From assembly GCA_028753945.1 (NCBI GenBank), contig JAPNXP010000007.1, forward strand, positions 3,782,001-3,846,000: DNA of 64,000 nt, given 5' to 3'. The notes below the pieces were generated by a model, which saw nothing but the letters and a program-made list of their open reading frames with translations, did no database searches and had not been told where the DNA came from. Shown in pieces: positions 1-64,000 of this stretch. This stretch comes from Hexactinellida sp. DTS-2022. Taxonomy: Eukaryota > Porifera > Hexactinellida. A program made the translations under genes and the position numbers. Each line of letters starts with the position of its first letter. The stretch's first letter is position 1.

Positions 1-800
1 ATTGTCCTAGCCTAAAATTTTTGGCCTCACCATGGGACAAATATTCCATGGAAAATGGTCCTAGGACCAGTTTTCCATGGATTTTTGGTCTCGGATAAAT
101 TTTTTCGGGGCCCAATTTTCCATTGACAGGCTTATTAATAATTTTTTGGTCTCCATATGCAGTGGCGTAACGTGGTAAAGTGCCGCTGGGGGCAAGCATC
201 AAAAACGCCGCGCCCCCCCCCCCCCCAACAGACAAAAAACATTAATTAGCTCATAAACAAACAAAAAATAAATATTTGCTTATATACTTATCCAGGAGAC
301 AGTGTATTTTTAACTGAAGTAGTAATTTGATTGCATAAATTCACAAGATTAACCCAAATTACTTTTGTCCACGCTCGACCCGAAACGTGATATAATTTTA
401 CACGATCGCCCTTAATTAAATAGAACCCTGAGTTAATGTATTCTGTAGTGATCCATTTTGTGATGAAATTATTCACTCATCCCAGCAGGGATTCAAAGTT
501 AATGAATTATTTGATTTTTTTCGAGAAATAAACATCATTGATTTGAATGAACATAATTTCACTTTTATATATTGCTATTTGGGCAGTGAATATTGTTTAG
601 AATATTACGTCAAATAACTACGAGTAAAATAGTTTTCGCCCACTTCAAATAGTTAAAATCAATATTAAATCAATTGATTTTGATTTTGATTTTATAAAAA
701 GATCATTGTTTTTACAATCCCTGCATCTTAATCCAATTGAGCTATTAAAAAGTGCAGAAAACAGTAAGCTAATACAGTTTTCTGCCCCCCCGACAAAACG
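1..800. other. Gene-free AT-rich stretch with one hAT-like terminus
   Basis: No coding region is supported. Positions 1-120 repeat variants of a short CCATGG-containing phrase. A hAT-like terminus (CAGTGGCGTAACG) starts at 160 and is followed by a C-run near 210-227; I found no convincing partner terminus, so the element is not delimited. Confidence 0.4.
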
Positions 801-808
801 GATCACAT

Positions 809-951
809 AGGCGTAGGCTCCGGTAGGGTTGGTGAGGCCATGGCCCTACCAATAATTTGTCAAGAGCCATCATCTTCTATTAAGTATGATGCAAGTTAGC
901 ATAAATGGCCCTACCAATCCGGGCAAACCCCATCCCGAGTATACGCCCCTG
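809..951 (-). mobile_element. hAT-type MITE, 143 bp, copy A of a pair
   Basis: The element is flanked by GATCACAT (801-808) and GATCATAT (952-959), an 8-bp target duplication with one mismatch. It ends in ...TATACGCCCCTG. The same 143-bp sequence lies in the opposite orientation at 3728-3870, which confirms the boundaries. It has no coding capacity. The 8-bp duplication and CAGGGGCGTA-type end are those of hAT elements; the family assignment is inferred from these alone. Confidence 0.85.
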
Positions 952-1281
952 GATCATATTGGCACTAGGCTCGGAGAAAGGTACTGGACATGTTACAAGT
1001 GTGTCCGTTCTATTTAAAGAACAGCCCTGAGGCATCGAGCTAATACTATAAGGCTTTTGGATAGTTTGCAGACAATTCAGAATCTAAATATTCAACAACA
1101 CCCTACCATCTTCAATGCGAATTCAATGCGTAAGTAAAGTATAATAATTATTATCCCAATTGATAATAATCTATTTTTAATGGACATTCTTAGATAATTT
1201 CACAAAGTTTCATTATTTTCAAATTTAGATAGTTTTTTTTTGTATTCCAATACCGACTACAATATAGTTACTTTTACTAGA

Positions 1282-1509
1282 ATGGATATAGATGTCCAAG
1301 AGTTGCATAATTTTAATGATGAGGGCCACGAATAAGATGAGGCCAACGACTACGACCACAATGAGCGCCACCCCGATAGCCACGAGCATGATGGACTCCA
1401 TTCGTATGGCCACGACCACGATGAGCGCCACCCCTATGGCGACTACCACAATAATCGCCCGCAAGGCCAAAGGCCTAGGCGCGTAAAGCTAGCGCCTTAT
1501 GCGCTATAA
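1282..1509 (+). pseudogene. His/Asp-rich low-complexity coding remnant
   Basis: An ATG at 1282 follows a possible splice acceptor (AG at 1279-1280). The frame reads a His/Asp/Glu-rich product with two imperfect repeats (HDHDERHPYGDY type) and a basic C-terminus ending at 1507-1509. One in-frame stop at 1333-1335 interrupts it. About 150 bp upstream, at 1131, a GTAAGT donor follows a readable stretch, so this could be the last exon of a broken gene. I do not recognise the protein. It could equally be a simple repeat read by chance. Confidence 0.25.
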
Positions 1510-3350
1510 TTCATTAAAAAATGCCATTTGTTGCAATCAATTTTTTCTGGGGGGCAAGCCGACCAGACCCCAAAGGATAGCTCGCTACACTCGCTCCCCG
1601 CGCCCCACTTTAACCTCAGACTTGTAAAGCTTTGTGCCTATGCTTATGATGCAGCTGAAACGAGCTAACCTTACTAAATAAATACAAGAATTTTGCAATG
1701 ATATGCCTGTTTAATGTACAAGTATTAATTTAAAAAATCTGTCTACGTCAGGTTATACTACTATATCATAATCCATGTTAATTAACCACTGCATAGTGAC
1801 TATATTAAGCTCTACATTATTTCCGAAATTGCATACTTCATCAGTTTGGCTTCTATCAGTTTACTTCTATTGGTGAGGTATTAGCTTACGTCAATCGCAT
1901 AAGTATCATATTATTACTATCAAAGTAATTCAACTAATACTATCAATATCTTCTGCATAATAAATGACATATTGATGATGCAGCGAATTAATAATAATCA
2001 AACAATTACTATGCAGGCGCTTGAATCCTGGGATAGTAAATAGCATTAATTAATTAGTTGACATACTTGGGTCCAAAATAGCAATATGCTGTATTGAGTA
2101 CCTGTAATATATAAGTCACAGGTTTAACATATTAATATGAGTGAAGGAGGGTTATGCCGCAAAGCGGCCGTTAATTGTGTTGCGTAGTATCTAACACGAA
2201 CGAACAAAGGTCGCGAAGCGACCGAGACCGAAGGGCTCGTAAGTTTAAAAACTAAGATTTCTGGGTTTGTCATGTTTTAATTAAATTCAATACTTGTAAT
2301 CTAAATATACAATAGGTTTTTAGAAATGTTCTATATATTGTGATGTTCAATAATATATTCAAACTAGCGGGCTTCGCTTGCTAGGTCGAGACAGAACCTA
2401 ACACACACCAACCGCTTTTCGTTTGATGTGTGGTCTAATTTGATACTTAGAACGTCAATTAGAGCTGAAATAGGCCTATGGAACATTTCATGCCAAAACG
2501 TCCATACGCCCCCAGGAGACCATTCCAGTTTTTGCTGAAATATCACCAAAATTCTTCCTTAGTGAATTAAGTAATTAACCCAGGATATTAGATGATATTT
2601 ACATTTCCAAATTACAGCACTTCCAAATTTCCAATTCTTCTTCCATATATTCCCGATCTTCGATTTTCACCATTTGTATGGTTCATAGTTTTCTATTACG
2701 AAATAATAGGGCTCTCAATATAGGTACATTGGGAATTTGCTACCCTAGCTTTTCTTATTACTCCTCAAAATCAGTGTAACATTCTTCATTGACAAACCAT
2801 GGATTCCTCAAAAGTCAATTTTACACCAAAAGATTCCTTTTTCCAATTTTTACATCCCCCTAAGCATTAAAATTATTAATTCAAATAAACCTAAACCCTA
2901 GTTGTGCAATATCTAGATTCACGTGAATTACCACAATTAATTTCGGCCATATTCAGTAAAGGTTCTAGATGATGTGGATGTACAAATTGAGTGCTCAGGA
3001 AAAAAGTACAAAATTTCTCCATCTTTGGATAAATGAATGGCCATGTGGGGAATTATCAATGCATTTGAAACTTGTATCAACGAAATATATGCATTTAATC
3101 TAACCAAATTTCAAATTTGTATCTCAACTCCTTCATTGTAGTATTTAAAAAATTTTATCTGTCACTGTATCACAATAACCATAATCCTCTCATATGAAAC
3201 TGATTGTTAAGAATATTATACATTTCAGAATTGTAAATTCGTACTACAGGTATAGAGCATTCCAGAACATTTTCTCTACGAATGGACAAACAAACAGATA
3301 AATAGACAATTAGACATATAGTAAATCGAATTTAGTATAAAAAATGACAT
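1510..3350. other. Intergenic, dispersed-repeat fragments only
   Basis: No gene is seen. Positions 1541-1612 are a GC-rich MITE-like end. Positions 2150-2245 are an inverted copy of the repeat at 8323-8410. Positions 2355-2440 match a repeat also seen near 16690-16755 and 35130-35190. The rest is AT-rich sequence without structure I can name. Confidence 0.5.
2150..2245 (-). repeat. Dispersed repeat, inverted relative to 8323-8410
   Basis: The reverse complement reads ACGAGCCCTTCGGTCTCGGT and continues with the same word order as 8323-8410. The copies are diverged but collinear for about 90 bp. Confidence 0.65.
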
Positions 3351-5061
3351 TTAATTCATGTAAAGTAGGATCAATTTTTTCGATATAAGAACCCTGAGGT
3401 TGTTGAAGTCACGGGGCGATAATTTGTACTGGCGTCCTAAACGTACTTGCAGTTCTGGAGAGCTGATTGTACATATAATATCTTGAAAAGGTACCCAGCA
3501 TTGATCTTGCATGTTTTGAGGCCAAGACAAGATCGTATCCTTAGAACGCTTCATGAACTTCACAAACACATCACTGTTCTTCTGAACGCTCTATAATTAT
3601 CCGAATGCACCACTCATGATCATAAAGACAGGCTATGCGTTGCATGGCTTATATTCATCAGTATTCTTAACAGGCATGTTTTGAATGCACCCGACATAAA
3701 CTTCCTATTCCCTATAGTAATATTATCCAGGGGCGTATACTCGGGATGGGGATTGCCCGGATTGGTAGGGCCATTTATGCTAACTTGCATCATACTTAAT
3801 AGAAGATGATGGCTCTTGACAAATTATTGGTAGGGCCATGGCCTCACCAACCCTACCGGAGCCTACGCATATGTTATCCGACAAAAAATCTACACATAAT
3901 CGCCGCATTTGTATTTGCCATTTTGAGATAGGTACGAAACTAAGATGAGACCGTGTACGAGAAAAAAATTTCGACAATGAATAAAATTAAGCTGAAATCT
4001 ACTAGCACGTTTTGTGAATCTCCATTGATCAGACCAAGCAAACATTTGATTGGGGGGATAGAATTGGATCTTTTTCAGCTGCTTGCAGCGTGCCCTGGCA
4101 ATAAGACGTTTCGTTGTTCCTCTGAGTCCATGACATGGACAATTTCCATGATTTGTGGCTAATAAATGCCATTCGGCTAAAATTGAATGGTCAATTTGAT
4201 GGTGACACAAGTTTACAAAATTCTTGTAATTCTTGTATTGACTTGTAGTCCCATCACTGAATTATTTCAACTTCTTACATTCTGGTTTCACTTCTTTCAA
4301 GTATTTTTATTAATCGTCTAATAAAAGCATTAACAGTAGTTGTGTCATGGGCCATACAATCTGAAATAATACACACATTCAAAAACTTTAACTCATCACT
4401 TTCTCGACAATAGACCACAAATGGATGAAGAGTTGCTTGGCTATTTTCCAAATGGAACCCAAGTACTGCATCTTGGGCTAAAAAACTGTAATTCTCAGCG
4501 AAGACTAAAGGATGATGGCACTATCTTTTGGAATATTTTATTTAAGATATTTCAAGTAATTCAAATGAGACGTTGCAATAAAGAGGTGCTGTCTTAGACT
4601 GTCAAACTTATCACATAAAACATCCAGATACTCAGTTAAGGAAAGCTGCATCTCACAAGACAAATTCTTTCAGTGTGGATCGTCCACTGTATATAACTGA
4701 TAGAATCCTCCATTTCCACATTATTCTTAGAAAAAATATCTGACAAATGCTCCGTAACTTCCTTAAGGGCCGTCTTTCCAGGGCACTTGTCACACAACTG
4801 CATCATCAAGAACGGTTATCGAGGTACATACAAATATTGAGAGTAAGCTCGTAAAAGTAAAGGACTGATAAATTGCTGCAATTAGTAGTTTTACATTTTG
4901 GTGTTGCTCGCACTCACAAACACAATGCATGCCTCTGCTGTTACTGATACGCACCAAAAGGTCGCCATTCATAAAACTTAGAAAACCAATTTTATCACTG
5001 TAGTTTTTAAGATATTCGATATGAAGTTCTTTTAGATTGACAAGGAGCAAAGTTTCTACAT
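3351..5061 (-). pseudogene. Decayed gene of a TE-associated invertebrate family
   Basis: Several minus-strand frames carry a continuous but frameshifted protein. In order there is an MHCVCECEQHQNVKLLI block (4900-4960), a Cys pair (CDKCPG) near 4780, an AQDAVLGFH...ATLHPFVVY block near 4400-4500, an ISDCMAHDT block near 4330, a YKNFVNLCHH...EWHLLATNHGNCPCHG block near 4110-4240, and a C-terminal CTISSPEL...GRQYKLSP block (3400-3480) ending at 3351. From memory this block order recurs in uncharacterised multicopy invertebrate proteins, probably a DNA-transposon lineage; I cannot name the superfamily. It is broken by several stops and by the MITE at 3728-3870. The 5' end probably lies beyond the insertions at 5110-6370. 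Confidence 0.6.
3728..3870 (+). mobile_element. hAT-type MITE, 143 bp, copy B of a pair
   Basis: It starts CAGGGGCGTATACTCGGGAT and is flanked by ATATTATC (3720-3727) and ATGTTATC (3871-3878), 7 of 8 identical. It is the reverse-oriented partner of 809-951 and has exactly the same length. It interrupts the decayed minus-strand gene around it, so it arrived after that gene. Confidence 0.85.
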
Positions 5062-5109
5062 CTGGACCTTTCTATCGTCCTACCTAGTGTTGTAAAATTT
5101 CCAAATTAT

Positions 5110-5705
5110 CAGGGCCCGTATTCACTAAGATTACTTAGTACTTAAGTACTAAGTATATACTTAAGTACTAAGTGCGTACTTAGTTAAGTACATACTTAAG
5201 TCGACTATGAAATATTGTTGTACTTAAGTACATACTTAACTAAGTACGTACTTAAGTACGAAATTGAATTATATTTATTGAATTATATTTAATAGCATAG
5301 CATATTAGTGTATGGAATGCTATTGTAATAGCTTGCTGTATTCTTTTAACTATAAAAAGAATATTTCTCAATGAAGTTCCTGTGATTTTTGTGCTTGAGA
5401 AAAAACAGACTTTTAGAAAACAACAACCAATTGTAATAAATGTTGAAAATAGAATCATAAACTTCCCCTAAAGTAAAGCAAGTACTACTAGAAATCTATT
5501 ACAATGTTCTAATTAAACACCAACGTCTAAAGAGTCAATAAAAGAAAATTCTTATGAGTTAAGTCAACTTAGTAGGTTACTTAAGTTTTGTACTTAGGTA
5601 TGTACTTAAGTACACACTTAAATCTTAGTGAATACCAATCTTAGTGAATACGACTTAAGTACGTACTTAAGTACGTACTTAACTTCTTAGTGAATACGGG
5701 CCCTG
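5110..5705. mobile_element. Foldback MITE with TTAAG-rich arms
   Basis: Perfect 20-bp inverted ends (CAGGGCCCGTATTCACTAAG) bound the element, flanked by AT on both sides (5108-5109, 5706-5707). Next to both ends lie arrays of ACTTAAGTACGT words that can pair. No coding capacity is seen. The AT duplication suggests a Harbinger/ISL2EU-like origin, which is inference from end and duplication length only. Confidence 0.75.
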
Positions 5706-5718
5706 ATGTAATATGATG

Positions 5719-6370
5719 CTGGGCCGGTCCTTCCACTAGGCTAACTAGGCAGTCGCCTAGGGCGGCACAATTTAGGAGGGCGGCATATTTGTAAACTGAG
5801 TGAACAATTGAAGTACACACAACAATCACTTGCTTATGTAAATTGAAAATGCTCATCCTCTGATTATCCCATACCCATAATCCAAAACACACATCAATTA
5901 AACTTATTTTTCACCCAATTTGATTTTATAATCCGTAAACTAAATGGCCCAATTCTCTTTTCCTGGTAAATTCCAAGTACTCAATGTTTTGTTTGTTTTT
6001 AGAATTTAGCAGGGCCGTAACTTCCCCGGTTTATCAGGTTCAAATCAGGGCTTCATCTAGAGTTAGGTATCCCACATCCTAAGTATGAATAGTTGAAATT
6101 TCGTCCAACCTAATGTATTATGAACATGGAGATAGCACCTGATATGGGCCATTTTCCCGCTCCCTCATAAATATTTCCCAAATATCACTCACCCTGGGTG
6201 CGCGGGGCCGCCCAAATAAGGTCTAGTTCCAACCTGACCTCTTTTGTTGTTAATTTTCCCAATACGATATACTACTAAATTAGGACATGTATTCGAAAAT
6301 TTGGAGGGCGGCACGGCTTCAAATTTGCCTAGGAGGGCGGATTTAGAACCCGACTCATGGACCGCTCCTG
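5719..6370. mobile_element. hAT-type MITE, 652 bp
   Basis: It is flanked by perfect ATATGATG duplications (5711-5718 and 6371-6378). The ends are imperfect inverted repeats (CTGGGCCGGTCC and GGACCGCTCCTG). It contains repeated GGAGGGCGGC blocks near both ends. It begins 13 bp after the preceding foldback MITE. No coding capacity. Confidence 0.85.
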
Positions 6371-6378
6371 ATATGATG

Positions 6379-7299
6379 TAATTCCAACACTGGTTCATGA
6401 TGGTTTCTTGTATGTTTTATATAACATGAACATTGCATTATTCGACGGAGGTGTATCCATTATTTGTCCTAAGTTAGCCACATTTCCAGAATAAATCATC
6501 CACTTATTACCCATATCTGATGTATGCACCCATATATCAGTTTTAATAATTAAGGCAATAGAAATAGTTCAATATCCCCACCCCAAGTTTGGTTCAGACG
6601 CATACGGGATTTATTTACATATTCTTTTGTATTTCGATAAGTTAAGGGGAATTTATTTTGAATAAATTTCATACATGATTCGTCAAGCTTACCCATTGTA
6701 TTATCTTTTAGTAATACATGGTATTTTGTAACTACAGTCAATACTACCAGTTACTAAAGATGATAGGCTCCCAAAAGGGGAATTTTTTCTATAGGTATCT
6801 TTTTCAAAATTTTCAGGGTTATCGTCAATAAAAGTATTCTCTGAACTATTAATTATGACCTTCCTATAACTATACTTTCTAAATCTAACAAACTCTTAGT
6901 AACTAGGGGTAACATTGATTCAGTTGTCATTAAAACACACTGGGATTCAATTTGTTTAGGATAAATACCATCTCTATACAATTGTTTGTGGGTGTTACAA
7001 TAAAACTGTTATGGTAGCAACAATCTGTTGAATGATTAATTCGTTTGTTAATGAATACTACAAATCCTTTATATAAAATAGTTTGAAACCACTATGATAC
7101 AGGGGTGTTAAAGGGTGCTGGTAGCCTTAAACTCTTGAATTTTAGTTTGCACCAAAATGATGGCTAGAACGTCCGGGGCACATTAAACGAGATATGCTAG
7201 CTATCCCAATGTTGGGCAATACAGGAAATAAGAAAATATTTCTAATTTTGAATTTTGTTTAATGGATCATTAAGTGCAAAAAAAATTGAAATCAATATA
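6379..7299. other. Gene-free AT-rich stretch
   Basis: I see no supported gene, tRNA or terminal repeat here. Confidence 0.4.
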
Positions 7300-7559
7300 C
7301 CGTATTTACTCGAATAGTAGCCTAGGCGATTATTGTTTTTTACTCCATTTTTCGACCAATAATTTTGAGCAATTTTCTAGAATATCACATTTTATTACAA
7401 TTTAATTATGATAATCGGTTGATAATCGTATTGTGAGTTATATTAGATGTAAATGTTCACTCCGGGTAGCAGTAATAAATTTTTATTTGCTACTTTAGGG
7501 GGGCAATTATTGGAGGTAGGCGATTATTCGAATAGAGGCTACTATTCGAATAAATACGG
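7300..7559. mobile_element. MITE, 260 bp, TA-flanked (family also at 44412)
   Basis: Inverted ends beginning CCGTATTTACTCGAATAGTA are flanked by TA. The arms contain GGCGATTATT words facing each other. A second member with the same ends and internal layout lies at 44412-44653. The TA flanks suggest Tc1/mariner-type mobilisation. Confidence 0.8.
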
Positions 7560-8129
7560 TATATATATTTTAAATATAAACGTCTTCTCTATTGAATGAC
7601 ACCATTTTTGTCCAGTTCCAACATTGGGAAGTGACTAAATTATAACTTGAAGTATGCTCAGTTGAAAATGTATTAAAAGGGTAGTGACGTGATCAGTGAA
7701 TAAGTGCAAAATTGTTTCAATTGTATTTCTTAGGAAAATTAATATTTTTTTAAAATATTTTGACATAAGAAATGTCCCATAGCCACAAACATGTATACAA
7801 ACTTTGCCAAGTTTTAAATTCTAATTTGAAAAATAGTTGGCAAAAAAGATTTTTTGTGCTCAGACATGATGTAAAAATAAATACAAAAAATTAAATTTTT
7901 AAGATTTTTATCCAGAATCTAAAACGTCCGTATCTCCCCTTTAAGGTGTGTAATTTTTAGCCAAATCCAATTGTGGGAAGTGCCTCAAATTTGGATTTGA
8001 TCTGTGCTCATTTGAATACTGCGCCAACTTCCACTCGTGTAAAAGGAAGTGTTTTGATAAATTTCAGCAAAAACTGGAATGGTAACCTAGGGAAGTTTTT
8101 TCAAATTGGGCTATTTGGCAAAGTCAAGC

Positions 8130-8410
8130 GCGTGAAATTCAGATAATCGCATATAATTCGCGCCCTCTACTAGATATAAATCTCAAAATATAATAAAACA
8201 TTAAATTTATGATTGGTAACAACAGACTATCAATATGTTTATTCATTATCGAATGATGACATAATCATTAAATTTAACGTTGTTAAATTTGAATATTTGA
8301 AGCCTATTGACGCTATATAATTAACGAGCCCTTCGGTCTCGGTCGCTTTTCGATGGATCGATGCTACGCACATCAAGTTAACGGTCGATATGCGGCCTTA
8401 TTCCTCACCG
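8130..8410 (+). repeat. Dispersed repeat (AATTCGCGCCCTCT family)
   Basis: The phrase TAATTCGCGCCCTCTA, followed by TAAATCTCAAAAT, a GACTATCAATATG word and a final GACGCTATATAATTAA, recurs in the same order near 16450-16670, 22885-23060 and 35285-35380. The copies are diverged and AT-rich with no ORF. It may be a decayed non-autonomous element; boundaries are not resolved. Confidence 0.55.
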
Positions 8411-8522
8411 TTGATACCATGGAAAATGGTAGTGGATGTTATATACAACAATTTCTACCATTTCCACAGTTTTATCTTGTTTACCAATAATACCCGTTAG
8501 AAGCTAACTTCTAGGTTGAAAT

Positions 8523-8657
8523 CAGAGGCGGATCCAGGGGGGGCATCAGCCCCCCCCTAATTTGAGGCTACACCCCCTGTGAGCATAAAATTCTCATTGA
8601 GGTTCCTCCTGAAATTCCTTTGCCCCCCCCTGCCGAAAAATCCTGGCTCCGCCTCTG
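8523..8657. mobile_element. hAT-type MITE, 135 bp
   Basis: Perfect GTTGAAAT duplications (8515-8522 and 8658-8665) flank inverted ends CAGAGGCGGATCCAGG and CCTGGCTCCGCCTCTG. The interior has opposing runs of G and C. Clean boundaries and a perfect duplication suggest a fairly recent insertion. Confidence 0.9.
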
Positions 8658-8665
8658 GTTGAAAT

Positions 8666-10493
8666 AGAATTAACATTAATTTGTTTACCTATTTGTGTAA
8701 ACAGCAACAACAAATATTAATATTAGAAATTTCTAAATGCGAAATTCGAAATCAGCATACTTGTTTACCTATTATAACATTTGAAAGTTAGTTATATCCC
8801 AATATTAATTGCGGTTTCTATTCCCCGATCACTTTAATACAATCCGGACAAACAAACAAATAACTATCGAGAATTAATAATATAGATGTACGCTATTTAA
8901 TCAACTATTGACGCTAGATAATTAAGGCAATATAATAAACAACAGAAAACAATCGCAAAGCAGTTGGTATGTATCACTCTGTTCTGCCGCGAAGCGAAGT
9001 AGTTATTGGATCACAAAGATTTTTTAATTAAATGTCTAGAAGTAATTGAGGAACTGGTTAGAGTAGACTCTAAATTTCTCAGGGAAGTGAGGAATATTGT
9101 ATCTGGAAAAAAGCTCTAATATATAAGAGAAAAATTCACATCTTCCATCCCAAAAGGCGGCAAAAATTTTACCCAATCAAATTCGCAGTATGGTCCAAGA
9201 CTCCCAGCATAACTTAGCAGTAAGCATTCAATTAGAATAAATAGATAATAGTGTCTCTATCAGTTGTTAAGTGTGCAATGTCGAATCCCTAACTGAGAAT
9301 GTAATCTAATTGGCAAAGAGTAAACTCATACATCCAATCAATCAATTGAACTAAGTGTACCTAGCCAAACATTTCTAGCTTTCCATTGTTCTATCTGATA
9401 GGAAATTATTATCAATCAACAAAATAACGGTTTCCTACCGTGTACAAGTAGTACAGTTCCATAATGATGGTAAATTTACAATATTGGGATTCGGTATATC
9501 ACACACGCATAAACTTATCTATAAAATTGTCTGTTCAAATACAATTCCATCCTATTCCGGCGCTTACTGGCTTAGTGCTTTCTAATTAGTTTCTTTGAAC
9601 TTATAAAACCTAAAGCTGGGGTACAGGTATACAGTATTATATACTGATTAGGGGGCCACAGCTGAAGAGGTTGGGATACTGCTACCTATATGCTGTAAAG
9701 TATAATATGAAAAATGTCACTCAATACTATAACGATCATGTGTACATAGGCTAGCAAGGTGTTAAAATAATTACTGTATGATTTCCCAAAATAAAATCAA
9801 CCTGTGTGTGGGGCCTTCGAACGTTAAGGGCGAGAAAGATTACGAATGTGACAGACCGTAAATTTTCTGCTCGCTTATAGTATTTAGTTTGAGCTCGCTC
9901 ACATGCGCCAAATTACTCATTTAGTATTAAGTCTATGGGAGCATCACTCGATTTTCGCGAGCCTAGAAAGATTTCCTTTAAATTTACGCGCCTTCAGGCG
10001 CGCAGCATACGCCTGGATGAAACCCAGGTTGTAGTATTACAAAATGACAAAAATATTATGCATAATTTTCGTAAATTTTTCGTTAGCATTCCAGGATATT
10101 TAAATACGTACAACCACCATATCATTTGAAAAGGCATTCGCTTTGAATATAAGCCAGGGCTGCAGCTCCGAATGTAAGTTGTAAGTAAGCGCGAGCTGAG
10201 TTGTAAGTGATTAGCTTGTTATAATAATATAAATACGTTATAATTAATTTTTTTCAGTACATTATTTTTGATAATTAACAAGATTCTAAGTAAACATACT
10301 TCGGTCCGCAATCATTTCAGCAAAGGTACGAGAAAATTCAGAGCCATATAAGTTGTTCAGGGCTCATTAACATAAATCTAGATAAAATTGAATTTATTAC
10401 TATCAGCGAAGAAATCATGGGATACTAATCCATTTGATAGGGCAGTATATTAGAGAAACAAGAGTTATTAGAATAGGAATCTGGTAAATTTAC
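8666..10493. other. Gene-free stretch, possibly eIF2B4 intron
   Basis: No ORF or element is supported. It lies 3' of the eIF2B4 exon on the minus strand, so part of it is probably that gene's intron. I searched it by eye for the next eIF2B4 exon and did not find one. Confidence 0.4.
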
Positions 10494-11092
10494 CTGGAGT
10501 CAATTATAACAATCTTAAAAATGAGTTTCTTCCTTTTTGCTTCCAACACTATATTAATCACGAGATTACATGGTAAAAACACAAGTATAACATCACCATT
10601 CGTAATTTTATTCACCACCATTTCTGAAATTATTTTTGCAGCCAACAAGATGCGGGCTTGAATGAACTTTTTAGTTTGTTCTACAAACCAGTTTTTACCT
10701 TGAGATTCATCCAGTTGATCCGGAATGTGCTTGAGCAAAAATTTCATATAAGTGATACTATTCCGCATTGAAAGGGAAAGAGGGCTGCATTCCTTCAAAA
10801 AGTTAATACAAGGCTCAATAATTTTAATACATTCTCTAGCCATATCCCTATTGTCAGGTGTTCTATAATCCTGTATTAGATTCTGAAATGCAGCTAAAAG
10901 AGCTACAGTTCGTGCACTTGAGCCAGTAATTTCATCCGTTGAAAGTTGAGCACCAAGTTTTAATATAGCTGGGTGAATACCTCTCGATGAAAACATCAAT
11001 CTTGGATCAACTGTAACTAAATGAGATCTATCTGACTGATCCAAATGAGAAAATAGTTCAATAGTTTTCTCAGCAGCCTTACGTTTTGGTAC
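10494..11092 (-). CDS. EIF2B4: eIF2B delta subunit, one internal exon
   Basis: This exon encodes 199 codons plus two bases of the C-terminal alpha/beta/delta fold shared by regulatory eIF2B subunits. The delta subunit belongs to the guanine-nucleotide exchange factor that recycles eIF2 in the cytoplasm. Recognisable stretches are GIHPAILKLG, SARTVALLAAFQNLIQDY, ECSPLSLSMRN and ITNGDVILV, ending KIVIIDSR. The acceptor is TTAG before 11092 and the donor is CAG/GTAAAT at 10494/10493. The frame enters in phase 0 and leaves after two bases of the Arg codon. No in-frame stop occurs and the conserved words are intact, so the exon looks functional. I did not find the flanking exons, which implies long introns. 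It is the only host gene I can name here. Confidence 0.9.
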
Positions 11093-12420
11093 CTAATCAA
11101 AATCAAATTGTCAATAAATTCAGCATAAATCATTAAGATATGTTATATATAGTCATCAACGTTACATAATTTCATATACTTTGTCTAAAATGTTCATTTT
11201 TTAACGAATACACTTAAGGAACAAATCTAGTGAAAGTGAAAACACATAAGGCAATTAAATACGCAAATAACAAACTAAATTAACTAGGCGAGAATGAGTT
11301 TCAGGCGAGATTAATGAAGCATTTATCCTGGAGGACTGAAATCTTGACAGTACTGAATACTTAAAAGCCATTCGTCCCACGCACGGGATTTCACATCTTG
11401 AGCTAAGAACCAAGCTTATAACTGAATATATCCAGCATAACTCAGAAAAAGTCTGTATAATCGGCAAAAATGCTCTATAGGACACACTTCTGTTTTGCCG
11501 AGCAAAACCCCGGCTTTGTTAAAGTGTCCCTAAATCTCCGATTTAAAGACACTTTACGATTTAGGGACAGTTCTGTATATATGTATATATAGTCAACTCC
11601 AGTTACACCGAGGTGCTCGGGATCGTATTTCATTTAGTTATATGCGGAGTTTGTTATAACCGGAGTAAGGTATAAGGAGAGTTCGATCTTAAGAGTTCAT
11701 TACAAGTTTAATTTTGTTGTAACCGGAATTTAAGATAAACGGATTTCGTTGTAAGCAGAATTCGCTATAACCGGAGTTCATTATAACCGGAGTAAAATCA
11801 ATAGCTTAAAGGCTATGTGGGATTTAAATGACTTCGTTATAAGCGGAATTTCCTTATATCCATTTCGTTGTAACCGAAGTTTTAATAATTTAATAAGATA
11901 AAGGATAATCAAACCAGTATATGACTTCGTTATCAGCAGGTACTTCGTTAAATGCGACATGGTAATAACGGGAGTAAACTTTATATATATATAATAGAAA
12001 CTCGATTGTTGTTCGTATGTTTGCTTGTTTGTTCGTCCAGATTGCGAATTTCGCATTTATAAATTTCAAATATGAATATTTGTTCATGTTGTTTACACAA
12101 TAAAGTAAACAAATTCAAAATCAACCTAGAAATAAGCCTTCAACGGGTATTACACAGTGTGGCAAAATGGCGATTATGGGATAATAGCCTAATGGGTATT
12201 TACGCTAATGGTACGCATAAAAATTGCATTTGTACAGGTAGGAAATCGACTACGAAGAATCCTAATATATTGTTAATTTTATTCTAACTCAACGAGAAAT
12301 AAGTGAAATAATATAATAATGAAATAATTATTGAAATTTTTTAATATGGATCAATAATAATCAAATATTGATCACTCTATATCCTATCATTCCTATGCTA
12401 ATTTGTAAAATAGATAATGT
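11093..12420. other. Probable eIF2B4 intron, repeat-rich
   Basis: No exon is recognised. Positions 11494-11575 hold a short imperfect inverted repeat around GTGTCCCTAAATC / GATTTAGGGAC. Positions 11592-11978 are a degenerate array described separately. The remainder is AT-rich. Confidence 0.4.
11592..11978. repeat. Degenerate array of a GTTATAACCGGAGTT word
   Basis: Variants of TTCGTTATAACCGGAGTT occur about ten times with irregular spacing. Such words resemble the ends of Tc1/mariner-type elements that carry repeated subterminal motifs. Outer ends are not certain: GTCAACTCCAGTTACACC lies on the left and GTAATAACGGGAGTAAA on the right. Confidence 0.5.
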
Positions 12421-12807
12421 TTCATGTGCGTAGACTTCGGTAGGCTTGGTAGAGCCATTGCTATACCAATAATTTACACAGAATCAGTATTTACTATTAA
12501 AGATAATCAAAATTGTCAATGATATTTTGCCAAAAAAGAAGTGGGGAGGCACTCCCTTTTCAAATTTAGCATTCTCTTAGAAAACATAGGTGAAAACGGC
12601 CCCAATAATGAATTCTATAGATAACTGATAGGAAGGAGCGCCCCCCCCCCCTGGGATATAAGCGTCCCCCTAGCGAAATAAGTGGGGGGCGGGCACCCCC
12701 GAGCCCCCCCCCCAAAAAAAACATCACTGAAAATTGTCCCAAAGATATCACTGAAAATTGTCCAACATAACCCATAATACCAATGTTTACCTCGAGGCTA
12801 CGCCCCT
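12421..12807. mobile_element. Possible diverged relative of the 143-bp hAT MITE
   Basis: The left part shares TGCGTAGACTTCGGTAGG...ATACCAATAATTT with the 143-bp MITE family, and the right end reads GAGGCTACGCCCCTA. A C/G-rich internal block lies at 12638-12716. No clean 8-bp duplication was found, so the limits are approximate. Confidence 0.4.
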
Positions 12808-12937
12808 ATTTATGACATTGCAATAGCTGATTTACCTTAAATTGACATTTTATGGAAACAAGACCAAGTAAATATACCTAGGAGGCTAATTCAAAATAAT
12901 TCAGTAACTAAATACATAGTATGAATGGGGATGCGGA

Positions 12938-13310
12938 ATAAGTTCGAAAGTTGAAGTAGGAATTAATCCTAAAAATGAAGTAGGAATAAGTTCGAAAGGC
13001 CTGTAAGTAGGAATAAGTTCGAAAACTTATGAAGTAGGATAAGTCCGAATATATTTCTGAAGTAGGATTAAGTCCGAATATATTTCTGAAGTAGGAATAT
13101 GTTCGAAAGGCCTGTAAGTAGGAATAAGTTCGAAAACTTAATTAGTAGGATAAGTCCGAATATATTTCTGAAGTAGGAATAAGTTCGAAAGACCTGCATG
13201 TAGGAATAAGTTCGAAAACTTATGAAGTAGGAATAAGTTCGAAAATATCACTGAAGTAGGAATAATATCGAAAGGCTTCCAAGTATGAAAAGTTCGAAAA
13301 ACAATTAATT
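12938..13310 (+). repeat. Left tandem array of MULE 1
   Basis: Around a dozen units of 27-31 bp alternate between types with GTAGGAATAAGTTCGAAAAC and GTAGGATAAGTCCGAATATA. Spacers between the cores are themselves shared (GGCCTGTAA, CTTATGAA, TATTTCTGAA). The array is a component of the terminal inverted repeat, since the right end carries the same units in reverse. Confidence 0.9.
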
Positions 13311-13445
13311 GGTCTGAAGTCGGTTTATTGGTGTTTTATCATAACACTTGCATTTGCATTCATTAATAAGTCATCTATTTTTGTTTAACACTTTTGCAAT
13401 TATATATATATCTAGGTAATTTGTAAATTTTGCTATCAGTTTAGA

Positions 13446-15718
13446 ATGGAATATTCAATCATTGAAGGCAAACGGTTAAATTCTTTGAACGACCTATCAG
13501 ATGGATATACAGTAGAACCTCGTTATACGAACACATTTAATACGAATTTTCGGATAAGACGAACAAACAGATCCTCAAAATCAAGTCCCTACAATGGCTA
13601 TTGAATGGGTATTACTCCGATTAATACGAACTCCGGAAAAGAAAACAAAATTTTACCATCCGTTGGTGTTCGTGTTAACGAGGTTCCACTGTGGGTATAC
13701 CCAAAATCGCGAATCAAATGGTAATATCTACCTCCGATGCACTCTTGCAAAGCAATGTAATTGTCTAGGATTGGCGAAAATTCCCGATATAAGGTCTCTA
13801 TTAGAGGTTACAAAAGCGCATAACCATTCTCGTTCTGAATACATGTCAGATAGTATTGTCCTCAGGGGTTTATCTGGATGCCTGGCCGGCACTTCAAAGT
13901 GCCGGTTAGGCATCAGTTGTGATCAAAAACTGCGTGATTTGCGAAACGATTTAGGTCCCGGGTTGACATTTAATTAGCTGCTGGGTGTATGGCCAGATTT
14001 CCTGGTCCAGAAATGGTTGGATAGACAACCGTTGTGCACCGTAGCAGTATTACGTCCTAAATAATGCCGCATCATTGAATTATACTGATTATGTATTATG
14101 GCTAATGCTTCTAGGGTGCCGGAAATTTCTACCTCCATAATAAAGTGCCAGCAATGAAAATCCTAGATAAACCCCTGATTGTCCTAGCAAATAAAATAAA
14201 ACGACAGCAGAATCATCTACAGATGGTTTAAGAGAAATCTTCAACAACGCATGTCGCAATGCAGATGGAGCATCTTCTCTAACATTTAAGAAACTTGAAA
14301 GTTCGATGTGTTAAAGACGAAGGGTAGAACTTCCTAAGCTGCCGATATCTCCAGAGGAGTTTATCGAGCTCCCGATAGACGATCACAGACTAACTATTAG
14401 AGATGGAAATGAAACAGCAATATTGTTCGCCACTAATCTTTTGATATAAAAACTCGTGGAACTAGATACTATCCATTTTGACGGGACTTTTAAGGTAATA
14501 CCTCATATTTTTTTACCAGCTTTTTCCAATTTTCATACAATATAAAGGACATGCTGTACCAGCATTAGATATATTAATGACAAGCAAAAACGAACATTTG
14601 TATACAACCGTATTATCATCTCTTCGTCAATATATTCCAGATTTTAATCCATTAATGGCAATATGTGACTTTGAAAAAGCACCGCAAACTCTTTTATAAA
14701 TATTTTTCCACATATAACTCTTGTAGGTTGTGGGTTCCATTATACCAAGGCTCTTCATGATAAAATTCGAAAATTAGGGCTCGGTCAACTTTACCTAACT
14801 AACAAAGTTTTTTAAAAATGGGTTCATCAAATGATGGCGTTGCAATTTTTAACTGAAGAAGAGATTAGTCCTACTTTCATAGTAATTCATTTAGAGTTAG
14901 TGGGAGTAGCTGATTTAGAATTGGAGCTAGTGAGTTTATTCATAATTATTTATTAAAACATGGATTGATGGGAGTCAAAGCTTGTCCATTTTTTTTACAA
15001 TGAGGTCACTGCCAATAATGGCGCATAATCCTATCATAAATTATTACTCTAAAGACTTACATTAAAACAAACCATCCAAACACATGGGAATTCATGTCAG
15101 CAATGGATAAAGTAATGTCTGATTATGATTTAGAAGTAAAGAGACTGGAATCACTGGATGATGGGTTAGAAATTACAAGATTACCCAAACTTAAGTCTCG
15201 TACAAATGTTGAACTCAGAACAGAATATAAAACAAAGTATCTAAACAAAACATATTCACCCCTTGAATATATCAACGCAATTTCATTTACGATAGGCTGT
15301 CAAAATCAAAGTATGCAAAATACATCAAGTGAGCAAACAGGGCTATCAGATGAGGAAGATCCAGTTTAATCCAGAGATGACGAATTTAGAGAGATCAAGT
15401 GTCATTAGTGCCTTGGGACATACGCAAAGTACGGTGGTGCAGGTGGTGCTAAGTCCACCTGTACTTTGTATTGAGGTGCACCACTGGCACTTTTGGTACT
15501 TTGTATTGAGGTGCACCACTGGCACTTTTGGCTACAGGTCAAAGGTTTGCGCCTATGCCTTGGGAAGCAGGGCGAAAATTTTGCCTTACTGCATGAAAGT
15601 TATGCACATGCTGGATTTTTCGAAAGTTGTGCAAATAGATTACACCAGTGACCAGTTGAAACATGACTGTCCAATCTGTCGTGAGAAGATTGTTGGGATT
15701 ATGAGGGTCTTTCAGTAG
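13446..15718 (+). pseudogene. FLYWCH-MULE transposase and RING relic of MULE 1
   Basis: An ATG at 13446 begins MEYSIIEGKRLNSL. After an inserted MITE (13510-13691) the FLYWCH-type finger resumes (NIYLRCTLAKQCNC ... KAHNHS). The MULE core follows with a first Asp (DTIHFDGTFKVIP, about 14475), a second Asp (MAICDFEKA, about 14665) and a CGFHYT word near 14730. Multiple frameshifts and stops break this part. The C-terminal segment 15094-15369 is open and leads to a RING-like end (HDCPICREKIVGIMRVF) at about 15660-15715. The first half of the RING is degenerate. It is dead as a transposase, but MULE 2 has the same domain order, so the RING belongs to the element and not to a neighbour. Confidence 0.75.
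13510..13691. mobile_element. Pogo/Tc1-type MITE inside MULE 1
   Basis: Inverted ends CAGTAGAACCTCGTTATACG and CGTTAACGAGGTTCCACTG bound 182 bp; TA precedes the left end. It interrupts the FLYWCH finger of the MULE 1 transposase, so it arrived after MULE 1. Confidence 0.75.
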
Positions 15719-16449
15719 AATACTGCTCTATTAAAGTGGGGTCAAAAATTAAGTTTCAGTGACCAACCTCTGTCTAGTTAAGTTTTATGCCTGATTCTGA
15801 TAATTTAGGATGTAACTCGCGATTTAAGCTCCCATGCCGCTCTGGAAAGTTTGGGCAAACTTTAATATAGCGACAAATTCAAAGGGCATCCGGCAATCAT
15901 TTTGAAAAATTAAGGCCCTCTCTGAACATTTCATAAATTGAGATTAGAGTATTTTTGAACAGTATACAATAAGTAGTAGCTTCTCTGAAAATTTCAACTC
16001 AATCGGGACTATACTTTTAATGTAATAACCTTTTGAAGATTCTTACGTCATTTGTCACCATGGGAGGTCCATTCTTCAGCTATTTTCTTAAGGTTTTTGA
16101 AGCATATCCACAGTGGCACGAAATGGTCAAATCCTGGAAGTAGCTATTTAGGTGTAAGATAGCGCATTAAACTATATTATTTACCTAAGGGAAATCGCAT
16201 TCATAGAATCCATTGGTGAAATTAGATTTTTTTTATGGCTCCAGATGTGAAAGTTATGACGTCATTGTCACATTTTTGAAAGTGTTAAAATACACCTAAT
16301 TGCTCAAAACTCACATTTCATATCAGTTAGAAACGTGAAAATTAATAGACATTATGTATACTAATAGTGCCTACATATTCCTCACCCAAAATCTCGAATA
16401 TACTTATTCATTATCAAATTACTATGTCATCATGACAATACAAAAAATT

Positions 16450-16755
16450 TGGAAATTCACTTAATCGCACATAATTCGCACCGTCGACGAGATAAACTGT
16501 GAAAATTAATAGAACATAACATTAATGATGATGACACGTTGGTCACACCAGATTTCCATTATGCTTGCACATTATGCTTGCTCCTTATCGCATTATGAAA
16601 TAATCACAAAATTTCGCATTGTAATTTTGACTATTTAGGGCCTATTTACGCTATATAATCAATGTTAGAAGTACAGAAACCACACACCTCCCAAGAAAGC
16701 GGCTGGTGTGTGGTTGTGTTATGCTTCAAATCGACTTCGAAAGCGAAGCGCGCTA
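16450..16755 (+). repeat. Dispersed repeat copy (AATTCGC family) with GC-rich tail
   Basis: It shares the ATAATTCGCACCGTCGACGAG and CTATTTAGGGCCTATTTACGC words with copies near 8130, 22885 and 35285. The tail 16690-16755 (GCTTCGAAAGCGAAGCGCGCTAG) reappears inverted at 2355-2440 and 35130-35190. Confidence 0.5.
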
Positions 16756-17589
16756 GTTACTTACTAAATTTTGAATATATTATATGATTTTTTTGGTATA
16801 CCGGCAATCATTTGTCTATATTTTTGACAAAAGTTGGTCTGCACACCTAATAGCTTGCTTAGATATATTTAAAATCAATTTCTCAAGGTTATTCCAATAT
16901 AAAATATTGTAAACTAATAATTAAAACACGAAAGCAGCCTTTTCAAAATTCAGCTAACCAACCAGCTAAGCAACCACAATGTTTACATACAACATCAAAA
17001 TTGGAATTTATGGTAAATTTCAAGTGACCCAGTAAGTTCGAGGTAACTAAACTAAATTATCGGGAACTTTCGGGAATTTAGAATTGGCTTTATTAAATAG
17101 AGAATTTAAAATGCTATCATATAAAACCTACGAGAAAACTTGACAGAACGCGACAGATAAAGTTTTTAAACTTTGTAGTCAACTAACGGTTGAAATATCT
17201 AATATTGAATTTAGCAATTTATTGAACGTGATTATTTTATGTGTTATTAGAACTAGGATTAATTACTCACCGTTAATATGAAACTCATCTATACTAGCAA
17301 CCAAAAGAAGTCGTTAGAATGCACTAGTTGTATTTATTTTAAGAAATGAGTGTGATAATACACACAGTTCATTTGTGGTTTTGAATAATTCTTTCTGAAC
17401 AATTAGAATAGTCACACTAGTCAAATTCCAAATGTAGCTATACAACGTGAGGTATTAGAGCTATTTTTATATTTTTTAAAGTAATATGATATTCAGCTTT
17501 CAGTTTAGCATTAAACTGTTACGATATATGATATAAAAATATTGGCCTACTTCCAGGTGCCGTGCCACTGTGATATCATATCCTATATA

Positions 17590-17785
17590 CAGGGGTTTTT
17601 AATGGTTCAGACCTTGGTGCAACTCAGCGCGGGCTTGGTGTAACTCAAAACTGCAGCGGCTGCGGCTGACCCTTAATCGTGGTGTAATTCAACACTGCAG
17701 AGGCCGCTGCCGAACGGAATCGTGGTGTAATTCAAAAAAATCTTGGTGCAAATTTTACACCAAGATCGGCCTTAAAAAACCCCTG
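17590..17785. mobile_element. Short MITE with CAGGGGTTTTTAA ends
   Basis: Inverted ends CAGGGGTTTTTAATGG and GGCCTTAAAAAACCCCTG are flanked by CTATATA on both sides (17583-17589 and 17786-17792). Internally it carries repeats of CTTGGTGCAA/CGTGGTGTAATTCAA. A 7-bp duplication is one short of the hAT norm, so the family is uncertain. Confidence 0.75.
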
Positions 17786-18179
17786 CTATATATGTACATG
17801 CAATAACCTTTTAACTGGCTATGTAGTATGTCTCCATGTAAATCTCGGTAAAAGACCTAATTTTGCACTTGGCCCTTTGAATTTGTCGATATAAAAAAGT
17901 TTGCCCAAACTTTCCAGAGCGGCATGGGAGCTTAAATCGCGAGTTATATCCTAAAGTATCAGAATCAGGCATAAAACTTAACTAGCCAGAGGTTGGTCAC
18001 GGAATCATAATTTTTGACCCCACTAATTAGTCTAATTATTCATTTAATAACTTCTTAATCTATTTATAAATATAATATCTTGTTAGTCTATATTCACTCC
18101 GTATCTTTTTGTCCAGTCATACATCATATTCATTAAATACTTCTAAATATGATAATTCATGCATGGGTTTTCTGGGTTA

Positions 18180-18405
18180 TTCCAAATTAATAGGGATTCG
18201 GACTTATTCCTACTTGGAGGCCTTTCGAACTTATTCCTACATCAGAAATATATTCGGACTTAATCCTACTTCACAAGTTTTCGAACTTATTCCTACTTAC
18301 AGGCCTTTTGATCTTACTCCTACTTCAGAGATATTTTCGAACCTATTCCTACTTCATAAGTTTTCGAACATATTCCTACTTAACATTCGGACTTATTCCG
18401 AGGAC
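18180..18405 (-). repeat. Right tandem array of MULE 1
   Basis: About eight units of TTCGAACTTATTCCTACTTC type form the reverse complement of the left array at 12938-13310, with the same spacer words (GGCCTTT, ATAAGTTT, GAAATATAT). Together they make the inverted ends of MULE 1. Confidence 0.9.
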
Positions 18406-18894
18406 CCGTATGAATTGACATACAGTATATTGATAGCTTTCCATAAGTGAATTATTGTATAATGCGTCTTGTATACAGTTTGTAGGGTTTTTATATACCT
18501 TTGTAGCTCTGAAAATATTTTTTCCCAGTACAGCGTCGTTATTAGACAATATACGGACCAATTTCTATTAGAGTTTGTACAGATATAATTATATTTTTGT
18601 AGTTAGCAAAAAATTCACTAGTATAGTCAAATTTGAAGAGCTAGTATGGATTACAATAGCTATTATTTAAGCAAAATCAACTAATATTATTTTAAACTAT
18701 TATTCGTTAACAATTATGAGGAAAATTAGTCAACTAAGATGAATGTTGTAAATGGGAAAAATTGAAAAACTGTCCGAAATTTCCACCAACTTTTTCTTTA
18801 GCTCGAAAATATATTTGGGCACCTTTGGGCGGACGTAGAAATATTTTAAATCGAAGCTTAGATAAATCTATACTATTAAACACAAGGCTGGGTG

Positions 18895-18897
<3 letters not shown>

Positions 18898-18928
<31 letters not shown>

Positions 18929-19256
18929 TGTATGTATGTATGTATGTATGTATGTATGTATGTATGTATGTATGTATGTATGTATGTATGTATGTATGTA
19001 TGTATGTATGTATGTATGTATGTATGTATGTATGTATGTATGTATGTATGTATGTATGTATGTATGTATGTATGTATGTATGTATGTATGTATGTATGTA
19101 TGTATGTATGTATGTATGTATGTATGTATGTATGTATGTATGTACGTATGTATGTATGTACGTATGTATGTATGTATGTATGTATGTATGTATGTATGTA
19201 TGTATGTATGTATGTATGTATGTATGTATGTATGTATGTATGTATGTATGTATGTG
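18898..19256. repeat. (TATG)n microsatellite, about 90 units
   Basis: A nearly perfect run of TATG units extends for about 360 bp, with TACG variants near 19142-19162 and TGTG close to the right end. All long open frames across it are artefacts of the 4-bp period. It abuts the left end of MULE 3. Confidence 0.98.
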
Positions 19257-19261
19257 TATAT

Positions 19262-21085
19262 GAATTGGTGCCATTTCGCCTACTTCCACTTCGCCTACTA
19301 ATTGTATCATAGTGCCATTTCGCCTCCTCAATGGAATGCATTGTTTAACACACATTTCTAAGTTTTCAATAACTATTTAGCTTCACAAAACATAAATAGA
19401 TTAATTAACATAAATAAATAATACTGGAACATTATAACAATTAATGAATGTTAAACATGTGCTGAGATAGCACGAATATATTCCTTCAGTGTAATAGTGT
19501 CCTGACGTAATCTGTTTTTCAAGATCTCTATTTTGTTGTCCTTATCTACGTATTTCTTTGCCCTTTTGGGAGTCTCGCTGCCTATTGCAAGTTGAGCGAT
19601 GGAAACTTCAGTATTCGCCTGCTCCTGTTTGAATATTTCAATTAATTCATAAACTTTGGGGTGGGATTTTTTTGCGATATGTTTAAGCTTCTTATGCCAA
19701 CCTTCAATGTGATTGTTGGTTCTGGACTGTTGGAGTTTATTTCATATACATTCCATAAACCGAGAGAAAAATTACCCACCAGCCATGTTTCCTCAAAGTA
19801 GGTTATGAATTCATCAACTCTGTGTAGATTTGGGGTTGTTTCTTTTACCTCTTGCCAGGCTAAGCGTACATTTCGAACAGGTACAAAGGCAAGTGCTACT
19901 GTCTGACGTATGAAACAACAGAAAGAAGCATCCTCCCGATATGCAATCTGAAGTCCAAGTTTCGATATTTTTCGATTCACTGCTTGAGTGAAATGAAAAA
20001 AACACCCATTTACCTGCGAAGATGGAAACGTAAGCTCAATTGCCTGTATAATTGCTAGCTCAAAGTCTGTTAGGATTTCAGCAGGGCTCATTATGTATCC
20101 AAGGTTTCGGGATTTTTGCTTGACAAGCTCAAACGCTCGCAAATATATACCACGGGATTTTCCAGGAAGTAGACAGTAAGCAAATGGGAATTGTTTCCCA
20201 TACTTCATAGAGTGTAGAGTAAATATCTGATAAAACAGTTTAGGACACGTCTGAAATGTTCCATCAACGTAAATTTTCTCGGATTCTGAAAGATGTTTAA
20301 GGTTGTCAGCTGTTGAAAATATAATGATTTTATCATTCCCCTCTCCAACTTCTGTCATCAAGAACAGCTCCCCAGCATGTGTTTTTGACCATTCTCCCTC
20401 AAAGTGAACTTCATCCCTAGACTTTGGAAGTGGTGGAAGTCTATTTCTTCTTATTCTATAGAGGGAGGACTTCATGGAGTAGAGTGTAGGTAATTTTGCA
20501 GCTACTTGGTCCATATTTTCACTAGCTGAGACTTCAACTAATTGTTGCTGATACACTGACGGTATTGGATCGATCGTTTCCTTTATTTTCGTCTTCATCA
20601 TTTCTACTGCTTTGCAAGCTGTCATCTCAGCTCTATCAGGTGGATGGGTATGCTCACCTGCTCTGCTTGATACGATCTCGCTTTTGATCGTTGTTAAACT
20701 TCCACTACAACTGCGACTCTTTGCACATCTCCAAAAGATACTATCATTCCGACCTCGCCTATTGATAACATACCTATAGCCCTCAAATATTAGCGAACGA
20801 GCGCCTCTGGTTGTTGTTACAAATTCCATATTGAGTCAAAGTTTAATAAGGGAAATACTCAACTGTTTAGTATTTATAAGATTAGTTTGATTAGAATCAC
20901 CTCTGTGTTTTTTGCACTTGAGAACATAAACATGTTGTTAAACAATGCATTTCATTGAGCAGGCAAAACCACACAAATATTAATAACATAAAAATGTGTT
21001 AAACAATGCATTCCATTGTGTAGGCGAAATGGCACTATTATACAATTAGTAAGCAAATTGGGAGTAGGCGAAATGGCACTAACCC
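19262..21085 (-). mobile_element. MULE 3 (FLYWCH-MULE), 1.8 kb
   Basis: Inverted ends of about 93 bp (19262-19354 and 20993-21085) read GAATTGGTGCCATTTCGCCT and GGGTTAGTGCCATTTCGCCT inward. The flanks GTGTATAT and GTGTATAA match at 7 of 8. Each end repeats the GGCGAAATGGCAC word, a mild version of the array ends of MULE 1 and 2. The single gene runs on the minus strand and fills most of the element. No RING finger is seen. Confidence 0.85.
19451..20829 (-). CDS. FLYWCH-MULE transposase, one frameshift
   Basis: The product is a cut-and-paste transposase acting on its own element's ends. The N-terminus carries a FLYWCH zinc finger (F15, Y18, W33, C35, C41, H60, H62). The MULE catalytic core shows D189 (YVDGTFQ) and D255 (LTDFELAI), followed by a C276-x2-H279 word. 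Near 19745, at about residue 360, the frame shifts; the next frame continues with NNHIEGWHKKLKHIAKKSHP, which holds the expected catalytic Glu, and runs to the stop at 19451-19453. A single frameshift therefore separates an otherwise complete protein of about 458 residues. The start at 20829 is the first ATG in frame. It may have been active recently, or the shift could be a sequencing error. Confidence 0.85.
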
Positions 21086-21096
21086 GTGTATAAATA

Positions 21097-22300
21097 CACT
21101 AACCGGCCAAAAGTATTTGAACAGCAATAATTTGTATTCAGACATTTGAAGTTATACAAGCATAATAACGTTAGTAGATGCTACAAAATGGCTATTTACA
21201 TGAAACAATATGTAAAGTATAATACAGCAGCAAATTTTCGAATTTACATTTTTATGGAGGCGTTAAACTCATTAAATATATAATTACCTAATTAAATAAT
21301 TAATTTGTGATCATTAAGATGCAATGTTAATATACTAATTCTGACAGCAGATTTGAATTCCACAAGGTTAAATTACTCTAAGTGCATAATTTCAAATCAA
21401 TCCGAATATTTTCTACTGTGATACAGCCACATTTCCATTTGTGCCACCATGGCCTACTTAATATACGGCTATATATGTTTCCGAGAAGGCCATAAAACAA
21501 AGAGGCCAGTCTTTGAGATAGTGAGTCATTACCTAATAATGAATTAAGTGTTAATTATCTCATTATCTCAAAAATTATTGAAGTTAGGCATATAAAATGT
21601 ATTATCGATGAATAGGAAGTTACCTATTCCGGACAGATCAGTACCAGTCTAGTTTACATAACATTCATAGTTTTTGAGTTATGGCACATTTTAGGAAATA
21701 TACATTTCCCATGGCAACCGAGGAATGTGTCAACATTTCATTTATAATTTCGATATATTTTATTCTACTACATCTGGGTATAACCATGTTCCAATTTTGA
21801 ACATTTATAACGCGTTTAACTATGTTAAAAGTATGCTAGAAAAACAAGATAATTAAGAACCAAAATAAACATAACGTCATCAGATGATGACATATCACAA
21901 TTCTGGAGGGTGCTATGTATACCTGGATACCATATTCCTATATAGTTATAATACACTTTTCAGCTCTATCATTGCTAATTATTCGAATAAAGATCAATTC
22001 TCCATTTTGAAAATTATAAACTGGCCTCTTTGTTTTATGGCCTTCTTGGCGACATATATAGCCGTATATTAAGTAGGCCATGGTGCCACTTATGCCACAA
22101 GTGGCACGTGGCAGAAATACTTATGCCACTTCGTGGATATTTTCTAAATTTAATTGAAATCACACTATTTTGTAAGGTATATGTATAATAAGAAATTTAT
22201 AGTCATTTCAGAGTAGTTTGGATAGCCGTTAATAAGTTACCAGACGAGTATTGTGTGTGCATTAAAATCCCTATTGTTCAAATACTTTGGCTGGTTAGTG
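21097..22300. mobile_element. Tc1-like MITE, 1.2 kb, carrying a foldback insert
   Basis: Inverted ends CACTAACCGGCCAAAAGTAT and ATACTTTGGCTGGTTAGTG are flanked by TA. The GGCCAAAAGTATTTGAACA word is typical of Tc1/mariner ends. About half the interior is a truncated member of the foldback family also found at 33550 and 52033. No transposase ORF. Confidence 0.8.
21446..22086. repeat. Truncated foldback repeat, left arm deleted
   Basis: The outermost 65 bp or so pair (CCATGGCCTACTTAATATAC against GTATATTAAGTAGGCCATGG). The left arm then jumps at about 21515 to the family's central TTTGAGATA region, while the right arm is present. Comparison with the complete palindrome at 52033-53108 shows that roughly the inner left arm is missing. 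Confidence 0.7.
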
Positions 22301-22441
22301 TATGTATATTTTTCTTTGTATGTTCTGAGTTGATTGAAGAAACTGGACTGTTTCCAAATGTGACTTTCGGCATATAGATGTAACCTTTGGCACCCGACAA
22401 CAATTTGAGGTCCCACTCAAATTTCTCACACCTCGACAAGT

Positions 22442-22860
22442 GTCACAGAGTTGGACGCGGGCCGAAATTTCTAACCGCGGCCCGGCCCGCGACCCGCAAT
22501 ATTAATAAATCCGGCCCGCGGGCCGCGACTGAATAATTCGGTCTACAAAAAGCCCGCATGGAAATTTTTGGCCCGCAAGAGGCCCGCAGCTTGTTTGTTG
22601 CAGCTTGCAGCTTGTATAAAGATTTCAATATGTTTGTTATTAATTTCAGGTGAATAGGATAATCATGGAATCTTTGAGTGAAATCGAGTTTGTGAAAACT
22701 GATGAATAAGGGAAAGATTAGTATTCTTACTTCAATGTATTCCCAATTGGTAACTCGTGACAATCCAAAATAACAATGCGGATTATAATGGGAGTAATTC
22801 CCGATCGGCCCTCTCGGCCCGAAAAAATAGTTTTTCGGGCCGCTTGCAACGGCATTGTCA
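22442..22860. mobile_element. Possible GC-rich hAT-type MITE
   Basis: Opposing blocks GGACGCGGGCCGAAATTTCT and TTTTTCGGGCCGCTTGCAAC are flanked by imperfect GTCACA / TGTCACA words. The interior repeats GGCCCGC. No clean target duplication was found, so the call rests on the inverted ends. Confidence 0.45.
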
Positions 22861-22884
22861 CATTTCGAGAACCCTGAAAATTCA

Positions 22885-23060
22885 TTTAATCGAATATAAT
22901 TCGCGCCCTCTAAGAGATAAAATCTGAAATTTAAAAAAACATGTACATTAATGATGCGGACACGTTGGTTATACTAGATTGTCAATATGCTAACTCTTTA
23001 TCGCATGACGTAATCACTAAAATTTCACAAAGTTAAATTCTACTATTTATCCACCATGTC
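22885..23060 (+). repeat. Dispersed repeat copy (AATTCGCGCCCTCT family)
   Basis: It contains ATAATTCGCGCCCTCTAAGA, a TCAATATGCTAACTCTTTAT word and a final CTATTTA, in the same order as the copies near 8130, 16450 and 35285. Confidence 0.5.
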
Positions 23061-23982
23061 CGTACAAACGAGGTTCTACTGTAGTAGTATATATGTATTG
23101 ATTAATAATAATTATTAGTATTTCATCTAGTAATGACTTCAATACAGCAATTCCTCGAAGCTTCAAGAAACTCGGATATGAAAGCTTCGATAGCGTAAGA
23201 AATGCTTTGAACAGAGATAAACATAAGGCAAAATCTGTCTGGGGAAAATTGTGAAATTACTCCCCCCCCCACACAGGGAGGACTGATAGCCATTTTTGGT
23301 CATTCGTAAACTGTAATAATAGTCTATGGTTAGATGCAATGAAATTTTTCAGCCTAGTGTCCGCTTGATAGTGGTGAGTTCATGCTAGTGGATAACAAAC
23401 TCCACGACCAGTCGAAAAGTTTAGTTGCTGTCTAGTGGAGTCAATGCAATGGATTCGACTAATCAGGCGAAATTGTAACTTATTGGAAGCATGGATTTTA
23501 GTTGAAAACATTAATTGTAGGAAATTAGAGCTATTCGGGAATTCAATATAATTATCACAGTCCAACAACTAGATTTATTCACTAGCTTTATATCTTGTCG
23601 AGAAAGTTCAGATACTTTAAGCTCATTACATGAATCTCTGTGTATAAAATTGCATCATACCTCTTCTTCTTCAGATTAACCAATCCCGATATTGTCATCC
23701 ACAGATGACCCGCAACCTCAAACTGATACTACCTCCAATATCCCCGAGTCAAATTGCTAGTGCCATCAGTAGATGACATTACTCTGTGTAATGAAGTAAT
23801 AGTTGAACTATCCGTGTTTAGTGAGGGAATCTGTGGTAAATTATTAATAAGTGGAATGGAATGGAAAAGTATTACACTAATTCACGGAGACTCTGTAGTA
23901 TTTCTAAAGATTGGAACCAATTTATTTAGTGCAAAAATCGAGGGAATTTTGTGTGTGTTCTTTCTTTTCAATACAAGAAGGT

Positions 23983-24086
23983 TTATATACTTAGTACAGT
24001 AGTAGATCACAAAATAGCAGTTTTTTTAAAACTAAAGCAGCGTGTAAGTTTAAAGATTGTTTTGAATTTACATTTGTAATAAAGAA
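23983..24086 (+). repeat. Left copy of the 104-bp LINE target duplication
   Basis: This segment is identical, base for base as read by eye, to 28322-28425. Both begin TTATATACTTAGTACAGTAG and end TGTAATAAAGAA. The first three bases could belong to the (ATT)n tail on the right side, so the true length is 101-104 bp. Confidence 0.95.
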
Positions 24087-24134
24087 CTACTTTTACAAAC
24101 TCTTCAAATAAAAACTTACAGATTAGATATATTT

Positions 24135-25016
24135 ATGTCGAATCGCAAAGACCGATGTAGATTGTCCTCCCAAAAGCAAGCGCAATCTACACCAGAACAC
24201 CCTCTCCAGGTCAGAATTCCCTTATGTCAGGAAGGGGAAGGATCAGTAAATACACTCTCTAAATTTCTCCACTCCTTAGATGAAATTGACGATGAGACAA
24301 TGATTTCGTTTTCACACTCAGAACTCCGACTTATTATACTTAGTGCTCGCGACAGAGAGAGATCCACTCGGCAAGACCAGTCACAACGAGATATACTTGA
24401 TACTAAATTTAAGTCTCTAAGCGATAATGTTAATGAAATAACGGAGAAAGTCTTGACTAACACCAATCGTATAAATGATTACACTAAAGTCATCAAATCC
24501 TATGCAGAAGCTGCTTCTGTTTCCACCATTGACTCCACTCAGGTTCATCATGCTATACAAGAAGAAGAGGATATACGCGTAAAAGCACTCTCAAACAAAG
24601 ATAAGGAAAATCGAGAAAAAAATGTTATTGTCTTTGGAATGCCTAATAATCTCTCAGTTGAGGAATGTTGTGAGGAATTTATGAAAGTTACTCAAACTTT
24701 AGATATAAAACTACAGGTGAAAGAAGTCATCCGTCTTGGAAATGCAAATACTGATGTGGAGAAACCTAGGCCTATTCGTATTAAGTTAGATTCTAAGTAT
24801 GTAAAAGAGAAAGTTGTAGCAAGTGCACATAGATTGAAGGCGTCTCCTCAATTTACGAACATCTATATTAAACCCGACCTTACTTTTATAGAAAGAACTC
24901 TTCAAAAAGAACTACGACTTGAACTATCCAACAAAATACGAGAACAACCTGACAAGCGATGGAAAATTCGGAATAACTTGGTTATAGATAATGGTATGTT
25001 TAATCGAATCTCTTGA
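24135..25016 (+). CDS. LINE ORF1 protein (RNA-binding type)
   Basis: The 293-residue protein probably coats the LINE RNA and accompanies it to the nucleus, as ORF1 proteins do in other LINEs. The N-terminal third is polar and Ser/Gln-rich. Residues about 75-150 have coiled-coil character (repeated KSLSDNVNEITEKVL-type heptads). From about residue 165 the sequence NVIVFGMPNN ... VIRLGNA ... RPIRIKLDS ... matches the RRM-like plus C-terminal domain pattern of L1/L2-type ORF1 proteins. No zinc knuckle is visible. The ATG at 24135 lies 48 bp inside the element. It ends 33 bp before ORF2, so ORF2 may depend on reinitiation. Confidence 0.85.
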   Translation: MSNRKDRCRLSSQKQAQSTPEHPLQVRIPLCQEGEGSVNTLSKFLHSLDEIDDETMISFSHSELRLIILSARDRERSTRQDQSQRDILDTKFKSLSDNVNEITEKVLTNTNRINDYTKVIKSYAEAASVSTIDSTQVHHAIQEEEDIRVKALSNKDKENREKNVIVFGMPNNLSVEECCEEFMKVTQTLDIKLQVKEVIRLGNANTDVEKPRPIRIKLDSKYVKEKVVASAHRLKASPQFTNIYIKPDLTFIERTLQKELRLELSNKIREQPDKRWKIRNNLVIDNGMFNRIS

Positions 25017-25049
25017 CTTTCTTCTCATGAACAAGGGCATATTCCGAAC

Positions 25050-28000
25050 ATGTGTACTGAAATATATAAACGTACTTCTATCCAAGTTAACATAGATTTT
25101 TATCATCATAAACTGACTAAGAATTCATTTTATCCCTCTAATAATGCTACTAAAGAAACAAAGCTCCGTAATCTTATCTATATAAAAGTTCTCAAACCTA
25201 TCCCCGATGGTCTTCTCACAAATGTAGCTTTATGGAACTGTCATTCTCTGAATAATAAAAAGACATATTTATGTGATCTTATTATCTCACATCGCATTGA
25301 TATCTTATGCCTCACAGAAACCTGGGCTACAAGTGAGAATTCCCACACTATTGAAATTCTAAAAAACTTATTACCAGACTATCAAATTATTAACCTCCCT
25401 AGATACTCAAAAGGAGGAGGACTTGCTATTCTAGCTCGGAAGAATTTTCTTATGAAAAGAAACTATGGGTTTAAGTTTACAACCTTTGAGCATATTGATC
25501 TCACTATCTATTCAGGAAGTAATGTTGTTAGACTAATTTTGATTTATCGTCCACCTTGTTCAAAAAAGAATAAGTTCACTGTCTCCCATTTCTTTACTGA
25601 GTTTTCTACACTTATGGAAGACACTTTAATTTGCATCCATAGAATACTGTTATTGGGAGATTTTAACTTCCATATCGACAGTAATGAGGATCCTAATGCT
25701 AGTAAATTTGCTGATATACTAACTTCATGCTCACTTTACCAACATATTGATACTTGCACGCACATTTCAAAACATATCCTTGATCTAATAATTACACGGG
25801 TATGTGATGTAAATTTCATCTCTTCTTTTGAATTGCTTCACTCTACTATATCGGATCATGCATGTATTATTTGTAAATGCAAATTGCCTCTACCTGAGGC
25901 AAAAAAGATTCAAATCACTGGGAGGAAACTACATAATATCAAAATAGATGACTTGTGTAATGACATTAAAGAAGCTTGTGAGGAATTTAATAATGCTGAT
26001 GATGATACGGATGTGGAAAGACTTTCTTCTCATTTGGATGATATGCTAAAAACTTTGCTTGATATACATGCTCCTCTTATTTCGAAAGAAATAAGAAATC
26101 GTCCCAATTGTCCCTGGTACAAAGATGAGTTTAGAAAGGCTAAAAGAATGAAACGTAGAGCTGAGAGAAGATATCGCAAATCACACCTTACTATTCACCT
26201 TGACATCCTAAAACAACAATCAAGATATTATAATGAATTACTAAAGTCTGCAAAGTCAGATTACTATATGACCAGGATTGGTAATTGTGATGCGAAGAGT
26301 CTTTTTAAAACAGTAAACTCGTTTTTCTCTATTAGCAAGAATACTAAGAATTCTTTATTACCTATACATGAATCAGAATTGGATCTTGCAAATAGGTTCG
26401 CTGAACATCTGCACAAAAAGGTTATTGACATACGAGATTGCTTACGACTAAATCGTTTAGATCGTAAGTCTCTGTTATGTAGGTCCTCTGAGACATGCCT
26501 AACCACTATCAAGAACTTTGACTATGTATCCCCACACGAAATAATGAAGATTATATCTACCAGGTCAAATTCTACTTGTCACCTAGATCCACTACCTGTC
26601 TCCATTTTAAAAAAATGTTTAAATCCGCTTCTGCTGCCGCTTTCTCTGATTATTAACAAATCCCTAAGTAGTGGTGTCTTCCCCTCAATTTGGAAAAAAT
26701 CACTTGTTTTCCCTACTTTGAAAAAAGCTTCCCTTGATCCTGAAAATTTATTCAATTATCGTCCTATATCAAATTTGTCTTTTCTTTCTAAAGTTATTGA
26801 GTGTGTGATTGTAACTCAACTTGAATCTTATTTACATCAGAATAACCTATTTCCCACAAGACAGTCTGCATATCGTCGGTACCACTCCGCTGAAACAATG
26901 ATGCTTAAAATTACTAATGACTTAGCCTTATCTCTTGATAGGAATATGGATGTAGCTTTCGTCTTGATGGACCTGAGCAGTGCTTTCGATACAGTTGATC
27001 ACAATATATTATTAAAAAGATTAGAAGAAAAGTTTGGTTTTACTGGAATTGTTCAAAAATGGGTGAAGAGCTATTTAGCTGAACGTACACAGACCGTAGT
27101 TATTTCTAAAGTAGAATCTCTAGCTAGTCCTATGCCATGTGGTGTTCCACAAGGATCTGTTCTTGGGCCTCTCCTCTTTCTATTATATATCTCTCCAATT
27201 CAAGAAATTGCACAATACTACAATATGGAAATAATGATTTATGCTGATGACACTCAATTGTATACCTCCCTTTCAGATAATTCATCTACTCTACAATTAG
27301 AAAATTTTCAACGCTGCCTCAATGATATTATACAGTGGTTTCAATCTAATATGATGAAGTGCAACCCAGAGAAGACGAAATTAATACATTTTTCCTCAAA
27401 ATTCAAGAATGTCTCCTCATCCTTTAAAATATTCGCGGATGGACACGAAGTTAAGCTGGTAGAGGATGCAGTAGATCTGGGGGTTATATTGGATTCTAGT
27501 TTAAACATGAAAAAACAAGTATCAAAATTATGCTCTTCTGCTTCTATTACTCTCCGAAAAATCAGTAGTATTAGTAAATTTTTGGACAGAAAAGTATTAG
27601 AACGATTAGTTCATGCATTTATTTCCACCAAATTAGACTACTGTAACTCTATCTTATATGGATTGCCGGGTGTTGAAATACAAAGAGTTCAGCGTATACA
27701 AAATGCAGCTGCAAGACTAATCACTAAATGCAAAATACAAGATCACATCTCACCTATCCTGGACCAATTACACTGGCTCACGATAAAAAAGAGGATTGTT
27801 TATAAACTATTATTGTTAACCTTTAAATCTCTGTTCCACCAGACCCCAAGATACCTTTATGAAACTCTTGTTCTTCAACATCATCATGAACCAACTATGT
27901 CTCTAAGATCTGAAAATACTAGGCGATTACAGGTAAAAATACCCAACAATAAATTTTATGGCGGAAGAGCGTACTCAGTTATTGCTCCAAGGCTATGGAA

Positions 28001-28106
28001 TGCAATCCCTCCGAGCATCAGAAATAGTAACTCAATTGAGATATTTAAGAAACGTTTGAAGACTCTCTTATTTAAATCTGATGAACATGTATTTTGGACT
28101 TGTTGA
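25050..28106 (+). CDS. LINE ORF2: endonuclease-reverse transcriptase
   Basis: The 1018-residue protein nicks target DNA and copies the LINE RNA at the nick. An apurinic-type endonuclease occupies about residues 58-280, with WNCHSL, the LTETW Glu (E90), LLGDFNFH (D204) and the SDH motif at 268-270. The reverse transcriptase spans about 520-790, with NYRPISNLSFLSKV, MDLSSAFDTVDHN, CGVPQGSVLGPLLF and the YADD active site at about 731. The C-terminus ends with the conserved GGRAYSVIAPRLWNAIPPSI block. No stop or shift occurs, and all key residues I can check are present. It should be competent if expressed. The motifs fit the CR1/L2 group rather than L1 or RTE. Confidence 0.95.
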   Translation: MCTEIYKRTSIQVNIDFYHHKLTKNSFYPSNNATKETKLRNLIYIKVLKPIPDGLLTNVALWNCHSLNNKKTYLCDLIISHRIDILCLTETWATSENSHTIEILKNLLPDYQIINLPRYSKGGGLAILARKNFLMKRNYGFKFTTFEHIDLTIYSGSNVVRLILIYRPPCSKKNKFTVSHFFTEFSTLMEDTLICIHRILLLGDFNFHIDSNEDPNASKFADILTSCSLYQHIDTCTHISKHILDLIITRVCDVNFISSFELLHSTISDHACIICKCKLPLPEAKKIQITGRKLHNIKIDDLCNDIKEACEEFNNADDDTDVERLSSHLDDMLKTLLDIHAPLISKEIRNRPNCPWYKDEFRKAKRMKRRAERRYRKSHLTIHLDILKQQSRYYNELLKSAKSDYYMTRIGNCDAKSLFKTVNSFFSISKNTKNSLLPIHESELDLANRFAEHLHKKVIDIRDCLRLNRLDRKSLLCRSSETCLTTIKNFDYVSPHEIMKIISTRSNSTCHLDPLPVSILKKCLNPLLLPLSLIINKSLSSGVFPSIWKKSLVFPTLKKASLDPENLFNYRPISNLSFLSKVIECVIVTQLESYLHQNNLFPTRQSAYRRYHSAETMMLKITNDLALSLDRNMDVAFVLMDLSSAFDTVDHNILLKRLEEKFGFTGIVQKWVKSYLAERTQTVVISKVESLASPMPCGVPQGSVLGPLLFLLYISPIQEIAQYYNMEIMIYADDTQLYTSLSDNSSTLQLENFQRCLNDIIQWFQSNMMKCNPEKTKLIHFSSKFKNVSSSFKIFADGHEVKLVEDAVDLGVILDSSLNMKKQVSKLCSSASITLRKISSISKFLDRKVLERLVHAFISTKLDYCNSILYGLPGVEIQRVQRIQNAAARLITKCKIQDHISPILDQLHWLTIKKRIVYKLLLLTFKSLFHQTPRYLYETLVLQHHHEPTMSLRSENTRRLQVKIPNNKFYGGRAYSVIAPRLWNAIPPSIRNSNSIEIFKKRLKTLLFKSDEHVFWTC

Positions 28107-28321
28107 AGACTATTACTACTTTACCTCTTATTTCTCTTTTTACCAGTTGTATTTAATTCATCTTGCAAGTATTATTCCTAAACATTCAAGTAACTTTAAA
28201 ACTACCTAGATGTACTTATACTTTACTGTACTATATATTAATTTTCACTTTGACCTTGTAAAGCGCATTGAGACTTTGTGAACTGCGCTTAATAAATGCT
28301 GTATTATTATTATTATTATTA

Positions 28322-28425
28322 TTATATACTTAGTACAGTAGTAGATCACAAAATAGCAGTTTTTTTAAAACTAAAGCAGCGTGTAAGTTTAAAGATTGTT
28401 TTGAATTTACATTTGTAATAAAGAA
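28322..28425 (+). repeat. Right copy of the 104-bp LINE target duplication
   Basis: It follows the (ATT)n tail directly and is identical to 23983-24086. After it the older sequence resumes at 28426 with GAGCCGTTGG. Confidence 0.95.
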
Positions 28426-29691
28426 TGAGCCGTTGGAGTGTAAAATTGGTGATAATATTATTGTGGAGATGTAGCTTTCAGCATTTCGATAATACAACTG
28501 TGCACTCACGAAATTTATCACATTCGCATAGGTTAGAAGTAGCTAGAGTGGTAGCAGATACATCTGTAAATGCTTATTTTTATGATCAATTTGATTCTTT
28601 AGAGAACACAAACTTTGCACTTAATTATGGTAACCTAAATAAGGTTAGGAGTTCTGCAGTTCTGCGAAAAGCTAAATTTGATTAGTATAGTTTACAGAAG
28701 TATTCTAATGATAACTGGAGTGAGTTAATTAGCTTACAACAGTATTATAGAAATAGTGTTATTGGCCTTCATGTTAGAGGTTACATACAGTCATTAAGTC
28801 ATAATCCTTTCATTATACATACATATGTACACTGAAGATCCGATCAAAATATCGAAATTGTCTAAAGATACAAGAATTGATCTTCACTTAGATGCCACAT
28901 GATCAATTGTTAGGAAAATAGAACCCTCACTAAAGAAAGTATATTTAAAAAAATTTAACTACAAAAAGATGTGAGAAAAATGTTTTACATTGCATCGGAT
29001 TTATTGTACGCGCAGTTGAAATTACAATTATCAATAATTTATTCCAATCTTTATGCATTGTATTTATGACTAGTACTTTAAGTGCAATAGTAATGACACA
29101 TACTCATTTGCTAGAAACATACATTAGTAATGAATCCGTAAACTCCTTAGAGACTAATGAATATTTGGTGGAAGAAAGTATGGACGATAATAATATTGCT
29201 AGTGATAACAAGGATAGTAAACATACAGGGAAAATCCCCTTTCGGCAAACATTTTGTAAATAAAGCAAAAAATTGCAAATCTTGGATCAACAATAATCCA
29301 GGAAAAAATACTGATCCAAATCCTTGATATATTCCTGAGCTTATAGAATACTTGTTAACATTCTACCTACTTATATTACCTTTGTGGAAGTGGAATAATC
29401 TTAGGACCTATTAGTGTAGCGGATAAGAACAAGACTAGCATCTTTAGCAACGCTATTGTGGAGAATTGGATGCGTATTGTTAAGTTAAATATTTTGGAAT
29501 CCAAAACTAATTTGAGGCCAGGGGATTTGATACAATTGCTATATCCTGGTATAGTAAGTAGGTTATCAGCGTTTCAATTTGCCTTTCACCCGCGAGCGAA
29601 TAAGGTATTTAAAGGTCATAAAAGAGTAAGCAATAGTTTGGAAGAGGAAAGTGCTGAAGAATGGTCACGAAAAAAGATGGCGGCCATTTAA

Positions 29692-30066
29692 TATCGTATT
29701 AGTGAAAGGAATTCATGCATATTATCATTAATGTGTTAAATCGTAAACCAATAAACTAGTTCTCTCTTTATTTCCATGTTATACTAAGTAGTTCTCTACC
29801 TTTTATAGAATAACTTTGGTTATCTCGATCTTTCTTATCACATATAATCATTTCTAATATTTGTCACTATTTTAAAATCATGCACTCGTTGGTAAGTCAT
29901 ATTCTGAGATAATATGTTGCTTTACATAAATATGAGATTCACCCACATAAAAAGGCAAATGGGTATATTTGGAGAGAAGGAAGAACAGCACAAGTAAGAT
30001 CATTCAGATAGAAGTTACGCAAATTATAGAAATGAAAAAAACCTGGAGTTGCTTAAAATACCTAAC
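29692..30066. other. Gene-free AT-rich stretch
   Basis: Nothing recognisable lies between the decayed gene and the hAT MITE at 30075. Confidence 0.4.
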
Positions 30067-30074
30067 ATTGTTGT

Positions 30075-30635
30075 CATGGGCGTAGAGTTATTAATTATTT
30101 TACCAAAAGCTGACGGGGCGTGATTCTGTGTTTGAAAATAATTTTTCGTTCATAAACAATGGCAAAATTTTGAATAGCGGGGTGGTCGTAATTCCAAAAT
30201 CTATTAATACTAATGTTAATAAGTGGTTGAACGAGAAAAAAAATTAATAGGAATATCGGGATCATCGTATTCTGAGGTGGTCGTTAAGCGGGATTCCACA
30301 ATTGGATACTCGTGCAGTAAATTATTGATAAAATATCCGGAAAGTATAATTATTTTTGATTGACCGGTTAATCGGTTTTTCCGCTTAATCGGGTCAAAAT
30401 TTCACAGGATTTATAGGACAGAATTATAGTTTGGCTTACAATATTTTCGGTTAATCGGTTTCTCCGCTTAATCGGGTCAAAACAACGACTGTAGTCATGA
30501 TTTCATACTCTGTATATATTTATATATTTACGGAATCTTTAACAGAAAGCTGACGGGGCGAAGAGTCCTCCGCCCCGTAATGCATACGGGCTGACGGGGC
30601 GTGCCCCGGCCGCCCCGTCATACTCTACGCCTATG
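30075..30635 (+). mobile_element. hAT-type MITE, 561 bp, copy A of an identical pair
   Basis: Perfect ATTGTTGT duplications (30067-30074 and 30636-30643) flank ends CATGGGCGTAGAGT and ACTCTACGCCTATG. GACGGGGCG words face each other near both ends. The interior carries pogo-like words (GGTTAATCGGTTTTTCCGCT), which suggests an older insert captured by the element. The copy at 59661-60221 has the same length and appears identical by eye. Confidence 0.95.
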
Positions 30636-30830
30636 ATTGTTGTAGTAATCATAATATTGTTTATATGTCTGATTCTATTCTCTTAAGGTTAAATTACCCC
30701 ACGTGAATGAAAGTTCTTGTATTAATCTGTAATTGTGAGAAATATATACCTATACGATACAAATCAATAAACCAAAAAGAAAATGTCCCTATCTATTATA
30801 CTTTTTATTTTTTATCGCTTTCAAAATTTG

Positions 30831-31242
30831 GCTAATACAAATCTCCCATAGGGCGATTTCCAAAAGTGGTGGTAGATATTATGCGGTCATTTGGCAATGC
30901 GGCCATCAATGTTTGTTATCAGAATCAATATTTAAAGATTATAAGCGTAAGGAGTTGGTAGACGGTTTACATTTTTGAATTATGACTTGGAATTTTTTTT
31001 ATCAAGCATTTAATCAAATTTCGCATAAAAAGATGACCTTTTTATTCATTTTTTGGTTTCAAAAGGTCGCAATATTTTGTATTTAGATCTTATCAAAATT
31101 CTAAACCGCCCACCAACCGCCCATAACGATGATCTATCTGATAGATCACACAGTACAGGTCTTTAGCAAATAATGATCTTGCAAACCACACACTTATCAG
31201 GTGGAGTCTGAAAAAATCCCCCTATGGGACTTTTGTATTAGC
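30831..31242. mobile_element. MITE, about 412 bp, GCTAATACAAA ends
   Basis: GCTAATACAAATCTCCCATAGGG on the left faces CCCTATGGGACTTTTGTATTAGC on the right, an imperfect inverted repeat of about 25 bp. No target duplication longer than 2 bp is obvious and there is no ORF. Confidence 0.6.
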
Positions 31243-31626
31243 ATAATACTGCAAGCCCAATAATTTTGAATTTATAGAAGATAATTAGATTTCGTTTTCA
31301 GTTTCGATATAGCTATAATGTCTTCCATCATATATGTGAAATTCAAACTCCCACCTTCAAAACTAAATTCATGTGTTTTTTTGGGTGAATCTGCCGTAAT
31401 TTAACCTTAATGAAGAATATTGCATTCCAAATACTTGTATATTTCAAGTTGTTTGATTATGTAAGGATTGCAATCGTGTTTACAGAAAGTAATCACTAAT
31501 CCTGATATAATTAGGAAGTGCAGTCATGATATTCTTCAGAGGTACCAAAAACTTTAGTTCCTGTGAACACTGTGACGCAAATCAAATAAATTATTATCAA
31601 TTAGTATTATTAGAGGGAAAGCTTAA

Positions 31627-31755
31627 TAAGGCCGAATGGAATAAGGTCGAATTGTCAATCCGGAATAAGGCCGAATAATATTAAAGAGCGGAATAAGGCC
31701 GAATTGTATTCAAGACTGGAATAAAGACGAATTGTTAATCCGGAATAAGGCCTTT
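31627..31755 (+). repeat. Left tandem array of MULE 2
   Basis: Six units of about 20-28 bp contain GGAATAAGGCCGAA (variants AAGGTCGAA, AAAGACGAA), separated by TTGTCAATCC or TTGTATTCAAGACT-type spacers. It is mirrored at 34535-34683. Confidence 0.9.
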
Positions 31756-32952
31756 GTTATGTTTTGTTACCATTCGTACATATTTGATGTGATTTAACAC
31801 AAATAATTGTATTCTCAGCTACAATGATTCCAAGATGTTATTCTCTGATCCGGCTTCTTATCAAATTTTTTAATTCGATACAACTAGTTATTAATGGTAT
31901 ATATTATAGAATAAATCATATCCCAATAATGGCTAATTACGAAATTATTGAAGGTTGTCGCAGACTCGTTCATTTATGTCAATGGAGGCTATACCTACAG
32001 AATGGATAAAGCTGTTAAAGGTATCCGATATTTAAGATGCACTGAATTCAAGGTGGGTTGTCCTGGACGAGCGAAATATCTTCGGACATGATTTCAATCA
32101 CAAATGAACACAAAAATCATGAAGAATCCGAAACAAATGTCGAAATTAGAAAGTTATTAAACGAAAAGCTGAAAATTCGTAAGGATCGCTTCGTGAAATT
32201 TTCGATGAAGAGGCCAATGAGTCTGAAGTAGGTGGAAATATTAGCTTTGCACGATTGGAGAATATTATGTATAAAAGAAGAAGATTAAACAGACCACAGA
32301 TTCCCTTGAATGCAGAAGACACGATTTCTTTAATGCAAACTTGCAATGACGAATTCAAAATAAATCATTCTTTTTCAATTAATGGACCATTGCCAGGTGA
32401 GATGGCGATTGGTTTATGAGTCTTAAATGGATATGTGCACTACAGTCAGGCGGAGATGCAACACTATTGCAGGCTGATGCTACATTTTTTGTAGTCCCTA
32501 AGCAATTCAAACAACTGTTGAACATTTTCCTGGAGTACAAGTCCCGTTATTTACCAGCAATTCACATTCTGATGACAAAAAAGAAAGCCACCCAATATGA
32601 TCGAGTTGTAGAGAAAATTAAAGAGATGGTACCATTTACTGCAACTAGGATAATGACAGACTATGAAAGACCGCTATTCAATTCTTTATCTACAGGTTTT
32701 CGCAATGCAGCAGTTAGAGGTTGTAAATATCATCACGACCAAACACTTTACAAAACTGGAATACTAAAAAATGGATTGGCGACTCTCTATACTTCACATC
32801 AGGAATTCAGTAAGTGGGCTGAAAGGTTTATGTGTTTGCCTCTTCTTCCATGTGATAAAATCATGGAGATGTTTAACTACCTCAAACACAAGATATCTGA
32901 TTTACCAACATCAGAGAATGAAAAAGTAAAGAAACTACTCAGATACTATGAA

Positions 32953-33111
32953 CAAGGGCGTAGCCAGCCTAAGCCAGACCAAAATCTAGGGGGGGCAAAT
33001 GTACAACTTGCGAGCGCAGCGAGCGACTTAAAGGAGGTCTGGGTCTGAAAATGGCTGAGTAGGGGGGGGGGGGCAACTGCCTCCCCCTTACCCCCCCTCC
33101 CTACGCCCATG
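32953..33111. mobile_element. hAT-type MITE, 159 bp, inside the MULE 2 gene
   Basis: Perfect ACTATGAA duplications (32945-32952 and 33112-33119) flank ends CAAGGGCGTAGCC and CTACGCCCATG. Opposing G-runs and C-runs fill the interior. Conceptual removal with one duplication copy joins the MULE 2 frame (LRYYE to RFWLEQ) without a shift, which supports the boundaries. Confidence 0.92.
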
Positions 33112-33440
33112 ACTATGAACGATTCTGGTTGGAACAAATAGGCCCCTCAAGACTCTCTGTATTCCAGAATGACAAAAGCACAAATAATGACCCTGAGAGT
33201 TTTCACGCTAGATTGAAAAGAAAATTTTGCTCACATAATCCTAATAATTGGAGCTTTATAACAAAATGAATCAAGTGATTAAAACTACAGAGAAAGATAT
33301 AGAGAGAATTGATAACAACATCCCTATTCGCCGTAATGTCACACCTGATAGCACTCCATAAAAATCGAATTATCCAAGACCTCCAAAGAAAATTAATACA
33401 CGATGAGATCAATTTAATCGAATACTTTATTAAAGGAAAT

Positions 33441-33540
33441 TAACGCGCCATGTAATTAACGCGAAGGAAATTAACGCTCCATGAAATTAAAGCGAATTGG
33501 AGCTGAACATTTTCAAATACATGAAATTAACGCGAATCGA
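33441..33540 (+). repeat. Short array of GAAATTAACGCG words
   Basis: Five variants of CATGAAATTAACGCGAA occur at 10-40 bp spacing, just before the half foldback. They may be subterminal repeats of another, undelimited element. Confidence 0.55.
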
Positions 33541-33549
33541 GCAGTACGT

Positions 33550-34110
33550 TATATAAGGCCTTACTACTGAGTAAATTGCTGTACCATGGATTACTTAAAG
33601 GCCATTAATTATTAGCTACATATCTTTATCTCAATAGCTAGTATTGACAGACCTGATAAATGCATTATAGTTGTATAGGGAGTTAGGGACATGATACCAA
33701 GGCATACATAACACCCTTTAGAATTGTGATATATCACCATTTGATTACGTAATCGCTATTTTTCGAGGGAATTATCGTGTTTTTATAGCCTGCTTTTAAC
33801 AAAGTTAAACGCGTTATAAATGCTCAAAATTGGAACACGAGGATGTCCATAACTAGTTGAATGAAATATATCGAAATTATAAATGGAATGTTGACACATT
33901 CCTCGGTTGCCAGGGAAATGCACATTTCTTAAAATGAGCCATAACTCAAAAACTACCTATTTTATGTAAACTATGTTAGTACTGATCTATCCGCAATTGG
34001 TAACTTCCTATTCATTGATAATACATTTTCTAGGCCTAACTTCAATAATCTTTGAGATAATGAGTGTATTACCATATAAATAATTAAGTGTTAATAATTG
34101 AGATAGCTTT
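33550..34110. repeat. Half foldback repeat, right arm lost
   Basis: It matches the left arm of the 52033-53108 palindrome from TATATAAGGCCTTACTACT through the central CTTTGAGATAATGAG and then stops. The right arm is absent. It lies between the MULE core and the RING finger of MULE 2. Confidence 0.8.
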
Positions 34111-34534
34111 CAACGTAGGAGAACAGTCTAATGAAAGATTATGTCGAATATGTTTTCTCAATCAAGCAGACACTCTGATTATGCCATGTTGGCATGCACA
34201 AACTTATAAAAGTTGTACTGAAATCATTACTATTTCAGAAGAGCTGAACAAGTGTCCCGTCTGTAGAGGACCAATTCAACAATTATTTCAAATATTCCTC
34301 TGAATTGATGATATTTGATTGCCCTAATTTACTTTTAAGTTTCTGTTCTATAATTTCATTTTCCATTTCTAACCATTATCATTTCCTTCCTTTAATACTT
34401 TTTAGTAAATACTCATTATTAAACTGAATAATTAGTAATGGGACAAATGAAATTATTGGAATTGGGAACCAATGGAACTATTTACAATTGAAGTGATATA
34501 TATATTACTACACATTCAATCTTTATTCCAGTCT

Positions 34535-34683
34535 TGAATACAATTCGGCCTTATTCCGGATTTACAATTCGGCCTTATTCCACTGTTGAATATTATTCGG
34601 CTGTATTCCGGATTGACAATTCGGCTATATTCCAGTCTCATATTCGGCCTTATTCCAGTTTAAAAATTCGGCCTTATTCAGTC
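34535..34683 (-). repeat. Right tandem array of MULE 2
   Basis: Six units of AATTCGGCCTTATTCC type form the reverse complement of the left array, with the same TTTACAATCC/TTGAAT spacers. It ends near TTATTCAGTCAACT. Confidence 0.9.
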
Positions 34684-35754
34684 AACTCTTTTTAGAGTTG
34701 ACAACATATTCTACATTATGGATATTGGATAGGTATGCAAATCATCATTGTAAGCCGATTTTAGTGAAATTTATGTTAATAATATCTTTTGCAAAAATGA
34801 TATTTTGTTTTGAAATTTACATGACAGGTTGTCATAGGTAAGATATATACGTGATTAAAAGGAAAATTTGATATAATGAATAATTTTTGAGTCATTATGG
34901 AAAAACCGAGGTCTAAATTTGAACTAAATTACTAAGTCATCATTTTGGCATTTTGGGATGATATATGGGTTGTCACAACTTTCATCTTTCCGCTGATGTG
35001 AAAATTTTTCACTTACAGCGTAAACTTTAAAAAAATGATATTTTCCAAAAAAATAAATTTCAAAATTAATGCGAAAAATATGGAAGCAAATATCTTAATT
35101 CTTAGTTTCTTTTGTATTTGCTATATTGTAGCGCGCTTCGTTGCTAGGTAGCTTCGAGGCAGAACACAATCACACACCTAAGTGTATGATGTGCAATAAA
35201 GTTCATTTTCACGTTTCTCAAAATGTGACAATGATGTCATAACTTGGCGAGGTTTGAGAGGAAACAAAAGGAAACAAAAGTGGATTATCAATGTGCTTAC
35301 TCATTAAAGAATGGCGACGCAATCACCAATATTTCACATTGTTAAATTTGACAATTTTATGCCTATTTCAGTAAACCTGTTAATATGATCCTCTTCCTCC
35401 GTTATTGGAAAATAACTGATTATTCAAAAGTGTCCCTTGTTAGAGAGAATACTTGTAGTCAAATTAAATATTACTAGATAGTAATTTTACAATAAAGTAG
35501 AATTTGTATGTATTATTAATATTATTAAATTATGAAAATCCAAACATAGTTCTCAAAAAGCAAACTATAATCACGGACTAACATGGCAGAGTAATGTTTC
35601 GAGACGCATATAAAACCTAGCATTACACCATACTTAAAATTCCGAATTTTTCGCCCGCAGGGAATCTATTATTTGAATTGACTACTATTTGCTATTTGAG
35701 GAATACTTTAAACCACGGCCTACTTTACCTTGGCCTGACAGCAAAACAACATGG
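34684..35754. other. Gene-free, contains a dispersed repeat
   Basis: No ORF is supported. Positions 35130-35400 carry the dispersed repeat seen near 2355, 16690 and 22885 (GCGCGCTTCGTTGCTAGGTA ... TTGACAATTTTATGCC). A short inverted repeat (CTCTTTTTAGAG) lies at 34685-34700. Confidence 0.45.
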
Positions 35755-35762
35755 ATAAAAAC

Positions 35763-36558
35763 AAGGGTTGACAATCCAATCGAGCCATTTTTGGACAATC
35801 GGACAATCCAAATTTGTCAATCAGTTATTCGGATGGTAATCCAATCGAAATCGGCAATCCAAAATATCATCGATTATTTGTTCGATTGTTCTTGGATTTT
35901 TTTTCGATTGTTTCTTCTATTTTTTTCAATTGTTATTTTCGATTGTTTCTTTGATTTTTTTCGAGTGTTTCTTGGATTTTTTCGATTGTTTCTTGGATTT
36001 TTTCGATTGTTTTGTATAGTGTTATTACTTAGTGAAACAATATGTATACTACTATAGTTTATAGTCAACCAGATTCTATTTGTTTTGGTTAGTTTATACT
36101 TTCATAACTCATTTTGATATACAGTCAGATCTTTTTGTGAACAATTTTTCTTCTGCTTGATTAAATATTATGAGTTTTTTAAATTATGAACAAGCCCTAT
36201 GGTTCCAATTTAACAATTAACATAGGGTTTGTATTTAGTTGAGTTCCCTTATTAAAAAGTCTCTCTATTATCAACACAATTTTTCGTCCCTTGAATGTTC
36301 ATAATAAAATAACCTGAATAAATATCCTTGCATTATTGGGTTTAATTGACAAGCAATTGAAAATTTCATATTTTGGGATTATGTATAGATTAAAAAAACA
36401 AACATTCGATAAAAATTCATCGATTGCAATCCAATCGATAACAATCGAAGCAATCCAATCGACAATCCAATCGATGAAAAATGCAGCAATCCAATCGATG
36501 AAGAATGCAGCAATCGTCAATCGATAATCTTCTCGATTGGATTGGATTGGCAACCCTG
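35763..36558. mobile_element. hAT-type MITE, 796 bp, rich in ATCGATTG words
   Basis: Perfect ATAAAAAC duplications (35755-35762 and 36559-36566) flank ends AAGGGTTGACAATCC and GGATTGGCAACCCTG. Arrays of CAATCCAATCGAT on the right face TCGATTGTTTCTTGGATTTT on the left, so much of the element can fold on itself. No coding capacity; open frames across the arrays are artefacts of the repeats. Confidence 0.9.
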
Positions 36559-36618
36559 ATAAAAACGAAGGCATAAATCATCAATTGAAATTAGAATAAT
36601 ATGTAGGCGCTAGTTAGG

Positions 36619-36655
36619 CTATACCATAGCCTACTCTATTTAAGGCCTAACAGTA
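36619..36655 (+). repeat. Left inverted repeat of P-like element 1
   Basis: It pairs with 40118-40155 with about two mismatches (CTCTATTTAAGG against CTCTATATAAGG). Confidence 0.7.
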
Positions 36656-37025
36656 GATGTACCATGGATGCGGTAATAGATGGACTTTAGGAATAGAATA
36701 ATCTTATGGGAGTGAACATAAAAGCACTTAAGTGCATATCAAGTCAAATATTTCCCAACCAAGTATATCTGTGAAGAATAAACCCATACATTTATTTGGA
36801 ATAAATATATTTTAATGATAATAAGTAAACCTACATACAAAATACAAACATATAAACTACTGTAATACACAACACATATACGAAACATCTTGGAACTCCT
36901 CTCTCCTATCTCTCTCTCTCTCAAACTTGACAATTATGTATACTTGATAGCGCGAAATCTAAGATACAAATATAAAGAAATTAAGTACTAACAACAATAA
37001 ATATTCCGTAATGGTAAATAATAAT

Positions 37026-39886
37026 TCATGAGAATTTTTTCAATTTACGTTTATCGATACCTATTTGAAGCACAGAGGAGTTGTAGTTTTTAATTTTATT
37101 GGCAAGAAAACAATTAGCAGCAGTAAAGATTAACTTGCTCAAAATACTCCAACTGTACACATCGCAATTAACACAATTTGATTTCCAGATAGCAATATCA
37201 TCATCATTTTCCATGTATATCAAGGTGAGTTCTACTAATAACCTTCTAGAGGGACCGTCTACAAGCAAAGTCAACAGCTGATTATTATTTTCTATTGCAA
37301 TCATTATCTTCCATAAAGTTATAACTGAAGTAAGCACAGGCTCGGACGGATACTTAAGTCCGCCACGATCTGTTAATTGTAAGAGCTTAAACTCAGTATG
37401 TGATTCAACATCAAAAACAAATTCTTTATCATAAGTTAGAGTATCAGTGCACACATGGCATTCCGGAGATCTTTTTAAGAACTTATGGACCGTATAGCCT
37501 GCGATAAAAGCTAACGACTGAAGGATTTGTTGAGAGCATTCAATGGATGATAGATCGCCAATTTCATCAAGAAAAGGCATTACAGCTATTCCATCATCAC
37601 TAGATGTATCAGAGGGGGTAGAAAAAGACTTTACAAATGTCTGAATCGTTTGGAAAGCGTCTTGTTGGTCTGCAAACATGTTTAATATACTATAAAGTTT
37701 CAGACGACGCTCGGTTTCAAGAATCTGAAGGTAAGAAATATGGTAATTCGAACCCGACATCATACGGTAGAGTCCAAAATGGTGTTCCAACGGGTCAGTT
37801 TGTAAAAAGGATGATAATACGTAGGAAAAGCCACAATTCTCAGTTAGATGGTTAGTTATAAGTGGTAAGGCAGTACAGGCGTGTCTGAAACTAGTATACG
37901 TTTGCTTACTCAATTTACCCGTTTTGTCAGGTAAATCCTGCCAAGCATCTAGCCAAAATACTATACGTGTCAAAAATAAAAATCGTTCATTGTTTAAGAT
38001 CAACGGTCTTGAGAGGCTATCATTTAAACGGGTCCCTTTGAACGGCGTATTGATATTGAATATTTTCCTAAGAGTAAGAAGGATACTTACGAAACTAGAT
38101 GTATCATTACGATACTCCGGACAACGACTTTCATTTTGGATTTCAAGAGCAGATAGTGTAGGTTCGCTAACAACCTTCAAAACCAATTTGACATTTTGCC
38201 TTTCTAACCTAGATGGAAAACAAGCTTTTACAGTCAAGTGAGGGGCTAGTTTTGCTAAACTGTATCGTTCAGAATTGTAGAGAAGGCGTACATCTTGAAA
38301 GGAAGCAGAATGGACACTGAGGGGTAGCTACATTTATCAATGTCAATATGTTCAAAATTTGGAAAACGAAATGTTTTATCAAAAAATTTCTGATTTAACC
38401 AATTATTGCGTATACTTTTCAATATATGGACAAAATCAAATGTAGGGAAGAGAGGTCTATTTTCATCAAAAGGGTGGGGTACTCTAGTTTCCAGCTTTCC
38501 ACTAAGAGAAAACAATTTAAACAAGTTTACATTCAATGGGTAGTTATCGGTAGAAATCATTTGGACCTTTAAACCACAATGCTCAATATCGATTATACAA
38601 GATTTGATAGTGGGAAAGATTTTTTTAGCTGAGATAGATGCACATGGTAACAAACGGGTAATGCAAGACCATTTCCTATGCAAACTAGACACCATAATCG
38701 CGAATACAGTTATCGTCGGATCCTCAGGGTTCAAATTTGGTGCAAATATTTTCCCGCCTTTATAAGCAATATCAGATTTAACATGGATTTCATCCATTTG
38801 AATGATTACATTTTTTTCCTCGGAACTAAAGCAAGATGTAGCCTGGGTGAGATAAGTGCAAAAATCATTTTCAAGACCGAAGGAAGAATACAACTTATCT
38901 AATGTATGGACATGTGGTAGAGTAATACATTCTAAACCCTGAAGATAGATATAACAAGCTGGAGAAATGAGATGAGTCTTAATGGACATAATTTGTGTTA
39001 TTATATTGTATCTTCGCCTGTTTTTCGGAATAAATGTATTATCTAATTGACAGAGGATAAATTGAAGCTTAGCTAAATCTGAAGAATTGTATGTAGGTCC
39101 GTCGATACGCGCTAAATCATCAATAACATTATTTATATGTTTTTTGGCAAGAGGAATATTGTATGAATGTGAGTTACAACTAGAATCAGAGACAGATTTT
39201 AAGGAGATTTCATGCAGTATAGATTCAATTTGTCGAATATCATTAATTGAATTTACCGAAAGGGGAATAATTTGTCCATGGAACCAGGCGGATACAGATA
39301 AAAAATTATTTACTTCCAGATATAAATCGACAGAAACAGTCCTATCAACCATATTGGGTTGAATGAACCTAGTATTATGAATATCAGGATGCCATACTAA
39401 CCAATTATCAGGTAATGCAATCAAGATTAACTTAGCTTTTAGATCCTGTAAATTTCTGATGACGTACTTATGTTTCTCCTCGCTCTCAGATAGTAAGCTA
39501 AGCTGTAGTGTCTGATTCATCAATTCTTCTTCTTTTGCGTCATACGACAAGCGAGTCCGTTTGGTTGTTGTGGTTGAAGAGTAGTAGGATGGACAACCAG
39601 GAAGTAAGCAGGGAACTGCGCCGTCTCTCAACTTGGGCTTTGCACGAGGTATTTCAGTGAAAGTTCCGTCTCCATTGGGAACCTTGTGAGAAACTTCGAC
39701 ATCTTCTTCTCGAAAGTGCTTCACGCATACGTTGACTACCTTCAGGTCATCAATATCCTCTCGGTGAAGAGCCCGTATCCAAGCTTGTCTGAGTTCTGGT
39801 GGATGTTCAGGCATCCTGAATATAGGAACTCGATCATCTGGGCTGTAGTTACTTCTGCATCCGGGGGCTGAGCAACTGCTGGGCAT
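37026..39886 (-). CDS. P-like transposase with THAP domain, one frameshift
   Basis: This is a transposase of the P/THAP9 type, which binds its own ends and cuts DNA with a DDE-like site. The chosen start is the ATG at 39886 (MPSSCSAPGC); an ATG 17 codons upstream precedes no conserved sequence. The THAP zinc finger spans residues 1-96 (C5, C10, C54, H57, AVPCLLP). The catalytic region has MDEIHVKSD, STDNYPLN and DFVHILKSIRNNWLN, and the late acidic motif DPLEHHFGLYR. Near 38300 the frame shifts once: the upstream frame stops at 38255, while the other continues ...QDVRLLYNSERYS... to 37026. About 950 residues in all. All the motifs I expect survive, so this copy is young; the shift may be real or a sequencing error. 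Confidence 0.85.
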
Positions 39887-40117
39887 AATGTAAACGAATC
39901 TAATAGTTAGAAGTGAATAGGAACAGTAAGTGGACAAGAAAATGACAAAATACTTAAAAAGAGAGACTAATAATCAATAGAAATTTAAACTTACTATTTA
40001 GTGGGGTAGTTGTAACAAAAAAATGTGGTTCATTATAAATAGAAAAATGGGTTAAAATATTGTGGTTGGTTAAATATTACCATCTATTAGTGCATCCCTA
40101 GTCCATAATTTCAAGGT

Positions 40118-40155
40118 TACTGTTAGGCCTTATATAGAGTAGGCTATGGCTATAG
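40118..40155 (-). repeat. Right inverted repeat of P-like element 1
   Basis: Reverse complement of 36619-36655; see that entry. Confidence 0.7.
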
Positions 40156-40515
40156 TAATTTTACATCAGACAATGGCCTAGCCAATGGTTTACAATAAAG
40201 AAATAGTATTCCTTTTTTATTAAAATGAGGCTTATTACTGTTTTTCGCTATACACTAACACTACGTATTGTTAATTAAATATTCATACAACAATTATAAT
40301 GTTATAATAATGTATTGCTTGAGAAGTACTTGATTACTGAACTCTTAGTTGCCTTAATTACGATTATCCTCTCCTCTTGAGGATACATGTGAATTATAAT
40401 TTTTAACAATGTTGGAGATAAGACAGTTTGAGGCTACGAAAACCAATTTTCGTTTGATCTCCGAACCATCAATATATTACAAATTGAGCATCTGTTGCGC
40501 CAGGGTTCACTAGAG

Positions 40516-40585
40516 CATGAACTACTATACATAAGGACTTGAAACGACAATTGAAAACTGGACCATGGACAAAATAGAAGTGCAT
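40516..40585 (+). repeat. Left 70-bp inverted end of P-like element 2
   Basis: Pairs with 44702-44771 at 69 of 70 positions as read by eye. Confidence 0.92.
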
Positions 40586-42509
40586 ACTAACTCTATGAGT
40601 AACATTGTAAATCCATTGTATCATCTTTGTATACACTATTAATGAACAAGTACAAAATAATTACGTAGTAGTTTGAAAACTAATACGGAAGTGATATAAT
40701 TATATAATATATTGGCGTTCTACTTCTATATAGATTTGAATTTTTTGCCTTTCCGACTATCTAGCCTTTCTGAAGCGATTTGAGAATTAACATCTCGAAT
40801 CTTATTTACTAAAATGCAATTAGAGCAAATAGTGAGTATTTTCTTTAGTATATTCCAACCCAATGTGGTGCAGTTAGGACAGCTTCGTCTCCAGTGCTCA
40901 CTGTAATAATCCACTAAAACCCTCTCAGCTAGCTGAATTAATATTTGACGTGAAGGAGAGCAGTAAAATAATTTCTTTAAAACTTTACATTCTTCAATTT
41001 TCATAAATATTTTCCATAATACCACGTTGGAATCAACTACAAAATCTGAAGGTCATTTAAGTGAACCACGATCCACATACTTTACTAAGTCATATTTAGT
41101 AGCGTCACTTAGATCTAAATCTTTGTTTCTGTAAGAAATTCAGAACAGAGTTGACATTTAGTGGTTTTCAGATAAGAATAAACTGAGAAACCGCCGATAA
41201 AGACAATTGACTGAAGAATAGAAATGTCAAGTTCGAAGGTGTTTAGATCAAGTATGACACCAAGATACGGATCACAAGATATTTCAGTACTGTCTTCAGG
41301 TGTAAGTGTAAAAGTCTCAATAAAACCTTTCAATGAAAGTTCACTTTTGTTTTGGTGTGAGAATAATTTGAGAATATTGGATAAATTTAGGCGGCGTTGA
41401 CTTTATAATATTTGGGTATAAGAAATGTGATATTGTGCACCACTCATCATGCGATATAACCCGAATTGGTGTTCTATCGGGTCATTCTGAAGTCTCGAAG
41501 ATAAAACATAGGAAAATCCGAAATTCTTAACTAGGTAAGAAACAATTAAAGGAAGAGTTATACATCAGTGAAGAAAACTCACAAAGGTTTGAGGACTAAG
41601 TTTGCCATCCCTATAAATGGTTGAACTCCATCTGTCAAGCCATCTAGAGATCAAATCAAGAAATCCAAAACGCCAATCTTCATCCATAAGCGGACTAGAG
41701 AATTCATCTTTCAAGTGTACATGTTTGTAGGGTGCATTCACATTGAATATCTTCCATATTTTGTTGACAATATCTACGAAATATGGAGTGTCATTTTTAA
41801 ATCCGGAACGAGAATCATTTTGAATCTTAAGAGCTGCACATGTTGAGTCATTAAACACCCGAAGTGCTATATTTACATTCTGGCGTTCAAAAGTTGTAGG
41901 CCAGCAGGCCTTAGAATTTAACCTATGAGCTTGTTTAACGGTAGAGTGTTCTTCATACTTGTACAATAATCGTATGTCATTAAACTTGGCCTTATTCAAA
42001 ATATTAGTTTCACTGAACGAGGGATAGAGTAGGATGTCGGGATATATAAATGTACGATCATGATCTTTCAAGTTCAGCCAGTTATTTCGTATCGATTTTA
42101 GTATGTGTACAAAATCAAAAAGAATAAAGAGTGTTCGGTCTGAACTAATTCGATGTGGAACCTCAGGGGCTAGTCTTTTTATCTGAGGAAAAAATTTAAA
42201 TAAAAGGACATTCATTGGAAAATTATCTGCAATGAGTACTTCAATGAATAGACCACATCTTCGATATCTATTATAACAGATCTCACAAACGGATAAAGTC
42301 ATCTGCAGTAGAAAAATTGGAGGGACAAAGTCTCACAACTTGTGACCATTTATTGAATAACTAGATACTATTAGACCAAATACTTTTTTAGTTGGAGCTG
42401 TAGGATCTATGTCTCCAATAAGCTTTCCCCCTAAATGATGAAGGTGCTAACTATGTATATAGTAAACAGTGTCTTGAGTACTATTAAAATAAATCACCTG
42501 TGTATGAAA

Positions 42510-42809
42510 CAGGGGCGTCGGAAGCGTGAAATCGGGGAGGGGGCAATCAGAATTTAGGGGGGGCACAGACCAAAACTAATTCTTAGTAGTATAAAACCCC
42601 ACGTGATTTTATGTCTTTTTTGATAGTTTCACATCGAATAAGAGTAGTAGTATCATGACATTTGAACTCATGTATATCATTGGTGTTGTTATTTCATCCA
42701 TTAGGACAGGGGAAGGGGGCACAGGCGATGGGATGCACAGATGAGGGGGGCACCGAGATTTTTGAGGGGGGAACGTGTCCCCCTGTGCCCCCCCCTTCTG
42801 ACGCCCCTG
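42510..42809. mobile_element. hAT-type MITE, 300 bp, copy A of a pair
   Basis: Perfect GTATGAAA duplications (42502-42509 and 42810-42817) flank ends CAGGGGCGTCGGAAGCG and CTTCTGACGCCCCTG. It interrupts the first acidic motif region of the element 2 transposase. A near-identical 302-bp copy is at 46174-46475. Confidence 0.95.
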
Positions 42810-43470
42810 GTATGAAATATCTGATAGCTGATGTAACGTGTATTTCATCCATATTGAGTACAACATGACGCTCCCTCTCTGAAAAGTTGGCAGTTAAGTT
42901 TTTGAGTATAATTGAAAAGTCATTCTCCAATCCAATACAAGAAGATAAGAGACGAAGAGATCTTGTTGTCGGGAGAATGAGACTGTCTAATGATTGAAGA
43001 AACTTATAGCAGGCAGGTGAAATTAAATGTGCTTTCAAGGCAATAGTCTAAAAATTGAAAACAAAATGAAATTATTTTCAAATTTCATATTAATTAATAA
43101 AATCTAACCTGTGTAATCACGTTATACCTCCGTTGGTTCACGGCAACAAGCAAGTTTTCGAGTTGACAAATTAGGAAATATAGACTGGGCAAATAAGATG
43201 TATTACGAGGTTCTTCAAAAAATTCATCTGTGGATAGTGAACTTACTAAAATAGAAATTGCTGATCGTAAACTCTCTGATGATTATTTGATGTTTTTGAG
43301 AACAGGATCAATTTCTAATACATCAAAATTCGGCTGGAAATCTTGAATATAGTCAAGGTGTTCTATTTGTCGTAGGTCCGTGATTTTGTTAAAAGGCAAC
43401 TGTACTTGCTGTTCGCAACTAATCGCTAAAACGGTTAAATCTGAATTGATCGTTATTGTTGATTCAATCT

Positions 43471-43621
43471 CAGAGGCGTGCTGGGTCCAAGGGGCCCAGG
43501 CGGGATTAAGGCCTTACTACTACTCCGAATTTTTTCGGGGGACCTACGGGCCCACGGTAAGCAACTTTTCGGGTGATCCGGGCGGGATTCCCGCCTGCCA
43601 TGTATGGCCAGCACGCCCCTG
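43471..43621. mobile_element. hAT-type MITE, 151 bp
   Basis: Perfect TTCAATCT duplications (43463-43470 and 43622-43629) flank ends CAGAGGCGTGCTGG and CCAGCACGCCCCTG. The interior has opposing GGGCGGGATT and CGGGCCC blocks. Confidence 0.92.
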
Positions 43622-44411
43622 TTCAATCTTGACAGACAGTTTAGACAACTGAAGCTTGATGAGATGTAGTGTATTACATGAAGAATACCAAATTGCCCAA
43701 TTGTATTTCAAATTTGTCAGGGATAGTTTTTGTTTGAGGTCTTCAAAAGAATCCTAGGTAATTCTTCTCGTTGTTCCTCGATTAGACTTTCCTTGAGGCT
43801 CTTAACAAAATTTTCCTCATCCTTTGACTCTCTGCTAAAGCGTTTAGATGCCTCAGCAGTTGAGGTGAAATGAGATGGGCAATCTTGAAATATTACAGGT
43901 ACTACATTAGGACGATAAGTAGGTCTTTCACGTGGTATTTCGCTGTAAGTCCCATTAGCTTGTAAAATTATGTCTACTCTTATTAGGTCGTGTTCTCTAA
44001 AGTCGTGAATGCAGATAAAAATTTTATCCGTTAACAGATCTTCTGTTTTCTCTCTATGGAGGGCTCTAATCCAAGCGTGGACTACATCAGGTGGACCTTT
44101 AGGAAGTTTAAAAACTGTACCACTAGGATGTCCTCTGTAATTAGTCTTGCACCCGAAAAAGGAACATGTGTTAGGCATGTGACAAGCTAAATTAATCAGA
44201 ATTAATTAAAGTTAGTACGTAGTAGTTCAGGGTAACAATTATTGCCAGCAGAATCCCGGATAAAAAGTAAATCCAAAAAAACTACGAAAGCAAATACACA
44301 TACTAAAATATAGTTTCAATGTTTAAGGGTCGTTAATAATACCTTAAATATAAACAATTTAAATGCACTTCCAGGCAATGTTTAGTCTTGAATCCACCTA
44401 AAACCAACGTA

Positions 44412-44653
44412 CCGTATTGCCTTGAATAGTAGCCGGGGCGATTATTGATTTCAAGTCCCATTTAGGCCCAAGAAAACTTAATGATTTTCAGGAATGGCGA
44501 ATATTTGTGGAATATAATCATTTGAGAGAGTCAATAATTGTAGGGAGGCGATTATTTGATATCAACGGTTATTCTAGGCGGTGTAAAAAAATTATTAGGA
44601 CCTATTTTGGGGGGGGCGATTATTCAAGGGGGCTACTATTCAAGGAAATACAG
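44412..44653. mobile_element. MITE, 242 bp, TA-flanked (family of 7300)
   Basis: The ends CCGTATTGCCTTGAATAGTA and TACTATTCAAGGAAATACAG are flanked by TA. It shares the facing GGCGATTATT words with the member at 7300-7559. It lies inside P-like element 2, downstream of its THAP start. Confidence 0.8.
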
Positions 44654-44701
44654 TATTTCACGTTTAAAGTTCAAAATTAATAGTAATAGACAAAAAAATC
44701 G

Positions 44702-44771
44702 ATGCACTTCTATTTTGTCCATGGTCCAGTTTTCAATTGTCGTTTCCAGTCCTTATGTATAGTAGTTCATG
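44702..44771 (-). repeat. Right 70-bp inverted end of P-like element 2
   Basis: Reverse complement of 40516-40585 with one mismatch. Confidence 0.92.
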
Positions 44772-45950
44772 ACTAGAAGAGTCATTCTCAAGGATTCTAA
44801 TAGACAGATCCATTAATATTTTACGAGGTTTTAGGTGACAAATCTTTTCCAGACATCAATATCCTGTCTTAGCGTAATTATAATTCTCCAAACAATAATG
44901 ATCGATTCTAAGACAGAATCTGAAGCCACTTCAATGATCCTCCTTCCAAGATTTCAATGAGCTTGTATATTTTAGCTTCTTCTGGATCAAACAATAAGTA
45001 ATTATCAATAATTAATAAATCTTGGCAGACACGACAATGCGTTAATTCCTTGTTCTTCAAGTATTGATGCACGTAATAACCTGCAATAAATGTCAAAGAT
45101 TGAAGAGTTTCGCAAACAATGATTACAGTAGAAATATCTTATAGCTTTGAGAGAAATGGTGCAAAATCTATGATAGGAGAATCACTGACGTCTTCTTTCG
45201 GTGAGAAAGATTTGATAAACGAACCCATATTATTATCTTTTGAAGAGGGGTTCCTGGGAAAACAGTTTCAATATACAAGAGATCTTGAGCCGTGGTTCAG
45301 TTTCTAGTATTTGGCCATACGAGACGTGATAGTTTGATCCCGAAATCATTCTATACAACCCGAAGTGGTGTTCTAGTGGATCTGTCTGGAGGAAATAAGT
45401 GAGTACATATGAAAATCAGCATTGAGAAGTTAAGTGATTGACTAAAATGGGCAGCGCTTCACAAGTAAATTTGAAGCTTATAAATGTCTGGGGTGTTAAT
45501 TTACCTTGTTTTCCTGGTAAGGATCTCTAAGCAAATAGTCAGTTAACAATGCGAGTGATCAACCCAAATCTAGGATCATCTTGTACTAGTTAATCATATA
45601 TGCGGAGAGCCAATTTAACATTCTGCCGTTCTAGTTTGGAAGGCCAAAATGCTTTTTCTGTAAGACGAGGTGCAAGTTTCGCGATAGTGTTCTGTTCCTA
45701 CTTATAAATCGTTCGAATATTATCAAAAGAAGCTGTTTGTAGGTTAAGAGGGAATCGAGTGCAGTTAGGTGAAAAATCTTCTAACTTTGGATACACAAAA
45801 GTTTGAATTCTAATTTTTTAGATTCAGCCAATTGTCACGAATCATCATAAGTATATGCACAAAATGAAACACTAGTCAAGTGATCTGTTTGCGAATAAAG
45901 GATGCGGGACGACAGGTTGCAAGGTATTTTGATCAGGGGAAGAAAGAAAA

Positions 45951-46053
45951 ATTGCAGCCTGTGCCGACGCATGTTCCTTTGGTAGCACTATATTTTGACG
46001 GTGGTTTATTGATAGTGCCTCCAAAGGAACATGCTGTCGGCAGAGGCTGCAAT
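45951..46053. repeat. Hairpin repeat, copy 1
   Basis: Arms ATTGCAGCCTGTGCCGACGC and its near-complement extend for about 40 bp on either side of a 23-nt loop that contains GGTGGTTTATTGAT. Related copies are at 48505-48658, 48663-48783 and 56761-56879. Confidence 0.85.
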
Positions 46054-46173
46054 TATTATTTTTCTCGCAAAGTCATCATGTCTTAAGGTGTCAAGAACCA
46101 TTTGTTAATTGGTCCGAGTCACAAGGAACGGTAGATAAATTTGAAGTTTGTTTCTATCATAACCCATCTGAGT

Positions 46174-46475
46174 CAGGGGCGTCGGAAGCGTGAAATCGGG
46201 GAGGGGCAATCAGAATTTAGGGGGGGCACAGACCAAAACTAATTCTTAGTAGTATAATACCCCACGTGATTTTATGTCTTTTTTGATAGTTTCACATCGA
46301 ATAAGAGCACTAGTATCATGACATTTGAACTCATGTATATCATTGGTGTTGTTATTTCATCTATTAGGACAGGGGAAGGGGGCTCAGGCGAGGGGATGCA
46401 CAGATGAGGGGGGCACCGAGATTTTTGAGGGGGGCACGTGCCTCCCTGTGCCCCCCCCCCCTTCTGACGCCCCTG
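46174..46475. mobile_element. hAT-type MITE, 302 bp, copy B of a pair
   Basis: Perfect ATCTGAGT duplications (46166-46173 and 46476-46483) flank the same ends as 42510-42809. The two copies differ by a few bases and by the length of one C-run. It is inserted in the larger repeat-rich block that splits P-like element 3. Confidence 0.95.
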
Positions 46476-46483
46476 ATCTGAGT

Positions 46484-48504
46484 ATAATGCCATTCATTCA
46501 TTATGTATTGATAATAAATTATATTATTGGTTATTTATTTAGCAATGTTATCCACGGTGAGTTGAGTAAAGTCAACAAATTTAATATATTATTTTATTAC
46601 ATATTATCTAATGATTAGTAATACTACAATTAAATAGAAGCCAGCTGGAATTTTTAAGTTGAATAAATTTAATTATCGCAAGTTGAAACAATAGTGAAAG
46701 ATTAACAAGTTAAATCAATATAATTATCGCAAGTTGAAACATGGAATTAAATTTAACAGTTTTATTAAAATTAAAGTGTGAGTCAACAAAGAAATTTCAA
46801 CCCCCATTTATGGCAGAAATTAAACCCATTATTAATTAAAAATATTCTTCTACCATCAGACGCAGAATTTTATGGCGAAATGTGAAATAAAGTAAGGGGG
46901 TTTAGTAAACAATTTTTGAGATATGGACCAGACAAAATTTGAAAGGTGTTAAAGATGTGTCAAAAATTTCTTAACGCTACCTACGAGTATTATTTTTGCC
47001 AATGGCTACAAAATCTCAAAAAAGATTTATTTCGCCTATAGACGCTTGATTAAGCCCCCAAGGATATGCAAAGGTCAAACGTACAATATCTCGACTAATT
47101 TGACCTCTATAAGTCGATATTTGGGGTGCTGAGTGCACTTTTTCAGTGGTTCAGCACTTTCAGATAGATTGTTTGCTCTAAGTGACATGATATTTGGTGA
47201 TTTTCCTTGAATATACCTGGCCCATTTGATAGTCTGTGCTAAAAACACCAAAATTGATAAAAAAATCATATAGAAAGAGAAAATTCGCAAAGTTAGGGTA
47301 CATTATCTATCCTAGGGGTCCTATTTCTAACACCCCCCCTCTGAATACATTTCTCAGACTCCCGTGCACCTAGAATTAAAATGTACTAGTGAAAAAGGCT
47401 CGCAATACATACTTCCTATGCGTCCCTAATACATTTTGTGACCCTCAGACGCCCCGTTTTTTCAAATGACCATATATGGGCATGGATATGTGCCACATTT
47501 TGATGATTCAGCATTTTTGTATCTCATAAACTAGAGAAAGCAGAACTTAGCTCTAATCGATTATTCACATCAATATATCATGCATATATCATTGGAATAA
47601 CAAATTGGACTATTTTCCAAATACTTACCATGCTCAAGGAGCCCATGCCCATATATGGAGGTGTCATGTGACCATCACAAACCATCGATCATGAAAATCA
47701 GAGTTGTGCAAGAGCTTAGCTCTAACTTGCTAACACTAACAGTAATCGTTTTCGAGGAATATGAACTGCTTCAATTATCTTCAAACCATTTTCTGTCAGA
47801 AGTATTGAAGGTTTGTGCCACTATTGTGTCCTTCTAAACCCTCTTCTCCACATAAATATTTTCTAATACCGGCTGTGGAAAAAGCTAGAGAACTCCGTGA
47901 TTATTTATCATATCAACTTGAAATTTCTGGGAGATGTAGTTTATATATATATATAAATATCGTTCAGAGCGTTTCCATAATTTTTTCTATTTTCGCAAAG
48001 TTGTATGGCCACATTTCTCAAGAATAGGGAAATTCCATCGAAAAATAGACCTAAATTTTTGAATTCCTTATAAATTTATAAATTTCGATAATATTGGTGA
48101 TTTTCTCGTATAGGCAATTTGAATACATATTGATTTGGCGAGTAATGAAGTAAAAACAAAGTGTTTCAAGTTATCGTGATTTTCTACTAGGAATATTTAT
48201 GGCTTATATTACATAGCAACGCTATATATGTTTTCATTGAATATAGGCAAGTTTAAGAATGAAATCAATGATGTTAGTTATTTTTCAAATACTCTATAGT
48301 AAGGCAAAGGAACTGATATACTAATTGAATTGACATCGTTAATAGTTTTGATTTTACCCATTACGTCACAGTCCTGACTAGTCGTAGGTAGCGTTAATCA
48401 AAAATCGTAATCCAGGTGCAAATTAGACGGCCCCATCGCACCTACATGCCAAGTTTCAGCCCATCAACTATAAAGCTCTGGCCAGGTCACCGTCTACGGA
48501 GAAT
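46484..48504. other. Repeat-rich, no gene; possible element 46971-48398
   Basis: No ORF is supported. A 16-bp perfect inverted pair TTAACGCTACCTACGA lies at about 46972 and 48382-48397, which could bound a 1.4-kb non-coding element. Words near 46700-46760 (ATCAATATAATTATCGCAAG) recur near 49490 and 57180, marking a larger dispersed repeat. Confidence 0.45.
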
Positions 48505-48658
48505 AAATAAATATAAATAAAAATCCAAAATTGCACCCTGTGCCGAAGCATGTTCCTTTGGTGGCACTATATTTTGTTGGTGGTTTATTGATAGTGCCTC
48601 CAATGGAACATGCTGTCGGCACAGGATGCAATTTTGGATTTTTATTTATATTTATTTA
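48505..48658. repeat. Hairpin repeat, copy 2 (longest arms)
   Basis: Arms of about 60 bp, starting AAATAAATATAAATAAAAAT and closing with the complement, surround a short loop with GGTGGTTTATTGAT. It sits 4 bp from copy 3, which has the opposite loop orientation. Confidence 0.85.
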
Positions 48659-48662
48659 TGAG

Positions 48663-48783
48663 AAATCCAAAATTGCAGCTGTGCCGACAGCATGTTCCTT
48701 TGGAGGCACTATTAACAAACCACCACCAAAATATAGTGCCCTAAAAGGAACATGTGTCGGCACAGGCTGCAATTTTGGATTTT
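48663..48783. repeat. Hairpin repeat, copy 3 (inverted)
   Basis: Same arms as copy 2 (AAATCCAAAATTGCAGC). The loop reads ACAAACCACCACC, the complement of the other copies. Confidence 0.85.
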
Positions 48784-49854
48784 TTTTCGCCATGTCATCA
48801 TCACTATGAAGGTGTTAAATTATTTCAGAAAGGTGTTTCAGAAGGCAACGACCCTTAGTGAGTGTGAAGTTTCCATTTAGCTCATTTCATTAGAGAGATA
48901 TTCAAGTTTCAGTAGAATATAATATGTGCTGAGTCAGCATTTTTTAGGTGCGTGTTGGGTATTCACCCAACTCCAACCAACCCCTGCGAATTATTTAATT
49001 CACAAAATTGCAAAAATATTTTTTTTTACGATGTCATAATCACCTCAAGGTGTCAAGACCCACTTGTATAGGTGGTACCTGGCATAAGGACCAATTGATA
49101 AATTGAAAGTTTGTTTCTATCTTGTATCATCTCTGAGATTAATGAAATTTAGCTAATTAGTATAAATATTTAATTAATTTATTAATTATTTAACACCATT
49201 ATTATATACAGCAAAATAAATTAAGTTCAATTATTTGCAATTATTATTAATTTAAATTGAATTTCACTATAATATTTGAATTCCACGCACTGGATAACTC
49301 CAATAATCTAATTGGAACCGTCTCTATAAGTTAAATACAGAATTAATTAATTATAATTAAATAAGTCAGTACATTAATTGTGCAAGAATATTCACGCAGA
49401 AATAAATATAATCACTTAATCTGTCGTTGTTGTGGAATGTAAAATCTTAGGTTTCAATTAGAAAATAGAAGCCTACTCAATCTCACAAGGTGAATCAATA
49501 TAATTATTACAAGTTGAAACAATGGAATTAGATTTAACACTTTCAATTGAATTGAAGTGTTAGTAAACAAAGGGAATTTGCAAGTCAATTGTGGCACAAA
49601 CGAAGCGCAATTTGAAAATTCGTGCACTGTGAAAAGGTGTAGAATTTAATTCTCTATCGAATGCATATAAATTAAATATTCGCGCGCTATTTATTGTTCC
49701 TGCTTAAATATTAAACAGGTGCAAAAATGTGTCCAAAAAATGTAATCAAAAATCGTGACCCCAGGTGCATCTGTAACCCATGAGACACATATCCTGAAAA
49801 TTTGGGCTCTTAGAAAATTAAACTCTGTCCTGTGGAGAGGATATGGGCCAATAA
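48784..49854. other. Repeat-rich, no gene
   Basis: AT-rich. Positions 49030-49130 (CTCAAGGTGTCAAGACCCAC ... AAAGTTTGTTTCTATCTTG) recur after hairpin copies 1 and 4, so the hairpin belongs to a larger dispersed repeat. Positions 49740-49800 resemble 48400-48460. Confidence 0.5.
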
Positions 49855-50033
49855 CTAACCAAAGCACTAAGACCAATACTGGGCCACCATACTATAGTAT
49901 AGTCGGCACAGTAATAATAAAGGCAGTAAGATTAGTACTGGGCGGCTATACTAAGTATAGTCGGCACAGTAATACAGGCAGTGATTCCAATATTGGGCCA
50001 CTATACTATAGTATATTCGGCACAGTAATAATT
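49855..50033 (+). repeat. Three tandem copies of a 55-65-bp unit
   Basis: The unit contains ATACTGGGCCACCATACTAT, AGTATAGTCGGCACAGTAAT and a short link. Each unit includes a small palindrome around ACTATAGTATAGT. It ends just before the resumption of P-like element 3 coding sequence. Confidence 0.8.
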
Positions 50034-50349
50034 TTAAAACACTTACATTTAGTGGATGGTTATCAGTGTCAACACCTGAACTGAAAGTCACACACTGTTT
50101 TATATCAGCATTACCTGTATAATGACAGGATAAATAAATTGTGCACTAGTTGTAGAACTAGGAATTAAACGAACAACAGTTGACAACTTTTTGTGCAAAC
50201 TTGAAACCATTATTGCGAAAACTGTCTTAATATGGTCGTCAGAAACACAAGAACCAATTATTCGCCAACCCTTATGAGAAACATCGGATGTAACGTGAAT
50301 TTCGTCCATTTGAACAATTACGTTTCTTTTTTGGGAAGAAAAATTTATA

Positions 50350-50525
50350 CAGTTGAAACCGGATATTTTTAACACATTCTTTTAACGAAAATTTGTTAAA
50401 AGTATCCGATTGTTAAAAATACCCGATTTTACAACAACAACAATAATTAATTATTTACAAGAAAATGTGTTAAATATATCCGATTGTTAAAAATATCCGG
50501 TGTTATAAATATCCGGTTTCAACTG
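50350..50525. mobile_element. MITE, 176 bp, in P-like element 3
   Basis: Inverted ends CAGTTGAAACCGGATATTTT and AAATATCCGGTTTCAACTG are flanked by TA. Internal words CCGATTGTTAAAAATA repeat. It interrupts the element 3 transposase just upstream of the first acidic motif. Confidence 0.88.
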
Positions 50526-50900
50526 TAGTTGCTTGATAAAGATAACTCATATACTAGTCACTTTCTAAATCAAGATAGGAATAAAGTTTCTCAAGTGTAT
50601 GTACATGAGGAAGAGATAGGCACTCTAGAGATTGTAGATATTTGTAGCAGCTAAGGAGAGATAAGATGGGATTTCAGTGCCAAAACTTGGCTAAGGACGT
50701 TGTATCTTCTGCGTTTCTTGGGAATGGAAGAGTTCTCGAGTTGACAAATGATAAACTGAAGACAAGCTAGTCTAGAAGAATCGTCGAGGGTAGTTGAGTC
50801 TCCGTCTATAGATTTTGATATACTGTCTTCAAGTTTAGCGATTGCTCTGTTAGTATTTCTACAAGCATTCGTGATATGTCAGAGTAACAATGAAAATACA

Positions 50901-51393
50901 CGTTAGATACTGAGCTATTCTTTTATATCAGCAACATTCCTGAAAATGTTACTAATTATACAGCCTTGAAATCTTTTAATAACATGCTGTCTTTACATTT
51001 CACAATATAATATTATCAAATAATAATTGTGGTTTTTCAATCAGTAAATTCCAATTGAAATTAGTTGTCGTTAAGACGAGTTTGAAGTCCTAATATTCCA
51101 AGAAGCTATATTGTTTCGAGAAAATTTAACTGCAACCTTAGATTATAGACAATGCTCTATCAGATAGACTACGTTTGGATATTTTATAAGATGGTAAATC
51201 TTTCCTAATTCCAGGGGGTGTGCCACTGTGGGTACGATTTTGGTATCTATTTGGACACATTTTACACCAGGTTAAACAACTAAAACATTAATTGCCCAAT
51301 ATTCAATTTTTATGCATTCGATAGAGAATATAATTCTACACCTTGATACAGTGGAGAAATATTCAAATTGGGCTTCGTTTGTTCCAACTTGTA
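50901..51393. other. Gene-free AT-rich stretch
   Basis: The 5' end of P-like element 3 should lie here or be deleted. I see no THAP domain and no terminal repeat. Confidence 0.35.
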
Positions 51394-51401
51394 GCAAGTA
51401 G

Positions 51402-51819
51402 CAGTGATGTGGTCCGTTACTCAGTAACGAAGTAACGGTAACGTTGACGGAAAATTAACGGTACGAGCATCGCCGAGGAACGGTAACGGAAAAAGGAAGG
51501 TAACGGACATCCGTTACTCTTAACTAGTTACCGTGATCTTTAATCAGTTACTCTTACGACTAAATTACCGTAAAACAGTACCGTCTCTACTTTAAACTTA
51601 CTCCATTGCCATTACAACGTTATTTTTAACCAGTTAACGTTACATTAAGGTAACTGTCTGTTAACTTAACAAAAGTAATGGAGTAACGGTAACGAGTAAC
51701 GGTAACGGAACAAATAAACAAATAATGTAACGGTAACGGAACAAATAAGGTAACGGTAACGGGGATATAAAGTAACGGTAACGGAGTAACGGAAGATTTA
51801 GTAACGGAGCACATCACTG
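51402..51819. mobile_element. hAT-type MITE, 418 bp, of GTAACGGTAACGG repeats
   Basis: Perfect GCAAGTAG duplications (51394-51401 and 51820-51827) flank ends CAGTGATGTGGTCCGTTACT and CCAGTGATGTGCTCCGTTACT read inward. The interior is dominated by GTAACGGTAACGGA words in both orientations. No coding capacity. Confidence 0.93.
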
Positions 51820-52032
51820 GCAAGTAGGAATGTATTTTCTATTTGAAGCTAAGATTATATTCCATAACAACGACAGATCATGTGAGTATACTTCCTTCTG
51901 AAAGAATATCAAAAACAATAAATATACTGACGTATTTCTAAGTATAAATCAGTTTGTAATACGCTTCCAATTTGTTTATAGGGTTATCGAGTGTGCTGAA
52001 TTCAAATATTCTTGACAAATTCATTTAACCGA

Positions 52033-53108
52033 GACCTTCGTTATATGAGGCCTTAATACTACTCGGAACCATGGATTACTTAAAGGCCATTGATTATTAG
52101 ATGACAAATCTTTATCCCAATAGCTAGTAATGACAGACCTGAGAAATGCATCATAATTGTATAGGAAGTTAGGAACATGATATTAAGGCATACATAACAC
52201 CCTTTAGAATTGTGGTATATCACCATTTGATTACGTAATCGCTATTTTTCGTGGGAATTATCGTGTTTTTATAGCATGCTTTTAACATAGTTAAACGCGT
52301 TATAAATGCTCAAAATTCGAGCATGAGGATGTCCATAACTAGTTGAATGAAATATATCAAAATTATAAATGGAATGTTGACACATTCCTCGGTTGCCATG
52401 GAAATGCTCATTTCTTAGAATGAGCCATAACTCAAAAACTACCCATCTTATGTAGACTATGCTAGAACTGATCTATCCGCAATTGGTAACTTCCTATTCA
52501 TTGATAATACATTTTCTAGCCTAACTTCAATAATCTTTGAGATAATGAGAATATTAGCACTTAATTATTTATATGATAAAACACTCATTATCTCAAAGAC
52601 TATTGAAGTTACCTATAAAATGTATTATCCACGAATAGGAAGTTACCCATTGCGGATAGATCAGAACTAGCATAGTTTACATAAGATAGATAGTTTTTGA
52701 GCTATGGCTCATTTTTAGAAATATGCATTTCCCTGGCAACCGAGGAATGTGTCAACATTCCAATTATAATTTCGATATATTTGATTCAACAAGTTATGGA
52801 CATCCTCATGTTCCAATTTTGAACATTTATAACGCGATTAACTATGTTAAAAGCAGGCTATAAAAACACGATAATTCCCACGAAAAATAGCGATTACATA
52901 ATCTAATGGTGATATATCACAATTCTAAAGTGTGTTATGTATGCCTTGATATCATGTTCCTATCTTCCTATACAATTATAATGCATTTCTCAGGTCTGTC
53001 AATACTAGCTATTGCGAAAAAGATATGGCAGCTAATAATCAATGGCCTTTAAGTAAACCATGGTCCAGCAAAATCTACTTAGTAGTAAGGCCTTATATAA
53101 CGAAGGTC
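52033..53108. mobile_element. Foldback element, 1.08-kb near-perfect palindrome
   Basis: The two arms of about 520 bp each are inverted copies meeting near 52570. They begin GACCTTCGTTATATGAGGCC and close with the complement ending CGAAGGTC. TTAA words lie 4-5 bp outside both ends. The family appears twice more in the window as one-armed copies (33550-34110; 21446-22086). No ORF; probably a non-autonomous DNA element of unknown superfamily. Confidence 0.85.
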
Positions 53109-53206
53109 ACGATTTAACTTACTATTTAATCCAAATAATTAAAGTTATAAAATTAAGTTGAGATCGAACTTGGCATTAAATTATTAATAATATTAATAAA
53201 TATATA

Positions 53207-53654
53207 GAGTAGAACCTCCCAGATCCGGACCTCTAAGAACCGGGGCACCTCCTTAAACAAGGCAACATTTTTGTATAAGTTCAAAATTAATTCGCCATTT
53301 TTCTGGGAATTAGCCCCAAATATTGTTTATCTTTGCAGATTTGTAAGTCAAACATGTTACTAAAAGTAGAACCAGCCTTATCTGGGCGGTAAATATTAGT
53401 TTGGATTTGGCCATATGGTAATCTTGCTACTTTATATACTATTCATATTCGAAATTTCTGAACTCTTTGGGTAAACTTATACCAAGATCAGATGTCGGAG
53501 GTGCGTATCAGGTCAGACAACAAGTATAGAGGCATCAGAACATAAACACTAGTTGATTATACAATATAAATTATGATTATTTCCGAGATCCGGGCAAATT
53601 CTAAGATCCGGGCACCCTCCGGACGAGGCTGTCCGGATTGGGGAGGTTCTACTG
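53207..53654. mobile_element. Pogo/Tc1-type MITE, 448 bp, copy A
   Basis: Inverted ends (AGTAGAACCTCCCAGATCCG on the left; CGGATTGGGGAGGTTCTACTG on the right) are flanked by TA. It is the same family as 59565-60574, with shared AAGAACCGGGGCACCTCC and GGACGAGGCTGTCCGG words. Confidence 0.85.
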
Positions 53655-54230
53655 TATATGTATTAATATACAGTATACTCCGCATAATAGAGCCACCGGT
53701 TATTTGATTCCACCGCATAAATGGGTCAAACTACCCTTGAACAAAACTGACCAAATTAAGCGGAGTCAACTTTAGTATCTATCTACCAAGTGTCGACATC
53801 AAATTCAAATGAAATCCCCAATGGAATATTATGGAAACTCCTCTTAGCTGGGTGGAGAATAAAACCCGCAATCAAATGACAGCTGCAAACCAACTTGACA
53901 TTATTAAATCGTTTTTGAGTGCATTGAAGATATTTTAAATAAAAATTGTTAATGGAAAAGTGGGTGGGGATATTTTATGCAAATTATGTGTTTAATTTGT
54001 AAATTCGAAGGAATTTTGGAAAGATCTCGTCGGAACCGATTGTAAGCTTCAAACTTAGTCAAAAGCGTCGAATAAGTTATTTTGAGGATAGCTTAAACAA
54101 AAAGTGCGTTGGGAATATGATGCAGCTAGAGAGCAGAAAATTACTGTTTAACGTATAAATCAACACTTGATGATATAAAAATTTTGCAAATAAATATTTA
54201 CCAGCAATAGTGACATAAATACAAACTTAC

Positions 54231-54551
54231 ATTCTGTTTATCAAATTGTTTTTTTATCCTACCTTGAATTTTCTTATCATCGAACATCATATCAGCTGGC
54301 AATCTCTTCTCTGGCTCTTTGAAAACTTTCTTAACTTTATGTATATCCTTTTTTACTTTCCTTCCAGTTCCAAAGCTAGATAAAACTTTGTCCTTGCCAA
54401 GAGATTCGTATACCTGTTTTTCAACACTATCAGGCTTGAAAGGCATTTTGAAATTGCGAACAAGGTGCTCACTAAAGTCCTTATAGATGTCTAGTGGATT
54501 TTCAATATCAATACTTTGAATCTTTTTAGAAATTTGATCATTAAACTCCAT
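54231..54551 (-). CDS. Possible first coding exon, protein not recognised
   Basis: An ATG at 54551 in a favourable context (GAAATGG) opens 107 codons ending in AAT/GTAAGT, a good donor at 54230. The product is charged and Lys-rich (MEFNDQISKKIQSIDIENPL ... MMFDDKKIQGRIKKQF), with an acidic N-terminal part and basic C-terminal half, as in some nucleolar or chromatin proteins. I do not recognise a family. The lack of stops, clean donor and non-repetitive composition favour a host exon. Later exons would lie below 54200 and were not found; the MITE at 53207-53654 would be intronic. Confidence 0.45.
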
Positions 54552-54602
54552 TTCAAAAAATAATGGAATGTGGGGGCATATGTCTAGAGTAAATTGAGTC
54601 AA

Positions 54603-56390
54603 TGGTAGAAGTAGTGGTTATCAACTAATCTAAAAGATAATATAATTTTTTTTATTACAGCCGTGTCGTGCACATTATTATCTTTTTTGGAGTCATTGTA
54701 TTTTGGTGGTCGATTGACATTGCATCTATAATTTGTTTCTGCGACCACGGAAATAATTTTAGTTCTCATTTTTGAAATTTCACTATTTTAGCACTATAAA
54801 GGTGTGAATAACGGGAATATTGAAAGGTAATGATCAGTGTTTCCCCTGAACCAAGTTATGGACTACATTCGGCAGGCCTCGTGCCGGATTCATCGACCGG
54901 AAATTTCAGAAAATGGCAATACTCCGGCTGGAGAATACGACAACACATAAATATCGTACAACTACGTGTGAAGTTAGCATAAGTTTCAAACGCCAATTTG
55001 ACCTATTTAGAGATGCTCTATTGACTTGATCTTTGTTTTGTTTGAAAGAGGGGATAAAGTGGTTTCGGAATATCCCATATTTCACACATAAAGGTGTAAA
55101 ATTTGTACTCTACATATAAATTCCAATTTCTTTTAAAAAGTCTGTAAACGAGCGAGCACACTTCAAACGCTAATTTGACACACTGAAACATTGTCGGGTA
55201 AAATTGCAATTGCACTATCTTACACCCCCCCTACTTTTTCAATGATAGTCAAAATCACTGTATGCAACGTGATAGAACCAGGGTATATTATAAGCCCATT
55301 TTTTTATTCCTGGCCCATTTTTTAATTCCTATTTTCATTTTTTTACTCCCTTGAATAGTGAGTTTTTATCGTCTGATATCCATTTTAAGATTCCATTTCT
55401 ACCGAAAATCCATTTTTTTATTCCACGAAAACAGTAAAAATTTTTTTTAATCCTTATAAAATACTCTGGATAGAACCCGTCGAAAAACGAAGATTGAGGT
55501 AAAGGGTGCTTCGACTGAAATCACTATAAGCTCTATGAGAGATTTCGAGTCCCTGATCTTTTGTAAACTTTTTGAATCAAACATAAATGCTTTTTATCAA
55601 ACTAAGAGTATTCGCAATTCAGTATAACTTTCATTGTTCTATTTGCGTGATGCAATTGAATCTTTTAGAAATAAGGCTTCCATAGAATAACACTGTAGTG
55701 TTGAAATTGACTTAATTAATTTGAGGAAACTATATAAGCCAGAGTTTCAAATACTTCAGGGATATTTCTTAACCACTATTAGAAAAAAGTGATGCACTTC
55801 TGGATAAATAGGGTCAGTATTTTGTTTCTGGAATTAAAACGAAGGGAAAGAGTCAAAAAATGAGATATTTTTCCTTTCTTGGGTCAAATATATATGAAGC
55901 TATTGCACGATCAGTACCAAGTTGCATCATAATTTTAATTATACTAAATACAAGTATCTCCAAAGATTTCAGAGCTCTAGACGTGTTCTTTCGTTTAGAA
56001 AAAATTCATCGAAGTGTAAAATTATGGGTTTTGAGAAATTAGTGATTAAAATTATATAAATTATTCTTACAGACAATACATAAGATTCACTGGTGTTTCA
56101 TCCTGGTTAGGAATCTTCCGTTAAGCTACCGTTCGCTAAATCATTTAAATATATAATTAGCAATAATTAATCGAATTCCATACAACTCGCTGCGTATTAT
56201 CTGAGTCCGGTTTCTTTTGGGACATCCTTTCCGGTATTAATATAGGGATACGTGGTGATTAATGTTGTAATATGTATAATATGTCTACACTAGTTGGGAT
56301 ACAGTAAGTATATACTAAATATATATTAGAACTGACTTGAAATATATCATATAGTCAATCAATCTGTTGATAATGCAATAAGAAGAAAAA
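54603..56390. other. Gene-free, low-complexity patches
   Basis: Positions 55290-55470 are T-rich with repeated CCCATTTTTTTATTCC words. No exon or element end is supported. Confidence 0.4.
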
Positions 56391-56466
56391 TATATGCAAA
56401 TCAGGGATTCGAACCCATGATCAACTATTGTTGGCCATATATGCTAACCACTGAGATATATGTGCT
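56391..56466 (-). tRNA. tRNA-like sequence, pseudogene or SINE head
   Basis: The minus strand shows an A-box-like CTCAGTGGTTAGCAT and a B-box GGGTTCGAATCC at correct spacing, with a partial acceptor match (GCACAT with ATTTGC). The T stem and anticodon arm do not pair properly, so it is not a functional tRNA. It could be a tRNA pseudogene or the head of a tRNA-derived SINE; I see no clear SINE tail. Confidence 0.5.
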
Positions 56467-56760
56467 CATTAATATTAGTTTATATGATAGAATTCTTTAA
56501 GTACACGATATATTACCTAAATATCAAAGAATGTCAGTTGCGATATTGAATAATGCTGAATCATCAATAATCACTTCACTAAATTGGCATTCTGAAGACT
56601 TTGGAGAATTTATTTCATAGATTTTTCATTTCTCAAATAATTCTATGATATATTAGCTTCATTTCAATGTTTAAACTCGATTTTCTATTTTGCAACTAAA
56701 GCGCCTACATTGTCAGTCGAAGCATCCTAAAGATCACTAAATCGGTCAAGAAATAAATAA

Positions 56761-56879
56761 ATCCAAAATTCCAGCTGTGCCGGCACATATTCCTTTTGGA
56801 GGCACTATATTTTGGTGATTGGTTAATTGATAGAGCCTCCAAAGGAAAATGAAGTCGTGACAGCTGCAATTTTTGATTT
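56761..56879. repeat. Hairpin repeat, copy 4
   Basis: It has the same arms as copies 1-3 (AATCCAAAATTCCAGCTGTG and complement) with more mismatches. It is followed by the same CTCAAGGTGTTTCGACCCAT tail seen after copy 1 and near 49030. Confidence 0.8.
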
Positions 56880-57943
56880 TTTTTTCTGACTTGTCATGAA
56901 CGCCTCAAGGTGTTTCGACCCATTTATCAAATTGTGACGGGACAAAGGAACGATTGATAAATTTGATGTTTGTTTCTATCTTAAACCAAAATGAGTTTAA
57001 TGCCATTAATTAATTATGATAGATTATAAATAATTTAAATAGTTAATTAATTTAGGAATATTATCCGCGGTGAGAGTTAAGTTAAGTCAACAAATTCCTT
57101 ACAAAATTTAATTTGCTTTGATCCATTGTATAGTAATAATACAATTAAATAATACCAGCTCGAATTCACAAGTTAAATCAATGTAATTATAGCAAGTTGA
57201 ACTATAGATCAAAAGCGGATCACCGATTAAGCAAATCCAGGCTTGGACTGGCCGTTAGGCGGGTCGATTATAAATTTAATAACAGAAAAAGCTTAGTACA
57301 GTGGAGTTGCTATATTAGCAAAACGGGTTTTGTTTCAAAAATAGTTGCTAATGGGCGATTCTAATAAGGGAATTTTGTTTAAAAATAGCAAAACACGATT
57401 TAAGTAGCTATAATAAAAATACACAATATTACCCTCTCACGATATTTGTGGATCAGATAGGTTTCATAAGCGCATACAGTTTTCCTGGAAGATTGTGAAA
57501 GGGGGGAAATGGATCGGGAAAGCGAAAGGTATATAACAGATACTCCACTTTTGATAGTAAAACATTTAATAATAAAATCTAAATAATAGTATAAAAATTG
57601 AAAATATGAAATCATATATTTATTGAGGAAGTCCGACTACATGATCACCCTAAATATGTCAACACAATGCGTATGTATACGTTCTAATTTTATAGCAACC
57701 TACGTATAATTAATTTTTTTGCGAGTAATATAATTGTTAAAATTTTGAGTTGCTTAATTTGTCTATTAGTAACTTTAATTAATTTGCTTTAAGGGGAACC
57801 AGGAAATGGGTTACTAATATTAAACGAAGCGAGTTGCTAATAGCGGAACTTGACTTTATAGAATTCCCTATGCAATACAACAGCAGTTATAGTCTTCCAC
57901 GCTACTTCAAGGTTTCATTGTGGTTTCGTCCGGTTTTAGTTTA
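56880..57943. other. Dispersed repeat tail and unresolved MITE ends
   Basis: Positions 56880-57200 continue the hairpin-associated repeat. Positions 57299-57855 hold GTTGCTAATAG words resembling the ends at 58982 and 61900, but I cannot pair them into a clean element. Confidence 0.4.
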
Positions 57944-57988
57944 AGCGGAGTCAGGGGCGTAGCCAGGGTTTTGGTTTGGGGGAGTCCT

Positions 57989-58456
57989 CAGGGACGTTGC
58001 CAGGATTTTTCACCTAGGGGGGCACAGAAATTTCCAGGAAGGGCAAACATTATATTGGTGTTAAATCTAGCAATTGATGTTACCAAAACTATGCGATAAA
58101 GATGAAGCTTTCTAGTATAATGTCCTGCAAAGTATGCAAATGTTTTGGTTAGTGTAATTGGTTTCAATATAAGTGTAGATTTATATATTAGACGAGCGAG
58201 AGAAGCGAGCGAGAAAAATTTTTGATGTGTCTAGGGATCTTGAACAATGTACAGGGGAAATTGGAGCCTCGTACAGGTATATGACTCAAATGGATTGGAA
58301 AATGTGAACTGATTAAATTGAATTCAATAGCATCAATTAATCAGAGAATTAAATAGTTCAATATATTTTAACAGGGGGGGGGCATTGCCCCGGGGCGAGA
58401 ATTTCTACCAGGGGGGGGATTGCCCCCCTATGCATCCCCCCGTGGCGACGTCCCTG
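57989..58456. mobile_element. Nested hAT-type MITE, 468 bp
   Basis: Flanks GGAGTCCT and GGGGTCCT (57981-57988 and 58457-58464) match at 7 of 8. The ends are CAGGGACGTTGCCAGGA and TGGCGACGTCCCTG. It is younger than the element that contains it. Confidence 0.85.
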
Positions 58457-58654
58457 GGGGTCCTGAGCGAGTAAAGCGAGCCAATAAGGGGGTCTGGGGG
58501 CATCGTCCCAATCGAATTAAAAAAATTACTTTAACAAAAGACCGATTTGCGGTACGGGAAATTCTAGGAAATTCTCTCTAACCATTAACAAAAAAAACCC
58601 ACAAAATAACATTTCCATAAACCTAGTATGGTATCGCTTGGCCTATTTTTATGT

Positions 58655-58714
58655 TTATTCAACAGCTATATGTAATTTAATTTACAAATTAAATTACATA
58701 TAGCTGTTGAATAA
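58655..58714. repeat. Perfect 60-bp palindrome
   Basis: Two 29-nt arms starting TTATTCAACAGCTATATG pair perfectly around a 2-nt centre. It lies inside the 881-bp hAT MITE. Confidence 0.95.
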
Positions 58715-59564
58715 TTTTTTGAGGTACTTTTGAAACATGAGTAGTCCTCTGTTTTTTATTGCTAATGAAAAAATCTGTCTGACAGATTGGGGGGGTACTA
58801 GGACCCCCAGGACCCCCCCCTCTACGCCACTGAGCGGAGTTTGTCCACTGTCTGTCCAAAACTGGATTTGGACCGGAAAAACCCAACTCTGCTAGTGTAA
58901 TACTTGGCTGGATATAATTTGTAGATTAATTAATTAATTAACTAATCTCATACTCCAGTCCAACTTCGTATTCTCTAAATACAGTGGAGTTCGCTTAACT
59001 GCAACCCGTGTTTTCCACTAAATCTGGTTGCTAATAGGCGAATTTCCAAATACAGTACAACCTCGCTAATCCGAACAGAGGTGTTCCGATTCAAAAATCT
59101 TCTGTTCCGATTAGTGAATTCGTTCTGATTTGTGAAGTAATGCATTTTCTATTGGCATCTATAAATGAGAATCTCGATAATCCGAACCAAACTTGTACAA
59201 AGCTTGTTAATTCGCACTAAACATCTAGTGCAGTGGTACTCAAACTGTGGTCCGCGACCCACTAGTGGGTCGCGAGGAAATTGTTACTGGGCCGCGGAAA
59301 GATCATGAAAGTTGTTCAATATTTTATTTAATGGATTTCAATCTCCAATTATTTGTTGTCATTGTACAATTTTTGGGTATAATATCGAAATCTCCCTCAC
59401 TCTTCAAAATTATCAGATGATGATCACATAATCTACTTCCTAGAATGCTGCTAAAATTTCAACAATCCTGAAAACATAAACAGTAACGTGAAATTCAAAC
59501 ATAATTTATCTTCCACAATACACTCCCCTACCAAAAGTATTAATTTCCATAGAAAATAGCAATA

Positions 59565-60574
59565 CAGTCAAACCTTCAAGATCCGGACACCTCATTCAAC
59601 CGGGGAACATTTTTGTATAAGTTAAAATTAAGTCGCCTTTTTTTGGTTATTAGCCCCAAACATGGGCGTAGAGTTATTAATTATTTTACCAAAAGCTGAC
59701 GGGGCGTGATTCTGTGTTTGAAAATAATTTTTCGTTCATAAACAATGGCAAAATTTTGAATAGCGGGGTGGTCGTAATTCCAAAATCTATTAATACTAAT
59801 GTTAATAAGTGGTTGAACGAGAAAAAAAATTAATAGGAATATCGGGATCATCGTATTCTGAGGTGGTCGTTAAGCGGGATTCCACAATTGGATACTCGTG
59901 CAGTAAATTATTGATAAAATATCCGGAAAGTATAATTATTTTTGATTGACCGGTTAATCGGTTTTTCCGCTTAATCGGGTCAAAATTTCACAGGATTTAT
60001 AGGACAGAATTATAGTTTGGCTTACAATATTTTCGGTTAATCGGTTTCTCCGCTTAATCGGGTCAAAACAACGACTGTAGTCATGATTTCATACTCTGTA
60101 TATATTTATATATTTACGGAATCTTTAACAGAAAGCTGACGGGGCGAAGAGTCCTCCGCCCCGTAATGCATACGGGCTGACGGGGCGTGCCCCGGCCGCC
60201 CCGTCATACTCTACGCCTATGGCCCCAAATTTAGTTTATCTTTGCAAATTTGAATGTCAAACATTTACTAAAAGTAAACCACCCTTATCTGGGCAGTAAA
60301 TATTGGTTTAGATTTGGCCATATGGAAATTTCGCTACTTTATATACAATTCATTTTCGAAATTTATGAACTGCTTGGGTAAAGTTATACCAAGTTTCGAT
60401 GAACGGAGGATGCGCAACTGGCTAGAGTCCCCGTCGACAATAGTTTTGGAGATATCAGGCCATAAACTCTAGTTGATTATGGAATAAATTTTATGGTTAT
60501 TTCCGAGATCCGTGCAAATTCTAAGATCCGGGGACCCTCCGGACGAGGCTGCCCGGATAGGGAAGGTTCGACTG
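59565..60574. mobile_element. Nest level 5: pogo/Tc1-type MITE, copy B
   Basis: Ends CAGTCAAACCTTCAAGATCC and CAGTCGAACCTTCCCTATCC (inward) are flanked by TA. Without the nested hAT MITE it is about 440 bp, matching the 448-bp copy at 53207-53654. Confidence 0.88.
59661..60221 (+). mobile_element. Nest level 6: hAT-type MITE, 561 bp, copy B
   Basis: Perfect GCCCCAAA duplications (59653-59660 and 60222-60229) flank a 561-bp element that appears identical to 30075-30635. It is the innermost and youngest member of the nest. Confidence 0.95.
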
Positions 60575-60980
60575 TATAGTGTGTCTAGAAAATTTTACAT
60601 TGTATTCGTAATATATGGAGATTGAAAAATTATGTCAGATTCTTTTTCTACGCATTTTTGAAATAACCATTGCAGGAGCCTTCACCTCTGTTAGTTACTG
60701 ATTAGGTTGAAAATTACCATCCATTGCCACTATGTACCACTTAATCCCACCTTATACCATGTTGGCAATTGGAATAAATGTACATGGTGCCACCGGATGT
60801 TAATTTTCAAAATAATCAATATGATATTTATTTGAAAGCTCTACATAGGTTAATTGGATGCGTTGAACACGATTCTACAATCAAAATGACCACATCTCAT
60901 ATAATTTGAATATTAGACTATATAATACTATTTCCAATGGAAATTTTGGGTTGTTGAATACTTTTGGTAAGGGTGTGTAT

Positions 60981-61466
60981 CAGGCTTGGGGCTGATTACG
61001 ATTACAATCGTAATCGATTGTAATCGATTACAACTTTCCTGTAATCGTAATCGTAATCATAATCAAGCTTTTCTTGAAGGATGTAATCGTAATCGTAATC
61101 GTAATCACCCAAATCAGCCCAGGTATGGCAACAGGCCCCCCCCCCCAAATTTTCCACAGTAACTTTAAATAAGGATATAGTTTGAGGGTTCGCTGATCTC
61201 AATGCACCTCCAAATATATATCCGGCCCCTACAAATAATTCTTGGTGGCTACCCCCATGCTCACGGGCATTATTTTTCGTTCGCATGAAACTCCGGGGCT
61301 TAATCGAAACAATCGTAATTGCAACGTAAAGAAAATGAAGTGTAATCGATTGTAATCGATTACAACATTTCCTGTAATCGTAATCGTAATCATAATCAAG
61401 CTTTTTCTGAAGGATGTAATCGTAATCGTAATCGTAATCACTCACTAGTAATCAGCCCCAGGTCTG
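60981..61466. mobile_element. hAT-type MITE, 486 bp, of ATCGTAATCGTA repeats
   Basis: Perfect GTGTGTAT duplications (60973-60980 and 61467-61474) flank ends CAGGCTTGGGGCTGATTAC and, inward from the right, CAGACCTGGGGCTGATTAC. Arrays of TAATCGTAATCG occupy both halves. It landed on the right end of the level-4 element, inside level 3. Confidence 0.93.
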
Positions 61467-61920
61467 GTGTGTATATTAGGTTGACATTAATTAGAAACGC
61501 TTTATAATTTACTGTCGATTATCCACAATTGATAATTTCCACGTATTCGCATCATAAATGTTAAACATTACAATAATCAAATTTTACTAACTTCGAGACT
61601 GCGCGAAAATACGCGAGGTCCGTGTAATTGTGATAACGAAATTATTGGTCCGCGACATGAAAAAGTTTGAGAAGCACTGATCTAGTGTACTCCTTAAAAT
61701 ACTTGCCTGAGACTTATTTATACTTCCATTGCAATTTACGATTTTTAATATTTTGGTTTCTCTTGTTCGGATTAGCGAGGGTTCGGATTAGCGGGGTTTG
61801 GATTAGAGAGGGTGTACTGTGGGGGAGTTAAATTAACAGTATTATCACGGTGGGACCCGAAAAGCGGTTGCTAATTAAGCAATATTGTTAATAGGGAGTT
61901 ACTAATAAGCACACTACACT

Positions 61921-62600
61921 GTAGTTGACATATTTCCGACTCTCCCTGATGTTTGCATTAACCAGAGTCTGCAGGACTAGTAAATAAACTAGATTCAGAG
62001 AAACCTCTGATTAGTGAACACCCTATAATTAATAAACACTCTGGTAGCCCCGAGGGGGTTTACTTCCGACTTGTTGTTTATAATACTACTTATGGAAATT
62101 AAAATATTTCTCTGATTAGATAGAATAACCAGTAATTGCCGATTGACATATTAGTTAATTTATGTTGTTGTCGAATTACGAGTTAGAAACGTAAAGTGAA
62201 TGCACTATAAATTTATTATATACAGTCAAACTTACATTACTTACTTGATTCTAATCAGATAAATAGATTGAATACTAGGGTATTTAATAGCACGTTGGTT
62301 TAATAAAATTCCTACAATTAGCAAATAACACAGTTCTTTTAGTATGTTTAATAGGTATTTGTTCTAAACTTCCAGGGTTGCATACAGGTTTTTAGGTCAG
62401 GGGGGGCAAATGGGATTGGTTAAAGAAATAAGGGGGGCGAAGCCCATCCAACTAAGGGGTCCCGGGGGCAGCCCAAGGGGGGGAAAGGAAACCCAGGGGG
62501 GGCAAAGCCCCCCCCGGCCCCCCCTAAATGCAGCCCTGAGTTCATTAATTAAAATTATAAATTATTTTTAAATTTTAATCAATTATAATTTATAATAATT
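61921..62600. other. Gene-free; GC-rich MITE-like block
   Basis: Positions 62374-62538 have ends CAGGGTTGCATACAGG and ATGCAGCCCTG and opposing G/C runs, like the hAT MITEs elsewhere, but no 8-bp duplication was found. Confidence 0.5.
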
Positions 62601-62689
62601 CTACCAATCAAATCAGTAGCGAATTGTCGTGTAATGAATTGTTATGTAACGAATTGTCGGAGTTCCCTTCAAGACGGCTAAGTCTATGA

Positions 62690-63000
62690 TGTAAAATACT
62701 TACTTTATGTGCATTAAAAATTGGACCACATTCAATAGGAGTGTCTAACTGATTGTGTAAATAGTTAGGGATAATGTACCAATTCATTGAGTTGCCATCA
62801 GTACAGTCAACTAATAATATGTTAATTCAACCAAGGCTGCTAACATATTAAATCCAACATTTGTACCCCATGCATTGGGTGCAGAATTAGCGTTAATATG
62901 TTCATGCAATTCCTGCTCACTGAGTATGCCAGATTTGCGCATAACATTGTAGGGATGCTGGGTACTGGTAATAAATGTATTAATCAGATTGTACATACTT
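62690..63000 (-). pseudogene. Possible OTU-like protease remnant
   Basis: The reading ELHEHINANSAPNAWGTNV followed by an Ala-rich stretch, then (after a shift near 62813) LLVDCTDGNSMNWYIIPNYL, resembles the central WGT-x-x-E and following strand of OTU-type cysteine proteases that some Helentrons encode. The catalytic Cys and His are not seen. This is a tentative reading. Confidence 0.35.
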
Positions 63001-63505
63001 TAATATCTCGAAAATAATTTAAGTGCCAAATATTATATGAGATAGAGTACGGTACAAACAGTTACTATCTGGTTGAACATTATACGTACACTGAAACATT
63101 CTGACCAAAATAAGTTGTCGGTTGTGCTTTAAGTGAGGTGTAATAATTGCTTACTGCACCTCGAGTCTCACGAATAGGTAAAATGAGTATCTCGTGTAAT
63201 CTAATACTATGCGCAATCTTCTGCCGCATTGGGATAGTAAGACTATTGACCGTACCATTGAGAAAATACTATGACAAATCGTATGGATCTCGAATTATTG
63301 CATCAAATATACATTCACGATCTGATAGTGGTGATACAATTAATTCAGCTATATCCATTTTGTCTATTACTTCCAATGGGCTAATAGCACTGTCATTAAA
63401 CTCATGAGTCATGAAGTTTAATGATTTTACCTTTGCCATCAGATATATTTGGGGCCGACTCTCTCTTTGCAGGGGGAGCAATAGCCTCAGGCAAAGGAGT
63501 CATTG

Positions 63506-64000
63506 TCAATTGGGAATTGTTTCATTCAATAGAGAACATATTTCATCTATGTCTTCTATGGGTTCAATATGAAAAGAGGATTTATAATCTTCCCTATAGA
63601 CTACATTTATAATCCAAACTTCCCCAGATTTTGATTTGTCAATTCCACATACCATGATTTTTAGTCCCAATGGATTTTTAACTCTACTCAATGCAACATA
63701 GAGTTTGCCAAGGCTAAAAATGACTTCAGGGGATGACAGATATAGACCAACGGTATCCAAACTCAGACCTTGCCCTTTGTTAATTGTGATACAATAGGCT
63801 AGGCGGATTCGAAACTGCCTCCTTCTGAGAATAAATGGAAGTTCTGAATCAGAAGAAGTCAAGATAATTCGTGGTATAAAGACTCGCTTATGCTTGTTTG
63901 ATCAGTTGCGATCTCCGCGTCAATTACTCGGTTTGAGAATGCTCTAATAATCAACCGAGTACCATTACAAATAGGGATTACAATCCCGGGATTATATCCC
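63506..64000 (-). CDS. PIF1-type helicase C-terminus of a Helitron, partial
   Basis: This is the end of the RepHel-type protein that drives rolling-circle transposition. Readable from the window edge are [20 protein letters not shown], then, after a shift near 63895, [20 protein letters not shown] and [20 protein letters not shown]. The helicase motif ITINKGQG is followed by LDTVGLYL and [11 protein letters not shown], the conserved C-terminal helicase words. The frame ends at 63506 after an acidic tail. The Walker motifs and Rep domain lie outside. One frameshift is present, so the copy may be inactive. The Helitron assignment is secure from the LRRRQF...INK.QG...LYVALSR series; Helentron versus Helitron is not settled. 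Confidence 0.85.

Follow-up and report, generated by a model that had tools for sequence, protein, structure and literature searches.

The window (the whole stretch analysed here, 64,000 nucleotides of contig JAPNXP010000007.1 from Hexactinellida sp. DTS-2022) contains near its middle the remains of a Mutator-like element (MULE) whose transposase gene combined three domains (Table 1). A FLYWCH zinc finger, a MULE transposase core, and a C-terminal RING finger follow one another on the plus strand, an order that an earlier note on this DNA had proposed and that tblastn recovers in the sequence. The left terminal region is inverted relative to the right one and starts identically in two sister copies, and GGAATAAGGCCGAATT-type repeat arrays occur in inverted orientation at both ends (31615 and 34688). 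Perfect 8-bp TSDs, GGACAGAA and CTCTCATA, flank two sister copies whose ends are the same. The long TIRs and 8-11 bp TSD by which MULEs are recognized are found here as TIR arrays and two perfect TSDs, with 7 of 8 positions agreeing in the window.

The window element is a dead copy, as shown by frameshifts, stops, two nested insertions and the change of one RING cysteine to tyrosine. The two insertions separate coding parts of the element, and both are missing from sister copies. At the junction of the first insertion is a 9-bp overlap, corresponding to the flank repeat. The second belongs to a repeat family with some thirty or more genomic copies. Members of this family are about 550 bp long and in part, often, occur as inverted pairs, and the best listed copies are 91-95% identical. 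An Rfam scan of the window gave no match.

Table 1. Features of the window; position 1 is its first nucleotide.
Feature	Position	Strand	Basis or remark
Decayed FLYWCH-MULE-RING element, probably MULE 1 of the earlier note	13446..15715	+	tblastn; nearest L060, other deep clade
FLYWCH-MULE transposase without RING	19463..20829	-	Pfam FLYWCH and MULE over cut-off
Left TSD, TTATTAGA	31607..31614	.	7 of 8 positions agree with right TSD
Decayed Mutator-like element	31615-34688	+ (coding remains)	TIRs and 8-bp TSD, 7 of 8 matching
Left terminal region, TIR	31615..31752	+	Begins GGGAAAGC; GGAATAAGGCCGAATTRT-type repeat array next
FLYWCH zinc-finger remnants, shifting frames	31929..32165	+	tblastn with residues 1-80 of intact protein
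MULE transposase core, part one	32156..32953	+	Aligned pieces 80-89% identical to intact protein
Catalytic Asp codons	32476-32478, 32659-32661	+	Placed by alignment to intact protein
MITE-like nested insertion, about 158 bp	32954..33111	+	Ends GGGCGTAG...CTACGCCC, flanks ACTATGAAC
MULE core, part two, frameshifted	33112..33428	+	tblastn, residues 345-449; DNA 92-95% identical to sister copies
Catalytic Glu codon	33195-33197	+	Placed by alignment to intact protein
Second nested repeat, about 670 bp	33429..34097	+	Replaces about 107 bp of coding sequence for the linker
C-terminal RING finger remnant and stop codon	34100..34303	+	88% identity to intact RING
Right terminal region, TIR array	34520..34688	-	Final letters GTCAACTC
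Right TSD, TTTTTAGA	34689..34696	.	Pairs with left TSD TTATTAGA

All three catalytic codons (Asp, Asp, Glu) persist in the window copy. Its 210-aa core open reading frame alone scores 24.7 bits for the Pfam MULE domain, under the cut-off of 27.6. The RING segment, open over 34100-34300 and with ligands at 34142-34264, alone gives 42.9 bits for zf-C3HC4_3 (cut-off 27). Two features of this finger had been singled out as odd. The tyrosine before KSC, encoded by TAT at 34205-34207, is confirmed; it is attributed to decay, because the sister copy has a cysteine there (CRHAQTCKRC). In L056, which belongs to the other clade, this site likewise holds tyrosine. The long spacing before CPVC, 12 residues, is equally real, but it is no defect, since RINGs of the element's own clade have 11-12 residues here; most other MULE RINGs have 6-10, and human BIRC3 has 6.

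An intact sister copy is present on contig C1, where a single 552-aa frame lies within an element that has TIRs and a perfect 8-bp TSD. Across the initial 1,054 bases of the query, its DNA is 94% identical. In Pfam, the RING (47.4 bits) and the MULE domain PF10551 (33.9 bits, cut-off 27.6) both pass, and FLYWCH, at 22.2 bits, is slightly below its cut-off of 23.6. The RING reads C-x2-C, CRH, C-x2-C, CPVCR, and the protein ends ...QIFL. Among 32 relatives that were scanned, some of which are fragments without the FLYWCH end, the MULE domain matches in 31, the RING family in 29 and FLYWCH in 9 at E 0.001 or better. As judged from sequence, FLYWCH is the weakest of the domain calls; predicted models match the FLYWCH structure 2rpr with Foldseek E values of 0.019 and 0.009 and a probability of 1.00.

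The DDE triad of the intact copy comprises D188, D249 and E372. In a 13-row alignment, both aspartates are invariant, and the glutamate is lysine in two rows. The own-genome copies L072 and L071 have lysine in place of the catalytic glutamate, although L072 is otherwise an open 533-aa frame. An RNase H-like fold carrying the triad, as in other MULEs, is found, and the best match in PDB fold searches is ISCth4, of the IS256 type (E 8e-6 and 6e-5), with a low TM score of 0.27-0.34 by query. No RING appears among the best 50 matches of these searches. In a first model, the RING has pLDDT values of 40-65 by blocks. The AlphaFold2 model of the relative P0031 has a mean pLDDT of 86, with RING blocks at 81-92 and the last three residues at 71, and includes a strand at 527-531 in the RING tail. 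The linker ahead of the RING has low confidence in the models.

The family is numerous in its own genome. With 79 of 1,895 candidates scored, at least 85 scored matches to the intact protein were obtained. At least 49 extend from FLYWCH (beginning no later than residue 25) to RING (reaching residue 540 or beyond), and at least 35 of those are stop-free in frames 500 aa or longer. Another five stop-free long-frame matches end before residue 540. The proteins of L060 and L061 are identical and are encoded on different contigs, which suggests recent movement. The proteins of L065 and L066 are identical too; these loci, separated by 2 kb and oppositely oriented, may reflect a local duplication. 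Database searches returned at least 16, at least 24 and at least 40 matches, partly overlapping, with many full-length proteins that have both MULE core and RING. The glass sponge Oopsacas minuta contributes two matches, with a RING by Pfam and part of the MULE core by alignment, and two rotifer matches have the MULE core with no RING found. Distant relatives with a RING are present on short contigs (P0015, P0056 and P0057, the last without the FLYWCH part). Searches of viral contigs, phage records (with P0001) and plasmid records (with P0031) found no relatives.

The association of RING and core also is evident when the genome is searched with the RING only. Of 150 scored RING matches, at least 69 have one of the 150 listed MULE cores on their 5' side, on the same strand and no more than 3.5 kb away, compared with 2 of 150 on the wrong side or strand, and chance adjacency is thereby rejected. 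The earlier note had raised the prospect of a RING closer to a host gene than to the RING of MULE 1. No such case occurs among the 12 best own-genome matches, all of which are downstream of a MULE core; six of these represent the same family, query and window copy included. A core is found upstream within 3.5 kb on the same strand for 22 of the best 30 matches. The other eight, the best of which has rank 14, could be solo remnants or host genes. When the zf-C3HC4_3 domain was used for the search, at least 41 of 150 matches coincided with a MULE match; a wrong-side control, which covers the PF10551 part, gave 0 for the 20 of these 41 found via PF10551, and the other 21 fall outside it.

By its sequence features, the RING is of the IAP/MDM2/MEX3C type. 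Among proteins of solved structure, the RING of the window family is nearest in sequence to MGRN1, BIRC3 and BIRC2, and one RING from the other clade to MEX3C, BIRC3 and MDM2. The shared features comprise the ligand pattern, Cys-Pro-x-Cys and a short tail that ends the protein. A Pfam scan of the intact transposase detected neither BIR repeats, which define IAP proteins, nor another host domain (hits of P0001, E 0.1). In fold searches of a viral library, RING and IAP proteins are weak matches, with E values of 0.0009 and higher. The best viral fold match to P0031 is the bracovirus protein O92526 (544 aa; 506 columns, TM 0.62, 21% identity).

We compared 37 RINGs, not counting P0012 (a near copy of P0009), P0001 (the same as L039) and P0002 (96% identical). 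Apart from P0001 and P0002, 63 database proteins were screened with the RING pattern; 27 pass and 36 fail, and many of the failures are fragments or end inside the RING. The Cys-Pro pair is present in all 37 RINGs, an isoleucine, valine or leucine between the first two cysteines in 36, and an arginine after CPxC in 35, P0015 having glutamine and P0056 aspartate at this site. An aromatic residue is found within the last five positions in 35 of the 37, and the standard C-x-H...C-x2-C in 29. The sequence features of IAP/MDM2-kind RINGs (ligands, I/V/L, CPxCR and aromatic tail) are thus all represented, with one ligand missing in the window copy. Eight RINGs depart from the standard pattern: an MDM2-like pair is present in five, whereas one cysteine is gone, with no H-x4-H replacement, from L056, P0030 and P0036. 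H-x4-H precedes C-x2-C in six rows (P0027, P0028, P0029, P0048, P0053 and L060), of which five lack the usual cysteine of C-x-H and L060 has both. For the RING of P0053, 16 of 17 PDB matches are MDM2 or MDM4.

These six rows are the kin of the first FLYWCH-MULE-RING element of the window, which is probably the one that the earlier note had called MULE 1 and had contrasted with the present element, its MULE 2. As the note supposed, the two are strongly diverged, belonging to different deep clades as judged by their nearest intact relatives. The RING of MULE 2 is indeed the clearer one; that of MULE 1 looked unclear because the copy is decayed and because its kin have the MDM2-like ligand set. 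Between the two lies the RING-less element at 19463-20829, for which three-frame translation revealed no RING after the core. This element adjoins a long TACA-type microsatellite at about 18890-19260.

In IAP and MDM2 RINGs, the C-terminal tail and its aromatic residue form a dimer, and E2 binding, ubiquitin positioning and dimer formation are marked by the arginine together with the hydrophobic residue and the tail. Because transposases work as multimers, the preservation of the aromatic residue and tail in 35 of 37 RINGs could mean that the finger is only a dimerisation or folding module, with no role in ubiquitin transfer. However, the arginine after CPxC and the I/V/L residue within the first cysteine pair mark E2-active RINGs and would be superfluous for a mere dimer. 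Since both are kept almost throughout, we regard a purely structural finger as unlikely, although it deserves weight, and favour a RING that would recruit an E2 enzyme.

In a tree based only on the core, 17 RING-bearing MULEs form one clade relative to five RING-less FLYWCH-type MULEs, with 100/100 support. The RING-less rows were hand-picked and include the window element at 19642-20829; rows of the trees exclude the near-identical loci L061, L063, L066 and L067, and also L071 and badly decayed loci. Distances between RINGs follow those between cores, with r 0.87 for 18 rows, 0.88 and 0.77 within the two main clades, and 0.74 for 37 rows, a value that none of 2,000 permutations reached. Starred RING branches are present in the core tree in 3 of 3 cases (18 rows) and in 7 of 8 (37 rows), the RING and core trees have 15 of 34 splits in common, and the core topology fits the RING data better than any of 300 tip permutations. 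The earlier note had looked to congruent trees as support for vertical inheritance of the fusion. The distances and starred branches bear out such congruence, but identical topologies are rejected: the AU test gives p 0.0056 for the core topology with the RING data, whereas the SH test does not reject it. The AU values are 0.0002, 0.0004 and 0.013 after dropping P0015, then P0012, and then L060, L072 and L056. Because the RING has only about 55 columns, the conflict is read as noise and long branches; occasional RING exchange, a second acquisition or model error are possible causes of the AU result.

The AU result also would fit a RING that was gained more than once or swapped among lineages, so that one fusion is common only to parts of the family. 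RING branches with support of at least 80/80 that involve P0056, P0057, P0015 and P0005 contradict starred core branches and point in the same direction. When four human RINGs are included, human and MULE RINGs are intermingled in the best tree, on branches of weak support; a single clade of MULE RINGs is not shown, nor is it rejected (p 0.09 and 0.18). On the other hand, the RING-bearing cores constitute one clade, all but one of the starred RING branches agree, and of the four rows in conflict, three are distant ones. We therefore consider repeated gain or swapping improbable. The intact open reading frame with all three regions, the fully supported core clade and the joint divergence of RING and core uphold the earlier note's proposal of a fusion inherited from the ancestor of a lineage, as opposed to a chance insertion.

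The RING is retained in the same frame and place, with most of its ligands, in copies that are about 30-34% identical over the protein. For seven pairs of diverged copies, which overlap and are not independent, the differences at the three codon positions are 0.325/0.230/0.560 in the RING and 0.321/0.235/0.573 in the core. In the absence of constraint, the three positions would be about equal, so the RING appears to be held about as tightly as the core. Because a transposon protein is selected for the spread of its own element, the likeliest contribution of the RING is to transposition or to persistence. MULEs do tend to pick up fragments of host genes, according to PMC6446971, and the RING might be such a fragment without function; its constant frame and place in diverged copies, a constraint equal to that of the core, and the single clade of carriers make this very improbable. 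That the locus is a domesticated host gene, as a long coding history with three domains might suggest, can practically be dismissed given the TIRs, TSDs, many copies and a window copy broken by frameshifts, stops and two insertions.

The RING is fused to the transposase, this fusion has spread through the genome, and it is under constraint. The phylogeny and the codon-position differences make a single ancestral fusion, kept by selection, the best reading of its origin. With a probability of about 0.6, we propose that this ancestral, once-fused and selectively maintained RING is a working E3 ligase that acts with the transposase by recruiting an E2. That intact relatives in the same genome keep the RING suggests that it is likely part of how the transposon works. 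In the proposed mechanism, the N-terminal FLYWCH finger would bind the element ends, as its domain type implies, and the DDE/RNase H core, with its conserved residues and fold, would cut and join DNA. Conserved residues suggest that the C-terminal tail of the RING pairs two transposase protomers and that the RING recruits E2. At the insertion complex, the transposase might then attach ubiquitin to itself or to a host protein, which would limit the transposase level or remove a repressor. RAG1 reportedly undergoes autoubiquitylation, to go by the title of a cited work. To our knowledge, the benefit of a ubiquitin-ligase finger to a transposase is not settled even for RAG1. At least 35 stop-free RING copies, alongside RING-less FLYWCH-MULEs, make this question directly testable.

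RING fingers have been described in RAG1, where the domain has ubiquitin ligase activity, and in two subgroups of Chapaev, and a 2015 statement held that they are encoded in no other known transposable elements (PMC4411706). These proteins resemble the present one in that a DDE transposase lineage is fused to a RING. According to the same paper, however, they have a core of the Transib/Chapaev kind and a RING after the Chapa domain, whereas here a MULE core is combined with FLYWCH and a C-terminal RING. Pfam finds a MULE core with a C-terminal RING in the intact copy of our element, which is set apart from Chapaev and RAG1 on the basis of the published description.

Two MULEs with a RING are mentioned in PMC6446971. 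The Ghost element of the aphid M. cerasi differs from ours in that its RING is in a separate 420-bp ORF, its transposase is truncated, no TIR or TSD was found, and it is represented by one element. MuDR 37_Pi of Phytophthora (Table 1 of that paper) has a C3HC4 ring finger, but is from an oomycete, is one member of an otherwise SWIM subgroup, and has no FLYWCH listed. Phantom-type MULEs (group 20 in that source) are similar to our element in having mostly animal hosts, FLYWCH in some cases, and TSDs of 8-10 bp where indicated; they differ, in a comparison by description only, in having no RING listed. No group in Table 1 of PMC6446971 is listed with both FLYWCH and RING. A literature search by title and start of abstract, a scope outside which most subscription papers fall, retrieved no description of a FLYWCH-MULE-RING lineage. 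Isolated RING-MULE reports thus already exist, and it is the stable FLYWCH-MULE-RING lineage that seems, provisionally, to be new.

The RING fusion described here, in another transposase superfamily and with at least 35 stop-free full-length matches in one genome, looks old and preserved, and the MDM2-like ligand branch shows the finger evolving inside the element. It is possible, and we suggest it tentatively, that MULEs made their own transposase-ubiquitin ligase independently of RAG1 and Chapaev. The RING of such a protein, dimeric and fused a single time, would act together with the core during transposition. Full-length copies would number at least dozens in a single animal genome, and in one branch the zinc chemistry would have switched to an MDM2-like C2H2C4 form.

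Several other features of the window were observed. A non-LTR retrotransposon at 24135-28106 (plus strand) has an open 1018-aa frame for endonuclease and reverse transcriptase, preceded by a 293-aa frame without a Pfam match. Genes for THAP-bearing, P-element-like transposases are found at 37026-39937 and 41565-44178, both on the minus strand, the second in separate pieces. A frame of the Initiation factor 2B subunit family (PF01008, 69 bits) at 10490-11044 on the minus strand is probably an exon of a host gene.
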